Shown piece after piece: positions 1-64,000 of a stretch of 64,000 nucleotides of DNA (position 1 is its first letter; each line of letters opens with the position of its first letter). The position numbers were made by a program, and so were the translations under genes. The DNA lies in assembly GCF_019977735.1 (NCBI RefSeq), contig NZ_AP025018.1, forward strand, positions 7,568,580 to 7,632,579, given 5' to 3'. The notes under the pieces were generated by a model. The model made no database searches and had not been told where the DNA came from. It saw nothing but the letters and a program-made list of their open reading frames with translations. This DNA is from Calothrix sp. PCC 7716 (GTDB taxonomy: Bacteria; Cyanobacteriota; Cyanobacteriia; Cyanobacteriales; Nostocaceae).

Positions 1-238
1 GATACACTAGTTAAAATCGCATAGACTGTATATGCAGGAAGTTTTTTAGTTGGAAGTGTAAAGACTGACTTTTTTTTTGGCATTATCAACTAGTCGCTTA
101 CTAAAAAAACGTTTTGCAACTTCTACATTTTGTTTATCAAAACGTGGAATTTATATTGATTTCGTAACGCAAAAAGCATTTGAGAAGATTTGCAGTTAAC
201 TGAATGAGTTAAGTACTGGCATTTCGAGTTTCGCATTC

Positions 239-600
239 TCAGAATTTTTGTATAGGTTGTAGCACTTTTACCATAAATTTAGGAGACCCGATTTCTGTTG
301 TGGTGTAAGAGGCTTCACACCACTGTAAACTAATTTTAAGATAGCTCAAACCACGATTCCAATGAGGGTCAACATGTTGACGCAAACCAGCGGCCTCTAT
401 AGCAATACCTTGTACTGTACTATAAAGTAAAATTAAAGCAGCAATTAAATATAAACGCTCCAATGTCGGTCGCATTTCTAAGGCGAGAACCCTCCAACTC
501 AAAGGCGCCTAATTTACTATCGAGAAATAATTACTCGACGCGAAACCTTAAAGCATACTTATGTAATGTTTTTAAAGCTTGGTATATTTGGATTTGGGTT
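239..600 (-). pseudogene. IS4-like transposase, C-terminal remnant
   Basis: Read on the minus strand from about 600 downward, the segment gives pieces typical of the end of IS4-type DDE transposases: HKYALRFRVE, then an in-frame stop, then LFLDSKLGAFELEG and SRLRN, then a frame change near 470-480 into RPTLERLYLIAALILLYS and GLRQHVDPHWNRGLSYLKIS. One stop and one frameshift interrupt an otherwise continuous homology-like reading, so this is a decayed copy. No N-terminal half and no clear terminal repeats were found. The family call is from memory of cyanobacterial transposases, without a search. Confidence 0.6.
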
Positions 601-898
601 ATATTGGACATAAATCAGCAGATTTTAACCCAAATACTCTAGCTTTCTTAGCCTTTTAGCTCGGCTAGATTACCTCACCTAAATGGATAAGCGAGTTGTT
701 AATTAGTAGAGGATTTAAAGTGCGAACTCTATCCTTATGCATTGCTCTACTAAAGCCAGTCATCCCCCTAAAGATAGGTTTCAACTGCACGAATCGTACC
801 AAATATCTGACTATAGAGTTGGGTCGAGTTTAACATGATGCACCTGGTAGAAGTGTGGTAACTTTATCATCTCATGTTTCTTAGCCCTTTTTATAAGA

Positions 899-1192
899 TT
901 GCTTGATTTTACTGGGCTTTTCAGACTTCTGTCAGGCAGTCAGCTTCAAAAGTTTATAAATTTTCAAAAAGCAAAGTCGTTCGAGTGTCTTCTCCAACCA
1001 GGCGAGATGCTTTTTATACCGCCCTTCTGGTGGCATGGAGTCCACTCTATCTCTACGGATACAACAATCTCTATAAACTTTTGGTGGTCAACGCCTCTGA
1101 GGCAATGGCTCACACTTGCCGGGTTACGGACGCTATACTTTTTGAGTGCTCTAAAAATGCGATCCTTAGCCCGGTCATATAGAGCGTCCTAA
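899..1192 (+). pseudogene. JmjC/cupin-like dioxygenase, C-terminal fragment
   Basis: An open frame of 97 codons from a TTG carries LQPGEMLFIPPFWWHGVHSI and TISINFWW. These match the end of cupin_8/JmjC Fe(II)/2-oxoglutarate oxygenases, where the His of the WHGVHS-type segment is an iron ligand and the NFWW strand follows. The family normally needs about 250-350 residues and an upstream HxD pair, and nothing recognisable precedes this start. It is therefore best read as a broken 3' remnant lying between two transposase relics. Frame and motif are seen; loss of function is inferred. Confidence 0.55.
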
Positions 1193-1269
1193 TCTCCATG
1201 TTGGTAAGTAAAGCTCTTCAGGATTTTCGATGATAAAATTATCTTATAGTATATTTAAAAAGTTTGCTA

Positions 1270-1546
1270 GGCAAGGCTTTCAGTTCTGTAAAGGACGACC
1301 CGTAGTAGGCATTTGTTTAATGTATAGCTTCATCAATTTAGGAGCGTTTTGGTCTGCTGTCTTGTAGCGCCTCGTAAATGCGCTTACCACTTGCGTCGAA
1401 AAAATGGTGACAGAGAGAAATCAGCAAAGCTATAAGCGGTACGTGTTGTTAATATTGCATCAGAAGCGCTCAAATGTCGCATCATGTGCTTTGCCTAAAA
1501 GCTTGTAAGCGGCTTGATGGAATTCTCGAAGTTTGTTAGATTTCAT
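1270..1546 (-). pseudogene. Transposase N-terminal remnant, second family
   Basis: Minus-strand reading from an ATG at 1546 gives MKSNKLREFHQAAYKLLGKA and HDATFE, then shifts frame to LDAILTTRTAYSFADFSLSP and FFRRKW, shifts again to IYEALQDSRP, then to LMKLYIKQMPTTGRP. The order and content resemble the start of a large cyanobacterial DDE transposase family distinct from the IS4-like remnant at 239-600. At least three frameshifts within 280 bases show that it is dead. No catalytic part was found. Confidence 0.55.
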
Positions 1547-1995
1547 AATGGCAGTGTGAAATTTGGTGGTACTTATCTCAGCATCTGTGTCCATAGGGTC
1601 TGTATTCTAATAAAATTTCCTGATACGTACAGTTCATAAATACTACATACAAGTGTTCTTGAGAAGTAGGTGCCTTGGGTGCGGAATGTGGGATATAATG
1701 TCATAGGTTATCTTCCAGGCTGCATACTGTATTACTAAACCATATATAGCAGTTCTAACACCAGTGAGGTACAATGAATTCTTTTAAAATAGGTTTTTCA
1801 AGTTTTAACGTGTACCCCATTCGATCAAGAAACGCTATAACCTTAATTTAGAGGGCTATTGGGAAAGTATTATATTTTCATACTTGGTAATGACATTTTC
1901 TTATAATTGGCTTAATCGTAAATGGAATTTACATTCGTGCTGGTAGATGATCGCTCATGACGGCTGTTGTTTTTGATTTATTTTGGTAAAAAGCT
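1547..1995. other. Intergenic, no gene seen
   Basis: About 450 bases with stops in all frames and no convincing gene. It contains AT-rich stretches and a segment around 1745-1820 that looks like a transposon edge, but I could not pair it with a second end. It lies between transposase debris and the methyltransferase gene. Confidence 0.4.
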
Positions 1996-2787
1996 ATGGT
2001 AAAAAAGGCTCATAACGGAGACTGTTACTACGATCTAGTCGTTGATACTTACAATTTATTTCATCCTGAAGGAAATATCAATGATGCTCCTTTCTACAAG
2101 TCATTGATAGATGAAGTCAATGGCGCGGTTTTAGAGATGATGTGTGGCTCTGGAAGAGTTTTAATCCCCTTGTTGCGTCAGGGCGTTGATATCGATGGAC
2201 TTGATTGCTCAAATGAAATGCTTGCAAGCTGCCGTGAAAAAGCTCAAAAGGAAGGCTTGCATTGCAATCTTTATGAGCAGTTTACTCATGAAATGGAACT
2301 GCCTCGTCGTTATAAAACTGTCCTCTTCTCTTACTCCTCTTTCGCCTTACTGACAGATCGAACTAAGGCTTTTGAAACTTTACGCAAAATTTCTGTTCAC
2401 TTGGAAAATGAAGGACAGCTTATATTAGACATGAGTATTCCGTGGCTTTTGACAGAAGAAGCTAGTAATGGAATGTGGAAGTTAAGCCGGAAAGGGATGT
2501 TACCGGATAACCGTTTTGTCCACATAAGTCAAGTCGCAAATCATAACCGTTTAGAACAATTGGAGCATTTACAAATAAAGTATGAGGTTTATACAAATAG
2601 TAAATTAACGGATACGCTGCTTACTGAGATGCAGTGTCGCTATTACGGGAAGTATGAACTTCAACTGCTTCTTGAAAGAGCAGGCTTTTGCAGAATCAGC
2701 ACCTATGGAGATTTCAAAAATAGAGAACCAGAAGATGGCGATCGGGTAATCACATTTAGATGTTTCAAAAAACATTCAATGGACTGA
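1996..2787 (+). CDS. Class I SAM-dependent methyltransferase
   Basis: The 263-residue protein has a Rossmann-type methyltransferase fold signature. Motif I is AVLEMMCGSGRVLIPLL at about residues 44-60, a variant of the E/DxGxGxG loop, followed by the acidic end of strand 2 in DGLDCSNEML, and later FSYSSFALL and LENEGQLILDM as the strand 4 and 5 regions. It would transfer a methyl group from SAM to an unknown, probably small-molecule, substrate in the cytosol. No strong ribosome site precedes the ATG. It lies 390 bases upstream of the NRPS cluster on the same strand, with a miniature element between, so a tailoring role is possible but unproven. Confidence 0.75.
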   Translation: MVKKAHNGDCYYDLVVDTYNLFHPEGNINDAPFYKSLIDEVNGAVLEMMCGSGRVLIPLLRQGVDIDGLDCSNEMLASCREKAQKEGLHCNLYEQFTHEMELPRRYKTVLFSYSSFALLTDRTKAFETLRKISVHLENEGQLILDMSIPWLLTEEASNGMWKLSRKGMLPDNRFVHISQVANHNRLEQLEHLQIKYEVYTNSKLTDTLLTEMQCRYYGKYELQLLLERAGFCRISTYGDFKNREPEDGDRVITFRCFKKHSMD

Positions 2788-2836
2788 GCAGATTGAAAAC
2801 GGTAGAAAAGAAAAAAAACAGATTGATGGTAAGGAA

Positions 2837-3028
2837 TGTAACTTAAAGGAAAATGTGGCCGAAATTGAAGCATAAAATGACCGTAGTCCAAAACCTAAAG
2901 TGGAAAGGGATTTGAGAGAGTTGAATGCGCGTGCTTGCAGAGTATGACAACGGAATAATAAGTATTTCAGCAAACTTTGGGCGGCCACTTTATCCTTTAA
3001 AAACTGCCACTTTATCTTTTAAGTGACA
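2837..3028 (+). repeat. Miniature inverted-repeat element, copy 1
   Basis: The ends form inverted repeats: TGTAACTTAAAGGA at the left and TCTTTTAAGTGACA at the right, each followed inward by AARTGGCC-like repeats. A second internal GGCCACTTTATCCTTTAAAA lies near the right end. A close copy in the same orientation lies at 23928-24129, with matching ends and partly matching interior. Multiple short repeats at each end recall IS21-type termini, so this may be a non-autonomous derivative. No ORF is inside. Confidence 0.75.
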
Positions 3029-3180
3029 CGAAAATTCTCGCTTATGCTTCCATAGTCAGAAAAGTTTTGGGTATGGTAACAGTTACGTTCCCGGATATGA
3101 TATAAAATGGTTATTATATACAGTCGCAGAAATGATGGAGAAAGCTGTACTTAGAAAAGGACAGAAAAGGAGAACCGAGC

Positions 3181-3507
3181 ATGAACGAACTAGTGCAACG
3201 ATTATCACAAGGAAATCATCCTGTTGAAGCCAGTTTACGACCTGAAAAAACCATTGCAGCACTCAAAGAGAGTATTGACAGAGGGTACGTTCATATCAAA
3301 TTCACTCAAACTAAAGGAGGTACTGATTTAGGTGTCAGACTTGATCCAAAAGCATCCAATCTTAAAGAGGCTGACTTCGAGCATGAAGCGGGGAAAGTCC
3401 ACTTGGTTGGAAATCTGACACTTAATTACATAAAAGTGCGATGCATTGCAGATATTGACCTAAAAACCCTTGAAGGATCGGGACATCTTGAGCCAATAGA
3501 AGAATGA
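3181..3507 (+). CDS. Small conserved-type protein upstream of mbtH, function unknown
   Basis: A 108-residue soluble protein with no signal peptide or membrane segment. A good Shine-Dalgarno (AAAGGAGAA) stands about 10 bases before the ATG. The sequence alternates hydrophobic and charged residues with several Gly (TKGGTDLGVRLD, GKVHLVGNLTLNYIKVR), suggesting a mostly beta fold. I do not recognise a named domain. Its position directly before the MbtH gene and on the same strand as the NRPS genes suggests a role in, or transfer with, the biosynthetic cluster. It is the first gene inside the pair of miniature elements. Confidence 0.6.
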   Translation: MNELVQRLSQGNHPVEASLRPEKTIAALKESIDRGYVHIKFTQTKGGTDLGVRLDPKASNLKEADFEHEAGKVHLVGNLTLNYIKVRCIADIDLKTLEGSGHLEPIEE

Positions 3508-3623
3508 GATGCGCTCTTAGCGATCTGTACAGAGTTCACGAATGACTTGTCTGAAGCAGGAAGACTTTGAGCGTTCCTACCTTGTTATGCAAGGCAGAAC
3601 TAATTAACTAACAGGAGACAACG

Positions 3624-3851
3624 ATGAATAGAGATGACTATGAAGACAACACAATTTACAAAGTAGTTTTGAATCATGAAGAGCAGTATTCAATTTGGCC
3701 TGCGGATCGGGAGAACGCCTTGGGTTGGAAGGATGCAGGCAAAAGTGGTCTTAAGGCGGAATGCCTAGCTTATATTAAGGAAGTGTGGACTGATATGAGA
3801 CCGCTCAGCCTTAGAAAAAAAATGGAGGAGTCAGCGCAAAGTTTAGCATAG
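3624..3851 (+). CDS. mbtH-like: MbtH-family NRPS accessory protein
   Basis: The 75-residue protein carries the MbtH signature: [20 protein letters not shown] near the start, then [10 protein letters not shown] and a C-terminal [13 protein letters not shown] (the NxEEQYSxWP...P.GW...G......CL.YI...W.DMRPLSL pattern). MbtH proteins bind the A-core subdomain of adenylation domains and help them fold or work. A clear ribosome site (AGGAGA) precedes the ATG. Its likely partners are the adenylation domains encoded at 15.5-23.5 kb. It is of normal family length and looks intact. Confidence 0.93.
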
Positions 3852-3895
3852 CTCTACTCTATAAGAAACGCGCTTGGGCACTTGCGTGCTTGCGG

Positions 3896-4027
3896 GTGAG
3901 ACCGAAAAGTTTTCTAAAAGACTTCTCAGCGCTTCTGACGGAACGCAGATACAATAAGCTCAAATTATACGCCCAAGCCAAAGAAAAAACCGTAACTCAA
4001 CTTGTAGAAGACTGGGTAGACAGGTGA
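3896..4027 (+). pseudogene. Relic of an IS605-type small RHH-like ORF (43 codons)
   Basis: From a GTG at 3896 the frame reads MRPKSFLKDFSALLTERRYN then KLKLYAQAKEKTVTQLVEDW before a stop at 4025. This resembles the short CopG/ribbon-helix-helix-like ORF often found just before tnpB in cyanobacterial IS605-type elements. After the stop, removing five bases restores LPELDN, as though an insertion truncated it. A right-end-type hairpin lies only 70 bases downstream, so the intervening tnpB seems deleted. Confidence 0.45.
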
Positions 4028-4095
4028 GTATTGCCAGAGTTAGACAACACCTCGGACACACACGAGGGGTGTACCTCGTAGTTGCTTCACTATCC

Positions 4096-4121
4096 ATCCC
4101 CACCGTAAAGGCGGTGGGGGA
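4096..4121 (+). repeat. IS200/IS605-type end hairpin
   Basis: ATCCCCACCG and CGGTGGGGGAT form a stem of eight G/C-rich pairs with a six-base loop (TAAAGG), followed by TTCGTG. This is the usual look of the right-end hairpin recognised by TnpA in IS200/IS605 elements. It lacks a T-tract, so it is less like a terminator. Confidence 0.55.
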
Positions 4122-4157
4122 TTTCGTGGAGTTTAGTTAAGAGTTTGATGCGTCGGA

Positions 4158-4358
4158 GTGCTCAGGACAATTAATATTGGGCAGAAGTTGAGCGAAGTAA
4201 AAGAACAGTTAGGTCAAGTAGGTCACAGAAATTTCAGAACTTGGCTCAAGGCTGAGTTTGACTGGAGTGTTAGAATATCTGCTAGATTTATGCAAGTAGC
4301 TACTCAATTTAAATGTGCCAATTTGGCACATTTGAACATTACTGTTTCAGACCTTTAA
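4158..4358 (+). pseudogene. DUF3102-like fragment
   Basis: The frame carries IGQKLSEVKEQLGQVGHRNF and RTWLKAEFDWS plus ARFMQVATQFKCANLAHLNI, matching the N-terminal helix block of DUF3102 proteins (often plasmid- or phage-linked DNA-binding-like proteins). Only about 60 residues remain, no good ribosome site precedes the GTG, and the frame stops soon after the conserved block. It is probably a fragment brought in with mobile DNA. Confidence 0.5.
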
Positions 4359-4393
4359 TCTAATGACTTATTTTCCTACAACAATAAGTAGTT

Positions 4394-4486
4394 GTGCAAA
4401 ATTAATTGTACATTCCAAAAAATGGAAGTCCTTGCGATTGCTTCGTTCCTCGCAATGACTATATATATTTAATTTTGCCTAAGCAC
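4394..4486. repeat. Small palindromic element
   Basis: GTGCAAAATTAA at 4394-4405 is answered by TTAATTTTGCCTAAGCAC at 4469-4486. Between them are shorter palindromes, TTCCAAAAAATGGAA and one built on TTGCGA/TCGCAA. It looks like a miniature mobile repeat and not a gene. Confidence 0.5.
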
Positions 4487-4602
4487 TTAGAATATAGATG
4501 GCAACAGCTACAAAACAAATGAGTCGAAGCAACAAGACACTACAAGTTGGCAAAGGTTGAGTAGGTCAACTCATGTAAAAGAATGTGAACGGAGGTATCA
4601 TT

Positions 4603-4938
4603 ATGGCAACAATGGGAAAATATTGCAAAGCTTATTCTCTGAAAAAATTACGTGAGTTTACTCAGTGGACGGAGTGTGCTGAAAATACAAGGAAAGAAAA
4701 GAAGAAAGTTTCGGGCAGGGAAGTTGAAATTAATAGGGAGCTAAGAGATAATGACTTTCTTTACCTGCAAGAAAACTATGTAGTCACAGATGGAATTTTC
4801 AAGGATGAGAATATCATTTTTGAGAATGTAACACCTGAATGGCAAGAATTTTGTCACAAAACCCTCGCATTTGAGATTCCAGTCTACGAAACCGCACAAG
4901 TACAAGCATCAACAAATCAAAATAAAAGTAATTCTTAA
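4603..4938 (+). CDS. Conserved-type small protein preceding the FAAL gene
   Basis: A soluble protein of about 111 residues, beginning MATMGKYCKAYSLKKLREF. I prefer the ATG at 4603 over one 18 bases earlier because a GGAGG lies 7-8 bases before it. It has a basic middle (NTRKEKKKVSGREVEINREL) and ends in a Gln/Asn/Ser-rich tail. Similar short proteins sit at the head of cyanobacterial NRPS/PKS clusters in my recollection, but no activity is known to me. It ends 15 bases before the FAAL gene, so the two are almost certainly co-transcribed. Confidence 0.65.
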   Translation: MATMGKYCKAYSLKKLREFTQWTECAENTRKEKKKVSGREVEINRELRDNDFLYLQENYVVTDGIFKDENIIFENVTPEWQEFCHKTLAFEIPVYETAQVQASTNQNKSNS

Positions 4939-4953
4939 GGTGGAGACACTTGC

Positions 4954-7080
4954 ATGAATAAGTCAGTGCAACAATCGCCCTTTTTCGAGCCAATCGTTGA
5001 ACATACTACACTAGTCGAACTCCTGCGGTGGAGAGCAATGCAGCAGCCTAAACAAAAGGCATATACTTTTCTACTCGACGAAGAAGTTGAGGGATACCAT
5101 TTGACTTATGAAGAACTGGATTGTCAAGCTCGATCCATCGGCGCCTTGCTACAAAGTTGGGGAGTAAGTGGAGAGCGTGCGCTGCTACTCTATCCGCCCG
5201 GTTTAGAGTTCATTTTCGCGTTTTTTGGTTGCCTGTATGCTGGGGTTGTTGCTGTACCTGCTTATCCACCTCAATTCAATCGGCCCATGCCCCGGCTTCA
5301 AGCTATTGTGGCGGATGCACAAGTAAAGGTAGCACTCACAACAAAACAGATTCTATCCAATATAGAGCATCAATCCACTCATGTTGCAGGCTTGGAGACT
5401 ATGCAATGGTTAGCTACAGATGGTATTGCAGGTAGTATAAAGGACAACTGGCAGGAACCAGTGATAACTAAAGGCACTTTAGCTTTCCTGCAATACACTT
5501 CGGGTTCCACAGCTGCGCCGAAGGGTGTGATGGTAAGTCATGGCAATATTCTGCATAACGAACGAATTATCCAAAAAGCTTTTGAGCATACATCACAAAC
5601 TGCCATCGTAGGCTGGTTGCCCCTTTTTCATGATATGGGTCTAATCGGGAATATGCTTCAGCCCCTGTACTTAGGTACCCCATGCGTCCTCATGTCTCCT
5701 ATGGCTTTTTTGCAGCGTCCCTTGCGCTGGCTCCAAGCTATTTCTCACTACAAAGCTACTACCAGCGGCGGTCCCAATTTTGCTTACGACCTATGTGTTC
5801 GTAAAATCACTCCTGAGCAACGGGTTACTCTTGATCTAAGTAGCTGGGAGGTGGCTTTCAATGGAGCTGAACCTGTCCGTGCCAACACTCTTGAACAGTT
5901 TGCTCGCACTTTCGCTGATTGTGGCTTCCGTGCCCGCGCATTTTACCCATGTTACGGCATGGCAGAAACGACTCTAATTGTTTCTGGTGGTTCCAAGACA
6001 GCCCCACCAGTACTTCAAAACTTTCAGAAAACAGCACTAGAGAAAAATTGGGTCGTGCCAGCCAGTCAAGAAGATGTTCTTGCCAAGACACTGGTTAGCT
6101 GTGGTCAACCCCTGCAAGATTTGCATATAGTGATTGCGAATCCCAAAACATTAACCCACTGTAAATCCGATGAGGTGGGTGAAATTTGGGTATCAGGTCC
6201 TAGCGTAGCTCAGGGCTACTACAACAGAACCGAGGAGACGGAGCATGCTTTCCGGGCATACCTAATAGACACTGGCGAGGGGCCGTTTCTACGCACAGGA
6301 GACCTAGGATTTTTAAAGTCTGGTGAACTGTTTATCACTGGTCGTCTCAAAGATGTTATCATCATTCGGGGTTGCAATCACTATCCTCAAGACATTGAAT
6401 GGACTGTGGAACAGAGCCACCCTGCACTACAACCTAGCTGTGGTGCAGCGTTCTCTATTGATGTTGCGGGTGAAGAGCGGCTGGTGGTAGCTCAAGAAGT
6501 GAAGCGCAGTCACCTGCGAAACCTGAACGTTGAGGAGGTTATGAGAGCTATCCGTAAGGCGGTGGCCTCTCATCATGATTTGCATGTTTATGCATTGTTG
6601 TTGCTTAAGACAGGAAGCATCCCGAAAACTTCAAGTGGCAAGATTCAACGCCATGCCTGCCGTGCTAGCTTTGTAAATGGAAGCCTGAATGTTCTAGAAA
6701 GCAGCATCTTAGAAGGCTTCTATTCCACAGGAAACGAAGATAGCCTTACTCGTGAAGCTTTGCTGGCAACAAAACCAAAAGACCGCCAGCCGCTGCTAGA
6801 GTTTTATCTTCAACAGCAGGTTGCTCAGATTTTAAAAGTAGATCTTGTGCAGGTAGACCGACAGCATCCCCTGGCAACTCTGGGGCTTGACTCTCTCATG
6901 GCGTTGGAACTGAAAAACCAAGTCGAGGATGACCTAGCAGTAGCTATACCTATGGAGAGCTTTCTCGGTGACTCCAGTGTAATTCAACTCGCAACGCAAC
7001 TGACAACATACTTGTCTAAGGCATCTATGTCACTCGTCACAGCAAACGCTAGTAATGATTGGGAGGAAGGTGAACTGTGA
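4954..7080 (+). CDS. Fatty acyl-AMP ligase fused to acyl carrier protein
   Basis: The 708-residue starter enzyme has a FAAL domain at about residues 15-590. Visible are the ATP-binding motif YTSGSTAAPKG (181-191), the FAAL-typical WLPLFHDMGLIG (221-232), RAFYPCYGMAETT, FLRTGDLGFL and GRLKDVIIIRGCNHYPQDIE. An ACP follows with LGLDSLMALEL, whose Ser at about 647 would carry phosphopantetheine. The enzyme would activate a free fatty acid as acyl-AMP and load it on its own ACP, so the product should be lipid-tailed. A ribosome site (AAGGTGGAGA) precedes the ATG. Its stop overlaps the next GTG start by 4 nt. All motifs look intact. Confidence 0.93.
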   Translation: MNKSVQQSPFFEPIVEHTTLVELLRWRAMQQPKQKAYTFLLDEEVEGYHLTYEELDCQARSIGALLQSWGVSGERALLLYPPGLEFIFAFFGCLYAGVVAVPAYPPQFNRPMPRLQAIVADAQVKVALTTKQILSNIEHQSTHVAGLETMQWLATDGIAGSIKDNWQEPVITKGTLAFLQYTSGSTAAPKGVMVSHGNILHNERIIQKAFEHTSQTAIVGWLPLFHDMGLIGNMLQPLYLGTPCVLMSPMAFLQRPLRWLQAISHYKATTSGGPNFAYDLCVRKITPEQRVTLDLSSWEVAFNGAEPVRANTLEQFARTFADCGFRARAFYPCYGMAETTLIVSGGSKTAPPVLQNFQKTALEKNWVVPASQEDVLAKTLVSCGQPLQDLHIVIANPKTLTHCKSDEVGEIWVSGPSVAQGYYNRTEETEHAFRAYLIDTGEGPFLRTGDLGFLKSGELFITGRLKDVIIIRGCNHYPQDIEWTVEQSHPALQPSCGAAFSIDVAGEERLVVAQEVKRSHLRNLNVEEVMRAIRKAVASHHDLHVYALLLLKTGSIPKTSSGKIQRHACRASFVNGSLNVLESSILEGFYSTGNEDSLTREALLATKPKDRQPLLEFYLQQQVAQILKVDLVQVDRQHPLATLGLDSLMALELKNQVEDDLAVAIPMESFLGDSSVIQLATQLTTYLSKASMSLVTANASNDWEEGEL

Positions 7081-10000
7081 TACTAACGGAGTTCTTAGAA
7101 AATCTTTCTGAAAAAGGTGTAGAGTTATGGGTTAGCGGGGGCGGGTTACGCTATCGCGCCCCTAAAGGAGTTATGACACCAGATCTGCTTCAAGAGTTGG
7201 CAGACCGTAAGGTGGAGCTTCTTTCGTTTCTTGAGCAGCTAAACCAACCGCAACGAAAGCAGGAAATTGTTGCCCCACCTCTCTTGCCTCGACCAAGAGA
7301 GAGCAACTTACCGCTCTCCTATTCTCAGGAAGAACTGTGGCTTATTGAACAACTTAGTTTTAAGAACTTTGCCCCTACAATATCTTTTGCTATTCGCCTA
7401 AGTGGCAACCTTAATATAGAGGTGTTCAAGCGTAGCCTTCAAGAAATTGTGCAGCGTCATGAGGCTTTGCGAACCACTTTCAAAACAGTAAATGGGCAAC
7501 CAATACAAGTTATCGCTCCAGCCCTTAAGATGCCATTGCCTATAGTGGATCTCTCAGAGTTGCCAGAGATTAAGCAAAAAGAAAAAGTTCTACAGCTCGC
7601 CTCAAATGAGAACCAACCTCCTTTCGACCTGACCCAAGGACCGCTCATTCGGGCTACCTTACTAAAGATAAACTTAGTAGAATATGTACTGTGCTTAAGC
7701 GTACATCACATAGTCTTCGATATTGGGTCTGCAAAGGTCTTTATCCACGAACTGGCAAGGCTTTACACAGCTTTTTCTTCCGGAAAACCGTCACCATTGT
7801 CAGATCTGCCCATCCAATATGCTGACTTTGCGGTTTGGCAAAAACAGTGGTTACAAACAAGAGCTTTGGTTGATCGATTAGACTACTGGAAGCGGCAGCT
7901 AGCTGACAATTTACCTATCCTAACATTACCGACCGACCGACCAAGACCTCCATTACAAAGCTGCCAGGTTGCACAGCAATCTTTCCAAATTCCCCTTGGC
8001 TTATCTGAGTCGCTGCGACAGCTAAGTCGTAGGGAAGGTGCTACTCTCTTCATGACACTGCTGGCTGCATTTAAGACGTTACTTTACCGGTACTCTGGTC
8101 AGGAAAATATTTCTGTAGGTTCTCCTACCTTAGGTCGTGTTCATCCTTATACTAAAAATTTAATAGGCTCCTTTGCTTACCCGCTAGTGTTACTTACTAA
8201 TATGTCTGGAGATCCCACGTTCCGTGAGCTTCTAGCTCGCGTTCGTGAAGTGGCTCTAGGGGCTTATGCACATCAAGACGTACCTTTTCTCAAAGTAGTG
8301 GAGGTTGCACAGCCCAAACGTAGTGGGCAAAACGGTCAGCTTTTTCAGGTGATGTTTACCTATCCTCCTAAAGTAGAAGCTATAGATCTGCCAGGACTAG
8401 TACTTAGTCCTATACAAGACTTCGCAAATGCAACATCACACTATGATTTAGTGTTGAGCATGATGGAGGAAACAGAAGGGCTGTGTGGCTTGCTGATGTA
8501 CAACCCCGATATCTTTGATATCCAGACCATAAGTCAGATGGCAAAAAACTTTCAAACTTTATTGAAAGGTATAGTGGAGCAACCTGACGAACACCTCTCA
8601 AGATTGCCAATTTTGAGTGACCTAGAACAACATCAACAGCTAACGAATTGGAACAATACGCAAATAACTGATCTCCAAGCTGCTTGTATACACGAGTTGT
8701 TTGAGAATCAAGCACAGCAAATACCCGATGCGGTTGCGATAGTCTTTGAGAATGAACAACTGACCTACCAAGAACTTAATATCCGTGCAAATCAGTTAGC
8801 TTATCATCTAAAAGCATTGGGTGTGGAACCAGAAGTGTGTGTTGGTCTCTTTACAGAGCGTTCACTCGAGACAGTGGTAGGACTTTTGGGTATCCTTAAA
8901 GCTGGCGGTGCTTATGTTACCTTAGATACACAGTATCCTAAAAAATACATTTCCTCTATATTGGAGGAGGCACAATTACCTTTAATCTTGACCCAGAGCT
9001 GGCTTTTAGAAAAGCTTCCTGCGCATAGAACACAGGTGATTTGTCTGGACTCGGATTGGGAGAGTATTGCACAGCAAAGCAAGGAGAATCCAGTCAGCGG
9101 TGCGACAGATAAGAGTTTAGCATATGTTCTCTATGCATCAAAGTGGGGAACTCAAATTGAGCATCGCGGAATTTATCAACGCTTACAGTGGCTACAGGGT
9201 GAGTTTGGTCTCTCCAAAGTAGATGTTACGCTGCATAAGGCATCGTCAGTCTCAGATACTTCTATATGGGAGGTTTTCTGGTCTTTGGTTTACGGTAATC
9301 GTTTAGTTATTGTAACCACAGGAAACCAAGACAATTCCGCCCATTTGCAAAACCTGATTGCTGAGCAAAGAATCAGTTTCATTCACTTTACTCCTGCCAC
9401 TTTATCTGCTTGGATCGAAGTTTGCAAAAATTCAGCAGCTGAATTGACTTCGTTGCGCTATGTGTTCTGCAGTGGGACTCCTTTAAGAAGTCAGTTGGTT
9501 GACCGATTTTTTCAATTTATTTCATGTAAGTTACGCTATTTTTATGGTTATCCTGAAACGGGAACAGAAGTTATTTCTCAAGTTTGTCAACCTGGAGAAC
9601 TTAGAGATTTCGTGCCTGCTGGTCATCCCACTTATGTATCGGTTTATATTGTAGACCAGTACTTACAACCAGTCCCTTTAGGTGGAATTGGTGAAATTTG
9701 CATTGCTGGTGAGGGAATATCTCGTGGCTATCTGCACAGTCCAAAAGCAACAGCAGAACGTTTGATCGAAAATCCCTTCTCGGACTCATATAATAAAAAA
9801 CGTTTATTCAAAACAGGTAGCCAAGGTCGTCGGTTGAACGATGGTACACTTGAGCTATTAGGCTCCAATAGTAGGTACACTTGGATTAATGGTTTCCATA
9901 TTAATTTAGGAGAGCTAGAAGCCATCTTGCTAGAAGATCCGCTAGTTGATGACTGTGTAGTATTAGTGCGAGAAACGGAGACATTCAAGCAGGAACTTGT

Positions 10001-13000
10001 AGCCTATGTTGTCTCTTCCAAACCGTTCTCCTCAGAACGATTAGCAGCTCGCTTGCAACAGATTTTGCCTGCTTTCATGCTGCCGAGTGCCTATGTGTCA
10101 GTCTTAAACTTGCCGTTTACTGCTACAGGTCAAGTGGATGAGCAAGCTCTAAGTTGTGTGGAAGTTATTGACTCTGACTTAATACAGCGGTGGGAAGAAA
10201 GATTGCGATCTATGCCAGAAATTGAGCAAGTAAAAGTGGTTGTTCAAGAACAAGCTCAAAGCACCCCATTGCTACATTTGTCAGATCTGATTCCTGATTG
10301 GAAAAGTTCTCTTACCAGTAATGTCAAAGTACCAATTAATACAGTAAATTCTCAAGTCGTACCGCAAAATAGTGAGTTAGCAAAAACTTTGGCTAGTAGC
10401 CACGGAGAACCACTGATTTTTGAACCAGATGCTCCTAGCACTCTGCCAGCAGCCTTAAAGCGAGCTACTTTACAAGGACATAATAGAAGCATCGTATATA
10501 TTCAGCCTGATGGATCTCAAAGAGTGCAATCCTACGGCAATTTGTTGCAAGAAGCTGAGCGAATTTTAGCTGGTCTCAGACAACTAGGATTGCAACCTCA
10601 AGACAAGGTGATTTTCCAGTTGAAATGCAATCAACAATTCATTGCAGCCTTTTGGGGGTGTATGCTAGGCGGTTTTGTCCCAGTACCGCTATCAGTTGCT
10701 CCCAGCTACAAAGAATCTAACAGCACTGTTGACAAGCTGCACCATACCTGGAATTTATTAGAAAAACCAATTATCCTAACCGACCAGAAGATGGTCTCTG
10801 CAGTTCTTTCTCTGTCCACTCTTCTGGGTCTTGAGGCTTTTCGGGTTGCAACGATTGATGAGTTACAAATATGTCAACCTGATACAAACTGGTATGACAG
10901 TCAGCAGAATGATTTAGCTTTACTGCTTTTGACTTCTGGTAGTACCGGAATACCAAAAGCTGTGATGCACAGTCATCGCAGTTTGTTGAGCCAGTCAGTG
11001 GGTACAGCTCAAATGAACGGGTTTACTAGCGAAGATGTTTCATTAAACTGGTTACCCTTAGATCACGTGGGCGGTATTGTGATGTTCCATATCCGGGATG
11101 TCTATTTGGTCTGCCAGCAAATTCATGCTCCTACCGAAGTTATTTTACAGGAACCTCTTAGATGGCTTGACTGCATTGAGCAGTTCCAGGCTACTATCAC
11201 TTGGGCTCCTAACTTTGCTTATGGATTGATCAACGATCAAGCTGAAGAGATCGCTCGAAGACACTGGGATTTATCCTCAATGCGATTTATTTTGAATGCA
11301 GGAGAGGCGATTGTTCCCAGAACAGCAAGGCGTTTTCTCGAGTTGCTTCGTCCTCATGGGCTAATGGCGACTGCTATGCATCCTGCTTGGGGAATGTCTG
11401 AAACTGCTTCTGCTGTGATTTACTCGAAGCGTTTTTCATTAGATTCAACAAAGGATGACGATTCATTTGTTGAATTGGGAACACCTATCCCTGGATGTTC
11501 CGTCAGAATTGTAAATGATCACAACCAAGTTGTCAAGGAACGGGAAATTGGACGTTTGCAGGTCAGGGGATCTATGATAACCTCTGGTTATTATCAAAAC
11601 CAAAAACTTAACCAGGAAGTTTTTACAGATGATGATTGGTTTGATACCGGAGATTTAGGATTTTTACACGAGGATCGCCTCACCCTGACTGGTCGGCTGA
11701 AAGATATTATTATCATCAATGGCATCAACTACTACAGTCATGAAATTGAAGCGGTGGTTGAAGAGGTTGAGGGTGTAGAGGTTTCTTATACTTGTGCATG
11801 TGCTGTCCGGCTATGTAATAGCAACACTGATAACCTAGCTATCTTCTTCAATACTTCTGTAAGTGATGAAAAGCTATTGACAGAGTTGCTCAAGAAAATT
11901 CGAGATTTGGTTATTTATAAAGTTGGAATTAATCCCACCTACCTAATTCCTGTTGAGAAAGAAGCAATTCCTAAAACTGCTATCGGAAAGATTCAACGCT
12001 CTCAAGTCAAGCAACGCTTTGAAGATGGCGAATTTGATAGCATCATGAAACGGATGGACATCTTGAGTGCTAATGCTAACACGCTGCCAGCCTGGTTCTA
12101 TCGTCAGATTTGGCGTTGTCGGCAATTAGTCTCGCAGTCTTTTCAGATTCAGACAAGCCACCTCTTAATATTTCTCGACCAAGGGGGATTAGGTGCATTT
12201 CTTTGTGCAGAGTTGAGTCGGCAGGGTATAACTTGTATAAGTGTGGAACCAAGCTCCAATTTTGCTCAAATCAGCGCTAAACACTACTGTATTAACCCTG
12301 AAAACCCTGAACACTACTTGCGCCTCTTGGTGTCTCTGTCAGAAAACGATTTTCGGGTTAATCAGATTCTCCACCTATGGACCTACAATGAGTGGACGAC
12401 AGAAGTTTCTAGCCTTGAGGCACTAGAACAAGCGCAGAATCAAGGAACTTATAGTTTACTCTTCTTGACCCAAGCTTTGACTCAACTTAAGAAGGATGAA
12501 CATACACTCCGATTATGGGTTGTTTCCAGCTATACACAAATTGTCTCCCCAACTGATAAGGTAGCTTATGAAAAAACTCCGATGTTGGGACTGATTAAGA
12601 CAATTCCTCAAGAAACATCTTGGTTAGATTGTTGCCATATTGATTTACCTGCAAACCCGGTCGAGGAAAACGCTGCTTATATTATCCGGGAGATTCACGG
12701 AAGGCAGGGAGAGCGAGAAGTCGCTTACCGTAATAAGCAGCGTTGGGTTCCCCGACTAGAGAAAGCTAACCTGTCACAAATGCAAAAGCAGCCTTTACCG
12801 TTTAAGCAGGGTGCAATGTATGTACTTAGTGGGGGTCTGGGTGGTATTGGGGTTGAACTTGCTAAGTATTTATTAGAACATTATCAAACCAAGTTGTTAT
12901 TGATTGGCCAAACTCCTTTAGCTACTGGAAATACAACACCTCACGATCTAGAACAGCAAGATACTGCCAGCGATCGCATTAAAGCTTATCAATCCTTAGT

Positions 13001-15500
13001 GCAACTTAAGGGAGATGTCATTTATGAGTCTGTCGATATATGCGATTTTCAGCAATTGCAAAAGGTAGTTGACCAAGCAAAATCTCGCTGGGAATGTGAA
13101 CTGGCGGGGGTGATTCATTTAGCAGGGCTTTACCAAGAGCAATTGCTAGTTGACTCAACCCGCGAAGACCTGGCGACAATCATGCGTCCCAAAGTTTTAG
13201 GCACTTGGGTGTTGCATCAACTCCTGAAAAACAAGCCTCAAAGCATTTTCATTAGCTTTTCTTCTGTCAATGGTTTTTTTGGAGGCGCCAGAGCAGGTGC
13301 ATATTCAGCTGCCAGTCGTTTTCTAGATGATTTTACTCATTATCAGCGCTATAAATCGGGGTTGCAGAGTTATTGCTTTGCCTGGAGCTTATGGGACGAA
13401 ATAGGGATGGGTCGTGGCTATCAAATGAAAGAGTTGGTTCGTGCTAAAGGATACCATACTATTAAATTAGATCAAGGACTTAACTCATTTTTTGCTGGGT
13501 TACACTACGATCAAACAAGGCTCTTAATTGGTTTGGATGGCAACAACCGACATATTCAACGCCACACAGAGACAGCATTTCGTCACTTTCAGCAACTATG
13601 TGCTTATTTCACCGCACAAACTAACCAGTTACCTACCGCTCGATTACAAGAGCAAGTCATCCGGGATCGTTTTCAGCTGCAAAGCCACTGTGATTTCCAG
13701 CAGATTCAAGAACTACCACTGACAGACGCAGGCGAAATAGATCAACAGCGGTTAATTGCTACTGGTTACGTTGTACATCAAACAGGAGTTGCCAAACGGA
13801 TCGCACCACGAACTGAGATAGAACATCAGATTACTCGTATCTGGCAAGAGTTGCTCAATATACCGCAAGTGGGTATTTACGATAACTTCTTTGAGTTAGG
13901 TGGAGATTCCATTTTGGGTGTTCAAGCTGTAGCTAAAGCAAGCCAGCTAGGTCTTCGATTCACAGTAAAACAGCTTTTTCAAGCTCAGACGATTGCAGAG
14001 TTGGTGCATTTAGTTAGCACAACCCCAAGCGTGCAAGCTGAACAAGAGATGACAGGAGGGCAGATTCCTCTAACCCCCATACAAAAGTGGTTTTTTGAGC
14101 AAAATCTTCCAGATTCCAATCATTTTAATATGGCGATTTTTCTGGAAGTACCAAAAGATTTGAACACCTCGCTAGTAGAAGCAGTAATTCAACAACTTCT
14201 GCATCATCACGATGCGCTCCGCATGCGTTTTGAGCAACACGAATCAGATTGGCAGCAACTTAACGCAGGATGGCAAGAATCAAGAGAAACGGCAGTCTTT
14301 TGCCACATTAATCTGGAAAGTTTGCCTGAACAGGAACATATTACTACTATGGAGACAGCCGCTGCACAGTTGCAAACCAGCTTGAACCTACAGCAGAGAC
14401 CGCTCATACGGGTTGTGTATTTTGACTTTGGTCTCCTAAAAAAAGGTCGTATGTTGTTCATTATTCACCATCTAGTAGTAGATGGTATTTCCTGGCGGAT
14501 ATTGCTAGAGGATTTTCAGACAGTTTATTTACAACTCAATCAGGGCAAAAATATAGCACTTCCGCCTAAAACAACGTCCTTCCAATACTGGTCTGAGCGA
14601 CTCATAAAGTATGCTCAGTCAGAGGAACTGCGCTCAGAACTGGCGTACTGGCTTGAAAGCCTTGATAAACGAGTTTATCCTCTACCAATGGATTGGTCAG
14701 ACGGCGTAAATACTTTTGCATCGCTCCAAACTGTATGGGTGTCTCTCAGCGTTGAAGAAACTCATGCCCTACTTCAAGAAGTGCCGAAAGCGTACCATAC
14801 CCAAATCAATGATGTGTTGTTAACGGCATTGATACATGCTTTTGTACAATGGACAGGAGAACCCACCCTACTGATTCATTTAGAGGGGCATGGGCGGGAA
14901 GAAATTTTTGAGGATGTGGACTTATCCCGCACAATAGGCTGGTTTACGTCTTTATTTCCTATACAACTACGTTGGAAAGGGTCTCCTGTACCAGGAGATA
15001 ATTTAAAATCAGTTAAAGAACAGCTCCGCAAAATCCCAAATCATGGCATTGGCTACGGTATATTGCGCTATCTTAGTAAAGACGCAGAGATTTCTGAGAA
15101 ACTGAGGGTATTTGCCAAACCTGAAGTTAGTTTCAACTATTTAGGGCAATTTGATGGGACTCTTCCCAAATCTTCTCCATTTAGACTGTCCCAAGAACCC
15201 ACCGGACCGACTATTAACTTGCAGGCAACCCGATCTCATTTGCTAGACATTTGGGGAAGTATAAGCGAAGGTCAACTCCAGCTCAACTGGACATATAGCA
15301 AAAACATTCATCAACGTTCGTCAATCGAGAGACTGGCCCAAGACTTTATAAAAGCGTTGCAAGGTCTCATTGCTCACTGTCAGTCTCAAAAAACACGAGG
15401 TTACACGCCTTCCGACTTTCCAGAAGCGAAGCTGAACCAAAAAAATCTAGATAAGTTCCTTTCTAAAATCAACCAAGCTAACAAGAGGAAACCCAAGTGA
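7077..15500 (+). CDS. NRPS: docking-C-(inactive A)-adenylate-forming domain-KR-PCP-E
   Basis: 2807 residues, GTG start in a GTGA overlap. Order: TubC_N-like docking region (1-55); C domain (about 78-520) with HHIVFDIGS in place of the usual HHxxxDGWS; an A domain (about 530-1040) whose ATP-loop motif has become YVLYASKWGTQ and whose later motifs are also altered; a second adenylate-forming domain (about 1120-1680) with intact TSGSTGIPKAV and FAAL-like WLPLDHVGG; a ketoreductase (SGGLGGIG near 1918; SSVNGFFGG...YSAA); a PCP with LGGDSILG (Ser near 2277); and an E domain with HHLVVDGISWR and RTIGWFTS. An adenylating domain followed by KR in an NRPS usually activates an alpha-keto acid and reduces it to a hydroxy acid. 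The E domain after it is unexpected. It overlaps the next gene by 4 nt. Confidence 0.88.
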   Translation: MILTEFLENLSEKGVELWVSGGGLRYRAPKGVMTPDLLQELADRKVELLSFLEQLNQPQRKQEIVAPPLLPRPRESNLPLSYSQEELWLIEQLSFKNFAPTISFAIRLSGNLNIEVFKRSLQEIVQRHEALRTTFKTVNGQPIQVIAPALKMPLPIVDLSELPEIKQKEKVLQLASNENQPPFDLTQGPLIRATLLKINLVEYVLCLSVHHIVFDIGSAKVFIHELARLYTAFSSGKPSPLSDLPIQYADFAVWQKQWLQTRALVDRLDYWKRQLADNLPILTLPTDRPRPPLQSCQVAQQSFQIPLGLSESLRQLSRREGATLFMTLLAAFKTLLYRYSGQENISVGSPTLGRVHPYTKNLIGSFAYPLVLLTNMSGDPTFRELLARVREVALGAYAHQDVPFLKVVEVAQPKRSGQNGQLFQVMFTYPPKVEAIDLPGLVLSPIQDFANATSHYDLVLSMMEETEGLCGLLMYNPDIFDIQTISQMAKNFQTLLKGIVEQPDEHLSRLPILSDLEQHQQLTNWNNTQITDLQAACIHELFENQAQQIPDAVAIVFENEQLTYQELNIRANQLAYHLKALGVEPEVCVGLFTERSLETVVGLLGILKAGGAYVTLDTQYPKKYISSILEEAQLPLILTQSWLLEKLPAHRTQVICLDSDWESIAQQSKENPVSGATDKSLAYVLYASKWGTQIEHRGIYQRLQWLQGEFGLSKVDVTLHKASSVSDTSIWEVFWSLVYGNRLVIVTTGNQDNSAHLQNLIAEQRISFIHFTPATLSAWIEVCKNSAAELTSLRYVFCSGTPLRSQLVDRFFQFISCKLRYFYGYPETGTEVISQVCQPGELRDFVPAGHPTYVSVYIVDQYLQPVPLGGIGEICIAGEGISRGYLHSPKATAERLIENPFSDSYNKKRLFKTGSQGRRLNDGTLELLGSNSRYTWINGFHINLGELEAILLEDPLVDDCVVLVRETETFKQELVAYVVSSKPFSSERLAARLQQILPAFMLPSAYVSVLNLPFTATGQVDEQALSCVEVIDSDLIQRWEERLRSMPEIEQVKVVVQEQAQSTPLLHLSDLIPDWKSSLTSNVKVPINTVNSQVVPQNSELAKTLASSHGEPLIFEPDAPSTLPAALKRATLQGHNRSIVYIQPDGSQRVQSYGNLLQEAERILAGLRQLGLQPQDKVIFQLKCNQQFIAAFWGCMLGGFVPVPLSVAPSYKESNSTVDKLHHTWNLLEKPIILTDQKMVSAVLSLSTLLGLEAFRVATIDELQICQPDTNWYDSQQNDLALLLLTSGSTGIPKAVMHSHRSLLSQSVGTAQMNGFTSEDVSLNWLPLDHVGGIVMFHIRDVYLVCQQIHAPTEVILQEPLRWLDCIEQFQATITWAPNFAYGLINDQAEEIARRHWDLSSMRFILNAGEAIVPRTARRFLELLRPHGLMATAMHPAWGMSETASAVIYSKRFSLDSTKDDDSFVELGTPIPGCSVRIVNDHNQVVKEREIGRLQVRGSMITSGYYQNQKLNQEVFTDDDWFDTGDLGFLHEDRLTLTGRLKDIIIINGINYYSHEIEAVVEEVEGVEVSYTCACAVRLCNSNTDNLAIFFNTSVSDEKLLTELLKKIRDLVIYKVGINPTYLIPVEKEAIPKTAIGKIQRSQVKQRFEDGEFDSIMKRMDILSANANTLPAWFYRQIWRCRQLVSQSFQIQTSHLLIFLDQGGLGAFLCAELSRQGITCISVEPSSNFAQISAKHYCINPENPEHYLRLLVSLSENDFRVNQILHLWTYNEWTTEVSSLEALEQAQNQGTYSLLFLTQALTQLKKDEHTLRLWVVSSYTQIVSPTDKVAYEKTPMLGLIKTIPQETSWLDCCHIDLPANPVEENAAYIIREIHGRQGEREVAYRNKQRWVPRLEKANLSQMQKQPLPFKQGAMYVLSGGLGGIGVELAKYLLEHYQTKLLLIGQTPLATGNTTPHDLEQQDTASDRIKAYQSLVQLKGDVIYESVDICDFQQLQKVVDQAKSRWECELAGVIHLAGLYQEQLLVDSTREDLATIMRPKVLGTWVLHQLLKNKPQSIFISFSSVNGFFGGARAGAYSAASRFLDDFTHYQRYKSGLQSYCFAWSLWDEIGMGRGYQMKELVRAKGYHTIKLDQGLNSFFAGLHYDQTRLLIGLDGNNRHIQRHTETAFRHFQQLCAYFTAQTNQLPTARLQEQVIRDRFQLQSHCDFQQIQELPLTDAGEIDQQRLIATGYVVHQTGVAKRIAPRTEIEHQITRIWQELLNIPQVGIYDNFFELGGDSILGVQAVAKASQLGLRFTVKQLFQAQTIAELVHLVSTTPSVQAEQEMTGGQIPLTPIQKWFFEQNLPDSNHFNMAIFLEVPKDLNTSLVEAVIQQLLHHHDALRMRFEQHESDWQQLNAGWQESRETAVFCHINLESLPEQEHITTMETAAAQLQTSLNLQQRPLIRVVYFDFGLLKKGRMLFIIHHLVVDGISWRILLEDFQTVYLQLNQGKNIALPPKTTSFQYWSERLIKYAQSEELRSELAYWLESLDKRVYPLPMDWSDGVNTFASLQTVWVSLSVEETHALLQEVPKAYHTQINDVLLTALIHAFVQWTGEPTLLIHLEGHGREEIFEDVDLSRTIGWFTSLFPIQLRWKGSPVPGDNLKSVKEQLRKIPNHGIGYGILRYLSKDAEISEKLRVFAKPEVSFNYLGQFDGTLPKSSPFRLSQEPTGPTINLQATRSHLLDIWGSISEGQLQLNWTYSKNIHQRSSIERLAQDFIKALQGLIAHCQSQKTRGYTPSDFPEAKLNQKNLDKFLSKINQANKRKPK

Positions 15501-18500
15501 CATTAGAGAATATTGAATCTATATACCAGCTTTCCCCTGCTCAGGAGGGTATGTTCTTTCACAGCTTGTATACTCCTGAATCTGGGGTTTATGTTGTACA
15601 AGTATGTGTTACTTTACATGGTAAATTAAATTTCTTAGCCTTTAAACAAGCTTGGCAACAAGTTTTAGAGCGACATCCTATTTTGCGAACCTCTTTTCAT
15701 TGGGAGGAACTTGATAAGCCCCTTCAAGCAGTTTATCGGGAAGTCGAACTACCGTTAGAGAAGTATAATTGGCAAGAATTCTCCGCAGTTGAGCAGCAGG
15801 AAAAATTTGAAGCTTATCTTAAGGTAGATCGGTGTTGTGGATTCAAGTTTTCTGAAGCGCCTCTAATGCGTCTGGCTCTTTTTCAGCTAGCTGAGGATGT
15901 TCATCAATTTGTTTGGACTCATCACCATCTGCTACTGGATGGCTGGAGCTTACCTTTACTCTTTAGGGAAATTCTTATTTACTATGAGTCCTTCTCTAAG
16001 GGACAGGACTTACACTTAGAGTGCAGTCGTCCTTACCGGGATTACATCTGTTGGCTACAGCAGCAAAATCTATCCCATGCTGAGGAATTTTGGCATCGGA
16101 TACTCAAAGGATTTAGCACACCAACTTCTTTAAGGATAAATAGAGATATAGGTAACTTGTCTACTCAAGAGGAAAGCTATAGTGATCAACACATCGAGTT
16201 ATCAATAACAGCCACAGCTGCACTACAGTCTTTAGCAAAACAGCATAAATTAACCCTGAACACTATAGCGCAAGGAGCTTGGGCACTACTTGTTAGTCAC
16301 TACAGCGGCGAAAATGACGTAGTCTTTGGAGTTACCGTCTCTGGTCGCTCAACCGCTTTGAAGGGAATAGAGAATATGATAGGGGTTTTCATCAATACCC
16401 TGCCAATGCGGGTGCGCCTATGTCCGCAAAGTTCGGTCTTATCCTGGTTAGAGCAAATCCAAACTCAGCAAATGGAGATGCACCAGTACGAACACAGCCC
16501 ATTAGTGCAGATTCAAGGATGGAGTGCGGTTCCCCGCAGTTTACCTCTATTTGATAGCATTCTGGTTTTTGAAAATTATCCTATAGATGCTTCTTTATGG
16601 GAGCATGGTAGAGGTTTAGAACTCCAAGATGTACGTGTTTTTAGCAAGACAAATTACCCTCTCACAGTGGAGGTCATACCTGGTTCAAAATTGTCCCTAC
16701 GCATTATTTACGATAGCTGCCGATTTGAGACCACTTCGATAACTCGAATGTTGGGACATTTTCAAAATTTGCTGGAGAGCATATCAACCAACCCCAAACA
16801 AAGCCTTTCAAACTTGTCGCTGTTAACCGTACATGAGCGGCAGCAATTACTAGTGGAGTGGAACAGTAACCAAGTTGTCGATCCTACAAATACATATATT
16901 CACCAGCTATTTGAAGCACAGGTCGAGTGTACACCGGATGCTGTGGCAGTGGCATTTGAAGATCAACAACTAACCTACTTTGAGTTGAACCAACGGGCAA
17001 ATCAGCTGGCGCACTACTTGCGTTCGCTGGGGGTAGAGCCAGATAGCCTAGTCGGTCTGTGCTTGGAGCGTTCGGTGGAAATGGTCGTGGGGCTGTTGGG
17101 CATTTTCAAAGCTGGTGGGGCTTACGTACCCTTAGACCCAGGATATCCTCAGGAGCGCTTGGTTTTCATGTTGGAAGATTCACAGGCATTAGTCCTACTA
17201 ACCCAACAGTATTTAATCGACAAGCTTCCCGAACACAAAGCACGTGTTGTTTGCTTGGACAGTAAATGGGAGGAGATTGCCCAAAACATCTCGGAAAACC
17301 TCACGACCAAAGTGATGCCTGACAACCTAGCTTATGTAATTTACACATCAGGGTCTACAGGCAAGCCTAAGGGAGTTTTAATAAGTCACTCTAATATCGC
17401 TCGTCTGTTTGAAGCAACTCATTCGTGGTTTCACTTTAATGAACGTGATGTGTGTACCCTTTTCCACTCCTATGCGTTCGACTTCTCAGTTTGGGAACTT
17501 TGGAGTGCTCTCCTCCACGGGGGGCGTCTTGTAGTAGTTCCCTATTGGGTAAGCCGATCGTCGGCAGCGTTCTACGACCTATTGTACACGGAGCAGGTAA
17601 CAGTCCTTAACCAGACACCTTCAGTCTTCCGCCAACTCATACAAACTCAGGTGTCTTTACGTGTCACCACTAAGGAACACAGCCTTCGCCTGATTATCTT
17701 TGGTGGGGAAGCTCTTGAACTCCAAAGCTTGAAGCCCTGGTTCGAGCGAAATGGAGACGAGTGCCCTCAGTTAATCAATATGTACGGCATCACGGAAACG
17801 ACCGTACATGTCACCTATCGCCCCTTAAATATGACCGATCTTAGCAGGACGAGTAGTGTTATCGGGAATGCAATTCCCGACCTGCAGGTTTATATGCTGG
17901 ATCAATACTTGCAGCCTGTGCCTATTGGGGTTCCAGGTGAAATGTATATCAGCGGCGCTGGTGTAGCCAGGGGCTACCTCAATCGCCCGGAGCTAACCGC
18001 TCAAAGGTTCATTCCCAACCCCTTTAGCGATAAACCGGGAGCGCGTCTGTACAAAACTGGTGACAATGCTCGCTACTTACCCAACGGCGACATCGAGTAT
18101 CTCGGTCGCGTTGATGACCAGGTGAAGATTCGTGGCTTCCGCATAGAGTTAAGGGAGATTGAAGCGGTGCTGAATCAACATCCGGCAGTGCAACAGAGCG
18201 TGGTCATAACCCGAGAGGATGTGCCCGGCAACAAGCGCCTAGTGGCATATGTGGTAGTTAATCAGACACCTGTCCCCGAGAGCAAGCAACTGCAATACTT
18301 TGTTAAGCAGAAGCTGCCTGAGTACATGGTGCCCACTGCCATAGTACTGCTGGAGACTTTACCACTGACACCCAACGGCAAGGTAGACCCCCGTGCCCTC
18401 CCGGCGCCACCAGACACAACTAGGTCAGAATTGTCAGGTACCTTTGTCAAACCACGAACCCCCGTTGAGGAAATGCTGGCTGTTATCTGGGCAGATGTCC

Positions 18501-21500
18501 TGGGACTGAAAAACGTCAGTATCCACGACAATTTCTTTGAGTTGGGTGGACATTCGTTGCTCGCCACGCAACTGGTCTCCCGACTGCGCGACACCTTCTG
18601 CGTAGAATTGCCCCTGCGTGAGCTATTTGAGTCACCCACAGTGGCGGAGCTAGCTGAGCGCATCGAAACGGCACGTCGTGCTTCCCTTGGTCTGCATACT
18701 CCGCCCTTAGTGCCGATTTTAAAAGACACACACCTGCCTTTGTCGTTTGCACAAGCGAGGCTGTGGTTCCTAGATCAATTAGAGCCAGACAGTGCTGCTT
18801 ATAACATACCAACAGCCGTGCGCCTGACGGGTTCGCTCCACGTGGCGGCGCTACAGCAGAGCTTCAACGAAATCGTGCGCTGCCACGAAACTCTACGCAC
18901 CACTTTCACGAGCATGAATGGGGAACCAGTTGGGGTGATCGCCCCAGTCTCCACCTTAAGGTTGACAATGGTAGAACTGTGCGAGTTGCCACAGCCCCAG
19001 CAATCGGCTGAGGTTTCACGCCTGACTACCCTTGAGGCTCAACGGCACTTCGACCTGAAAAGTGGTCCGTTGCTACGAGCAACACTGCTGCGGTTGAGTC
19101 CAACAGAACACGTACTGCTGCTGGTGATGCACCACATTATCAGCGATGGTTGGTCGATGGGAGTACTGATCCGCGAACTGACAGTACTCTACGAAGCTTA
19201 TTCTAGCGCTCAACCTTTAGCACTGCCAGAATTACCCATCCAGTATGCCGACTTTGCTCACTGGCAGCGCCAGTGGCTAACTGGTGAGGTGCTGCAAGCA
19301 CAGCTTGAGTATTGGAAGCAACAACTGGCTGGTGCTCCCCCTGTCTTAAAGTTACCTACTGATCGGACGCGACCGCCGATTCAGACCTTTCAAGGGGCGA
19401 CCCAATCTCTGGCTTTGACCGAACAGTTGAGCCAGGCGCTCAAAGCTCTCAGTCAGCGTCATGGGGTCACCTTGTTTATGACCTTACTGGCAGCATTCCA
19501 AACGTTGCTTTACCGTTATACCGGGCAGTCCGACATCTGTGTCGGTTCCCCGATTGCCAACCGCAAACACAGTGAGACTGAGGGGTTAATTGGCTTTTTT
19601 GTCAACACACTAGTTTTACGTACTGAGGTATCGGGAAATGCAAGTTTCTCTGAGTTACTAGCTCGGGTGCGAGAAGTGGCTTTGAATGCCTATGCCTACC
19701 AGGACTTGCCCTTTGAGCAACTGGTGGAAGCACTACAGCCCGAGCGCAACCTCAGTCACCAGCCGCTGTTTCAGGTTATGTTTGTCCTCCAGAATGCTCC
19801 AATGCCAGTGCTGGAATTGCCGGAGTTGACCTTAAACGCCTTGTCGATGGACAGCACAATTGCAAAGTTCGATTTGACTCTGTCGATGGAGGACACGCAG
19901 CAGGGACTAGTAGGGCGATTGGAATACAACAGTGACCTGTTTGATGCTATCACCATTACCCGGATGCTAAAGCATTTCCATACCTTGCTTGAAGGCATTG
20001 TCGCCGATCCATCGCAGTGCCCTAGAGACTTGCCGCTTTTAACTGAGGCAGAGCGCCTGACTTTGCTAGAGGAATGGAATTGCACAGGGGTGGATTCCCC
20101 TAAAAATTTATGTATTCATCAGTTATTTGAAGCGCAGGTAGAGCGGATTCCCGAAGCTGTGGCGGTGGTCTTTGAAGACCAAGAACTGACGTACCTTGAG
20201 TTGAACCAACGGGCGAATCAGCTAGCGCACTACTTACGTTCGCTGGGGGTGGAACCGGATAGTTTAGTGGGTCTGTGCTTGGAGCGTTCGGTGAAGATGG
20301 TTATCGGTTTGCTGGGAATTTTGAAGGCGGGGGGAGTTTACGTACCTCTGGATCCAGCTTATCCCCAAGAACGCTTGAACTGGATACTATCAGATGCACA
20401 AATCACAGTCCTCGTAACTCAGCAGCACTTGATGGCAACGCTACCCCAGCATCAGATGCAAGTGGTTGATCTGGATTACCAATGGGATGTCATTGCCCAA
20501 CAAAGCAATAGCAATCTTGAGCAACAGATCGAAGCTGAAAATTTAGCTTACATCATCTACACCTCAGGCTCCACAGGCAAACCAAAAGGTGTTCCCGTTT
20601 CGCACAATTCAATTGCTCATCACTGTCGTCATGTTCAGCAGGCTTACACCCTGGATGCAAGTGATCACGTCCTCCAGTTTGCCTCACTCAACTTTGACGC
20701 TTCTCTAGAACAAATCTTAACAACCCTGATTACTGGTGCACAATTATTTTTACGAGGTACGGATGTATGGACAATCATAGAGTTTAGTCACAAGCTCTTA
20801 GAGTACGGACTTACTGTCATTAATGTTCCACCAGCCTACTGGGAACAATTGGTTCAACAGTGGGCTAACACACCACAATTAATTTTCAACCACCAACTGA
20901 AACTGATTCTTGTTGGCGGTGACAAAATATCGCTCGGAGGGCTGAAGGTTTGGCAGCAAACTCCAGCACGCTCAACTCGTCTTCTGAATGTTTATGGTCC
21001 TACAGAGACAACCATCACAGCAACAAGTTATGAAATACTTGCTCAATTTCTAGCAGATGGTTCTGCCAAAAGAGTTCCTATTGGTCGTCCTTTCCCTAAC
21101 AGGACAGTTTATATCTTAGATACTCATAACAATCCTGTGCCCGTTGGTGTCCCTGGTGAACTGCACATTGGTGGTGTAGGTTTAGCGCAAGGTTATTTAA
21201 AACACCCAGAATTGACTGCAGAGAAATTTATTCCCAATCCTTTTAGTCAGGAAGCAGGGGCACGCTTGTACAAAACGGGTGATTTAGCCTGCTACTTACC
21301 TGATGGCAATATTGAGTATCTTGGCCGTTTTGATAACCAAGTAAAATTACGTGGTTTCCGTATAGAGTTAGAGGAAATCGAAGCAGTCTTGGAGCGGCAC
21401 CCTGCTGTGCAAGCAACGGCAGTTGTTGTTCAGGAAGATTCTCCTGGTGATAAGCGTTTAGTGGCTTATATAGCGCCTAAACAGGTAAGTCAAATCGAAC

Positions 21501-23461
21501 TTTGGTCATCCCTAGGAGAATACCCAGTATATGACAAACTGTTAGATTACGCTATCACCAACGATGACCGGAGAAATCATAGCTATAAAGCTGACATCAG
21601 AATCAATCAAAATAGTCGTCCAGAAGCATTGAAGTACTATCTCAGGGACTATCTCAAGGAACGCCTACCTGAATATATGGTACCCTCAGCTTTTGTACTA
21701 CTAGATGCCCTACCACTAACACCAAGTGGCAAGGTAAATCGTCGCGCCCTCCCATATCCTGGCAATACTGAACCTGAATTGTCAGGAGTGTATGCGGCAC
21801 CTCGAACCCCTGTAGAGGAAATGCTCGTGGGTATCTGGAGCGAAGTTTTGGGACTGAAAATTGTGGGCATCCATGACAATTTCTTTGACATGGGTGGGCA
21901 TTCCTTGTTAGCAACCCAAGTAATCTCGCGTGTGCTGACCATCTTCAAAGTGGAATTACCGTTGCGTAAGTTGTTTGAAGCGCCTACCGTCGCCGCACTA
22001 GCCAAGCACTTAAAGATAATTTTAAGACAAGACCTGCCCAGGCAGGCTCTCCCCCTCGTAGCCATTGCCCGCGATAGAGAGTTGCCTTTGTCCTTTGCTC
22101 AACAGCGGCTGTGGTTCTTCGACCAGTTGCAACCTAATAGTCCCTTGTACAATATGCCTGCGGCTGTGCGCCTGAGTGGTGTACTCAACTACGTAGCGCT
22201 CTTACAGGTTTTTCAGGAAATTGTCCGCCGCCACGAAGCATTGCGTACCACTTTTCCGTCCCAAAATGGAAAACCAATACAGGCGATCGCCCCTACCCTG
22301 CACTTGAGTTTACCACTGGTGGACTTGCGGGAGTTGCCCGAAATCCATCAGCAGTCTAAGGTACAGCAACTAGCCATCCAAGAAGCAATGTGTCCTTTCT
22401 CCTTGGCTCAGGGCCCGTTGCTACGTGTAACATTGTTGCAACTGGGTGAGACAGAACATATTTTGCTCATGACAATACACCACATTGTCTGCGACGGTTG
22501 GTCTTTAGGGGTTTTGATTCAAGAAGTCGCAACACTCTACAAAGCCTTTGTTATCGGTCAACCCTCACCTCTTGCGGATTTACCTATTCAGTATGCTGAT
22601 TTTGCCCACTGGCAACGGCAGTGGCTTCAGGGAGAAGCACTAGAAGAACAGCTTTCTTACTGGCGGCAACAGCTTGTTAATTTGTCTGTACTGCAACTGC
22701 CAAACACTCGCCCGCGCCCTGCTGCCCAAACCTTTAACGGTCAGATCCAATCTCTAGAACTTTCTGAGAATTTAACTCAGTCGCTGAAGACTTTAAGCCA
22801 GCACTCCGGGGTCACTTTATTTATGACTTTACTGGCGGCTTTCCAGACATTATTGTACCATTACACTGGGCAGAATGATATTTGTGTAGGTTCTCCTATT
22901 GCCAACCGTAACCGCAATGAAACCGAGCAGTTGATTGGCTTCTTCGTCAACACTTTAGTACTGCGTACTCAAGTTTATGGTCATTTCAGTTTCCAACATT
23001 TACTAGAGACAGTACGTGAGACGACCCTGGAAGCTTACGCCCACCAAGACTTACCCTTTGAAAAACTAGTGGAGGTACTACAGCCGGAGCGCAATCTCAG
23101 TCATCAGCCTTTATTTCAAGTGATGTTTGTCCTGCAAAATACTCCTCAGACAGTTCTGGAACTGCCTGGGCTCAATCTTAGCCTTTTAGAATTCGACAAC
23201 AGCGCTGCGAAGTTCGACTTAACTTTGGGAATGGAAGAAACTCAGCATGGGCAGCTTGTAGCACGGTTCGAGTACAATAACGACCTGTTTGACGCAGCTA
23301 CAATAACCCGTATGCTCGGGCATTTCCAAACTTTGCTCGAAGGTATCGTCACAGATCCCGAGCAGTGCCTTTCTGGCTTGCCGCTCCTGACTGAGGCAGA
23401 GTACCATCAATTGTTTGTGGAGTGGAACAATACTGCTCGGTTAAGGAAAAACAGGGGGTAA
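15497..23461 (+). CDS. NRPS: C-A(Thr)-PCP-C-A-PCP-C, 3'-truncated
   Basis: 2654 residues, GTG start. The first C domain (SPAQEGMFFHS, HHLLLDGWS) is of the kind that follows an E domain. A1 has YTSGSTGKPKG near 615; aligning its pocket to GrsA I read D-F-W-N-I-G-M-V-H-K, the textbook threonine code. PCP1 is LGGHSLL near 1017. C2 has HHIISDGWS. A2 has YTSGSTGKPKG near 1688 and an unusual pocket start (NFDASLEQ) that I cannot assign; between its late motifs sits what looks like the scar of an excised methyltransferase domain. PCP2 is MGGHSLL near 2131, and C3 has HHIVCDGWS. The protein stops just after VEWNNT, the linker before a third A domain. There is no thioesterase or reductase, so release is unexplained and the gene looks truncated. 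Confidence 0.9.
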   Translation: MTLENIESIYQLSPAQEGMFFHSLYTPESGVYVVQVCVTLHGKLNFLAFKQAWQQVLERHPILRTSFHWEELDKPLQAVYREVELPLEKYNWQEFSAVEQQEKFEAYLKVDRCCGFKFSEAPLMRLALFQLAEDVHQFVWTHHHLLLDGWSLPLLFREILIYYESFSKGQDLHLECSRPYRDYICWLQQQNLSHAEEFWHRILKGFSTPTSLRINRDIGNLSTQEESYSDQHIELSITATAALQSLAKQHKLTLNTIAQGAWALLVSHYSGENDVVFGVTVSGRSTALKGIENMIGVFINTLPMRVRLCPQSSVLSWLEQIQTQQMEMHQYEHSPLVQIQGWSAVPRSLPLFDSILVFENYPIDASLWEHGRGLELQDVRVFSKTNYPLTVEVIPGSKLSLRIIYDSCRFETTSITRMLGHFQNLLESISTNPKQSLSNLSLLTVHERQQLLVEWNSNQVVDPTNTYIHQLFEAQVECTPDAVAVAFEDQQLTYFELNQRANQLAHYLRSLGVEPDSLVGLCLERSVEMVVGLLGIFKAGGAYVPLDPGYPQERLVFMLEDSQALVLLTQQYLIDKLPEHKARVVCLDSKWEEIAQNISENLTTKVMPDNLAYVIYTSGSTGKPKGVLISHSNIARLFEATHSWFHFNERDVCTLFHSYAFDFSVWELWSALLHGGRLVVVPYWVSRSSAAFYDLLYTEQVTVLNQTPSVFRQLIQTQVSLRVTTKEHSLRLIIFGGEALELQSLKPWFERNGDECPQLINMYGITETTVHVTYRPLNMTDLSRTSSVIGNAIPDLQVYMLDQYLQPVPIGVPGEMYISGAGVARGYLNRPELTAQRFIPNPFSDKPGARLYKTGDNARYLPNGDIEYLGRVDDQVKIRGFRIELREIEAVLNQHPAVQQSVVITREDVPGNKRLVAYVVVNQTPVPESKQLQYFVKQKLPEYMVPTAIVLLETLPLTPNGKVDPRALPAPPDTTRSELSGTFVKPRTPVEEMLAVIWADVLGLKNVSIHDNFFELGGHSLLATQLVSRLRDTFCVELPLRELFESPTVAELAERIETARRASLGLHTPPLVPILKDTHLPLSFAQARLWFLDQLEPDSAAYNIPTAVRLTGSLHVAALQQSFNEIVRCHETLRTTFTSMNGEPVGVIAPVSTLRLTMVELCELPQPQQSAEVSRLTTLEAQRHFDLKSGPLLRATLLRLSPTEHVLLLVMHHIISDGWSMGVLIRELTVLYEAYSSAQPLALPELPIQYADFAHWQRQWLTGEVLQAQLEYWKQQLAGAPPVLKLPTDRTRPPIQTFQGATQSLALTEQLSQALKALSQRHGVTLFMTLLAAFQTLLYRYTGQSDICVGSPIANRKHSETEGLIGFFVNTLVLRTEVSGNASFSELLARVREVALNAYAYQDLPFEQLVEALQPERNLSHQPLFQVMFVLQNAPMPVLELPELTLNALSMDSTIAKFDLTLSMEDTQQGLVGRLEYNSDLFDAITITRMLKHFHTLLEGIVADPSQCPRDLPLLTEAERLTLLEEWNCTGVDSPKNLCIHQLFEAQVERIPEAVAVVFEDQELTYLELNQRANQLAHYLRSLGVEPDSLVGLCLERSVKMVIGLLGILKAGGVYVPLDPAYPQERLNWILSDAQITVLVTQQHLMATLPQHQMQVVDLDYQWDVIAQQSNSNLEQQIEAENLAYIIYTSGSTGKPKGVPVSHNSIAHHCRHVQQAYTLDASDHVLQFASLNFDASLEQILTTLITGAQLFLRGTDVWTIIEFSHKLLEYGLTVINVPPAYWEQLVQQWANTPQLIFNHQLKLILVGGDKISLGGLKVWQQTPARSTRLLNVYGPTETTITATSYEILAQFLADGSAKRVPIGRPFPNRTVYILDTHNNPVPVGVPGELHIGGVGLAQGYLKHPELTAEKFIPNPFSQEAGARLYKTGDLACYLPDGNIEYLGRFDNQVKLRGFRIELEEIEAVLERHPAVQATAVVVQEDSPGDKRLVAYIAPKQVSQIELWSSLGEYPVYDKLLDYAITNDDRRNHSYKADIRINQNSRPEALKYYLRDYLKERLPEYMVPSAFVLLDALPLTPSGKVNRRALPYPGNTEPELSGVYAAPRTPVEEMLVGIWSEVLGLKIVGIHDNFFDMGGHSLLATQVISRVLTIFKVELPLRKLFEAPTVAALAKHLKIILRQDLPRQALPLVAIARDRELPLSFAQQRLWFFDQLQPNSPLYNMPAAVRLSGVLNYVALLQVFQEIVRRHEALRTTFPSQNGKPIQAIAPTLHLSLPLVDLRELPEIHQQSKVQQLAIQEAMCPFSLAQGPLLRVTLLQLGETEHILLMTIHHIVCDGWSLGVLIQEVATLYKAFVIGQPSPLADLPIQYADFAHWQRQWLQGEALEEQLSYWRQQLVNLSVLQLPNTRPRPAAQTFNGQIQSLELSENLTQSLKTLSQHSGVTLFMTLLAAFQTLLYHYTGQNDICVGSPIANRNRNETEQLIGFFVNTLVLRTQVYGHFSFQHLLETVRETTLEAYAHQDLPFEKLVEVLQPERNLSHQPLFQVMFVLQNTPQTVLELPGLNLSLLEFDNSAAKFDLTLGMEETQHGQLVARFEYNNDLFDAATITRMLGHFQTLLEGIVTDPEQCLSGLPLLTEAEYHQLFVEWNNTARLRKNRG

Positions 23462-23874
23462 AATTTTAACAGGACTTACGGGCTAGAACGTGGTCGGGTA
23501 GGTTAGGGGTATCGCTACCCGAATGTTACTAAGAAAACCCTAATAGAGGCTGACGCGGAGACTTTGAGACGCGGAGACGCGGTGAAGTAAAACAGGGAGA
23601 CGTTTGGAGACTGTTAGGTATGACTGGCTACAAAAGAAGTGAGGCAAAGTTCATTTGTTCTAGCAATCCAATTATCTAAACTGCGTTACCACGTCCTCAA
23701 ATTCCTGCTATAGTTACACACATCGGAAGCTTATAAGTACCCGGACAAAAATAATTACACATTTGTTTCTAAGCACCGACTTGGAATTTAAATCCGATTT
23801 TGTATAATTAATTTTGTATGACTACTTATAGCTAATATTCGGATAAAATTCTAATAATTTATTACTAGCTTGCA
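23462..23874. other. Intergenic after truncated NRPS
   Basis: No gene. Directly after the stop is a weak hairpin (TCGGGTAG/CTACCCGA, 23494-23522) without a T-tract. Then comes a short direct repeat around 23550-23585 (GACGCGGAGA, twice), a type common between cyanobacterial genes. The rest is AT-rich and featureless. I found no continuation of the missing adenylation domain in any frame. Confidence 0.5.
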
Positions 23875-23927
23875 TGTCGGTGTGACGATAATATTGCCGC
23901 AACTGAAACCATAATATTGCCACAACA

Positions 23928-24129
23928 TGTAACTTAAAGGATAAAGTGGCCGGAATTTAAGCATAAAATGACCGCACGACGAAACCCAAAACAGAAGCAT
24001 GTTCGAGGATTTTTATCCTTGAGAACTGCGATAACATGCAGAACGTACATAACGGAAAAATAAGGATTACAGCCTTTCTGGGCGGCCACTTTATCCTTTA
24101 AAAACGGCCACTTTATCTTTTAAGTTACA
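23928..24129 (+). repeat. Miniature inverted-repeat element, copy 2 (inner)
   Basis: The 24-base ends TGTAACTTAAAGGATAAAGT (continuing GGCC) and their inverse at 24106-24129 match except at one position; pairing extends two bases further on each side. It has the same orientation and similar interior as the copy at 2837-3028. It lies inside the outer element, so it inserted later or the two were mobilised together. Confidence 0.75.
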
Positions 24130-24172
24130 TGAATTGGAAGCATAAGCACGTTGTTATGAAAACCAAATTAGG

Positions 24173-24343
24173 AAAAAATGGCTGGATGCCTTTGTTTATA
24201 AGCATTTTATTGTAGGACTATAATCTTATACATAGTTTTGAATGCAAAGTTTTCTGTTCAAGTGTTGGTAATAATTCTTCTTTTTTATCAGCTTATAGTC
24301 TTATAAAGAAACGCCTACAAACAAAGGTATCTAGCCATTTTTT
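24173..24343. repeat. Long imperfect palindrome
   Basis: AAAAAATGGCTGGATGCC followed by TTTGTTTAT at 24173-24199 pairs with an inverted copy at 24317-24343 with two or three mismatches. A second inner pair around GGACTATAATCTTATA and CTTATAGTCTTATAAAG extends it. It would fold into a long cruciform or hairpin. It is a distinct small element inside the outer repeat. Confidence 0.55.
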
Positions 24344-24546
24344 GCTTATACGCTAAAAAAAAACGGCAATATTATCGTTCCACTGACAGACACAGAATTA
24401 GCAGAAGTAATTGGGAGCAACCAGCTTAACAAATCCTGTTTAAGAGGAAATGAAACGGTTGCATATACTCCAGGGAGTTACAAGCTTAAAATTTTGGAAA
24501 GGAGACCATATTTATGCCTGAATCCTTACTGACAATTTGATACAGC

Positions 24547-25728
24547 ATGTTAAAACTAAAAAGTGACATATATATAAAAATTAATAAGCGCTTTATAATT
24601 GGGATAGCATTATTATGCGCTGCGTGCGATTCAATAGAAGCAAAAAATAATATCAGTAACCCATCACCTGTAAATATAAATGCATCAAGTCGCGTATTAG
24701 CACTGGGAAAACTTGTACCAGAAGGTGATGTTATTAAGATTTCTGTAGTAAATGCCAGAGATAGCAGGGTGAACCAACTTTTAGTAAAAGAAGGAGACTT
24801 TGTTAAAGCGAATCAAGTCATTGCCATATTACAAGGGAGAGACAGAGCAGAACAGCAACTTCGTGACGCTCGTGCGGATGTAGCAATTAAACGAGCGCAG
24901 CTACTTAAAATTCAGCAAGGTGATGCAAAACAAGCAGAAATTACGGCACAACGCGCGACTGTTGCTGAGTTAGAAGCACGAATTAAAACTGAAACAAAAG
25001 TTAAGCAAGCAGCGATAGCGCAAGCTACTGCAACAATTCGTAATGCTCGAATAAAATTTCAACGTTATTCAGACTTAGAAAAACAAGGCGCCATTAAACG
25101 TTCTGAATTCGATGATGCAAGAGAAGAATTTGAAAAAGCAACGGCAACACTAGCTCAAACTCAAGCAGAATTAGATTACACCACATCTACATTACAAGCG
25201 CAACTAGCAAAAGAAAATGCCAATTTAAAACGTTTACGAGAAGTTCGTCCGGTAGATATAGAAATTGCATCAAGAGAACTAGAACAAGCACAAATTCGTG
25301 TTGAACAGCAAAAAGCCGTATTAGACGATACATTAGTGCGAGTACCAATTGCTGGACAAATCTTACGTATTAATACTCGTGTAGGTGAACAAGTAAATCA
25401 AGAAGCAGGTATTGCCGAACTTGGCAGAACAAATCAAATGTATGTAACAGCAGAAGTATATGAAACAGACATCGTAAAAATTCGTCCAGGGCAAAAAGTA
25501 ACTGTAAACAGTGAGTATGGTGGATTTAAAGGTGAAATATATGGCGCCGTTTATAGAGTTGGCTTACAAATAGGCAAAAGTCGTCTGAACCAAGACCAAA
25601 ATAACCCCAACACCGATATAAACTCGCGCGTCGTCGAAATTGCCATCCGTTTAAATCCAGAAGACAGTAAGAAAGTTGCTGCATTAACGGGGATGCAAGT
25701 AAGAGTCAAAATAGATGTCTCACCATGA
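24547..25728 (+). CDS. devB-like: DevB/HlyD-type periplasmic adaptor of an ABC exporter
   Basis: The 393-residue protein has an N-terminal hydrophobic stretch ending LLCAACDS, which may be a lipobox or a membrane anchor. A biotinyl-lipoyl-like half follows (VNARDSRVNQLLVKEGDFVK, then VKANQVIAILQG), then a long alpha-helical hairpin of about 150 residues rich in Ala, Gln, Glu and Lys, the second lipoyl half (VRVPIAGQILRINTRVGEQV) and a beta domain (YVTAEVYETDIVKIRPGQKV). This is the DevB adaptor layout, linking an inner-membrane DevC/DevA pump to a TolC-like pore. It overlaps devC by 4 nt. It carries GGCGCC sites, unlike the NRPS genes before it. Confidence 0.88.
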   Translation: MLKLKSDIYIKINKRFIIGIALLCAACDSIEAKNNISNPSPVNINASSRVLALGKLVPEGDVIKISVVNARDSRVNQLLVKEGDFVKANQVIAILQGRDRAEQQLRDARADVAIKRAQLLKIQQGDAKQAEITAQRATVAELEARIKTETKVKQAAIAQATATIRNARIKFQRYSDLEKQGAIKRSEFDDAREEFEKATATLAQTQAELDYTTSTLQAQLAKENANLKRLREVRPVDIEIASRELEQAQIRVEQQKAVLDDTLVRVPIAGQILRINTRVGEQVNQEAGIAELGRTNQMYVTAEVYETDIVKIRPGQKVTVNSEYGGFKGEIYGAVYRVGLQIGKSRLNQDQNNPNTDINSRVVEIAIRLNPEDSKKVAALTGMQVRVKIDVSP

Positions 25729-26945
25729 AAAAATTATTTAACTTTGAACCTCCTTTAGCTTGGTCACAGTTATCACATCAAAAAGTCAGATTAGCGGTTG
25801 CCATTACGGGAGTTTGTTTTGCCAATATCCTAATGTTTACTCAGCTTGGACTATTGGCAATGCTGACGCAAGGAACAACAAAGTTACATGAAAGTTTAGG
25901 TGGCGATTTAGTAATAATTTCTTCGTTTGCTCCAAGTTTACAGTTTCGGATTAATTTCCCGCGCGCATATTTATTCCAAGCAGCAGCAGTAGACGGAGTA
26001 GCCTCAGTCAACCCAGTTTATATTACACGCGCAAACTGGGTAAATCCAAAACAATTAGAAAAACAGCAAGATATATCTGGTAAAAAACAGGTGCCTCGTC
26101 AGCGTGGACTATTTGGAAACGAAGTACGAATAATAGCCATCAACCCCGCTCAACCAGGAATATTAAACATACCCTCTGTTAACCAACAACTAAAAAAAAT
26201 CACATCAGCAGACTCAGTACTATACGACCAATTATCACAATCAACCCTAGGTGACATCCCTGAATTATTCACCAAAAACCAAGAAGTACAAACCTTGATG
26301 GATAACCGTCGTACTTACGTTGTTGGTTTATTTAGCATGGGAAGCACCTTATTTGAAAAAGGTAACGTAGTGATGAGCGATTGGAATTATGCTTTACGTT
26401 ACGGCGCCCATAATTTGAACCAAGCTCGTATTGGTATAATAAGTCTAGAAAAAGGCACCAACATTAAAACAGTACAAGCAAAAGTGCGCGCGACTTTACC
26501 GGATGATGTAGTAGTACTTACTCGTCAAGAATTGATGCAGCGAGAACTTCAGTATCAAGCAACAGAAGTAAATGGAGTCGTATTAAGGTTTGGGACTATA
26601 GTGGGTTTTCTAGTCGGAGTAATTATTATTTATCAAGTTTTATACACAGATATTAGCGAACATTTATCTGAATATGCAACTCTCAAAGCAATGGGTTACG
26701 CAGACCGTGCGCTGCTTTTAGTTGTGTTACAAGAAGGAGTTATTTTAAGTATACTAGGATTTATTCCTGGTTTTATTGCTTCTATCGGTATTTACCAACT
26801 ACTGGTAGTACTTACTCGCATACCTTTAGTTATGCAAGCGAGTGTTGCACTTCAAGTTTTTATATTAACTATATTAATGTGTAGTATATCCGGTGCCATT
26901 GCTATAAATAAACTACGTTCTGCTGACCCAGCAGATGTATTCTAA
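25725..26945 (+). CDS. devC-like: DevC-type ABC exporter permease
   Basis: 406 residues. The N terminus PPLAWSQLSHQKVRLAVAIT leads into a first membrane helix; a large periplasmic region follows, and three C-terminal helices end the protein (VVLRFGTIVGFLVGVIIIYQ; LQEGVILSILGFIPGFIAS; LQVFILTILMCSISGAIAI). LSEYATLKAMGYADR is the typical coupling segment of FtsX/MacB-like permeases. It should pair with the DevB-like protein before it and the ATPase after it. Length and topology match DevC. The gene looks intact, but its ATPase partner is broken by an IS. Confidence 0.88.
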   Translation: MKKLFNFEPPLAWSQLSHQKVRLAVAITGVCFANILMFTQLGLLAMLTQGTTKLHESLGGDLVIISSFAPSLQFRINFPRAYLFQAAAVDGVASVNPVYITRANWVNPKQLEKQQDISGKKQVPRQRGLFGNEVRIIAINPAQPGILNIPSVNQQLKKITSADSVLYDQLSQSTLGDIPELFTKNQEVQTLMDNRRTYVVGLFSMGSTLFEKGNVVMSDWNYALRYGAHNLNQARIGIISLEKGTNIKTVQAKVRATLPDDVVVLTRQELMQRELQYQATEVNGVVLRFGTIVGFLVGVIIIYQVLYTDISEHLSEYATLKAMGYADRALLLVVLQEGVILSILGFIPGFIASIGIYQLLVVLTRIPLVMQASVALQVFILTILMCSISGAIAINKLRSADPADVF

Positions 26946-27413
26946 ATTTATTATGAAACCAACCATCGCAATTGCCAACCTCAATCACACTTTTGGTCAA
27001 GGTACTTTAAGTAAGCCAGTACTAAATGACATTAACTTAAATATTAACTCTGGAGAAATAATAATCTTGACTGGTCCATCAGGAAGTGGCAAGACAACTT
27101 TACTTTCATTAATCGGTGGACTGCGTTCAGTACAAGAAGGTAGCTTGAAAATCTTTGGTAAAGAAATGCGTGGCACCAGCAAAAAGCAACTAACGCAAAT
27201 TCGTAATCAAATAGGATTTATATTTCAACACCACAATTTACTCAGATGTCTTACCGCTTATGGAAACGTGCGGATGTCGCTCAAACTTCATCCAGAAATA
27301 CCCATGTCAGAACATCGTCAGCGTGCGGTTGCCATATTAGAAGCAGTTGGACTTGCTGACCGCGTAGACTATTATCCAGAAAAATTATCAGGAGGACAAA
27401 AACAGCGAGTTGC

Positions 27414-29278
27414 CAGCAATTCTCATTTTGAAAAAAAATAGAGAAAATTCTGTTATTTAAATAGAGAACTTGTGCCGAAGCATCATTTTTTGATAGATAA
27501 TTATCATCCGAAGCTGAAGATAGACAAGTTTTAATAAATTTTTCCATGAAAAATAGATTTCAACTGATAATTTTAGATGAAATTATAAACAACTTTTTAT
27601 TTTTTTGAATAAATAACTTTTACCTAATCTTTCAATAGATTAATATTTTTCAACTAGAATTTGCCTTTTTAAATGGGACATGCTCTGTGAGGATAAATGA
27701 AAATACATGTGACCAATCTTGAAAAAATAAATATTTTAGTAAGGTACGAATATCTTTAAAGAAAGTAGTTCGAGTTACTAATAGCTCGCGAACTTTTTGA
27801 TAGGTCAAATTAACTAAATCTAAAGCAGTATGAAATAAAAAAGCTAATAAATTTAAGGATAATAATAACTCGCACAAATGATTTTTACCATGACCAAAGT
27901 TATGCTCTAAATTATAACCGTGATTTTTGAGAACGTTATTGCCTTCATTCTCAATTTTCCATCTACTGCGCGCTGCATTAACAATGTCCTCAACATTATT
28001 TTCGGTGATTTTATGATTCGTTATCCAATTGTTTTGGTAGATAACTTCTTCTGTTTTTTCATTAATAATAGTTAGTTCGCACCAATTAACTTCTATGCTT
28101 GAGTCTTTATCCATTAATGGAAGTCTAGAAGCATAGCGATAACGATAAATTAGATTCTTTCTCCCATCCCATTTTTTCTTTTCAATGGTTGTAACTTCTC
28201 CACTCTTGTCTAAGAAATCTAGCCATTCATACAAAGTTTTATGTGATGTTTCAAGGCAAACAAAAATAAAATTATAACCTTGTTTTAAAGCTAACTCACA
28301 AATCGGCTCGTGAGCATACAAGTCATCTCCTAAGAGGGTTACAGCCTTACCATACTTATTTTTATGATTCTGATTTAACCATCTTTTAACAGCCGCATTT
28401 TCGCAATCTTGTTTTTGATGCCCATCTTGTTTTTTAATAAATTCTGGTTCTAAGTTTATCACTTGTTTTTGATTGGGAGAAACTATAATAGGCGTAACAC
28501 AACCATGAAAATAAGTTGTAGTTCCATTTCGATGATTACGACAGTTACAATGAGGGCAATTAATTTTATTAGATGAGAAATATTCTGTGCCATCTAAAGC
28601 TATTAAAAGTTCTTCGCCTAAGTAGAAAAATTTTTTCAAAATTCCTTGTTCCTCTAACCATTCATAAACTTTTTGAAAAACCATAAAAATATTATTAGCT
28701 GGCACCGGGTCTAATAAGTTTCTTATTTGATTATCACTCGGTATTAATTCAATTGAAAATAAACTTGCTGCGTTATCTTTTCCCTTATTACTTTTCATTA
28801 AGCGTTGATGGTCTAAAAAAGATTCTGATTGAGTAAAAAATACCGAAAAGGCAGCCATCACTGCATTTTCTACCTGATATTTTGTATTATTACCTGGCTT
28901 CCTTTCGTCGGGTAAATTATGTAATGATGACCGTAAAAATTCGATTAATTCAGGGATTTCTAGAGTCGTTTCTTTTGTAGCCATATTTAAGTAATTTGAT
29001 ACACTGTCATATTTTTTACTCACTGATTTTACATCATCTGGCAACAATTATAAATTTTTATTTCCATTGAAGTCTCTATCTTAAAACCAAGCTATCCCAC
29101 CGGATTTCCCCCGTTTGTTCTCAAGCAGTCCTGTACTCTACTAAGTATTTATACTCAATTATTCGACCCAATTATTTTTTAGTTATCCTCTCGGTATCAA
29201 AAAATAGTTACTTAGTACTATATCGGCAATTCCAAAATCGGGGTTAATACTCTATTTTTTTTAAAATGAGAATTGCTG
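27414..29278 (-). mobile_element. ISNCY-like insertion sequence, complete
   Basis: The element is 1865 bp. Its ends are inverted repeats beginning CAGCAATTCTCATTTT and continuing through an A-rich run to TAGA. It is flanked by an exact 9-bp direct repeat GCGAGTTGC (27405-27413 and 29279-29287), the target duplication. Because the end sequence partly mirrors the target, a 7-bp reading (CGAGTTG) is also possible. It holds a single transposase on the minus strand, opposite to devA. Uniform ends and the exact duplication suggest a recent insertion. Confidence 0.92.
27650..29047 (-). CDS. ISNCY-type transposase
   Basis: 465 residues. A zinc-ribbon-like segment (CPHCNCRNHRNG) follows LLIALDGTEYFSS. 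DLYAHEPICELAL and SRWKIENEGNNVLKN are placed like the second Asp and the conserved Glu of a DDE transposase; the first Asp is probably in IALDGTE. IPSDNQIRNLLDPV near residue 105 is typical of this group in my recollection. It fills most of the element and has no frameshift, so it may be active. The exact family name (ISNCY) is from memory and is less certain than the DDE call. Confidence 0.8.
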   Translation of the reverse strand: MLPDDVKSVSKKYDSVSNYLNMATKETTLEIPELIEFLRSSLHNLPDERKPGNNTKYQVENAVMAAFSVFFTQSESFLDHQRLMKSNKGKDNAASLFSIELIPSDNQIRNLLDPVPANNIFMVFQKVYEWLEEQGILKKFFYLGEELLIALDGTEYFSSNKINCPHCNCRNHRNGTTTYFHGCVTPIIVSPNQKQVINLEPEFIKKQDGHQKQDCENAAVKRWLNQNHKNKYGKAVTLLGDDLYAHEPICELALKQGYNFIFVCLETSHKTLYEWLDFLDKSGEVTTIEKKKWDGRKNLIYRYRYASRLPLMDKDSSIEVNWCELTIINEKTEEVIYQNNWITNHKITENNVEDIVNAARSRWKIENEGNNVLKNHGYNLEHNFGHGKNHLCELLLSLNLLAFLFHTALDLVNLTYQKVRELLVTRTTFFKDIRTLLKYLFFQDWSHVFSFILTEHVPFKKANSS

Positions 29279-29496
29279 GCGAGTTGCTATCGCACGTGCA
29301 TTAGTTGCTCAACCAAAGTTAGTTCTTGCCGACGAACCAACAGCTTCACTAGATAGCAAAATAGGACGTGACATAGTAGATATTATCCAAAGTCTTGCAA
29401 AAGAAGAAAATTGCACAGTACTTTTAGTCACTCACGACACGCGCATTTTAGATATAGCTGATCGTATTGTAAATATGGAAGATGGAAGATTACTAG

Positions 29497-29694
<198 letters not shown>

Positions 29695-29703
29695 AAGTCA
29701 GAA

Positions 29704-30222
29704 CTATAGAGGTGTCACGTTTATTTTGATAGATTTACCGATATTTAGTCCTAACGAGTCAGCACTTCCAGCAGGTAGTTCAATGATTTGATTGACAGAA
29801 TACTTTGAACTGTATGTTGGACATTCCTTAGTAGTACAAGGAGGCGCCTTTCTAACAATATTCTTAATTTCCCCATCCTTCAGAAATATCATATCAAGAG
29901 GTACATATGTATCTTTCATCCACAGACTAATTATCTCTGGCTTGTTAATAACAAACAGCATCCCGTGGTTTGGTGGTAGTGCTGTACGAAATTTAAGCCC
30001 TTTATATAATTCTTGCGGTTCGCGCGCTACTTCTAGCTGTATAGTTTGATTGGTGATGGTAAAACTAGCGCCAATAGGTAATTTTTGCGGCTGCCTGCTG
30101 TGGAGATAAAGAGCCAAAGGTAAGATTGCTACGATAATACCAGCAATTGGTCCTATTTTATTGATTATCTTGAGGAAAAGTTCTTCTCCCCTTTGAGACT
30201 TGGTAAAATTTAATATCCGCAT
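29704..30222 (-). CDS. DUF192 family protein, membrane-anchored
   Basis: 172 residues. One N-terminal membrane helix (IGPIAGIIVAILPLALYL) is followed by an exported DUF192 domain: ITNQTIQLEVAREPQELYKG, LKFRTALPPNHGMLF, ISLWMKDTYVPLDMIFL and VNQIIELPAGSADSLGLNIG. The family is a small beta-barrel of unknown function common in cyanobacteria. It is convergent with the small ORF before it. Two Cys (APPCTTKEC) in the middle may form a disulfide outside the membrane. It looks intact. Confidence 0.88.
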   Translation of the reverse strand: MRILNFTKSQRGEELFLKIINKIGPIAGIIVAILPLALYLHSRQPQKLPIGASFTITNQTIQLEVAREPQELYKGLKFRTALPPNHGMLFVINKPEIISLWMKDTYVPLDMIFLKDGEIKNIVRKAPPCTTKECPTYSSKYSVNQIIELPAGSADSLGLNIGKSIKINVTPL

Positions 30223-30232
30223 TTATTAAGTA

Positions 30233-31867
30233 TTATCCAAAAATTTCAATATTACCAGTAGCAAACCGGGATTCGTCGATAGGCGAACTCGGCAATCCTT
30301 GAGCGTCTGCCTTGTTCCTCATACTTTCAACTCTATCAGCTTCACGGATAGCAAGTGGGTTAATTTGGCGCCGTTCTTCGAGTAACGCTTCTATAGTTAG
30401 TTCCAGTGGGGGCAGTATACCTTCATTGTAGGTATTTTCTGTTATTTGTTCGCAGAATATAGTTGATGCAGCGCGCTCAACTATTGTTTGTAGTTCGGCA
30501 CCTACACAGCGGTTGGTTGCTTTAATAATGCGGCGCCACTCGTCTTCTGTCCAGGGGTCGCCACCATTGCGGAACCGTCTGTCAAATCTAGCACAATTCA
30601 ATCTTAGGATTGTATGTCTTTCCCCATTGTTAGGGATGTCTACTTTATATATATAATCAAATCGTCCTGCGCGCGTAAGTTCAGGAGGCAACCACTCCAT
30701 CCTATTTACCGAAGCTATAACTAACACATCGCTTGTTCTTTCTTGCATCCAGGTTAATAGTTTGCCAGCTAATCGTTTTGCTAGGTCATCATCTCCAGCA
30801 AATCCCTTATCAAAGTCATCAAAATAAAGTATGATTTGAGATAATCTATCTGCTAATTTGAGTAAACGTTCGAGCTTGATTTCAGCTTGATTGCCAAAAC
30901 TGCGGAAGTTGCCCCAATCGACCATAATTAAAGGAATTCCCATATTCTGGGAGCAAGCTTTTGCCGAGTGAGACTTACCTGTTCCTGGTGGACCCACTAG
31001 CATGATACCTTTGGGTACGCGCAGGTTATATTGTTTAGCGCGCGGTGTCAGCAATCGCTTAAACTTTTTGAATGACTGCTGCATTAGTTCTAACCCTCCC
31101 AATTCTATTTTCGGAGGGGGTAAGAACTCGATATCGTAAAGACGGTTGAGAAGTTGGATTTTCTGTTTTAGAAGTGATTGTGTTACTTCCTCTAAATTCC
31201 TAAAGTCAGTAGTTTTACCAACTTTCTGGAGCAAGCTAAACATATCAGATATATATAGACCTGTTCCAGCATTTGCAACTGCGAGATAATCGGTATCTGT
31301 ATACTCTGGGGGTAGTATTCTTGCACTTGTGAGTGAACTGATAATTTCGCTTATATCAGGTAAATCTTGCTTCCAGACAGGAATAAGAGCCGCTATATCA
31401 CTACTAATATCAGCAGTGGCGCCAAGCAGTAAAGCAATTTTACCAGTATTTTGGTTATAAAGTTTAAGATTAATCAGGGAAGACTTAATCAACTCGGACA
31501 TCAAGAAAAAATCAGTTTCTTCAGGGCTATTTTCTTTTATCCAGGGGTAAATGTTCTCGATAATCAGTATCCCACTTTCTTGATACTCTCTCCAAAAATT
31601 TAGTACGTCAAAATAATCTTCTTTATTTTGCTTGGGTTTGGGGGTATACGCTTTGAATTCCGTGGTTGTTAGTGCTTTAGTGCTAAAACTCAACTCTTTA
31701 ATAGTATCTTCCGCCAAGTTCCAGAGATAGCACTTTTTACCAATATTTTCGCAAAACTGGGTGATGTGGGTGAGTAACCGTACCCTTTCTTGTAGCGGAG
31801 ATTCGCACGCTATAAGCGGATATTCTTCTTGAATCAGACTTTCAAGTACTTGGAAGCTAGTATGCAT
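30233..31867 (-). CDS. Ycf46-like AAA+ ATPase
   Basis: 544 residues. The C-terminal AAA module has Walker A GPPGTGKSHSAKAC (about 294-307), Walker B ILYFDDFDKGF (about 347), sensor-1 region VLVIASVNR and ELTRAGRFDYIYKVDIP with the arginine-finger region. The N-terminal half, with no named motif, is the usual Ycf46-type extension. Ycf46-like ATPases are widespread in cyanobacteria and plastids and have been linked to carbon-uptake control, but this copy lies in an accessory region and its job is unknown. The ATG at 31867 lacks a strong ribosome site. It is separated from the DUF192 gene by 10 bases and probably shares its transcript. Confidence 0.85.
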   Translation of the reverse strand: MHTSFQVLESLIQEEYPLIACESPLQERVRLLTHITQFCENIGKKCYLWNLAEDTIKELSFSTKALTTTEFKAYTPKPKQNKEDYFDVLNFWREYQESGILIIENIYPWIKENSPEETDFFLMSELIKSSLINLKLYNQNTGKIALLLGATADISSDIAALIPVWKQDLPDISEIISSLTSARILPPEYTDTDYLAVANAGTGLYISDMFSLLQKVGKTTDFRNLEEVTQSLLKQKIQLLNRLYDIEFLPPPKIELGGLELMQQSFKKFKRLLTPRAKQYNLRVPKGIMLVGPPGTGKSHSAKACSQNMGIPLIMVDWGNFRSFGNQAEIKLERLLKLADRLSQIILYFDDFDKGFAGDDDLAKRLAGKLLTWMQERTSDVLVIASVNRMEWLPPELTRAGRFDYIYKVDIPNNGERHTILRLNCARFDRRFRNGGDPWTEDEWRRIIKATNRCVGAELQTIVERAASTIFCEQITENTYNEGILPPLELTIEALLEERRQINPLAIREADRVESMRNKADAQGLPSSPIDESRFATGNIEIFG

Positions 31868-32060
31868 ATTCTGTAATTTTACATATATAAATGCACATTT
31901 TCCTCCGCGTTCCTAAGACTGACATCCAATATTAGTTGTAAAAAATATCCAATATAAGTTGGTTTTGAAGAATATCACCACTGGGTTAGTACTGATATAG
32001 GTAGATTTTTGTAATGAATTGTTTAGTTAATTTACCAAATTTATAAAGATTTGATTAACT

Positions 32061-32645
32061 ATGGCTAAGTCAAATAAACAAGTCCCATCTTTTCCCCAGG
32101 TGTTTGTTCCCCAATCAGTACAAGATAGGAAATTTGCTCCTATAATACCATCTACGGGTACGGGCGATGCTCCTGTAGGCGCCAGTGAAAAGCTTTTTGA
32201 GAATGTTTTAAAGCATTACTTTGGTGACGCAGTATTACCTCAACAGAAGATGCTACCACCAAATCATGATTTGCACTATACGGCTGATTTTCTAATCATC
32301 GAACCTACTACCAAATTACATTTGGATGTAGAAGTTGACGAACCTATTTCATTTGCAACGGGAAAACCCACTCATTGTATCGGTGAGGATGATTATAGGA
32401 ACAAATGTTTTATCGAAGCTAACTGGGTAGTAATCAGGTTTGCGGAGGAACAAATTTCTAGCCAACCTGAACGTTGCGCGCTTGTCATAGCTACTGTAAT
32501 TGCTAAACTTACAGGCAATACCACTTATGAAGAGAAATTGCGTCATGCGGGTAAGGTAGACCCACTCTGTCAGTGGACTTATCGCCAAGCTTCAAAGTTA
32601 AAGAAAAGTAACTATCGTCAAGGTTATTTGGCAGCTAGAAGCTAG
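32061..32645 (+). CDS. PD-(D/E)XK nuclease-like protein, unclassified
   Basis: 194 residues. The middle reads LHYTADFLIIEP followed by LHLDVEVDEPIS, then DDYRNKCFIEANWVVIRFAE. An acidic residue in a strand, an ExD pair in the next strand and a helix with R-N-x-x-F followed by a W-x-V-I-R-F strand are the layout of DUF559/Vsr-type restriction-like nuclease folds (D, E-x-D/K). An exact family is not recognised. Divergent from the AAA gene with a 193-base gap. A nucleolytic role fits the defence-rich neighbourhood but is inferred. Confidence 0.5.
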   Translation: MAKSNKQVPSFPQVFVPQSVQDRKFAPIIPSTGTGDAPVGASEKLFENVLKHYFGDAVLPQQKMLPPNHDLHYTADFLIIEPTTKLHLDVEVDEPISFATGKPTHCIGEDDYRNKCFIEANWVVIRFAEEQISSQPERCALVIATVIAKLTGNTTYEEKLRHAGKVDPLCQWTYRQASKLKKSNYRQGYLAARS

Positions 32646-32690
32646 AAATTAGTAAATTGGCATTCTATGGATATAAATAAGGAAGTTTTA

Positions 32691-33056
32691 ATGAGCAAAT
32701 GTATTACCTACTATGTGCAAACTGACCGAATCAATCAATTAGTTAACAACTTTGGCGCCAAGTTAGAAAAGCTTACCTTCTCAGATAAATTAGCGCTTCG
32801 AGCAATATTATCATATTGGCTGCTTCATGTTCAAGCAATTGATTTCGGTGAATACAGTTTGATTTATGCTTCAGAGCGTTTAATGCACGAATACCCCAAA
32901 GATTGTTTAGCTACTTTGAGAGAAGTGATTATATATCTAGAAGGTATTAGTATAAACGAAGCTGAAGGTTTGATTGAAGCACTGACTTCTCAATTGCGTT
33001 GGGATGATAATACTACTCATTCTCATATTAACTATTTGTATCTGGCTGCTAATTAG
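32691..33056 (+). CDS. Small helical protein, unknown function
   Basis: About 121 residues from the ATG at 32691 (MSKCITYYVQTDRINQL), chosen because AAGGAAG lies 7 bases before it; an earlier in-frame ATG at 32667 has none. The sequence is helix-rich with no membrane segment and no motif I recognise. It follows the nuclease-like gene by 45 bases on the same strand and overlaps the stop of the opposing gene by 4 bases. Confidence 0.6.
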   Translation: MSKCITYYVQTDRINQLVNNFGAKLEKLTFSDKLALRAILSYWLLHVQAIDFGEYSLIYASERLMHEYPKDCLATLREVIIYLEGISINEAEGLIEALTSQLRWDDNTTHSHINYLYLAAN

Positions 33057-33400
33057 TAGCTATTGGATAAAGCGACTAATTCAATTAAGTTAAGCTCCTT
33101 TAACCTTTCTTGAACATTAGTTACTTCAACCTTCCAAAATTTCTCAATACCTAAATAAAGTTTTTCAAATTCAACTGGATGATTTTCTAAGAGATTATAC
33201 AATTTAACTGCTAGTTTATCTTCGTCAATGTCATGTAAATTTAAATAATCCTTTACCATCTCATCTTTACTACTTTCGCGGTCAAATGTAATGCCACACT
33301 TAATTTCTTCTATAAATAGTTTTGCTGAGGGATACTTTCCTTCATACCCTTTAAAAATTAAAACAATGCTTGTTAGTTCCTCAATTGACAGTCTTTCCAT
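33053..33400 (-). CDS. Small acidic protein, unknown function
   Basis: 115 residues beginning MERLSIEELTSIVLIFKGYE, rich in Leu, Glu and Lys, predicted all-helical and soluble. No motif recognised. Its stop overlaps that of the gene on the other strand, so the two are convergent. An AT-rich stretch of about 160 bases separates it from the next minus-strand gene. Confidence 0.55.
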   Translation of the reverse strand: MERLSIEELTSIVLIFKGYEGKYPSAKLFIEEIKCGITFDRESSKDEMVKDYLNLHDIDEDKLAVKLYNLLENHPVEFEKLYLGIEKFWKVEVTNVQERLKELNLIELVALSNSY

Positions 33401-33558
33401 TTTATATTATATCCATATGTTACTTTTTGGTTATAACTATTTTAAATATGGCTGTCAAGGTTAGAAAAATAAAAGGTAGCGTTTAAATGCTACCATGAAT
33501 GGAACGATTCACTTCTTGCACTATTAATATAGGCATTTGCCTTTGTGGTAATCGTTGA

Positions 33559-34773
33559 TTAATTGATACTATTAATTATTTGTTTGATGCTATAATCGTG
33601 CTTGTTACCAACTATTACCGTCCAATCTCCGCTAATTTGGTTAATTTTAGATTGTAGCTGCTTTTGAATAAGAATAGTTCTTTCGTTCCGGTCTAGATAA
33701 GACTGCTTTGAACAGCAAACTACAACAAAGCTGGGTATCTGTGGAAAATATTCAAGTTCTCGTTTTGCGACAGTAATAATCTCAACATCTGATGAGATAT
33801 CCTTGATAACTTGTTGAATGTGAATATACTCATCTTCACTTAAATTAACTTGACTAAGTTTACTATATGCTGTTATTGTCTCAGTCCTTTCTGCTAAACC
33901 AGCTTCAAGTTTATCCAAAGGTATATCTATTAAATCAAGACTTGCTAGCTGGCATAAGTCCTGATACTTGGGTAAATTACCAGTTAAACTTAAACCCTTC
34001 GTTTCATTGTAATAATGATGAGCGGTATTCCACAAGTTACTACAAACCGAATCAAGCTGTGATGCTTCTACAAGCAAGTTATCATTCATTCCTTTCTCTT
34101 TTACATAACTTGTTAAAATATTTGTATTACTTACTTGTATTGAAGAAAGGAAGTAAAGTTTAAAATCTTGATTGTTTACTTTTGTCGATTTTTCTAAATT
34201 GCTGTCATTAACACTTTTCAAATAATTAATATACCATTTTGTGAATGGTTTCCATACTTGAAAATTGTTGGATGTAACGCTAGCTATTCCAAGCCAGAAG
34301 TCTAATTCTCGCTTGGGTGAATTCACTGAGGCTTGTTCAATTGCTTGTATTATATGATTTTTGGCAGTGTCTGTATCTAAAAGGAGGGGAATTCCAATGT
34401 AAACTGTTTGACGGCGCCACAGTATAAAATATGGACTTTCGACTATAGAAATATCGCAACTTGGAGTAATTCTAAATTCGAGCTTTTTACCAACTAGCTT
34501 TTCTAGATAAGTCTGTAATTTTAAAGATGGTTTAATACCTACTTTTTGTGGAGTTTGGGTTGGTAGTATTGACCCATATACACCTGCTATCACTAACATG
34601 GAGATAATAGCTTTTAAAATGGGCGCATTTACTAACTTGCTGACATAAATACGGGAAATAAATAATCCAATTAAAGCAGTAGCAATTAGAAAATTACTGA
34701 CTATATAAACACCAGTTAAATTAATAAACTTAGTTTGATTATTCTCGGTTATGGTACTAGATTTCATATACAT
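33559..34773 (-). CDS. Membrane-anchored protein, unknown function
   Basis: 404 residues. Two N-terminal membrane helices (GVYIVSNFLIATALIGLFI; LKAIISMLVIAGVYGSIL) are followed by a soluble part of about 320 residues. Strand-like segments such as VEIITVAKRELEYFPQIP and FVVVCCSKQSYL near the end recall the core of a restriction-like or Rossmann fold, but no catalytic motif is convincing. Its start overlaps the start of the divergent pseudogene at 34751 by about 23 bases. Confidence 0.55.
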   Translation of the reverse strand: MYMKSSTITENNQTKFINLTGVYIVSNFLIATALIGLFISRIYVSKLVNAPILKAIISMLVIAGVYGSILPTQTPQKVGIKPSLKLQTYLEKLVGKKLEFRITPSCDISIVESPYFILWRRQTVYIGIPLLLDTDTAKNHIIQAIEQASVNSPKRELDFWLGIASVTSNNFQVWKPFTKWYINYLKSVNDSNLEKSTKVNNQDFKLYFLSSIQVSNTNILTSYVKEKGMNDNLLVEASQLDSVCSNLWNTAHHYYNETKGLSLTGNLPKYQDLCQLASLDLIDIPLDKLEAGLAERTETITAYSKLSQVNLSEDEYIHIQQVIKDISSDVEIITVAKRELEYFPQIPSFVVVCCSKQSYLDRNERTILIQKQLQSKINQISGDWTVIVGNKHDYSIKQIINSIN

Positions 34774-35547
34774 CCCAACTTTGGTTATTTCGGCTTTCTT
34801 ACTGTTTTCGATTCAACTCTTAGCATCGAAGGTGATGTTGCCTATGCTAGGAGGTTCACCTAACGTTTGGATAACAGTCAACCTATTCTTTCAATTCTTA
34901 CTACTGCTAGGCTATTGTTTGGCAACAGTACTTTCACGTATAGGTAATTGGGGAAGGTTGGTATATGTGGGGTTTGCCTTAGCGCTCTCTACACACACCC
35001 TGGAGACAAACTTGACTTTTATGAAATTGACCCATTGGTGGTAAAGGTAGCAAGCGATGAAAATTACTTCTCTTATTTGAAGAAGGCGCCTGCTAACATA
35101 AATATATATGAAGGTGACGCGCGCTTAAAAATTCAAAATGTTGATGAGAAGTATAACTTACTAGTTCTTGACGCATTTAGCAGTGACGCGATACCATCGC
35201 ACCTGCTGACTAAAGAAGCTTTTCAAATATACGCTGATAATTTAGATGCTAGCGGAGTTATTTTAGTTCACATCTCCAACCGTTATTTTGATTTGTCCAG
35301 TTCTGTTGCCGTGACTGTTTCTACTTTAGGACTCGATTGCCGAATCAAGCAGTATAATCCTTCTAAAAAAGAAAAAGAAGAAGGTCAACTAGATGCCATT
35401 TGGCTAGCAGTAGGTAACGCACAAACTCTTGATAAATATGTACCAAATTGGAAAATAGTTCAAAAGTCAAATGTTACACCTTGGACTGATAACTATGCTA
35501 ATTTGTTGAGTGCGTTTCGCGCTTTTGGTATTAAATCTAAAAATTAA
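34751..35547 (+). pseudogene. Membrane-fused spermidine-synthase-like gene, internally deleted
   Basis: The first frame (34751-35044) gives the first membrane helices of this family (IQLLASKVMLPMLGGSPNVW, then FFQFLLLLGYCLATVL). The second frame, open to 35547, gives the C-terminal half of a spermidine-synthase-like domain: THPGDKLDFYEIDPLVVKVA, then YEGDARL, NLLVLDAFSSDAIPSHLLT and TPWTDNYANLL. The central membrane helices and the SAM-type GxGxG part are missing, and the two halves are in different frames around 34,990. A full family member needs over 700 residues, so a large internal deletion killed the gene. EIDP and LDAFSSDAIP are the best diagnostic pieces. Confidence 0.75.
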
Positions 35548-35603
35548 TACCCCATTTCTCAATATATACTAGCCGTAGCTTGGGCAGGCGCCAGTTTACA
35601 TAC

Positions 35604-38567
35604 TTACATTACAGAGTTATTATATGTTGAAGTATTTTCTGAAATTTTTTCTGATGATAGTGGTAGAGAATGGAAAATTTTATGGTTATAAAATTTACAG
35701 TTTTTTTGAATTGTGTCAATAGTATTAATAACATCTTTACCTTCTATTTGCATATGCCAAAGAGAAGGTAAAGCTTTAGAACTAGATATTTTACTTAAAG
35801 TCTTAGCAGCACAAAGGCGTATCTCGAAATCGGCATCATCTAAAGCACTTATCAATTCGTGAATTACTTCGTTGTTGTCAAATTTTTCTAAAGCACTAGC
35901 AACTTCATTTCTTAAATTTGGATGTGTGTTTCTAAAATATTTAATTAATGTTGGAACCGCCTCTTTTTTACCAAGCTTTCCTAAAACAATAGCGGCAGCA
36001 TAGGATGAATTTTCTAATGCTTGTATTAATCCTCCAATTGCTACTTCTTCACCTAGCTTTCCTAATGCTTCTGCAACCTTAATAAATACACTACAATTAT
36101 TAAATTCATATAGCCATTGTTCTATTGCTAGTTCATCACCTAATTTATGTAATTCTTCCTCACTTATACCTTGAATTGTAACTTGATGAGCTTCTAGAGT
36201 TACTGAGGAATTAGTCCCACTTGTCTGATAATGTCTTAATGCTTTAAGTAGTTCTGGAACAGCTTCTTGACAACCTAATTTTCCTAAAGCAACAGCAGCA
36301 CTTCTGCGAACATAATAACATTCATCATGCAATGCTTGACATAATGGAGCGATAGCTGATTGACAACCTAATTCTCCTAATACTTGAGCCGCAATTTCAC
36401 GAACATGAGGTTTAGAATATGTTAACCAATCGATTAAAACATCAATGGCTTCTTTTCTACCTAACTTTCCTAATATAACAGCAGCTAACCAGCTAATACC
36501 TTCATCTTGGTTTTTTAGAAGTTGACGTAAATGAGGAATTGCTTCTTGTATATTTAACTCTATTAAAACTTTCGCAGCCTTTTCAGAAAAAGATACATCT
36601 TGTAAGTCATTAATTAGATATGGAACTACACAATTTTTGTCTAGCTTTGCTAATGCATTAAGTATAGCTTCACGAACATATGAATCTGTTTCGATTTCTA
36701 ACGCTTCGACCAATTTTGGTATTGCAGCTTGGCTATCTACATTTGATAAAATATTAGCAGCATTTTGTCTACGTCTATTAGAGTTTTGGTCTTGCAGAGC
36801 TTTAAATATCTCTGGCAATAACACGTTATTATCAATTAATTTTAACAGTTGACTTCCACCATAAGCGTAACATATAGAAAATATAATAAAGTTTTCATCT
36901 AAATATTTTAAGAATTTATCGCGCACTTTTAAAATAGCATCATCTTTAGAAATTTCTCCAAGAGCTTTAACTAAACTTGACCAGACCGAAATATCCTTAT
37001 CAGTTAAACAACCTTGCCTTTTTACAAATATTTCCCATGTTTCTAATTTATTAAGTAATTTTAAGCGTGCATCTTTACAGTTTAAATATCCTAGCCACTC
37101 AGCAGCATTCTGATAGACACGAACATTTTCATCATCTAAAGCCTTGAGTAATCCCAAAATAGCTGTGTCTGTACCAATTCTACCTAAAGCATTAGTTGCT
37201 GTAAAACGAATATCTACGCTTTCGTTATTTAATGCTTTTTTTACGGATGCTACTGCAAATTTCGAGCGAGTCATTCCCAAAAGCTCAATCTTAAGTCTTT
37301 GGTCAACTGACAATTCCGAAACCAAGTTTATAGTCTTTTCTTGAAACTTAACTTGCACCTCCCCTGCTAACCTGGAACCCAACATTAAATCAACATTCAA
37401 AGCCAAACGCACCACTCTCACTGCTTGGCTTTCCTTATCCACCAAAGCCAACATCAACGCTAAAGGTTCCGTCCATTTAAACAAATTTAAATAGTTTTTC
37501 TTTAATTCCTCATCGCTCAATTTCGGTAAAATTATTAATAAATACTCCGCCGCATAATATTCTTGAAACAATTGGTGATGAAACTGTATCTGTTCCCCAT
37601 CAACCGTTTGAATTAAATAATGTTTTAATAAATCTAGCAGCCAATCCTTAGCTTTTTCTCCAGGAGAATTTACCCTATCTTTCAACAACTTTTCTAAAAT
37701 GTCTTCTGCTTGGGTTCGAGAAATAACCAACTGTAAATCTGTTATTTTCTCCCCTCGCATCATCGCAAATGCTAAATTTTGCAATAACTCAGCTTTCCAC
37801 TGACGCAGTTTATTTGTAACTGCTACTTGTCCCTTTAATTTATCAAACTCCCTATCAAAATACCGAAACAACCCACCCCGACTGTTGGGAATTTGCTTTA
37901 CCTCATCAAAAACATCGCACAGCATCTTTAAAATCAGCGGTGTTTCTCCCAACTCTCGTAGTCTACCCCCCAACTGCTTTAACATCTCATGCCCAAGTTT
38001 AGGTAAATACGCTCTGACAAACTGGCGCATTTGTTCTTCTGTCAGGGGTTGCATTGATAATTGCTTCTTAACCCCAAAATCACCCCCTATCCCTAAGTCT
38101 CTAGTGGTAAATATCATGGGGGTTTGGGGATATTCTTCTTGAAAATCCGCCACAATGAGCCACGATTCATCATTTGGTAGCTCGTTTAAACCATCCAGTA
38201 GCAGTAAAAACCGACCATCAAATAACAGGTCTGCAATTTCTTCTTTTGTTAAGCGCAAACTATTTTGACGAAAGACTTTTTGAATTAGTTCGCTGACGCA
38301 GGTTGTTGGTGTTTGCCAAGCGCGCAACTCTACCAATACGGGAATAACATCAAGTTTATTTTCTCCCTTGATTATTTTATCTGCTGTCTCCCACAATAAA
38401 CGCTGTAAAGCAGTTGATTTTCCCGAACCTGATTTCCCGACTAATAATACATGCTCTTTGGTATATTTACTGATAGCTTCGATTACTGGTAGTCTTTCGC
38501 TCTCCTTCTTTTGCTTGTCACCTGGCGCGATACCATTTTTGCTGATAATAAAACAAAGATAGTTCTC
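35604..38567 (-). pseudogene. NACHT NTPase with HEAT repeats, missing its 5' end
   Basis: The open frame runs from 38567 to 35604. It has VLLVGKSGSGKSTALQRL (Walker A), LVELRAWQTP, FLLLLDGLNELP (Walker B, NACHT type) and IFTTRD. More than ten HEAT/PBS-type repeats follow (such as VLGELGCQSAIAPLCQAL and ALGKLGCQEAVPELLKAL). The first ATG/GTG/TTG in frame is a TTG at 38396, downstream of Walker A, and the frame is closed by a stop at 38568. There is therefore no normal start that keeps the ATP site. The upstream effector part expected in such STAND proteins is absent. It is either a 5'-deleted relic or reached by frameshift from the gene overlapping it by 50 bases. Confidence 0.75.
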
Positions 38568-40713
38568 TTAACCTTTCCGCTAGTATGGGATGGTATTCTC
38601 CTAGTAGACGCTTAGTGATGTCTATAGACTGCTCAAACAAAGATTCTATTCTTCTATCATCAGACGTAAATAACAAAATCGAATTTCTCGCTTTTTTTCT
38701 CCACTGTTTACGTGCTAGTACTAAAGCTAGACGATATAGATTATTGGCTACATGAAGATTATTGTCACCGAAAAATTCTTTCTTAAGTTTTAAAGTCTTT
38801 TCGTAAACTAGTTCTGCTTCACTATAACGTCCCTGATAGCTATAAAGCATTGCTAAACCATCCAGACCCTCTACTATTTCAGGATGGCTATCACCTAATA
38901 AGTTTTGTCTAAGTTCTAGTGTTTTCCATAACAAGGTTTCTGCTTCACTATAGCGTCCAAGAGGAAGATACAGCTCTCCTAGTTCATACAAACTTTCTGT
39001 ATAATTTTGGTCGTATTCGCCTATTATAGCTTTTCTCAGTTCTAGTGCTTGCAAAAACAGAGGTTCTGCTTCGGTATAGCGTCCCTGATATTTATACAGT
39101 TTTGCTAACCCATGTAAGCTAGCAGCGACATCTACAGTAGGATGTTTAATGCAAAGGCGACTTTGAGCTTCTGACAAACACTGTAGTCTCCAAGGTTCCG
39201 CCTGTTTATACAAGCCTTGTGCTTCATAAAATTTGGCTAAACATACAAAAGGATGACACAAGTCTCTATCGCTAAGATATTTCGTCATTGATTTTGCAAC
39301 TTGTGTCAAATGTGGCACAATTGGTGCTATGTTCTGAAGTTCCACAAAGCTTGGAGATTTAGGAACTTGTTTTGCGAGCGCTGCCATTGATGTAGCAAAT
39401 GCTAGTGTTAGGTTATCCGCAAGCCCTGATTCCAGTAGCTTTGCTTGTAAAAACTCTCGAATTAAAGGGTGAATTTTATAACTACCTTCACCTGCTGATT
39501 GAATTAACTGAAGTTTATATAGTAGCTTTTTGGCATTATCAAGAGTCTCTTCTGCCCAATTTAAATACTTAGCTATAAATTCTACAAATTTCCAAGGAAT
39601 AACATCAAGAGCAAATAAACTTAACAGTTGAGCAACAGTAGCTATAGGAGTATTAAGCTCTTGCCAACTTAGTTCAAAAGCTGCTTTAATACTTGTTTTT
39701 CCCGTCATCAAGAAATAATTATTCTGCCCTTTTTGCAATTTTATATCAATGGCTTCATCTTGCAGATTTTGAGTTTGCAAGCGTTCTAACATGCGAGCTA
39801 GTGATAAATCAAAATCTTCTGCAAGATAGCGCCCCACTAATTCTAAACCTAAAGGAAGATAGCCTAACCATTGACATATTTCTCTTGCTGTTGCTGACTC
39901 TTTATTAACCCTTAGTGAGCCAATTAAGTTGACAAATAGCTGTAATCCTTCTTTTTCGGAAAGTGCATCTAGGAGTATTTCCTCTATGTTGCTATCCAAG
40001 TTTCGTAATCTTGTTGTAATTAAAACACGAAAGCGACTATTTTTTGGTAAATACTCAATAAAATTATTTGCATCAGTTACGTCATCTAAAACAACTAACA
40101 CTAATCCTTGGCATGGTTGCCAATTTTCCCAGAACCAAGTTACTTGTTGAATTAAACTGAGAGGATTTCCTTGAAAATTCTTTTGGGGTACTTGTAAGTT
40201 TAAGTGAAGTTGAGCAAATTGAATAATTTCTGTTGCGAGATTTCCGTTCCTGACAGAAAACCAGCAAATACCTCCAGGATAATTTTTTTCGTATAACCTT
40301 GCATATTTTATCGCTAGTTCTGTTTTCCCCACACCACCCATACCAGCAACAGCAGAAATAGCATACGCTTTCCCTCGATGAAGTGCTTCGTGAATCTTCG
40401 CCAGTTCTGATTCCCGTCCTACGAAATGGCGAACCCCAATATAAGGAATCTCTTTGACTGCAGCATTGGGTTTGTTCTGTGGGTGAATAATAGTATTGTT
40501 TCCTATGTAAGCCGTTCCACCATCTACATTAGTTTGATAACCTGTACTATTATCTTGGTTAACCTGGGCTTGGCTATTATTTTGCTGTTGAATATTATTA
40601 TCATCCTGAATCTGGTTATTGTTGTCCCCCTGATTCGCCATCATCCCACCACCAAGCGTTGATTCTGACGCTTGCTGCTCAATGCCTGGTTTTGGCTGGT
40701 CTTGACTGGACAT
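38518..40713 (-). CDS. NB-ARC NTPase with TPR repeats, probably 3'-truncated
   Basis: 731 residues. A Gln/Asn-rich N-terminal 60 residues is followed by VDGGTAYIGNN, then VRHFVGRESELAKIHEAL and the NB-ARC core: AVAGMGGVGKTELAIKYA (about 118), LVLVVLDDVTDANNFI, RVLITTRLRNL and WLGYLPLGLELVGRYLAE. A winged-helix/linker region leads to TPRs (YKYQGRYTEAEPLFLQALEL, YSYQGRYSEAELVYEKTL). STAND NTPases of this type sense a trigger and assemble to switch on an effector, often in phage defence. The last repeat breaks off at YYQQKWYRAR, mid-TPR, where it overlaps the NACHT frame. Confidence 0.8.
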   Translation of the reverse strand: MSSQDQPKPGIEQQASESTLGGGMMANQGDNNNQIQDDNNIQQQNNSQAQVNQDNSTGYQTNVDGGTAYIGNNTIIHPQNKPNAAVKEIPYIGVRHFVGRESELAKIHEALHRGKAYAISAVAGMGGVGKTELAIKYARLYEKNYPGGICWFSVRNGNLATEIIQFAQLHLNLQVPQKNFQGNPLSLIQQVTWFWENWQPCQGLVLVVLDDVTDANNFIEYLPKNSRFRVLITTRLRNLDSNIEEILLDALSEKEGLQLFVNLIGSLRVNKESATAREICQWLGYLPLGLELVGRYLAEDFDLSLARMLERLQTQNLQDEAIDIKLQKGQNNYFLMTGKTSIKAAFELSWQELNTPIATVAQLLSLFALDVIPWKFVEFIAKYLNWAEETLDNAKKLLYKLQLIQSAGEGSYKIHPLIREFLQAKLLESGLADNLTLAFATSMAALAKQVPKSPSFVELQNIAPIVPHLTQVAKSMTKYLSDRDLCHPFVCLAKFYEAQGLYKQAEPWRLQCLSEAQSRLCIKHPTVDVAASLHGLAKLYKYQGRYTEAEPLFLQALELRKAIIGEYDQNYTESLYELGELYLPLGRYSEAETLLWKTLELRQNLLGDSHPEIVEGLDGLAMLYSYQGRYSEAELVYEKTLKLKKEFFGDNNLHVANNLYRLALVLARKQWRKKARNSILLFTSDDRRIESLFEQSIDITKRLLGEYHPILAERLRELSLFYYQQKWYRAR

Positions 40714-40962
40714 TGTTATTAAAGATACTCAGGTGATTTCCTCTTATTCTACATGCTCTCTACGTATATTTCCGCACGATAATGATTATAAAATACTGAA
40801 CGTGAGGAATTAGCCTGTGATTGAGTTAATCAGGCTTTAATTTTTGATTAAATTTTTATCTCTCCATCCAATTTGGGTATAGTTTGCACATTTTATTGTA
40901 TAATAAGCTACCACAAAATAATTAATGAAACAAAACAGTTGCTTGATTTAGCAATCTAATTT

Positions 40963-41349
40963 TCAAACAGCAATTGATTTGATTTTGGAGAGTGCTATTT
41001 CCATTTCTGCTATTGTCATGTGCCTTTTGCGCTTAGTTTTAGGGTTGAAGCTTGTGTAATACCAATCAATATTTTCCTTCTCACATAAACTTCTTAGCTG
41101 TGCAGTCTTAGATTTCGGCGCCATACTGGCTGGTTGTAGATTACTTTCCGGTAACAGGTTTAGCTGACGTTCAAGCTGGTTTTCTAACTCTACTTTCAGT
41201 TCAACTACTGATTCTTGAAACGTATAACCTGACAAGTGGTTGATAAATGCAGCTTGAATTTCTAATATGAACGTCAATATGAACAAACACGAAAAACCGT
41301 AGATAAGAATGTATAATGAAGCGTCGATAATTTTGAATGTACTTTCCAT
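40963..41349 (-). CDS. Small membrane protein, unknown function
   Basis: 128 residues. One long N-terminal membrane helix (LYILIYGFSCLFILTFILEI) is followed by a short amphipathic helix and a basic C terminus (NPKTKRKRHMTIAEMEIALS). AQLRSLCEKENIDWYY resembles a short helix-extended-loop-helix such as SAP or Rho-N domains, but this is weak. The 249 bases before the NB-ARC gene hold nothing clear. Confidence 0.5.
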   Translation of the reverse strand: MESTFKIIDASLYILIYGFSCLFILTFILEIQAAFINHLSGYTFQESVVELKVELENQLERQLNLLPESNLQPASMAPKSKTAQLRSLCEKENIDWYYTSFNPKTKRKRHMTIAEMEIALSKIKSIAV

Positions 41350-41519
41350 ATCTGTTTACCTCATGCTCTCTTGAAGCGGATCGAGCAGTTGCCTATATAA
41401 TGCCAGCGCTAGCTGCTGTAATATTTTATATTTTTAAGGTAAATTTACATCTTTAGTTTTTATTAAAAATCTATTTTATTAATCTGACTGTTCACATTAT
41501 GGGGAAAAACTAACTTAAA

Positions 41520-41600
41520 ACTTAACCCCCCTAACCCAGTTCTCTGTAAGAGAAGGGGGAAAAATATACTCCCCTCTCCTTGCAGGAGGGGGGTTGGGGA
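41520..41600. repeat. Intergenic hairpin repeat
   Basis: ACCCCCCTAACCCAGTTCTC and GAGAAGGGGG, then CCCCTCTCCTTGCAGGAGG with GGGTTGGGG, can form two strong stems. This is one of the dispersed repeats found between genes in filamentous cyanobacteria. It could act as a terminator, but no T-run follows. Confidence 0.6.
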
Positions 41601-41729
41601 AAAGGTTTTAACATACCATCAAAAATCATATCTTATCTAGTAAACTTTCACTTTATTAACTATTATCGCAACTTTAATACATTTATTAATTTGGAGTTAA
41701 GTAATGATCATAATTAAAAATTGCTTTGA

Positions 41730-42001
41730 CTAAAAAAGAGTTTGAATATCGTATATTAACTGTTCAATATCTTTCCAAATGGCTTTCCAACCTAAAACGA
41801 TGCCTAAAAATCCGGCAATAAATATATCATCTAGGACTGATTTAAGGAAGGTATATCCACCTGAATAAAATTTAAACTCCATCTTCGTACTAAAGTAGAC
41901 GAATTCTCCATTCCTCATTTTCTCTTCTATTTTTCTTGCTTCTCTCTCTTCTCGTTCCTCTTTAAGCATTACTCTAACTTTCCAACCCCAAGGGGCAAAC
42001 C
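41730..42001 (-). pseudogene. Small membrane-protein gene split at its 5' end by an IS
   Basis: The frame from the IS edge reads FAPWGWKVRVMLKEEREERE and ends with a membrane helix (IFIAGFLGIVLGWKAIW) and DIEQLIYDIQTLF. The only ATG in frame upstream (42038) is inside the IS, so it is not native. Beyond the far end of the IS, at 43439 on the minus strand, ATG TTA AAA ATA TTA would join in frame to GGG TTT GCC if the IS is removed. The original start was probably there. No family recognised. Confidence 0.5.
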
Positions 42002-43423
42002 CTAACTCATATCTTGCACCTGGAAATTTGGATGTCAATTCCTTGACTCAGTAGCAAGTCTCTCATCTGTTCGATATGTTGTAAAAGAAGTAACACTACT
42101 AAATGGGGAAATATAGTTTGGAATGCAATTTCTGCTGCTTCACCCCAGTCAGGTAAGTCGCCGTTGGCGCCCGATGTCGATAAATAAGCCCAATGTGCCA
42201 AAACATAAGATATCAGGGACAACACTAACCAGCGATAAACCCCTAGGAGGGTTCCTTGTCCAAAGCGATGTAATCCAAAACGGTGTTTTGCGGTTTTAAA
42301 CCAACCCTCTATCTGCCATCTTCGTTTACCCCACCAAGAAATAGTGCTTGCTTTGAGGGCTTTGGTTGAAATAACAAATCGTTTCTCATACTTACCGTCA
42401 TGACGCTTAAAATAATACCAGGATATATAGACAGGAAATTTTAAACCCTGAAGGTAAAGTTGCTGTCCTCGTTTGTGTAATTGGGCGACACTGCGCCCAT
42501 CAACTAACTTACGGGTACAAGCTATGCCAGCAATTATGTGAAATTTTTTCTCTCGAACACCGTGTATAAATTGGATACTGCCGAAGCCTGTATCTACTAA
42601 AACCATTACCTCTTTAAAGTGCTTGGTTAATTTTTTAGGTAAAGATTTAACCATTTTTAATCCTAATCTTGCTGGGGAAGTGGCGCCTTTCCCCCTCCAA
42701 ACACGGAAGCTCCAGGGTATTCGCCACCGACCAACAACTAAGTACACCACAACCAAATGCATACCTCGTTTTCCGTGGTAAACGCTGATTAAGCTTTCAA
42801 GCCCCTTAAATTTTCCGGCTTTCTCCAAAGTTGTTAGGTCAATAATAACTTGTAAAAATGGTTGGCGCCCCAACGAACGCTCAGATAAAATCTCCTTAAT
42901 AATACGGTTACGGGCAGTGCGAATCACACCTCTAGTTGACCAATTATAAACGTTGAGAAATCTGCTTAAGGCGCTAGCTGACTTACTTTTACTGTGTTGA
43001 GGTAGAGGATAACCTTGTGCCTCTAAAAACATCCCAAACATCGCTTCGAGATTTTCTTGTTGGTAGGTAGAAGGCATCAATGACAGCAAAGTGTAAACTA
43101 GATTTTGGGCGTGGGCAAGAATTGAAACCATATTTCTTGCTTATTCATATAAACTTCAACGCCCTTTTTCTCATGTTTTGGCGCCACAATGCAAATTAAA
43201 TTCATTATCACTTACTGCTAACAGTATATTTGTATGTATTTTTCAATTCAATGGCGCCATTATCAAATGAAAATTCAGCTTTAAAATACGTATTAATATG
43301 GTGCCTCGTAGTCAAAAATATGTTCTTTCATACTTAGGTAATAAAATTATCTTTTGGTTATAGTTTTACCATCTCTAATTGGCTTTATACGGGTTTTTAC
43401 GTTAGGTGCAAGATATGAGTTAG
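42002..43423 (-). mobile_element. Insertion sequence with 20-bp inverted ends (IS4/IS701-like)
   Basis: CTAACTCATATCTTGCACCT at 42002-42021 is repeated exactly, inverted, at 43404-43423. The segment of about 1.4 kb holds one transposase on the minus strand. No clear direct target repeat flanks it; the flanks read AAACC and TTAAT. The true tip may lie a few bases inside the repeat. Confidence 0.85.
42007..43131 (-). CDS. DDE transposase (IS4/IS701-like)
   Basis: 374 residues. The DDE core includes QVIIDLTTLEK (first Asp), VMVLVDTGFGSIQFI (second Asp) and RRWQIEGWFKTAKHRFGL (the Glu with the YREK-like helix). The N terminus (YQQENLEAMFGMFLEAQG) is typical of transposases that begin with a short helical DNA-binding part. 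The frame is whole and the IS ends match, so it may be functional. Its stop lies at the very end of the element, overlapping the inverted repeat. Confidence 0.85.
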   Translation of the reverse strand: MVSILAHAQNLVYTLLSLMPSTYQQENLEAMFGMFLEAQGYPLPQHSKSKSASALSRFLNVYNWSTRGVIRTARNRIIKEILSERSLGRQPFLQVIIDLTTLEKAGKFKGLESLISVYHGKRGMHLVVVYLVVGRWRIPWSFRVWRGKGATSPARLGLKMVKSLPKKLTKHFKEVMVLVDTGFGSIQFIHGVREKKFHIIAGIACTRKLVDGRSVAQLHKRGQQLYLQGLKFPVYISWYYFKRHDGKYEKRFVISTKALKASTISWWGKRRWQIEGWFKTAKHRFGLHRFGQGTLLGVYRWLVLSLISYVLAHWAYLSTSGANGDLPDWGEAAEIAFQTIFPHLVVLLLLQHIEQMRDLLLSQGIDIQISRCKI

Positions 43424-43643
43424 TTAATATTTTTAACATTTTCTAAGAGAAAAACACTACATTCCGGTGACTGTATTATAGTAACAAACGTTTCGCCTGC
43501 TTAGATTCACTCGAAATGCTATTACTACATTACTAATGTTCTACTAAAAAGAAAATGCTTTACAGTAAAAATATACTACAATATAAAAAAAGTCAATAAG
43601 GTTTGTTGTTGTGTAATGTTTATTATTTGGTATATATGACAGC
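43424..43643. other. Intergenic gap, AT-rich
   Basis: No gene. It holds the presumed original 5' end of the split small gene (minus-strand ATG at 43439) and an AT-rich region before the 3' end of the helicase gene. No clear terminator was seen. Confidence 0.4.
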
Positions 43644-46600
43644 TTATTCCGCTAATTCTGTTACGATGGGGAATAATGGGCTACCCGGCGCCCATAGTTC
43701 TGTGCTGCCTGGGTGTTGGTCGAAGTAGTCTGGTTTGGTTGTTACTCTCAAGGTTTGTTTCATTCCTGGCATTGAGTATTTATATTCGCCGTTTTGCATG
43801 AGTTCTACTTCTATTCCTGGGGGTAGGAGGGATGGGTTTTGTAGTATTTGGTCTAGGGTGTTTAGGTCATAGGTTGGTTGTGGACGTGCGGGTTCTTCTA
43901 GGTCTGCTTCTGTTATTGTGTCTAGGTCAAAACTTTCTTGTTGCGCTTGAAGTATGTTGTTTTCTAGTTCGCTAACTATGGTTGCTCGTTTTTGCTGTTG
44001 GTCGGTACGATCGGATAGGGTTGCGTTGGTGATGCTTCTGGGTAAGGTTGCTAGTATTGGTTGTAGTTTTCCTACGTATTGAGAAAATAAGCCTATTCTT
44101 TCTCTTAATGCTAAGTATACGTCGGTTTCTACGGTGCCTGAGTAGTGGAGGTTGATTATTTTGATGTTTTCGTATATTTGACCTAGACGGTCTATTCTAC
44201 CTATACGTTGTTCTACTCGCATCGGGTTCCAAGGCATGTCATAGTTAATTAAGGCGCCGCAAAATTGAAAGTTTAATCCTTCGGCTGCTGCGTCTGTACA
44301 TAAAAGAATATCTGCTTTTCCTTCTCGGAATATTCGCTTGGTATCGTCTCTGGAAATTACTCGCCAATTTCTATTATTGACTGCTTGTTCTCCACCTCGT
44401 CCTGAGAAGCAGATAATTTTATATTGTTCGGCTTGCTCTAATAAGTACTGACGCAAAAAATCCATTGTGTCTGTATATTGGGTGAAGATGATTACTTGTT
44501 TGTAGCCTTGGTTTTTAAGTTGTTGGAGTTGCTGATGTAAAATTTGCGTTTTGGTGTCGGTTGGTAGTTGTTGGACTTGTTTTAATAAATATTCTAATTC
44601 GCGTACTTCTTCTGCTTGTAGGGCTTCTTTTTCTAATTCGTTGGCTTGTTCACTATCCATTGTTTCGTCGTCTGCTTCATCGTCGGAAATGTTTTCTTCG
44701 TTAAGTTCTAGTTGAGTAAAGTTACGACTTTTGAGGATGTTTACTCGCTGGTTTAAGGTTCGCTCTAATGCTGCAAAACTACTGGCAAGTCGGCGCCTAT
44801 AGATGGTCATTACAAAACCAACTGCGTTTTTCTCGGCTTGAGAGGCGTTATTATAGGTGCTGGATATGTAATCTTCTACTGCTTCGTACACTTGTTTTTC
44901 GGCAGGTGTTAAAGAGACAAATTTATCTTCGACTAAGCGGTTGGCTATGCGACTACTAATTTTTCCTGCTTCGTAATAGCGACGTAATAGTTCACGAGTA
45001 TGGCGGGATATCATGCGGTTGACGGGTGTGTTGGAACGCATGATGGCTATTGCTGCTCGTCTTCTATCACCACTGAGTTGTTTTCTTGGTAAAGTGGCTT
45101 TGTCTCTGAGTGCTTGTAATACTTTCTTTGTGGCTAGTTTGCTACCATTGGGTATAAATTTTTGGGCTGTTTCTAAAGATGTTTCGCCAAACTCTGCTTC
45201 AACTGCACGAAATAAGCGCGCCATCATTTCAAATTGACTGTGGCTGGGGTTGGCTGTGCTAGCATATTTAAAAAAGTCTTGGAAGTTTTGCAAGTTCCAT
45301 AGTTGAGGTAAGTCTAATAAGTCGAGTAAGTCCCAAACTTCGATGGGACTAACTTGCATGGGAGTAGCGGTTAATAAAACTAAACCTTTAGTTCTATATT
45401 TTAATTGTTGCATTAATTTTAATAGTTGATTTGCTCCTTTGGGTTGAGTACTACTAACTCCCTGGCGCCGAGCATGGTGTGCTTCATCTAAGAAAATTAA
45501 ATCGTATGGTTCAGCTGAGTGTATTAATTCTCTAGCTCTATCTACCCTTCGCATTAAATGACTGGAGGTTATAACAATGGGTTCAAAGTGCCATTCAGTA
45601 CGACTGATGGGTTTGGTGATAGGTTTATCTAATATTCTTAATGCTGGGCAATCATACCAAGTTAGTGTTTTACCATCGTAAATAGGAACATTTAGGTTAA
45701 ACTTTTCTCTAAGTTCAATTTGCCATTGAGTAAGTACTGCTTTAGGCGCCAGAATAAGAATACGTTTGGCTTTTCCAGCTAACCAAGCTTGACGTATTAG
45801 TAACCCCGCTTGAATTGTTTTGCCTAAACCAACTTCGTCTGCTATAAGAAGTTTGGGAGGCCAGTTTTGATAAAGACGTTGAAATGCATTTATTTGGTGG
45901 GGGTAAGGTATTACTGCACAGGTAGCTTCACCAATGTAGTCTCCTTCTGGAGAAATTGCTGGACTTTGCTGTATGAGGCGCCAAATCTGTTTAAATTGTT
46001 CTTGTAGCTGGAATTGTTGGTTATTTTCGTCTAAATTTTCTTTAGTTTGGGTGGGAACTTGTAAATCTTCAACCCCCATTAGTCGTTTCGGTTTTTGGTC
46101 GGTGGGTGGGAGAAAACTGAGGAGTTGTTCTTTTACTGCTGTGGGAACATCAATAACTAAACAGCGTTTAGCTTGGTTTGCCCAAAGTTTCGCAAAACCT
46201 CGTTCTTCGTCATCTACATAAGTTTTTGCACCACCCCAGTCTGTGAAAGCGTGAAAACTTTCCCAGTTTGATGTCCATCCTCTGGCTGTTTCGTTGACAC
46301 TGCCATTAAATGCTAGTCTGTTACCAGCTTTATCTTCAATAATTCCAGCTTTTTCGTGAAATATTCCTTGTAAGGGTATTGGTTGACGTTCGAGTGAGCA
46401 GGGTAAGGCAAGTTTAACTTCTAAATAACCGTTGGCGATCATCCAAGATAAAAGTTCTAATGCGTCTGCTTCTTCTATATTTTCTGGCGCCAGGGGAAAA
46501 TTGGATAGTACACGGTCTACTACTTCTCTAAGTTTCTCACCGCGCGCGATTGCTTGAACTTCTTCTTCCCGGAGAGTGCAACCTATAATTAACCGCATAA

Positions 46601-46787
46601 CTCCATTATTACGGATTAGACTTTCGATTCCAATTGCTGCTAAGGTAAGGATGCGCGCGGAGAAGAAACCAGTGGAACGGTCGTAGCGTACTGCACAACT
46701 GAGCGCTGGTTCGTAAAATTCTTTTATTAAACTTAATGTGTCGGAGTCGTATTTTGTTGCCCAGGTGTAATCTGTGAGTAATGGCAT
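43644..46787 (-). CDS. PLD-domain SNF2-type helicase (defence-associated)
   Basis: 1047 residues. A phospholipase-D-like N-terminal part has FHEKAGIIEDKAGNRLAFNG and SVNETARGW at about 138-168. A SNF2/SF2 helicase follows: ADEVGLGKTIQAGLL (about 316), LIFLDEAHHARRQG (about 434), VLLTATPMQ, VIIFTQYTDT and INYDMPWNPMRVEQRIGRID (about 850). PLD domains of this kind are nuclease-like, so the protein could translocate on and cut DNA. It is the last gene of the minus-strand defence operon. Only one HxK half-site is obvious, so dimerisation would be needed for cleavage. Its role with the methyltransferase is inferred from similar known clusters. Confidence 0.85.
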   Translation of the reverse strand: MPLLTDYTWATKYDSDTLSLIKEFYEPALSCAVRYDRSTGFFSARILTLAAIGIESLIRNNGVMRLIIGCTLREEEVQAIARGEKLREVVDRVLSNFPLAPENIEEADALELLSWMIANGYLEVKLALPCSLERQPIPLQGIFHEKAGIIEDKAGNRLAFNGSVNETARGWTSNWESFHAFTDWGGAKTYVDDEERGFAKLWANQAKRCLVIDVPTAVKEQLLSFLPPTDQKPKRLMGVEDLQVPTQTKENLDENNQQFQLQEQFKQIWRLIQQSPAISPEGDYIGEATCAVIPYPHQINAFQRLYQNWPPKLLIADEVGLGKTIQAGLLIRQAWLAGKAKRILILAPKAVLTQWQIELREKFNLNVPIYDGKTLTWYDCPALRILDKPITKPISRTEWHFEPIVITSSHLMRRVDRARELIHSAEPYDLIFLDEAHHARRQGVSSTQPKGANQLLKLMQQLKYRTKGLVLLTATPMQVSPIEVWDLLDLLDLPQLWNLQNFQDFFKYASTANPSHSQFEMMARLFRAVEAEFGETSLETAQKFIPNGSKLATKKVLQALRDKATLPRKQLSGDRRRAAIAIMRSNTPVNRMISRHTRELLRRYYEAGKISSRIANRLVEDKFVSLTPAEKQVYEAVEDYISSTYNNASQAEKNAVGFVMTIYRRRLASSFAALERTLNQRVNILKSRNFTQLELNEENISDDEADDETMDSEQANELEKEALQAEEVRELEYLLKQVQQLPTDTKTQILHQQLQQLKNQGYKQVIIFTQYTDTMDFLRQYLLEQAEQYKIICFSGRGGEQAVNNRNWRVISRDDTKRIFREGKADILLCTDAAAEGLNFQFCGALINYDMPWNPMRVEQRIGRIDRLGQIYENIKIINLHYSGTVETDVYLALRERIGLFSQYVGKLQPILATLPRSITNATLSDRTDQQQKRATIVSELENNILQAQQESFDLDTITEADLEEPARPQPTYDLNTLDQILQNPSLLPPGIEVELMQNGEYKYSMPGMKQTLRVTTKPDYFDQHPGSTELWAPGSPLFPIVTELAE

Positions 46788-46835
46788 AATGTTATTTTGG
46801 TATTATACAGCTAATTCCATCTTCATACGGTACAT

Positions 46836-46863
46836 GTAGAGACGCGATTAATCGCGTCTCTAC
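46836..46863. repeat. 28-bp perfect palindrome
   Basis: GTAGAGACGCGATT followed by its exact reverse complement AATCGCGTCTCTAC. It is a common dispersed palindrome type in cyanobacteria. It lies in the 135-base gap between the DUF262 gene and the helicase gene, followed by an ACGCAGAGGACACAGAGAG repeat. Confidence 0.8.
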
Positions 46864-46922
46864 AAGGTTTCGGGTATCATGCATGTTTACCACAGAGACG
46901 CAGAGGACACAGAGAGGAGGAT

Positions 46923-48602
46923 TTAAATATCTGTCTTTTGAATCATAAAGCTAAACTTTTCTAAGATTAGTTTTTTCCTTGCTTCGATAAATTGTTCGTA
47001 ATTATCTAGTTTCCATAGTTCTTTATCTTTGGGGATTAGATGTATGTCTAAATAATTGTCGTTTTTATCATTAAACCAGTCTTCAGGAAGAATATCTTTT
47101 TTTCCTCCGGCGCCGTTTTCTTCAGCGGTTAACAGCATACAGTTGGCTATTTGGTCTCTATCAAATTGTAGATATTTGAGGGTGTCTTTGCGGTTTGTTG
47201 TTGGGTTAATTTTTTTGATTTTACGTAGCTGCGATTGAGGAAATATATGGTCTATTTGTGGTAAGTTAGCATTATAAGCCGGATGATAGTTAAAATCTTT
47301 GTACCATAAGTTAAAGTATAGGTGGATGTATTTGGATGAGTAATGCTGTGTTAAAATGCTAGACTCAGTAATTTCTAAGTTTCTACCGTCTGCCCGAATG
47401 AGGTTAAATAGCTGTTTAATTTCAAATTCTCCAGTTTCTTTAATATTTCTGGTTAATTTATCAATTAATTTATCGGGACTACCACTAAAGGCGCCTGTAA
47501 GTAAGGTTCTTAGTATATAAGTATTTAAGTCTTTTATGTTAGACCATTTGTGGGGGTGGTGGTAGCGAAAGTAGATAATGGGAATTAATGATAGGTAAGA
47601 AGGGATACCTTTATCGGTGCGGAGAAAGGTTTTGCCTAAGAGGAAGTCTTTGACATCTTTGATGGCATTAGCTATATTGTCCCAGTTTTTAATAATTTCT
47701 TCCTTGGTGACTCCATCTCTAAACTTTTTAACATCATATTGGGCGCCTTTATCGAGTATGGTTATACAGGTTTTTAATATCAAGTCTCTGGTAAAACTGT
47801 AACCACATCTATTTAGTTCATCGATTAAGTTTTCTAACTCTTCGTCTGCATCATCCCAACTAGATGTTAATAAAGAAAATAGTAAATCTGATTTACCTAG
47901 TTGAGTACCACCAGAATTTGCTCTAATAAAAATTTCAACAACATCATCTTCTTGATATGCATTTGGCTTATCAACACTATCAAGTTCTTGATATATGACA
48001 AAATCTACTGTACAAAACTGTCTCATAGTTAGAGCAATATTTTGACGAATACGTCTTTTGTCGTCTTTACTTAACTCTTCATCACTATTTTCAATAATTG
48101 ATTCGGCTATTTCGTCATAGGTTTGATAGCTAAAAATAATATCTTTGAATTTAACCCAAGGGAATTTAACAGTGTCAGGGTTTAAAAATTTGAAATTATA
48201 ACGTATATCTTCTGGCGCCGCTAATTCTCCACTTAATACGTTGAAGAATAGTTCTTTTTTATCATAGCTGCCTTTTAAGCCAATATACATAGCTTGTAAG
48301 CGTTGCTGCCCATCTAGAACTAGTAGTTTTGTTTGACTATTCTCTGGAACATAAAAGTCGGTAAGCTTCAAATTTTGCTTGTAGTTATCAATAAATTTAC
48401 GACACTTGATTTTTGCGTTTGTACGCCATACTAAAAGGGTGCTGATAGGGTATTCGCGCATTATTGAGTCAAATAGCCGCTCTATTTGTTCTTCTGACCA
48501 AACGAAGGGACGTTGAATATTGGGTAGCCAGAAACCGCCTTGATATTCTTCATTGTTGAGATAGGTTACAATTTTACGAATGGTTTCTTTTAGACTTTTC
48601 AT
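46923..48602 (-). CDS. DUF262/DUF1524 protein, GmrSD-like restriction endonuclease
   Basis: 559 residues. The N-terminal ParB-like DUF262 domain has FWLPNIQRPFVWSEEQIERL, then FDSIMREYPIST and LLVLDGQQRLQAMYIGL (DGQQR near 94). The C-terminal HNH-type region has LPQIDHIFPQSQLRKI (near 450) and DQIANCMLLTAEENGAGGK. This matches the GmrS-GmrD fusion layout of type IV enzymes, which cut modified DNA using NTP. Both active regions look intact. It sits between the DUF1156 methyltransferase and the helicase, on the same strand, with gaps of 135-145 bases on both sides filled by palindromic repeats, so it may be an addition to the core operon. Confidence 0.88.
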   Translation of the reverse strand: MKSLKETIRKIVTYLNNEEYQGGFWLPNIQRPFVWSEEQIERLFDSIMREYPISTLLVWRTNAKIKCRKFIDNYKQNLKLTDFYVPENSQTKLLVLDGQQRLQAMYIGLKGSYDKKELFFNVLSGELAAPEDIRYNFKFLNPDTVKFPWVKFKDIIFSYQTYDEIAESIIENSDEELSKDDKRRIRQNIALTMRQFCTVDFVIYQELDSVDKPNAYQEDDVVEIFIRANSGGTQLGKSDLLFSLLTSSWDDADEELENLIDELNRCGYSFTRDLILKTCITILDKGAQYDVKKFRDGVTKEEIIKNWDNIANAIKDVKDFLLGKTFLRTDKGIPSYLSLIPIIYFRYHHPHKWSNIKDLNTYILRTLLTGAFSGSPDKLIDKLTRNIKETGEFEIKQLFNLIRADGRNLEITESSILTQHYSSKYIHLYFNLWYKDFNYHPAYNANLPQIDHIFPQSQLRKIKKINPTTNRKDTLKYLQFDRDQIANCMLLTAEENGAGGKKDILPEDWFNDKNDNYLDIHLIPKDKELWKLDNYEQFIEARKKLILEKFSFMIQKTDI

Positions 48603-48644
48603 AGGTAAACTTTTAGTAAATGATGATATTTCCCCCTTTGCGCT

Positions 48645-48698
48645 CTTTGCGTTCTTTGCGGTTCGTTAAAGAATTAAACCGCAAAGGACGCAAAGGAC
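48645..48698. repeat. Inverted repeat in operon gap
   Basis: CTTTGCGTTCTTTGCGGTT at 48645-48663 pairs with AACCGCAAAGGACGCAAAG from 48677, with a 13-base loop and one mismatch. Related to the GCAAAGGACGCAAAGGACAC repeats frequent in cyanobacterial intergenic DNA. Confidence 0.7.
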
Positions 48699-48747
48699 AC
48701 GTAAAGCGGAGCTTTTCCCGAAGGGTAGAAAGAGAAGAAAAGAGGTA

Positions 48748-51684
48748 TTATGCTATTTGAATGTTTAACCACAGTTCTAATTGTTTAGGCTGAGGTACTT
48801 TCTCGCTGAATGCTAAACGACGCAAACTTTCTAAGACATCAAAATCTTTTGCTGCTTCTGCTACTTCTCCTTCTTCATCTGTGAAACCTGTATAGGTACT
48901 AGAGACGGGTAACACTTCTAATACTGCTAATAAAGCGGTTTGAAAATCTGGGTCTTTATCAACTTCGTTACTTTCCAGCAGTTTTTTAGCAGCTTCTAAA
49001 CCATTGCTACGCGCGCGGTTAGCTGCATGGTGTAATGCATCAATCATCGCGCGACTGCCATCTGGTGAACCTAAACTAGCTTTTGCCGCGCGCTGGCTAC
49101 TATCCCATAATATTAAATCGCTAGATTGTTTTTGGGCTAAGTAACCAACTATTTCTTTGTCTAAGTCTACACCTACAACTCTGGCTAACCGCAAAGCTTC
49201 ATCATAGGGGAAACGAGGAGCTTCAAAAGCATCCCAAGCTAAAACAAACCATTCGGTGATGGGGTCTAAATTTGTTTGGCGTTTTGTACCTAAAAGTTGT
49301 TCCATCCGCCATTGTTTCACCTCCCGTCTAGCTGCGTCTAAAGCATCTTCGGGGGTAACAGCATAAGGGTCAAACTCATCAAATAAGTTCGTTTGCTTAC
49401 TTTTTTGTTTAATTTTTGGTGGGGTTTTGGGAGTACCACGAGTAAGAGGCCAGTGTTGTGATAGTTCTTGTAAAGCAGGACCAAAGCAGGAGAGATATAA
49501 GTCAACGCCTTTAATACCATACTTTTGAAATTCTTGGACTCGTTTTCTAACAGCTTTGGCAACATCCTTTTCTACATCTTCCCAATAAACGGTATCATTT
49601 TCTGCTTTGGGGGGACGGGGACGACAAACGAGGAATATAGTACTTTTAGCCGCAGCTTTATCTTTTATATGTAGACTTCCTTCTGCTTCTGTGTTTACAG
49701 GCCATGAAGCAGTGATAGTGAAACCTGCTTCTAGTAAACCACTGGCTAAAGCGTCCCAGGCGCCTTGAGCTTTATGGGTGAACATAAGTGTGAGAATACC
49801 ATCTTCTTTGAGGACACGACGACACTCACTAAAAATACTCGCCATGCGTTCTTGATAATCTTTGGTTGCTAATGCCTTGGCGCCTTTCTCTCCTTGGAAC
49901 TTAGCAGGGTTGGCTACGGCTTCGTTTTCTTTATCTGTTAGTTGGCGAGTAAAAAATTCAGGGTAGACATAACCTGCGGTACGCTTTAGCCAAACATAGA
50001 AGAAGTCGCTTAGTTCTGCGTACATTACATTATCATAGTAAGGAGGGTCAAAGACAATGGCATCTATGCTGTTATCTTCTAGATGAGACAGGTTATCTCC
50101 CGAATCGTTTGTAATTGTAATGTTGGGTATGCTAAAAGATGGCGATGTTAATAATTGAAGTTGCTTTCCTTTGCTGTTATAATTTTTAATATTAATATCT
50201 GAACGGCTTAATTCGATTAGTTCTTTGATACATTTTTCAGTTTGTTCTATTGCCCAATCATAGCCAAAACCTGTTATAAGAGGCGCCATTTCAGCGAAAG
50301 ACCAACAAAAAGCAAAATCATGGCGATTAAAAGTATTTGCTATAACTTCTCTTGTTGGCATCCATACTGACATTATAGAGTTATAATTTAGCAGTTTATC
50401 TAAAGCAAAACTTAAGTAAACAAACGCTACTTTTGTTGCTTCGTCAAACCCGACTTTTGTGTTTTCCTCTTGTAATAATTCTCGTAATGCTTCTACACTT
50501 ATACCATGACAAAGAAGTTGGCGTTTAGAAAAGAAATCAGACCAATAATTTAATCCGTACAAGTATGAATCACGAGTTTCAAAACCGTAAGGTATACTTT
50601 CAGTAGGAATAATATCTAATGCTTGCCATTCAATTAATTTTTCATCTAACTTTCCTTTAATTTCTACTGAATTATTATCACTTGGCAGAGAAGCGCGGTA
50701 TTTTCTTTGCCATTTTTCTTTTGTTTTTCCTGTTTTAGTTGTATTGACTATCTTTTCTTTATACACAACAGCAAATAATTGTTCGCCCATTTCTCCAGCT
50801 TGAGCTTGGCATTTAATCTCTTCAATTGAAACAACTCGATTACAATCAGGATAAGGACATTGAGCATCACCTTTACTAACTGTTCCTTCTGACTGGTCTT
50901 TGCTTTTATGGACAATTTCAAACTCACAGATGCGCTTATTTAAATTAGGCTTTAAGCGTATTCCTGTACCATCAGGTGAAAGTTTCCAGTTAGGTGAAAG
51001 GGGAATAAGACCTTCGCAATAAGGGCAGCGTATAGTACGGGCATAAAGATAACCGTCAACTCTATTATTATTAGGTTCAGCAGGAAATATACCTTGATAT
51101 TTTGGTTCTGCTCTTTTAATAAATTGTTTAGAAATACGTTTATATTCTTCCAGAATTTTCAATCCATATTTTATAGGTGCTTCTAATGTTTGTTTAAGAA
51201 TAACAGATGCTACTGGATTAATGTCATTAGCAATAGTTTCAAAACCAAGGCGTATTGATTCAAAAGGGATACTACCTCCGCCTGCTGTAGGGTCTAAAGT
51301 AACAGGATTTTTCAGACCTATTCTATTTGTTTCATACCTCAACCATTCTTTATCCCTATCTGAAGGAATATAAGAAAATGCTCGTTCATATCCATAAATA
51401 TTAGTACCTAAATTTTCTCCAGTCTTTTTAGCTTTTTCTATTTTCCTGCGAGTTGCAACTGGGTCACCATGAATACCTAAAACATGGAGAAACCTTTTAT
51501 GGTCAGCATCCGCAGGTAATAAAGATGCTAAGACTGCTGCTCTTGATGCTACTAAAGGGCGCCTTGCCCACCAAACATGAAGGTAATATATAGGGGGTAA
51601 GGCTGTCATTGAACGTCTTTCTCTGACGCTTTCTTCACCTATTTCCGCTACAGGTAGCCACTCTTCAATTAACCTTCTAGTCAT
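48748..51684 (-). CDS. DUF1156 adenine-type DNA methyltransferase (anti-phage associated)
   Basis: 978 residues. The N-terminal DUF1156 segment is [20 protein letters not shown], then [23 protein letters not shown] motif [18 protein letters not shown] is near 128, two zinc-ribbon pairs ([18 protein letters not shown]) lie near 220-285, and the catalytic [15 protein letters not shown] (DPPY type) is near 543. It would methylate adenine (or cytosine N4) in DNA, giving self-marking. Proteins of this kind are known next to DUF499 ATPases in defence clusters. The start is supported by the family's usual beginning. No target specificity can be read from the sequence. Confidence 0.9.
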
Positions 51685-51768
51685 AATATTTTTTAATAGT
51701 TTTGGGTGTTGCTGTCTTTCTCTTCTCTGTGTTCTCTGTGTCCCTGTGGTAAAGAGAATTACATGATT

Positions 51769-51790
51769 GAACAGGCAGGGATGCCTGTTC
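51769..51790. repeat. Hairpin repeat in operon gap
   Basis: GAACAGGCA and TGCCTGTTC form a nine-pair stem with a GGGA loop. An AGAGAACACAGAG-type direct repeat lies just beside it (about 51715-51740). Dispersed repeat type. Confidence 0.7.
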
Positions 51791-51800
51791 TACAAGAGGA

Positions 51801-52298
51801 TTAATTTTGATCTGTCAATAAACAGCGCAATGCCATTAGGACTCGCCGGGGGTTTTTACGATGCATTGCCATTCCTAACCAGTAAGCTGCTTCCTCTTTG
51901 CCCATTGCTTCTATTCCTTCAGCACAAAAGCGTATATTTTCGCGGTTTCGCATCGGCGCCAATACGCGAAACATTAAGCCCATTCTTAGTGCTTGTTCTT
52001 CGTCAAGGTTAAAATCTTTGATTTCACCTCTTTGTAGTTTGGTTAAATCAATGTTTATTTGCTTGAGTTGACGTAGTAAGCGATGTTCAATTAAAGCGAA
52101 GTTTCTACCTTTTATTCCGGCTACACGTTTGGGATTTTTAAGATGTGGTGTGGCTGGAGATGGTAGTTGCCATATTTCTAATGATAAGTCGCTTCCAGGC
52201 AATTTTTCTACTTTTAATTGGTATTGAGGTGTACTCAAGTTTTTAGTAAAGGAATCGTAATTATATGAAAATTGGGTAAATGATAGAGTTGCAACCAT
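51801..52298 (-). CDS. Small protein of the DUF499/DUF1156 cluster
   Basis: 165 residues, soluble, beta-rich first half and helical second half (LRMGLMFRVLAPMRNRENIR, then FCAEGIEAMGKEEAAYWLG). It lies 2 bases after the DUF499 gene stop, so the two are translationally linked. A small gene in this place is usual in such clusters (DUF7680- or DUF3780-like), but I cannot tell which family from memory. No catalytic motif is visible; an adaptor role between ATPase and methyltransferase is plausible. Confidence 0.65.
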   Translation of the reverse strand: MVATLSFTQFSYNYDSFTKNLSTPQYQLKVEKLPGSDLSLEIWQLPSPATPHLKNPKRVAGIKGRNFALIEHRLLRQLKQINIDLTKLQRGEIKDFNLDEEQALRMGLMFRVLAPMRNRENIRFCAEGIEAMGKEEAAYWLGMAMHRKNPRRVLMALRCLLTDQN

Positions 52299-52300
52299 TT

Positions 52301-55300
52301 TTAACGCGCCTCTGCATAAGCTTCTACAAATGCTGCACCAGTGGCGAATCTGGTTAGCTTTTCTGTGATTTTTTCTGGTTCGCCTCCATTTAGGTCTAAC
52401 CCGCTGGTGTAGGTTAGGGTAAATGTCATTTCTAGGTTGGTTTCGGATGCTGCTCTTAGTTGAGGTTCTAAAAATCCTCTTATTGGTTGAGCGTCGTTTA
52501 CTTGTCCTTTAAATTCCATGCTGAAGCTGCTATTATTAGTGGTTTCATATTCAGCTTTGAGTTCTATTTGTTTTTCGGCGCCTGATATGGTATTGATAAC
52601 ACCAAGTAGTTTAAATCCATCATTACCATCAAATACTCTTAAGCTAAGAAGATTTATTTTCTTGATTTGGGCATTGCGCGCGTCTTCCCAAATTTTGGTT
52701 AATGCTTCTCGTAATGGCGCCTCTGCTTTAAAAATATTTGGTCGAGCAGGTGGTATGATAATTTCTTGAGTGCCTTTGGTAGTAAAATTGTAACTACTGC
52801 CTTTGTCTGCTACTTTAGTTATGGTAGGCTGAATTTCTTCATCAGGAATGCTAGTTGTACCTGTATTGGTTGTTGGAGTTACTGTAACAGCAGGACGAGG
52901 CCATATACCATGTTCTTTGGCATAGGTTGCAGTAAAAACAATTGACTGTTCATCAATTTTAATTTCTGCATAGGGGTCGCCTTGTCCTAATAGTAAGTCT
53001 CCACTTTGATAAACATAAATTCCCTGCTCTATTCCTAGCCGCACCATTTTAATAAAGGTGTCATCACTAAGCATGATGGGGAAACGGGGGTCTTTGCGAA
53101 ACTCTGCTCTTAGTTCAGCGGTGCTAATTTGTCCTTTTTTCAAGGGTGTTTGGTCTCTAACATAATTTGGAGCAGGTGGGTTACTATTGGGCTGAAGTAA
53201 TTTTTGATTATCTAGCAATGCTTTGACAATTTCTTGCTGCCCATTTCCGGGACGTTCGGAAGCTGAGGGTAAGTCAAAAGCTGTATGCGCTAAATCAACA
53301 TTTGCTCCATCAAGACGGTTACGAGATGGGTAAAAAAGATGTCGATAACATTGTTGGATAATAATCGCTAATTCTTGTTCGGATTTTTTGTACAGTTCGT
53401 TAACTTTTTCTTGCTGATGTTCTGGTAATTGTGCCATACGGTCAGGCGCCCGCATTGCATCTAATGCCAAGCGATAAAGTATTTTATTTTTCATTTCATC
53501 ACGAGTGGCATCATCAGCAACCAAAAATACCAAGTTATTTAGTAATTGACGAAATCTTGATTGGTTTCCTTGATAGCGATAGATATTTTCTACTAACTGT
53601 GGTACTTTTACTGCTTCATTCTTAACTGTTTCAGCATCGTAACTGATTAGTACTAAATTAGGTTTTCCATCTCCTATATCATCTACTACATCATAGGCGC
53701 CTCCTGCAAAGGGATTCAAATTAAAGGTTCTCCCACTAAAAATACTACGAATATGGTCTTGTAATAAATTTCTAGCTTCATTCGTATCTACTTGCTTTGT
53801 TTGGCGCCGAATGAGGACACCAAGATTAACTTCGGTTAAAAAGCGTAAGGGTGCAGTGGGACGGTCATCAAGATAAGCAGATTCAATAATAAACTTTTGA
53901 CGCGCGTCGTTAATAAAGCTGACATCCAAACCAGGAGAAAGGATAGCATAACGCAAGTTTACTTCATCGATACCTTGAAGGTTTTCATTAAATGCGAAGG
54001 TATTCCAAAGTATATTTCGAGCGACAAAAGAAGCATAAGGCGCCAAACCTGCATAGTATTTAATATCTAACTGTTGTGCTAAAGAAGTTCCTTTGTCGGT
54101 TGCTGCTACATCATTTTCAATTACAGGGTCAAATCTTCCTAATTCTAGACGAGTTGTAATTTCATCTCGGATGGGAATGCAACCTGGATTAACATGATGT
54201 AGATGAATAGCATAGGTATTCGCAGGTTGTTCTTGCCAAATATAAGCAATGGTTCGTGTCAGTAACCTCAACATTCCCCGAACACGCTGGAAGGTACTTA
54301 ACGTCGAGAGTTTATCTGTCAGTAAGTCCATCAATGCTGGGTGAAAAGGAAAACCATTCCGAAAATCTGCTGCTCTATCTACGTTGACACGCTCTGTTGG
54401 TAAATCACTGCGATGAGTTACCCATAATTGGTTATAGTTACGAATTACCTCTTCAGCAGCATCATTATCAATATAGGAAAATAATCGGCGCCGTAATACT
54501 TGGACAGTTTCCTGCTCTGTAGTTGGGTTTAAAAGCGTAGCAAGGCGCCCAGCAACTTTTGTAGCTTCGTCGAGTTTTTCTGCGATAAATTCATTCTCTT
54601 GAGAGTAAGCATCTGTCGCTTTCCCTTCTTTACCAACTGCCAAAGTAAAGACCACACATGCTTTTTCTGAGGAACTTACAGCTTTAAATAAACCTGTCAA
54701 AAAAGGCGTTAACTGGTCTTGCTCCTTTCTGCCTTTGATTTTACGTAAATATATAGATAATTCATCTAGCAATATTAATACTGGCTGATTTGCAAATAAC
54801 TCTTGAATTGTAGCGGCGCCGGGAGCAACTTTTTCAATATCGCTTTGACGTACTTTCTCATATCCAGCAACTCCAGCTAAACCATAAGCCAGTTCTCCCC
54901 AAGGTGTATAAGCTCTTAAACCGTTACCAAGAGGTCTACCATTAACTGGGTCTGCATTTTCCCCATCAAAAGCAGCTAATCTTACGGTAGTTGTCGGCAC
55001 AAGTTCAGGCTCAATAAATTCCTGAATATTCTCCACACCCTGCATTCCTTGCGCTGCATGAGTCAGAGCAATCAAACTGTGGGTTTTACCACCACCGTAC
55101 TGCGTATCTAGCCGTAAAACTGCAGAGCCTCCTAAACCTTGTAGCCTTTGGCACACAGTTTTTAATAATGCCTTTAACCCAAGGGTGGGATGAGTATTTG
55201 CAAAAAATTTATTTGCTACAGCATATTCGGCTGGTGCAGTCTTATTTATAACCTGAGCTAAGTCTGCGGCAAAATCAGACTCTCGAATATCTCCTTTTAA

Positions 55301-55342
55301 AATGTCCGGGCGAGGACTACAAATTTCAAATAAGGTTTTCAT
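52301..55342 (-). CDS. DUF499 AAA-type ATPase (anti-phage associated)
   Basis: 1013 residues. Walker A is LDTQYGGGKTHSLIALTHA near 80-98; Walker B is PVLILLDELSIYLRKIKG near 185-202. VFTLAVGKEGKATDAYS may be a sensor strand, and LSTLSTFQRVRGMLRLLTRT is a typical DUF499 helical segment. A long C-terminal region follows. DUF499 ATPases occur beside DUF1156 methyltransferases in predicted and tested defence clusters and are thought to drive target recognition or loading. It starts 2 bases after the XRE regulator stop, so the regulator and this gene are one transcript. It looks intact. Confidence 0.88.
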   Translation of the reverse strand: MKTLFEICSPRPDILKGDIRESDFAADLAQVINKTAPAEYAVANKFFANTHPTLGLKALLKTVCQRLQGLGGSAVLRLDTQYGGGKTHSLIALTHAAQGMQGVENIQEFIEPELVPTTTVRLAAFDGENADPVNGRPLGNGLRAYTPWGELAYGLAGVAGYEKVRQSDIEKVAPGAATIQELFANQPVLILLDELSIYLRKIKGRKEQDQLTPFLTGLFKAVSSSEKACVVFTLAVGKEGKATDAYSQENEFIAEKLDEATKVAGRLATLLNPTTEQETVQVLRRRLFSYIDNDAAEEVIRNYNQLWVTHRSDLPTERVNVDRAADFRNGFPFHPALMDLLTDKLSTLSTFQRVRGMLRLLTRTIAYIWQEQPANTYAIHLHHVNPGCIPIRDEITTRLELGRFDPVIENDVAATDKGTSLAQQLDIKYYAGLAPYASFVARNILWNTFAFNENLQGIDEVNLRYAILSPGLDVSFINDARQKFIIESAYLDDRPTAPLRFLTEVNLGVLIRRQTKQVDTNEARNLLQDHIRSIFSGRTFNLNPFAGGAYDVVDDIGDGKPNLVLISYDAETVKNEAVKVPQLVENIYRYQGNQSRFRQLLNNLVFLVADDATRDEMKNKILYRLALDAMRAPDRMAQLPEHQQEKVNELYKKSEQELAIIIQQCYRHLFYPSRNRLDGANVDLAHTAFDLPSASERPGNGQQEIVKALLDNQKLLQPNSNPPAPNYVRDQTPLKKGQISTAELRAEFRKDPRFPIMLSDDTFIKMVRLGIEQGIYVYQSGDLLLGQGDPYAEIKIDEQSIVFTATYAKEHGIWPRPAVTVTPTTNTGTTSIPDEEIQPTITKVADKGSSYNFTTKGTQEIIIPPARPNIFKAEAPLREALTKIWEDARNAQIKKINLLSLRVFDGNDGFKLLGVINTISGAEKQIELKAEYETTNNSSFSMEFKGQVNDAQPIRGFLEPQLRAASETNLEMTFTLTYTSGLDLNGGEPEKITEKLTRFATGAAFVEAYAEAR

Positions 55343-55344
55343 TA

Positions 55345-55593
55345 CTAATGAGAGGAATGTTTATTTAGCAACTCTTTTCCGCGCTCACCCATCTCTATTA
55401 GTTGCTGCTCAAGATTTTTTACCGCTAGGCGTGATGGTATGGAATGACCATTTTCCCAGCGGTTCACTGTAGAAAATGTCACACCAATTAGACTAGCGAA
55501 GTCTTCTTGAGACAGCCCTAAATTCAAACGAATATCGCGGATAAGCCTTCCACATGTTGGTTGTGAAAGTACCAAGATGGGGCGCCTATTCAT
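55345..55593 (-). CDS. XRE-family HTH regulator, first gene of the defence operon
   Basis: 82 residues with one helix-turn-helix: GRLIRDIRLNLGLSQEDFAS, then LIGVTFSTVNRWENGHSIPS. This is the Cro/CI type. Being first in the minus-strand operon and directly coupled to the DUF499 gene, it probably controls its own promoter, whose likely operator is the palindrome at 55617-55642, 24 bases before its ATG. It could restrain the operon until infection. Confidence 0.9.
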   Translation of the reverse strand: MNRRPILVLSQPTCGRLIRDIRLNLGLSQEDFASLIGVTFSTVNRWENGHSIPSRLAVKNLEQQLIEMGERGKELLNKHSSH

Positions 55594-56174
55594 TTATACT
55601 TAGACGAATCATTAATATAGCGTGTGCTATGTCATACGCTATCTCACCGTATCTTCTCTGTCAAGTACTAACAAAAATTACGTATATTTTTTTAATTTTT
55701 TTCATCAAATATAAGTATAATTACTGTGATTGGTGCGAATGATAGATTTATTTCGACTGTTTATGACAGCTAAATTTGGCACCAATTTTCTTTGATGGTG
55801 ATTATTAGTATATTTGCACTAAGTACAAAGGTTTTAAATTTGGTGTATTGAAATTGGCGCTGATGCTTGGAGATTTTTAATTAGTTGGCGCCTTGACAGC
55901 GTTGGTAACAGTGAGGTAAACGACTCCACCCTACTAGCTCCAAAAAAATCTTTAGTCTAAAAATCTTTTTTAGTACTATAAGCCTGTTAATAAATCTTAA
56001 AAACTGGGTACGTTATGTAATAGGAGATATTTTGCAACAAAATTAAATACTTAGAAAGCATGTATTACAACAGTTAGTTCAATTTAGAGGCTGTACACTG
56101 GGAAACCTATTTGTACACAGCTATTGTTTTTCACAGTTGGGAATACTTGCTGTTTTAAGTATGGGAGCTAACTT
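55594..56174. promoter_or_regulatory. Divergent regulatory gap of the defence locus
   Basis: 580 bases between the XRE gene (minus) and the kinase gene (plus). It is AT-rich with the palindrome at 55617-55642 near the XRE side, and TTGGCACCAATTTT-like and GGCGCC motifs in the middle. Near the kinase, GGGAGC lies about 8 bases before the ATG and serves as a ribosome site. Both promoters must be here, but no clear -35/-10 pair could be fixed by eye. Confidence 0.55.
55617..55642. promoter_or_regulatory. Candidate XRE operator palindrome
   Basis: ATAGCGT and ACGCTAT are arms of a 26-base inverted repeat with a 12-base centre that itself contains GCTAT. It lies 24-49 bases upstream of the XRE start, the usual place for autoregulation by a short Cro/CI-type protein. 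Binding is inferred. Confidence 0.5.
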
Positions 56175-57155
56175 ATGAATGTATATGATGCCAAAGGTCA
56201 GGGGCGCCCGTTAGGAGAACAAATCGGTGGAGGAGGTCAAGGAAATGTTTATTTAGTTGGCTCTGAGCCAAATAAAGTTGTCAAAATATTTCATCAAGAT
56301 AAGTTGAAAGAAAGAGGAGCAGGATTTATAGAAAAAATACAATTACAAATTGAGATGAAAGAATTAGTCTCTCACTCTAATATTGCTTGGCCAAGAATTT
56401 TAGTTTTTGATAAAAATGCTCAATGCATTGGATATGCCATGAAAAGGATTGAAGGCGTACCATTGACAAAACTAGCACATCCAATGCTATATCAAAAATA
56501 CTTTCCGAATTTAGATAGATTGAATATAGTAAGAATGTTGCTATATTTATTAGATATAGTTAAAGATTTACATAATCATAAAGTATATATAGGAGATATA
56601 AATAAAGAAAATATCATTTGTGAACCTAAATCTTTTCAACCTTATTTAATTGATGCAGATAGTTACCAAATAAAAAACGATAAAAAAACTTATCATTGTC
56701 CTGTTGGTAGACCAGAAATGACTCCAGTAGAACATCATGGAAAAGATTTTCGGTTAGTCACAAGGACAGTTGAAAGTGACCTATTTTCATTAGCAATTCT
56801 TATGTTTGAATGCTTAATGTTAGGACGACATCCTTATGATAACATCGGTGGTGGAAATCCTGTAGAGAATTTAAGAAATGGTAGTTTTCCATATGGGAGA
56901 GGAGGTGTAAGACCTGGTTACGAAGGGGCAATTCCGAGAGGAGATTGGTACAATATTTGGAGTCATCTAACATACGATGTAAAAAGTCTATTTATCAAAA
57001 CTTTAAAAGATGGTGTTAATGAACCATCCCAACGTGCATCTATTGCAGAATGGCAAGATGCATTAGAAAGATATTTTTATGCAATGGAAAAGGGATATAA
57101 TACCAAAGAAATAAAGCCTAAAGAAGCAAAACAAAGTCAAAATGACGAGTATTAA
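56175..57155 (+). CDS. Protein kinase-like protein of a TerY-P type triad
   Basis: 326 residues. The glycine loop IGGGGQGNVYLV is near residue 17, the ATP lysine is in KVVKIFHQDK, and the catalytic loop is VYIGDINKENIIC. It has GD-x-N where typical kinases have HRD, with Asp and Asn kept. The metal-binding triplet is LIDADSYQI (DAD for DFG). ESDLFSLAILMFECLMLGRH is the F-helix region. These are normal for the Ser/Thr kinase-like member of TerY-P triads. It is the first of three plus-strand genes, 22 bases before the vWA gene. The substrate is unknown; the phosphatase two genes on is the natural counterpart. Confidence 0.85.
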   Translation: MNVYDAKGQGRPLGEQIGGGGQGNVYLVGSEPNKVVKIFHQDKLKERGAGFIEKIQLQIEMKELVSHSNIAWPRILVFDKNAQCIGYAMKRIEGVPLTKLAHPMLYQKYFPNLDRLNIVRMLLYLLDIVKDLHNHKVYIGDINKENIICEPKSFQPYLIDADSYQIKNDKKTYHCPVGRPEMTPVEHHGKDFRLVTRTVESDLFSLAILMFECLMLGRHPYDNIGGGNPVENLRNGSFPYGRGGVRPGYEGAIPRGDWYNIWSHLTYDVKSLFIKTLKDGVNEPSQRASIAEWQDALERYFYAMEKGYNTKEIKPKEAKQSQNDEY

Positions 57156-57177
57156 TCATTAAAATGGAGAAAATTTT

Positions 57178-57846
57178 ATGCCTACAAATTTCTATGATGA
57201 TTTAATTGATAATCCTACTCCACGCTGTCCCTGTATGTTAGTGCTGGATGTTAGCGCAAGTATGGATGGTGAACCAATTAACGAGTTGAACGAGGGAGTT
57301 AATCAGTTTATCCAAGCTGTTCTCCAAGATGATTTTGCATCTTACGCTGTTGATGTGGGTGTCATTACTTTTGGTGGAACAGCCCAAGAAGTTGTTCCCA
57401 TTAAATCCGTTCAGCAGGTAGAAGTACCTACGCTATATACTACTGGAAATACACCTATGGGAGAGGCCGTTAATAAAGCAATCGAGGTTTTAGAAAAACG
57501 CAAACAAGAATATAAAAATTCTGGTGTTTCCTATTATCAGCCTTGGTTAGTATTGATGAGTGATGGAGAACCAACTGATAACTATAAGGCTGCTGCAAAT
57601 AAGTTGCGTCATTTAGCTGAAACAAAGAAAATGCTTGTAATTGCAGTAGGTATTGGCAATGACTGCAATCTAAGTAAACTCTCTGAGTTTTGCCCATCCG
57701 ATAACCCACCTAAACAACTCACAGGTCTAAAGTTTCAAGAATTTTTTAAATGGCTGTCTCAAAGCGTAGGGGAAGTAATTACCAAATCGACTCCGGGAGT
57801 AAGTTTTATAGCAACAGTATCAACTAATGGATGGGAAAGCTTTTAA
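57178..57846 (+). CDS. terY-like: TerY-like vWA-domain protein
   Basis: 222 residues, one von Willebrand A domain. The MIDAS metal site is complete: LVLDVSASMDGEPINEL (DxSxS), a Thr in TTGNTPMGEAV and Asp in LVLMSDGEPTDN. vWA proteins of the TerY group bind metal-dependent partners and work with a kinase and a PP2C phosphatase. A ribosome site (ATGGAGAAAATTTT) precedes the ATG. The gene is in the middle of the triad and ends 2 bases before the likely PP2C start. It may be the scaffold that links the kinase and phosphatase. Confidence 0.9.
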   Translation: MPTNFYDDLIDNPTPRCPCMLVLDVSASMDGEPINELNEGVNQFIQAVLQDDFASYAVDVGVITFGGTAQEVVPIKSVQQVEVPTLYTTGNTPMGEAVNKAIEVLEKRKQEYKNSGVSYYQPWLVLMSDGEPTDNYKAAANKLRHLAETKKMLVIAVGIGNDCNLSKLSEFCPSDNPPKQLTGLKFQEFFKWLSQSVGEVITKSTPGVSFIATVSTNGWESF

Positions 57847-57848
57847 CT

Positions 57849-59318
57849 ATGGCATTAAAATTTATTCAAAAACTTTTTCAGAAACTAAAGCGTATTTGGA
57901 GTAAGTTTGTTTTTAGGGCGCCTTTTAAGACTGATAAGGAGCATTTGGACGATGGAGATGAGATAATGGGGACAAGCAAGAAAGTCTGGCTTACAGAAAA
58001 AGAATATAAAGATCTTTTGAATAAATTCCCAGCAGCTAGTCCATCTGTAGTTAAAGAAGTAGTGCATGATATTAATCATTACTCGATAACTATAAAAGAA
58101 TTATATACTCTTCAAAAAAGAGATGGCGAGGATGTCATAACAGATGACTGTATCGAATACGTTAAATCTAAAAAAAATAATCCAAGCCCTCACGCTAGTA
58201 AAACAAGCTCAAAAAATTCTTCTAAATCAACACAAACTTCATCAAGTTCCTCGCAAAAGAAAATTTTACCGACAGATGATGTTAATGCAAGTAATAATAC
58301 TTGTAATAAAAAGGTTGGAGAAGCCTTATCAATTGCAGCTATTACTTCATCAAATGAAATATCTAGTTTGGCGAATGAAAAACAAACTGAACTGAAAAAA
58401 TCATCTGAGCCAAGTATAACTAATTTACCTGTTTCAGAAAATAATGAACAAAAAGAGGCAACAACAGAGGTATGCGTCAATTTTGAGCAAGAAGCTCTAG
58501 CACCAACTGCTCCAGAGAAATATGTAGATGCTCAAGAGAAGTTGACAACTTGGAAATGGCGAAGAGTCTTTGGTGCGGTTGTTGGAAGTTCGCATTTACG
58601 AGTAGAACCTCCTGTTCCTTGCCAAGATGCAGCATTAGCTGTGCTGGTTCCAAGACCTGCTATCTTTGTTGCAGATGGTGCAGGAAGCGCGCGACTGTCT
58701 CACTTTGGGTCAAGTGCTGTAGTCAGATATTTGAATCGATTCATAGCATCTATAGAAGATATTAATCAAGAATTTTTAGATCAAGATAGGCAGCCAGAGG
58801 TAGAAGCTGAAAAAAGATATGCATATCGCTTTGTAAAGTATACTCTTGAAATACTTCAAGAACTGTCACAGGAAAAAAGAGAACCTGTTGATTTATTCAA
58901 GTGTACTTTGTTGATAACAATAATTGGTAAATCTAAATTATTTTGGCTGAAAGTAGGAGATGGTTCTATAGTCATTGAGAAAGACCAAGCTCTAGAATTA
59001 ATTGGTCCATTAGGAAAAGGCGATTTTGCGAACCAAACTACTTTCGTCACAGAGAATATAACAGATAAAGATATTCATTACGGTTTTCTTGATGCTCGAA
59101 ATGTAACAGCAGTCGCTGCTTTTACAGATGGAGCAGCAGAAAAACTTGTGAGTACTAATGGTTTACAAATATCACGCTCTTTGGGTAAAATATTTCACGG
59201 TATCCGAACAAGGGAGTATAATCAAGATGACTTACATGAATTCTTGAGTAATAAAGATGTTTGGTTAAGAACAACAGGTGATGATAAGGGAATTGCTATT
59301 TTGTCATCTTTGTTGTAA
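57849..59318 (+). CDS. PP2C-type phosphatase with long N-terminal extension
   Basis: About 489 residues. I choose the ATG at 57849 (MALKFIQKLFQKLK), just after the vWA stop; an earlier ATG at 57831 overlaps that gene. The first 35 residues are basic and amphipathic, next comes a conserved-looking helical part (VWLTEKEYKDLLNKFPAASP), then about 120 residues rich in Ser, Thr, Lys and Asn as a linker. The C-terminal PP2C domain has GSSHLRVEPPVPCQDAA, AIFVADGAGSARLS, WLKVGDGSIVI, AFTDGAAEKLV and TTGDDKGIAIL, so the metal-binding Asp set is present. It would remove phosphates placed by the kinase. Confidence 0.88.
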   Translation: MALKFIQKLFQKLKRIWSKFVFRAPFKTDKEHLDDGDEIMGTSKKVWLTEKEYKDLLNKFPAASPSVVKEVVHDINHYSITIKELYTLQKRDGEDVITDDCIEYVKSKKNNPSPHASKTSSKNSSKSTQTSSSSSQKKILPTDDVNASNNTCNKKVGEALSIAAITSSNEISSLANEKQTELKKSSEPSITNLPVSENNEQKEATTEVCVNFEQEALAPTAPEKYVDAQEKLTTWKWRRVFGAVVGSSHLRVEPPVPCQDAALAVLVPRPAIFVADGAGSARLSHFGSSAVVRYLNRFIASIEDINQEFLDQDRQPEVEAEKRYAYRFVKYTLEILQELSQEKREPVDLFKCTLLITIIGKSKLFWLKVGDGSIVIEKDQALELIGPLGKGDFANQTTFVTENITDKDIHYGFLDARNVTAVAAFTDGAAEKLVSTNGLQISRSLGKIFHGIRTREYNQDDLHEFLSNKDVWLRTTGDDKGIAILSSLL

Positions 59319-59365
59319 GTTTATACAATAGCTTTTCAACCTAATTAACTTAAATTAATAGTTAT

Positions 59366-59734
59366 ATGTTTAGCCATAGGGATGAGTCCGCTGGAGCCGC
59401 GAGTGCAACTTATAGAAAAGCAAAAGCTGCAATAGTAGAATCTCTAGGTATAGACTTACCAAATACTAGGTATCCGAGTGAAGACTTTCAAAATGCAGTA
59501 GATTCAATTGATGAAAAAATAGTAAATGCTTACAAACAAGGATTAAAGCGCGGTTTGAGGCAAGTAATAGCTTGGATTGCTGATGGGACAATTAGTTTTA
59601 GAGATGGTGATTTTAAAGTCAATACTGATTTAAAAATTGAGATTAAGAGAGTAAAGGCAGATGGAACGTACCAAATATTGAGATACAAGCTAGCACCAGT
59701 TGATCTTGGTTTAGAAGAAAGTGACGGTAAATAA
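59366..59734 (+). CDS. Small protein after the triad, unknown function
   Basis: 122 residues, no signal or membrane part. IDLPNTRYPSEDFQNAVDSI precedes a helix-rich middle (KQGLKRGLRQVIAWIADGTI), and a Lys-rich strand region follows (KIEIKRVKADGTYQILRYKL). No family recognised. It follows the phosphatase by 47 bases on the same strand and may belong to its transcript. Confidence 0.5.
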   Translation: MFSHRDESAGAASATYRKAKAAIVESLGIDLPNTRYPSEDFQNAVDSIDEKIVNAYKQGLKRGLRQVIAWIADGTISFRDGDFKVNTDLKIEIKRVKADGTYQILRYKLAPVDLGLEESDGK

Positions 59735-59882
59735 GATGCAATAGAGGTTTTATATGGCGCCTGTCTTTGATGCTACAAACCTGGATTATCTTTTTCTATA
59801 AGTATAAGCTGATTATTGATTGCGCTAATTTATACTTGTATACTTAGCTTCGGCTTGGTTACAAGCCGATAAATGAGATTCG

Positions 59883-59952
59883 TGTTGTGTGAGTAGCACA
59901 ACAGTTTTAGAAATAATAAAGTATAGTAATTGTCTGCTCTAAAATACTATAC
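59883..59952. promoter_or_regulatory. Two inverted repeats before a small gene
   Basis: TGTTGTG (59883) pairs with CACAACA (59897-59903), and GTATAGTA (59921-59928) pairs with TACTATAC (59945-59952), which touches the next ATG. The first may be a weak terminator or operator; the second covers the ribosome-binding region of the next gene and could hide it. Confidence 0.4.
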
Positions 59953-60144
59953 ATGAGTAAGACTACTATTGAAACAGTTACTAATATTAATGGTTATACG
60001 TTAATGGTATTCTATACACCTATGCATTCTTGGCAGTTCAGAATATTGAGCAGGGAAGGCGCCGTTTATGGGGAGAAAAAAAGTTATTCTTCAGCACGTG
60101 CGGCAGAAAGTGTAGGTAGAAAGTGGTTGCAGCAGTTGGGATAA
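59953..60144 (+). CDS. 63-residue protein, unknown function
   Basis: Small soluble protein (YTLMVFYTPMHSWQFRILSR; SSARAAESVGRKWLQQL) with a beta-rich start and a C-terminal helix. No motif recognised. The start is next to the arm of an inverted repeat, and no clear ribosome site is free. Codon use resembles its neighbours, which supports a real gene. Confidence 0.45.
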   Translation: MSKTTIETVTNINGYTLMVFYTPMHSWQFRILSREGAVYGEKKSYSSARAAESVGRKWLQQLG

Positions 60145-60260
60145 GTAGTTTTGGTGTGTAGGCGCCCTTATATTATGTGGAGTTATAGGTAGTAACTGTT
60201 GCCAAGGTAATTATTGGTCGTGGTAAGTTAATTACTGCTGACCATTAGTTCATCAAGGTA

Positions 60261-61310
60261 ATGAGTATGGGTAAAGCAAACAAATCGGAAAACGTTCCTA
60301 GTACGATGCAGGAAAAGTTTAATGCCATCGTAGCAATAACAGACGATTTTGCGAAACAGCATTTAAACGAAGAATATGCTCAGATGATTCGTTATGCGAC
60401 AGCGGCGTTGTGTCGAAAGAGACCATCTCCCCTAGTGAGCGGTAAGGAAAAAGTTTGGGCTTGTGGTATTACCCATGCTATCGGTATGGTTAATTTTCTG
60501 TTCGATGCTTCGCAAAAACCCTATGTCGGCGCCAAGGAAATCTATAATTGGTTTGGTGTGAGTGCTAGCACTGGACAGGCGAAATCAAAACAGGTGCGAG
60601 ATATTTTAAATACGCGCCAAATGGATCCTAATTGGTGTCTGCCAAGTAAGATAGATAGAAATCCATTGGCTTGGATGATTTCTATTGATGGATTTATCGT
60701 AGATGCCAGAACTCTCCCCCGACACATTCAAGAAGCAGCGCACGCACAGGGATTTATTCCTTATATTCCCGACGCGCGCGAAGAAAATATTGATACTAAA
60801 CAAGTTTCATCGCATAGCAAGTCTAAAACAGACTCTTCCACCGATGCATTATATATATTGGATGTATTTTTGATTGACGGCCCAATCACGGAGAAGTTTG
60901 TGGCTAAAAACCCGGTAGTATCTCGAACTATTGAGATTAAAGGCAGTAATACACTTTCAGAGCTTCATAAAATTATCTTTAAGGCATTTGACCGCCATGA
61001 CGAACATATGTATGAGTTTCAAGTTGGAGGTCGTGGACCGCAAGACCCAAATGCGAGAAGATACGGTTTGAAACAAGCAATTTCAAGTGAAGATTCTACA
61101 GAGGCGCCTTATTATGATGCATCTAACACCCAAATTGCTTCTTTGGGTCTATCTATTGAAGATGCTTTTGGTTATTGGTTTGACTTTGGTGATGATTGGT
61201 GGCATCAAATTAATGTAGCTAAAATTTTAGACGAAACCCCATCGGGTAATTATCCTAGAATAAGCAAGCGAGTTGGCGCCAGTCCTCCTCAGTATGCAGA
61301 TTTTGATTAA
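60261..61310 (+). CDS. DUF6398-like and pRiA4b ORF-3-like two-domain protein
   Basis: 349 residues. The first half (ITDDFAKQHLNEEYAQMIRY, VWACGITHAIGMVNFLFDAS, WFGVSASTGQAKSKQVRDIL) looks like DUF6398, a helical domain with a helix-turn-helix-like end. The second half, from about 195, is of plasmid pRiA4b ORF-3 type: YILDVFLIDGPITEKFVAKN, SELHKIIFKAFDRHDEHMYE, then FGYWFDFGDDWWHQINV. The latter family is common on plasmids and mobile elements; function unknown. ATG at 60261 or, slightly inside, 60267. Confidence 0.7.
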   Translation: MSMGKANKSENVPSTMQEKFNAIVAITDDFAKQHLNEEYAQMIRYATAALCRKRPSPLVSGKEKVWACGITHAIGMVNFLFDASQKPYVGAKEIYNWFGVSASTGQAKSKQVRDILNTRQMDPNWCLPSKIDRNPLAWMISIDGFIVDARTLPRHIQEAAHAQGFIPYIPDAREENIDTKQVSSHSKSKTDSSTDALYILDVFLIDGPITEKFVAKNPVVSRTIEIKGSNTLSELHKIIFKAFDRHDEHMYEFQVGGRGPQDPNARRYGLKQAISSEDSTEAPYYDASNTQIASLGLSIEDAFGYWFDFGDDWWHQINVAKILDETPSGNYPRISKRVGASPPQYADFD

Positions 61311-61324
61311 AATTTAGAAATAGC

Positions 61325-61380
61325 TTTGGCACCGATTACCGCGCATTATGTTGTGCAGTGTAAGCATTATTTGATAAGGT
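61325..61380 (+). promoter_or_regulatory. Shared upstream block, copy 1
   Basis: TTTGGCACCGATTACCG, then AAGCATTATTTGATAAGGT, directly before the ATG at 61381. Similar TGGCACC ... AGCATT ... AGGT spacing recurs before 61939 and 62300. A shared regulatory signal is inferred. Confidence 0.35.
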
Positions 61381-61830
61381 ATGACTGCTGTAAAATTTGA
61401 ATATTTGATGACAAACTTCAAACAAACACCAAATTGGCAACCAATCAGTATGTTGCCTGTTATTGCTAACCTTATTGATGGTGGCATAGTTGATACTGAA
61501 CAGCAGCTAGCAACTTTACTCGAAGCTGAAGGTAAACCTTATGCTTTCGATGATTATACTGTGCAGAGAGTTGTAAAGGTATATACAGAACAGAAGGAAT
61601 TTTTGAGTATTTACACTCTTCAATTGGATAAGTGGAAGCTTTCCAATCCTTCTGCTAGCCAAAAACAAGAGATTGATAGATTGGAGAAGCAGCTTGTTAA
61701 GTTTCGTGAATTGAATACAAAGGTTTTAGATTTAGCTGAAAAATTAGAAGGGCAGACGATTGAGACGTTACTTGCGAAGTCTGACGAGGAAATTGGATTA
61801 GAGACTTTATTAAGTAAACTAAGATACTAA
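61381..61830 (+). CDS. Helical protein, unknown function
   Basis: 149 residues, soluble. MLPVIANLIDGGIVDTEQQL is followed by a long helical stretch with heptad-like Leu spacing (QEIDRLEKQLVKFRELNTKV LDL), suggesting a coiled coil at about 95-130. No known motif. AAGGT before the ATG is a weak ribosome site. Confidence 0.55.
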   Translation: MTAVKFEYLMTNFKQTPNWQPISMLPVIANLIDGGIVDTEQQLATLLEAEGKPYAFDDYTVQRVVKVYTEQKEFLSIYTLQLDKWKLSNPSASQKQEIDRLEKQLVKFRELNTKVLDLAEKLEGQTIETLLAKSDEEIGLETLLSKLRY

Positions 61831-61853
61831 TTTCAACAATTTGTAAATATATA

Positions 61854-61892
61854 TTGGCACCAAGAGCATTGGTTTAGTCAGGTAATACGGGC
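61854..61892 (+). promoter_or_regulatory. Shared upstream block, copy 2
   Basis: TTGGCACCAAGAGCATTGGT and then CAGGTAATACGGGCGCC, about 50-85 bases before the ATG at 61939. See copy 1. Confidence 0.35.
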
Positions 61893-61938
61893 GCCAATAT
61901 ATTAATATTGTTGTACATAACTTTTACTCCAATTAATT

Positions 61939-62178
61939 ATGTATTGTCCAATGGGATTAGAATGTCGTGAAATGGCTGGGGTTGATTACAAATGCCCCAA
62001 TATTTCTACTTGTCACGAAAACTCCCCTAAACATTCAATGATTAAAATAATCTATTATGTGTTGAATCAACAAATATGTGGATTAGACAACATACAAGTT
62101 GGTGATAAATTTCTTTCTGACTTGTTGCAAGAAACAAATCAAGATTTGGAAACTTTGTTGCCCAATATCTATGGCTGA
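61939..62178 (+). CDS. Small Cys-rich protein, unknown function
   Basis: 79 residues. The N terminus has CPMGLEC and, after YK, CPNISTC, which could hold a zinc ion or iron-sulfur centre. The rest is helical (VLNQQICGLDNIQVGDKFLS). No family recognised. It stands alone between two of the shared upstream blocks. Confidence 0.5.
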   Translation: MYCPMGLECREMAGVDYKCPNISTCHENSPKHSMIKIIYYVLNQQICGLDNIQVGDKFLSDLLQETNQDLETLLPNIYG

Positions 62179-62238
62179 AGTATTCCTAGATATAATAGCA
62201 CTTAATACTTTATTTTTGAAAAAGCCTGCAAGTTAAAA

Positions 62239-62277
62239 GTGGCACCAAAGCATTGAATAAAAGGTTAGGATATTATG
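62239..62277 (+). promoter_or_regulatory. Shared upstream block, copy 3
   Basis: TGGCACCAAAGCATTGAATA followed by AAAGGTTAGG, about 25-60 bases before the P450 ATG. See copy 1. Confidence 0.35.
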
Positions 62278-62299
62278 GGATGAATGGGTTTGATTAAAT

Positions 62300-63535
62300 A
62301 TGACGAGAACCTATAAAAACATTGCCCTCGAACAAGTTAATATTACTTCACCTAGTTTTAGAGCTAACCCTTTTCCAATTTTTAAAGATTGGCGCCATAA
62401 TCGACCTGTTGTACCAGTAAAAGCCTTTGGGCAACGTGCTTGGCTTGTTACTCGTTACGACGATGTGCTTACAACTCTTACAGATGAGCGTTTTGTAAAA
62501 AACCGACGTAATGCTACTGATGGTAATAAAAAGCCACCACAAATGTGGTTGCCGGGATTTGTTAGGCCACTTGAGCGAAATATGCTCGACTCCGACAACC
62601 CTGACCACGATCGTTTACGTTCTTTGGTACATCAGGCATTTACACCACGGTTAATTGCCCAGCTGGAAAATCGTATTCATTGCTTGGCACACGAACTAAT
62701 TGATAAAGCTATAGCAAAAGGGGAAATGGATTTAATTCGTGATTTTGCATTACCAATTCCAATGGTTGTAATTAGCGAAATGCTTGGTGTTGCCGAAGGA
62801 GATAGAGATGCTTTTCATCGCTGGTCAAGCGTAATGGTCAGTGTGACTAAACCTATGGATGGTATTTTTGCTATCCCTAGCTTATATAAATTAGTTAAAT
62901 TTTTACGGCGACTTTTGGGTGAACATCGCCTAAAACCTCAAGATAACTTAACCAGCGCTTTATTACAGGCTGAAGAAGAAGGCTCGAAGTTGTCAGAAGA
63001 TGAAGTAGTTGGCATGGCTGCACTTTTGCTAACCGCAGGCCATGAAACCACCGTTAATTTAATTGGTAATGGTGTGTTGGCATTACTAGCACATCCAGCA
63101 GAATTAGAACGTGTACGTACAGAACCAGAACTCATGAAATCCGCGATTGAAGAACTCATGCGGTATACATCCCCAGTATTGCTTGCCACAGAACGTTATG
63201 CCCGTGAGGACATCATGATGGCAGGTACAACTATTCCCAAAAGTGAATTAGTGTTTGCTGCACTTGGTTCTGCTAACCATGATGAATCAAAATTTGAGAA
63301 TCCAGAAAGTTTAATTTTAGATAGACAGAATAATAAACACGTTGGTTTTGGCTCCGGAATGCATTACTGTCTTGGCGCCCCTTTGGCACGGCTTGAGTCT
63401 AGTATAGCTTTTCAAGTATTGTTTGAGCGACTGCCAAATTTAAAACTTGCTATTAGCCCAGAAAACCTGCATTGGAATTCTAGTTTAATTATGCGAGGTG
63501 TATCTTCAATACCCGTTAAATTTGTAGTGTTATAG
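62300..63535 (+). CDS. Cytochrome P450
   Basis: 411 residues, soluble bacterial type. I-helix LLLTAGHETTVNLIGNG (about 240-256), K-helix IEELMRYTSPVLLATERYAR with the ExxR Glu and Arg, and heme loop GFGSGMHYCLGAPLARLES with the thiolate Cys at about 357. It would oxidise a small molecule using electrons from a ferredoxin, which is not encoded nearby. The sequence resembles CYP107/CYP120-like bacterial enzymes only at the general level, so the substrate is unknown. It is nearly 40 kb from the NRPS genes and of a different base pattern, so a link to the lipopeptide is not supported. Confidence 0.95.
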   Translation: MTRTYKNIALEQVNITSPSFRANPFPIFKDWRHNRPVVPVKAFGQRAWLVTRYDDVLTTLTDERFVKNRRNATDGNKKPPQMWLPGFVRPLERNMLDSDNPDHDRLRSLVHQAFTPRLIAQLENRIHCLAHELIDKAIAKGEMDLIRDFALPIPMVVISEMLGVAEGDRDAFHRWSSVMVSVTKPMDGIFAIPSLYKLVKFLRRLLGEHRLKPQDNLTSALLQAEEEGSKLSEDEVVGMAALLLTAGHETTVNLIGNGVLALLAHPAELERVRTEPELMKSAIEELMRYTSPVLLATERYAREDIMMAGTTIPKSELVFAALGSANHDESKFENPESLILDRQNNKHVGFGSGMHYCLGAPLARLESSIAFQVLFERLPNLKLAISPENLHWNSSLIMRGVSSIPVKFVVL

Positions 63536-63565
63536 TTTGGTTGTTGCCATACCACTCCTGCATGT

Positions 63566-64000
63566 TCACCTCATTAAAATTAATTGTTGGTTCCAGTCGC
63601 TGCATGATGGTTTAAGTCGGGTTGTTTGTGGCAAGATTTTTTTGACGGCGCCTGCTATCTCTTCTCCAGTAGTATCATTGTCGTATGCTGCGACTACATT
63701 CTTGAAGTAACTCAAAAATTCGACGGGCATACAACGGGGACTATCGACAGCTATATATATAGTCTTTTCTGATAACTCTTGGTCTAGTACTGCAACAGAG
63801 AGTGCTTCTATTGGAGAAAGTGCTAAGACGGCGCGCGTAATTTTTTCTTCACCTTGACCACCAGCGGTAAAGTGAAACCATCCTTTATTACGTTTACTAT
63901 TTTTGGCTAAACCATAAAAGGTGTTGTTGTAGCCGTAGGTGCCACGAAGAAAGGCGCCTGTAACTTCTCCATCCCATGACCGCATTACAAACACTGCATT
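63566..64000 (-). CDS. DUF3991/TOPRIM-type protein, C-terminal part (runs off the window)
   Basis: The frame is open to the right edge, so the start lies outside. The visible 140-plus residues read GWFHFTAGGQGEEKITRAVL, ALSPIEALSVAVLD (acidic TOPRIM Glu), then FKNVVAAYDNDTTGEEIAGA (DxD-like pair) and KPSCSDWNQQL. These are the TOPRIM features of DUF3991-type primase or relaxase-linked proteins common on plasmids and conjugative elements. The C-terminal end looks natural. It is convergent with the P450 gene. Confidence 0.65.
   Translation of the reverse strand, partial: NAVFVMRSWDGEVTGAFLRGTYGYNNTFYGLAKNSKRNKGWFHFTAGGQGEEKITRAVLALSPIEALSVAVLDQELSEKTIYIAVDSPRCMPVEFLSYFKNVVAAYDNDTTGEEIAGAVKKILPQTTRLKPSCSDWNQQLILMR

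Follow-up and report, generated by a model that had tools for sequence, protein, structure and literature searches.

The window, a stretch of 64,000 nucleotides from Calothrix sp. PCC 7716, very probably holds two independent defence modules that adjoin each other in a region rich in defence genes, namely a BREX-Related (BR) operon on the minus strand and a small TerY-P-like cassette on the plus strand. Each module usually occurs without the other in related genomes, and a chance meeting is therefore the most likely explanation, not the new combined system that the preliminary description had put forward. The gene-level part of that description holds: its nine genes lie at the positions and on the strands given, in a divergent layout (ORFs), and every family assignment agrees with Pfam, profile searches and motifs. 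Active-site motifs, presumably catalytic, are recognisable in the translations. The six minus-strand genes stand head-to-head with the plus-strand triad across a gap of 581 bases between the XRE and kinase genes. STAND-like genes are present in the same window at 35604-40713. The features of the two modules are as follows.

43644..46787, minus strand: SNF2 helicase with N-terminal PLD (HKD-like), HmaA-like (Pfam SNF2 1.7e-21, Helicase_C)
46923..48602, minus strand: GmrSD (DUF262/HNH) type IV restriction endonuclease (Pfam N domain 1.6e-30, C domain 1.1e-6)
48748..51684, minus strand: DUF1156 amino-methyltransferase, HmaB-like (Pfam DUF1156 3.4e-16, N6_N4_Mtase 2.6e-6)
51801..52298, minus strand: DUF7680 protein, previously called only a small protein (Pfam 6.6e-46)
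52301..55342, minus strand: DUF499 AAA+ ATPase, HmaC-like (Pfam DUF499 2.7e-33)
55345..55593, minus strand: XRE helix-turn-helix protein, first gene of the BR operon (Pfam HTH_3/XRE 2e-13)
56175..57155, plus strand: short Ser/Thr kinase, 326 aa (Pfam 7.2e-9)
57178..57846, plus strand: TerY-like vWA protein with a DVSAS motif (Pfam 7.3e-15)
57831..59318, plus strand: PP2C phosphatase with a long N-terminal extension (Pfam 1.2e-32, domain at 252-472)
59366..59734, plus strand: fourth cassette gene, 122 aa, beyond the coordinates described earlier (DNA homology to relatives)
55943..59749, plus strand: extent of the four-gene cassette by DNA homology to Calothrix PCC 7103 and Chlorogloea CCALA 695

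Sets of DUF499, DUF1156 and PLD-helicase genes had been called a known defence cluster, and the excerpted text on the Hma (PMC8565338) and BR (PMC12839542) systems bears this out. The operon is most readily compared with the Hma or DUF499-centred Type-2 BR systems (PMC12839542 and PMC8565338, in excerpt). Both combine in a single locus the DUF499 AAA+ ATPase, the DUF1156 amino-methyltransferase, an SNF2 helicase that bears HKD/PLD at its N-terminus, and a separate small subunit. However, the small subunit in the window is DUF7680, whereas that of Type-2 is DUF3780 in the same operon slot, and the window operon has gained GmrSD and XRE genes.

The helicase is matched by the defence-system profiles PLD_Helicase (1.3e-77) and HmaA (1.9e-55) and by NF042964 (8.1e-115, 385 bits, under its cut-off of 1100), while PLDc_2 at its N-terminus falls just below the Pfam cut-off of 27 (6.9e-6, 26.4 bits). 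Its motif HEKAGIIED is conserved in alignments with relatives and is present in the DUF7680-type helicase of locus L189, yet Pfam reports no PLD there. The PLD-SNF2 helicase is the presumed nuclease-helicase effector of the operon. The methyltransferase (HmaB, 2.2e-68) has a DPPY motif in its translation and the DUF499 ATPase (HmaC, 2.6e-95) a Walker A motif, GGGKT. Both halves of GmrSD, the DUF262 N-domain and the HNH C-domain, are in one protein by Pfam, as is known for this family; the difference is its placement within a BR operon, between the helicase and methyltransferase genes. In two relatives (L034 and L036) GmrSD is not at that place, and the DNA homology skips about 46782-48747. An XRE-like gene lies just upstream of DUF499 in one other examined locus (L192), and XRE is presumed to be the regulator of the operon.

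Judging from what is known of these families, the DUF1156 methyltransferase would mark self DNA, the DUF499 ATPase would assemble and scan, DUF7680 would serve as a reader or adaptor, and unmarked DNA would be degraded by the PLD-SNF2 helicase. The added GmrSD nuclease is predicted to attack modified phage DNA, and XRE probably controls the operon. On the other strand, the kinase and PP2C may form the phosphorylation switch of a self-contained TerY-P-like cassette, with the vWA protein as a putative metal-dependent scaffold or sensor.

As in the TerY-P triad (PMC11090510 and PMC10889362, in excerpt), the genes for a vWA protein, a PP2C and a Ser/Thr kinase lie next to each other in the cassette, and their motifs are recognisable. 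As a single system, TerY-P protects P. aeruginosa PAO1, according to the excerpted text of PMC10889362. One of the differences is in the kinase, in which no C-terminal zinc ribbon is seen and which, at 326 aa, has no room for an OB-fold; its tail, read by eye in the translation, is short, charged and without CxxC. The catalytic residues are invariant across four aligned kinases, the window's included. Another difference is the gene order, kinase-vWA-PP2C in the window and in loci L060 and L061 but vWA-PP2C-kinase in 15 other complete triads (L065 and L066, incomplete or fused, were left out). A third is the small gene that follows the triad; it is conserved in the two closest relatives, at 89% identity in Calothrix PCC 7103 and 82% in Chlorogloea CCALA 695, and it matched no known family in Pfam, defence-system and further profile searches. 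At the DNA level, 55943-59741 matches Calothrix PCC 7103 at 86%, and Chlorogloea matches over 56155-58489 at 80% and 58526-59749 at 85%. The cassette has edges of its own and, when compared with Calothrix PCC 7103, brings along about 230 bases of upstream sequence.

Evidence on whether the modules belong together comes from both sides. No triad was found near any of the five close BR relatives fetched out of eight listed, whose DUF499 identities are 88% (L034), 75% (L036), 66% (L038), 50% (Aminobacter, L089) and 49% (Sinorhizobium, L090); the other three listed, at about 50%, are two from Aminobacter and one Sinorhizobium plasmid. A TerY-type vWA occurs in 153 of 291 genomes, and the one carrying the BR operon at 66% (G078) does not belong to them. 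From the cassette side, 31 loci other than the window's have a kinase of this type. In 28 of their 31 genomes no DUF499 was seen at E<=1e-10, leaving three with any DUF499, and at one of the 31 loci DUF499 lies within the stretch examined. These loci span 4.4 to 21 kb and many come from draft or metagenome assemblies, so that absences around them are lower bounds. Tested from both sides, the combined system was rejected as the main explanation on these neighbourhood counts.

The count of triads around DUF499 loci that had been suggested as a check gave three of 107, the window included, and a type I restriction control gave 0 of 150, so that no DUF499 enrichment over the control was seen, at low power. 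The DUF499 list had 126 rows, or 124 without G159:C66 and G030:C230, which are further pieces of genes already listed. Flanks of the 107 loci total 16.7 kb at the median, with 15 kb or more in 77; L266, with no DUF499 ORF below E 1e-10, is uncounted, and L035, L037, L039 and L041 are adjoining stretches. The two triad-adjacent DUF499 proteins other than the window's are just 24% and 27% identical to it and fall outside its clade, both within a single clade of 16 rows.

Adjacency is nevertheless in weak excess in the window's own genome, which has four DUF499 places and three TerY-type triads, two of the triads being no more than 10 kb from such a place (P about 1.2e-4 under random placement, 0.013 given the window); the second is on contig C3, where another triad type stands beside DUF499. 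The two adjacencies besides the window exceed what random placement would give, about 0.18 per 100 loci (P 0.015), an expectation that is somewhat too low because it is drawn from the best 150 matches per list. Because at most two candidates were scored per genome, the DUF499 list lacks some places, the C3 locus among them. The second-closest cassette, in Chlorogloea, lies downstream of a DUF499-DUF1156 operon on the same strand, with a SIR2-like gene between. That operon differs from the window's, and no DUF499 operon is near the Calothrix PCC 7103 cassette.

These adjacencies could be taken to mean that the kinase, PP2C and vWA proteins act as a switch that phosphorylates a BR protein or XRE and toggles modification or restriction, the divergent layout coordinating expression. 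The head-to-head arrangement, the own-genome excess, the co-directional Chlorogloea case and, in H. pylori, a cluster that includes type IV restriction genes (PMC4978471, in excerpt) agree with such control. However, the counts from both sides, the low identity of the other two triad-adjacent DUF499 proteins to the window's and the upstream DNA that the cassette brings with it speak against it, as does the finding that among 36 DUF7680-labelled DUF499 rows only the window's has a triad beside it. Coupling of triad and BR operon is unlikely, the weak excess notwithstanding, and this specific form of it is very improbable. If true, it would place BREX-like restriction under phosphorylation control, for which adjacency alone is no support. 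Over 55300-60300, a search for a shared regulatory element gave 20 promoter matches against 18.1 in shuffled sequence and three terminator matches against 2.5, and the repeats found around the 581-base gap look like chance. A scan of viral contigs for a carrier found no DUF499 relative. A comparison by eye of the 60 of 124 DUF499 records and the 60 of 2323 vWA records listed found no shared plasmid, and it is a weak one because both lists are partial.

Equally improbable is a broader proposal, in which the four-gene cassette would be a plug-in phospho-switch captured beside DUF499 machines of different clades (in the window, in Chlorogloea and, with another triad type, on contig C3), tuning modification or restriction, and DUF7680 would define a PLD-helicase BR subtype for which no description was found in the excerpted Hma and BR literature.

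Slightly less doubtful, though still improbable, is a layered defence in which the triad and GmrSD would be backups when BR is evaded, with no direct regulation and with selection for complementary range. The excerpted text of PMC12839542 reports that GmrSD/HNH nucleases accompany BREX and BR loci as auxiliary effectors, and the STAND-like genes also fit. So do the neighbours of other triads, which are a Bpu10I-type R-M pair at L096, a caspase-GUN4 gene at L097 (an identity that holds for that gene, with no match to the L096 or L098 genes) and EAD1-CHAT genes within 10 kb at L094. However, no conserved pairing was found, and defence-island clustering alone gives the same facts.

With two independent modules as the preferred explanation, two things keep their value, the DUF7680 lineage among BR systems and the small TerY-P-like cassette with its fourth gene, which recurs in different neighbourhoods. 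DUF7680 marks a DUF499 clade with PLD-type helicases, in place of the DUF3780 of Type-2 BR, and this is somewhat new. The window's DUF499 and six DUF3780-linked DUF499 proteins belong to separate clades (L211 left out of that tree). In a tree of 98 DUF499 rows that carries long-branch warnings, 36 are DUF7680-labelled, the window included; two of these come from plasmids of Aminobacter and Sinorhizobium, the others from the window's cyanobacterial order. DUF7680 is the sole Pfam match of the window's small subunit, with no DUF3780, and genome G000 has no DUF3780 at E<=1e-5. Aligned by hhalign, the two families are collinear over 86 columns, at a probability of 0.8% and E 0.074, which is not significant. 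A fold search with DUF7680 in the PDB gave nothing at E<=0.001, and the predicted model of DUF3780 is poor (pLDDT 48.5). The DUF7680 model (pLDDT 82.7) has four strands, five main helices and a weak N-terminal helix, and its main elements agree in number with the four strands and five helices described for DUF3780 in the excerpted text of PMC12839542.

The two halves of this locus mostly occur apart, and the triad half is most likely an independent module of known type beside the DUF499-centred BREX-Related (BR) half. The window (G000:C1:7568580-7632579, in a genome of 12.4 Mb), whose relatives are cyanobacteria, holds the following features.

Features of the window
4954-27441, plus strand: NRPS-type genes with some PKS domains, then HlyD, FtsX and ABC transporter genes (domain matches to AMP-binding, condensation, KR and TubC docking); a natural-product cluster with a probable exporter
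27650-29047, minus strand: DDE transposase
30233-31867, minus strand: AAA ATPase, IetA-like (PADLOC similarity to IetA, 8.7e-16)
35604-40713, minus strand: 930-aa HEAT-repeat protein (weak, below-cut-off NB-ARC/NACHT) and 731-aa NB-ARC and TPR protein (domain search)
42007-43131, minus strand: DDE transposase, its end some 510 bases away from the gene for the helicase
43644-55593, minus strand: BR operon
56175-59734, plus strand: triad cassette

The nine genes of the two halves lie at the positions proposed in the preliminary description, and domain searches confirmed their families. On the minus strand the order is XRE, DUF499, DUF7680, DUF1156 methyltransferase, GmrSD, and PLD/SNF2 helicase, and the XRE stop is separated from the start of DUF499 by 2 bases. 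The translations show GGGKT (Walker A) in DUF499, DPPY in the methyltransferase, and DEAH in the helicase; the HKD-like motif HEKAGIIED is legible in the N-terminal region of the helicase. The nearest NCBIfam models to three BR proteins carry anti-phage names, every score falling below the model cut-off. This half is an Hma system, described in PMC8565338 and renamed BR in PMC12839542, and the suggestion that a DUF499/DUF1156/PLD-helicase set is a known defence cluster agrees with both papers. An earlier mention of a DUF499-methylase-helicase neighbourhood, with HEPN domains, is found in PMC3710099.

The PLD-helicase points to Type-2 BR, whereas the small subunit is DUF7680 rather than the DUF3780 that, according to PMC12839542, Type-2 has in 98% of taxa. 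Given this combination, and a second tree in which the DUF3780-linked DUF499 proteins (6 rows) form another clade, the BR half counts as Type-2-like, with a different protein as its small subunit. DUF7680 labels fall on 36 of the 98 DUF499 rows in the first tree, within a clade of 41 rows. The HKD-like motif is present in 15 of 16 DUF7680-labelled helicases versus 1 of 42 unlabelled ones, counted among helicases longer than 600 aa, some of them truncated by locus ends; the sole unlabelled carrier, in the close relative L036, lies inside the DUF7680-holding DUF499 clade. The Pfam PLD model matches the window helicase (just under the cut-off), that of the Aminobacter locus L089, and two DUF3780-type helicases, and gave no match to the L189 helicase, though the HKD-like motif is present there. 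DUF7680 and DUF3780 may or may not be distant kin. In the literature searched, the term DUF7680 was not found and DUF3780 appeared in one paper, where loci of the DUF7680 type could have been tallied in a different category.

DNA homology to L034 and L036, the two closest relatives, spans the helicase, the methyltransferase, and DUF7680-DUF499. It skips approximately 46782-48747 and stops at the DUF499 start, so GmrSD, XRE, and the triad are shared with neither relative at this place. A similar XRE gene directly upstream of DUF499 was seen at one other locus, L192. Elsewhere in the genome, 393 kb away (L040 12063-12854, near G000:C1 7228083), lies a second-copy fragment of the DUF499 gene, with 86% protein and 79% DNA identity to that of the window; no further gene of the BR operon was matched in that region.

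The plus-strand half is a TerY-P-like triad. PMC11090510 describes TerY-P as vWA, PP2C, and a kinase with a C-terminal zinc ribbon, replaced by an OB-fold in stand-alone defence forms; the window kinase differs in being short, with neither extension visible. A review (PMC7699616) also describes TerY-P, and according to PMC10889362 it protects P. aeruginosa PAO1 as a single system. The kinase lysine, catalytic Asp/Asn, and metal Asp are invariant in four aligned kinases, the window's included; the vWA has DVSAS and the PP2C has DG and DDKG.

Together with a fourth gene (122 aa), the triad forms a discrete four-gene cassette. Calothrix PCC 7103 shares homologous DNA across 55943-59741, and Chlorogloea CCALA 695 in two blocks, 56155-58489 and 58526-59749. 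Identities of the kinase, vWA, PP2C, and fourth protein are 88, 87, 81, and 89% to the former and 82, 90, 62, and 82% to the latter. At E<=1e-35, a kinase with more than 35% identity was found in just one of 386 genomes from the phylum, the window's own. The kinase-vWA-PP2C order is common to the window, Calothrix, Chlorogloea, Hormoscilla, Plectonema, and L098, and recurs with more distant kinases in L125, L134, L138, and L146; 15 other complete triads (L043, L062-L064, L067-L077) have the order vWA-PP2C-kinase. A kinase of this short type, 40% identical, belongs to a vWA-PP2C-kinase triad on a Photobacterium toruni plasmid; the stretch around it (L088 13296-29937) includes genes for radical SAM, HD, GTPase, and Csm6/Cas1/Cas2 proteins as well.

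Direct observation covers anatomy, motifs, and the mostly separate occurrence; functions are predicted from families. The DUF1156 methyltransferase would methylate self DNA, DUF499 would scan by ATP hydrolysis, the PLD-helicase would cleave, and DUF7680 could be a reader or adaptor. GmrSD would attack modified DNA, and XRE may be autoregulatory. Separately from BR, the kinase and phosphatase of the triad would form a switch, with the vWA protein as its scaffold.

The preliminary description had proposed one combined system, with phosphorylation controlling BR. No report of a BR-TerY-P pairing was found in the literature searched, with a mention in Anantharaman 2012 possible; the main text of PMC12839542 has neither "TerY" nor "PP2C", and in PMC3710099 TerY and DUF499 stand in unrelated passages. 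The neighbourhood survey, run from both sides, argues against the proposal. Of eight close BR relatives listed, five were examined (L034, L036, L038, L089, L090; DUF499 49-88% identical to the window's), and the triad is absent from the DNA covered around all five. All three triad genes occur within 10 kb at 3 of 107 DUF499 loci, namely the window, L043 on contig C3 of the same genome (entered from an own-genome search and not from the DUF499 list), and L060 in Chlorogloea (sampled for its vWA, though also in that list), which shares a contig with L095. At L043 (9190-19401), the genome's second such adjacency, DUF499 and an SNF2-NOV_C helicase face a vWA-PP2C-kinase(TPR) triad; on the other side lie HEPN- and ParA-like genes.

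From the triad side, a contig search that used the kinase alignment as query returned 79 loci, the best 31 having at least 41% kinase identity. A DUF499 neighbour was found at one of these 31, L095, and at none of the other 48 in the DNA examined. At L060/L095 the order is DUF1156 methyltransferase, a 188-aa gene, DUF499, and a SIR2-like gene, with the kinase-vWA-PP2C cassette 1.3 kb beyond on the same strand. No DUF499 at E<=1e-10 was found in 28 of 31 genomes with this kinase type; the three that have it are Calothrix, Chlorogloea, and Halomonas sp. NO4, and in Calothrix a DUF7680-type DUF499 locus lies about 1.1 Mb from the triad on the same contig. Other triad neighbours include methyltransferase and Bpu10I-type restriction endonuclease genes approximately 1 kb upstream in Hormoscilla (L096 6815-13074), caspase-GUN4 (L097), and EAD1-CHAT genes within 10 kb (L094).

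Two of 124 DUF499 places, one being the window, lie within 10 kb of a vWA among the 150 listed, versus none of the 150 listed HsdM places, the type I restriction control. Fisher P comes to 0.45 when the window is left out and to 0.20 when it is counted, so, at low power, enrichment near DUF499 over this control is not shown. Random placement predicts approximately 0.18 adjacencies per 100 loci, somewhat too low a figure given that the best 150 vWA matches were listed. Against this model, in which defence-island clustering has no part, the two adjacencies besides the window have P 0.015, and in the window's own genome two of three triads lie near one of four DUF499 places (P 1.2e-4, rising to 0.013 once the window is taken as given). 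Coupling of the halves keeps some probability because this excess speaks for it.
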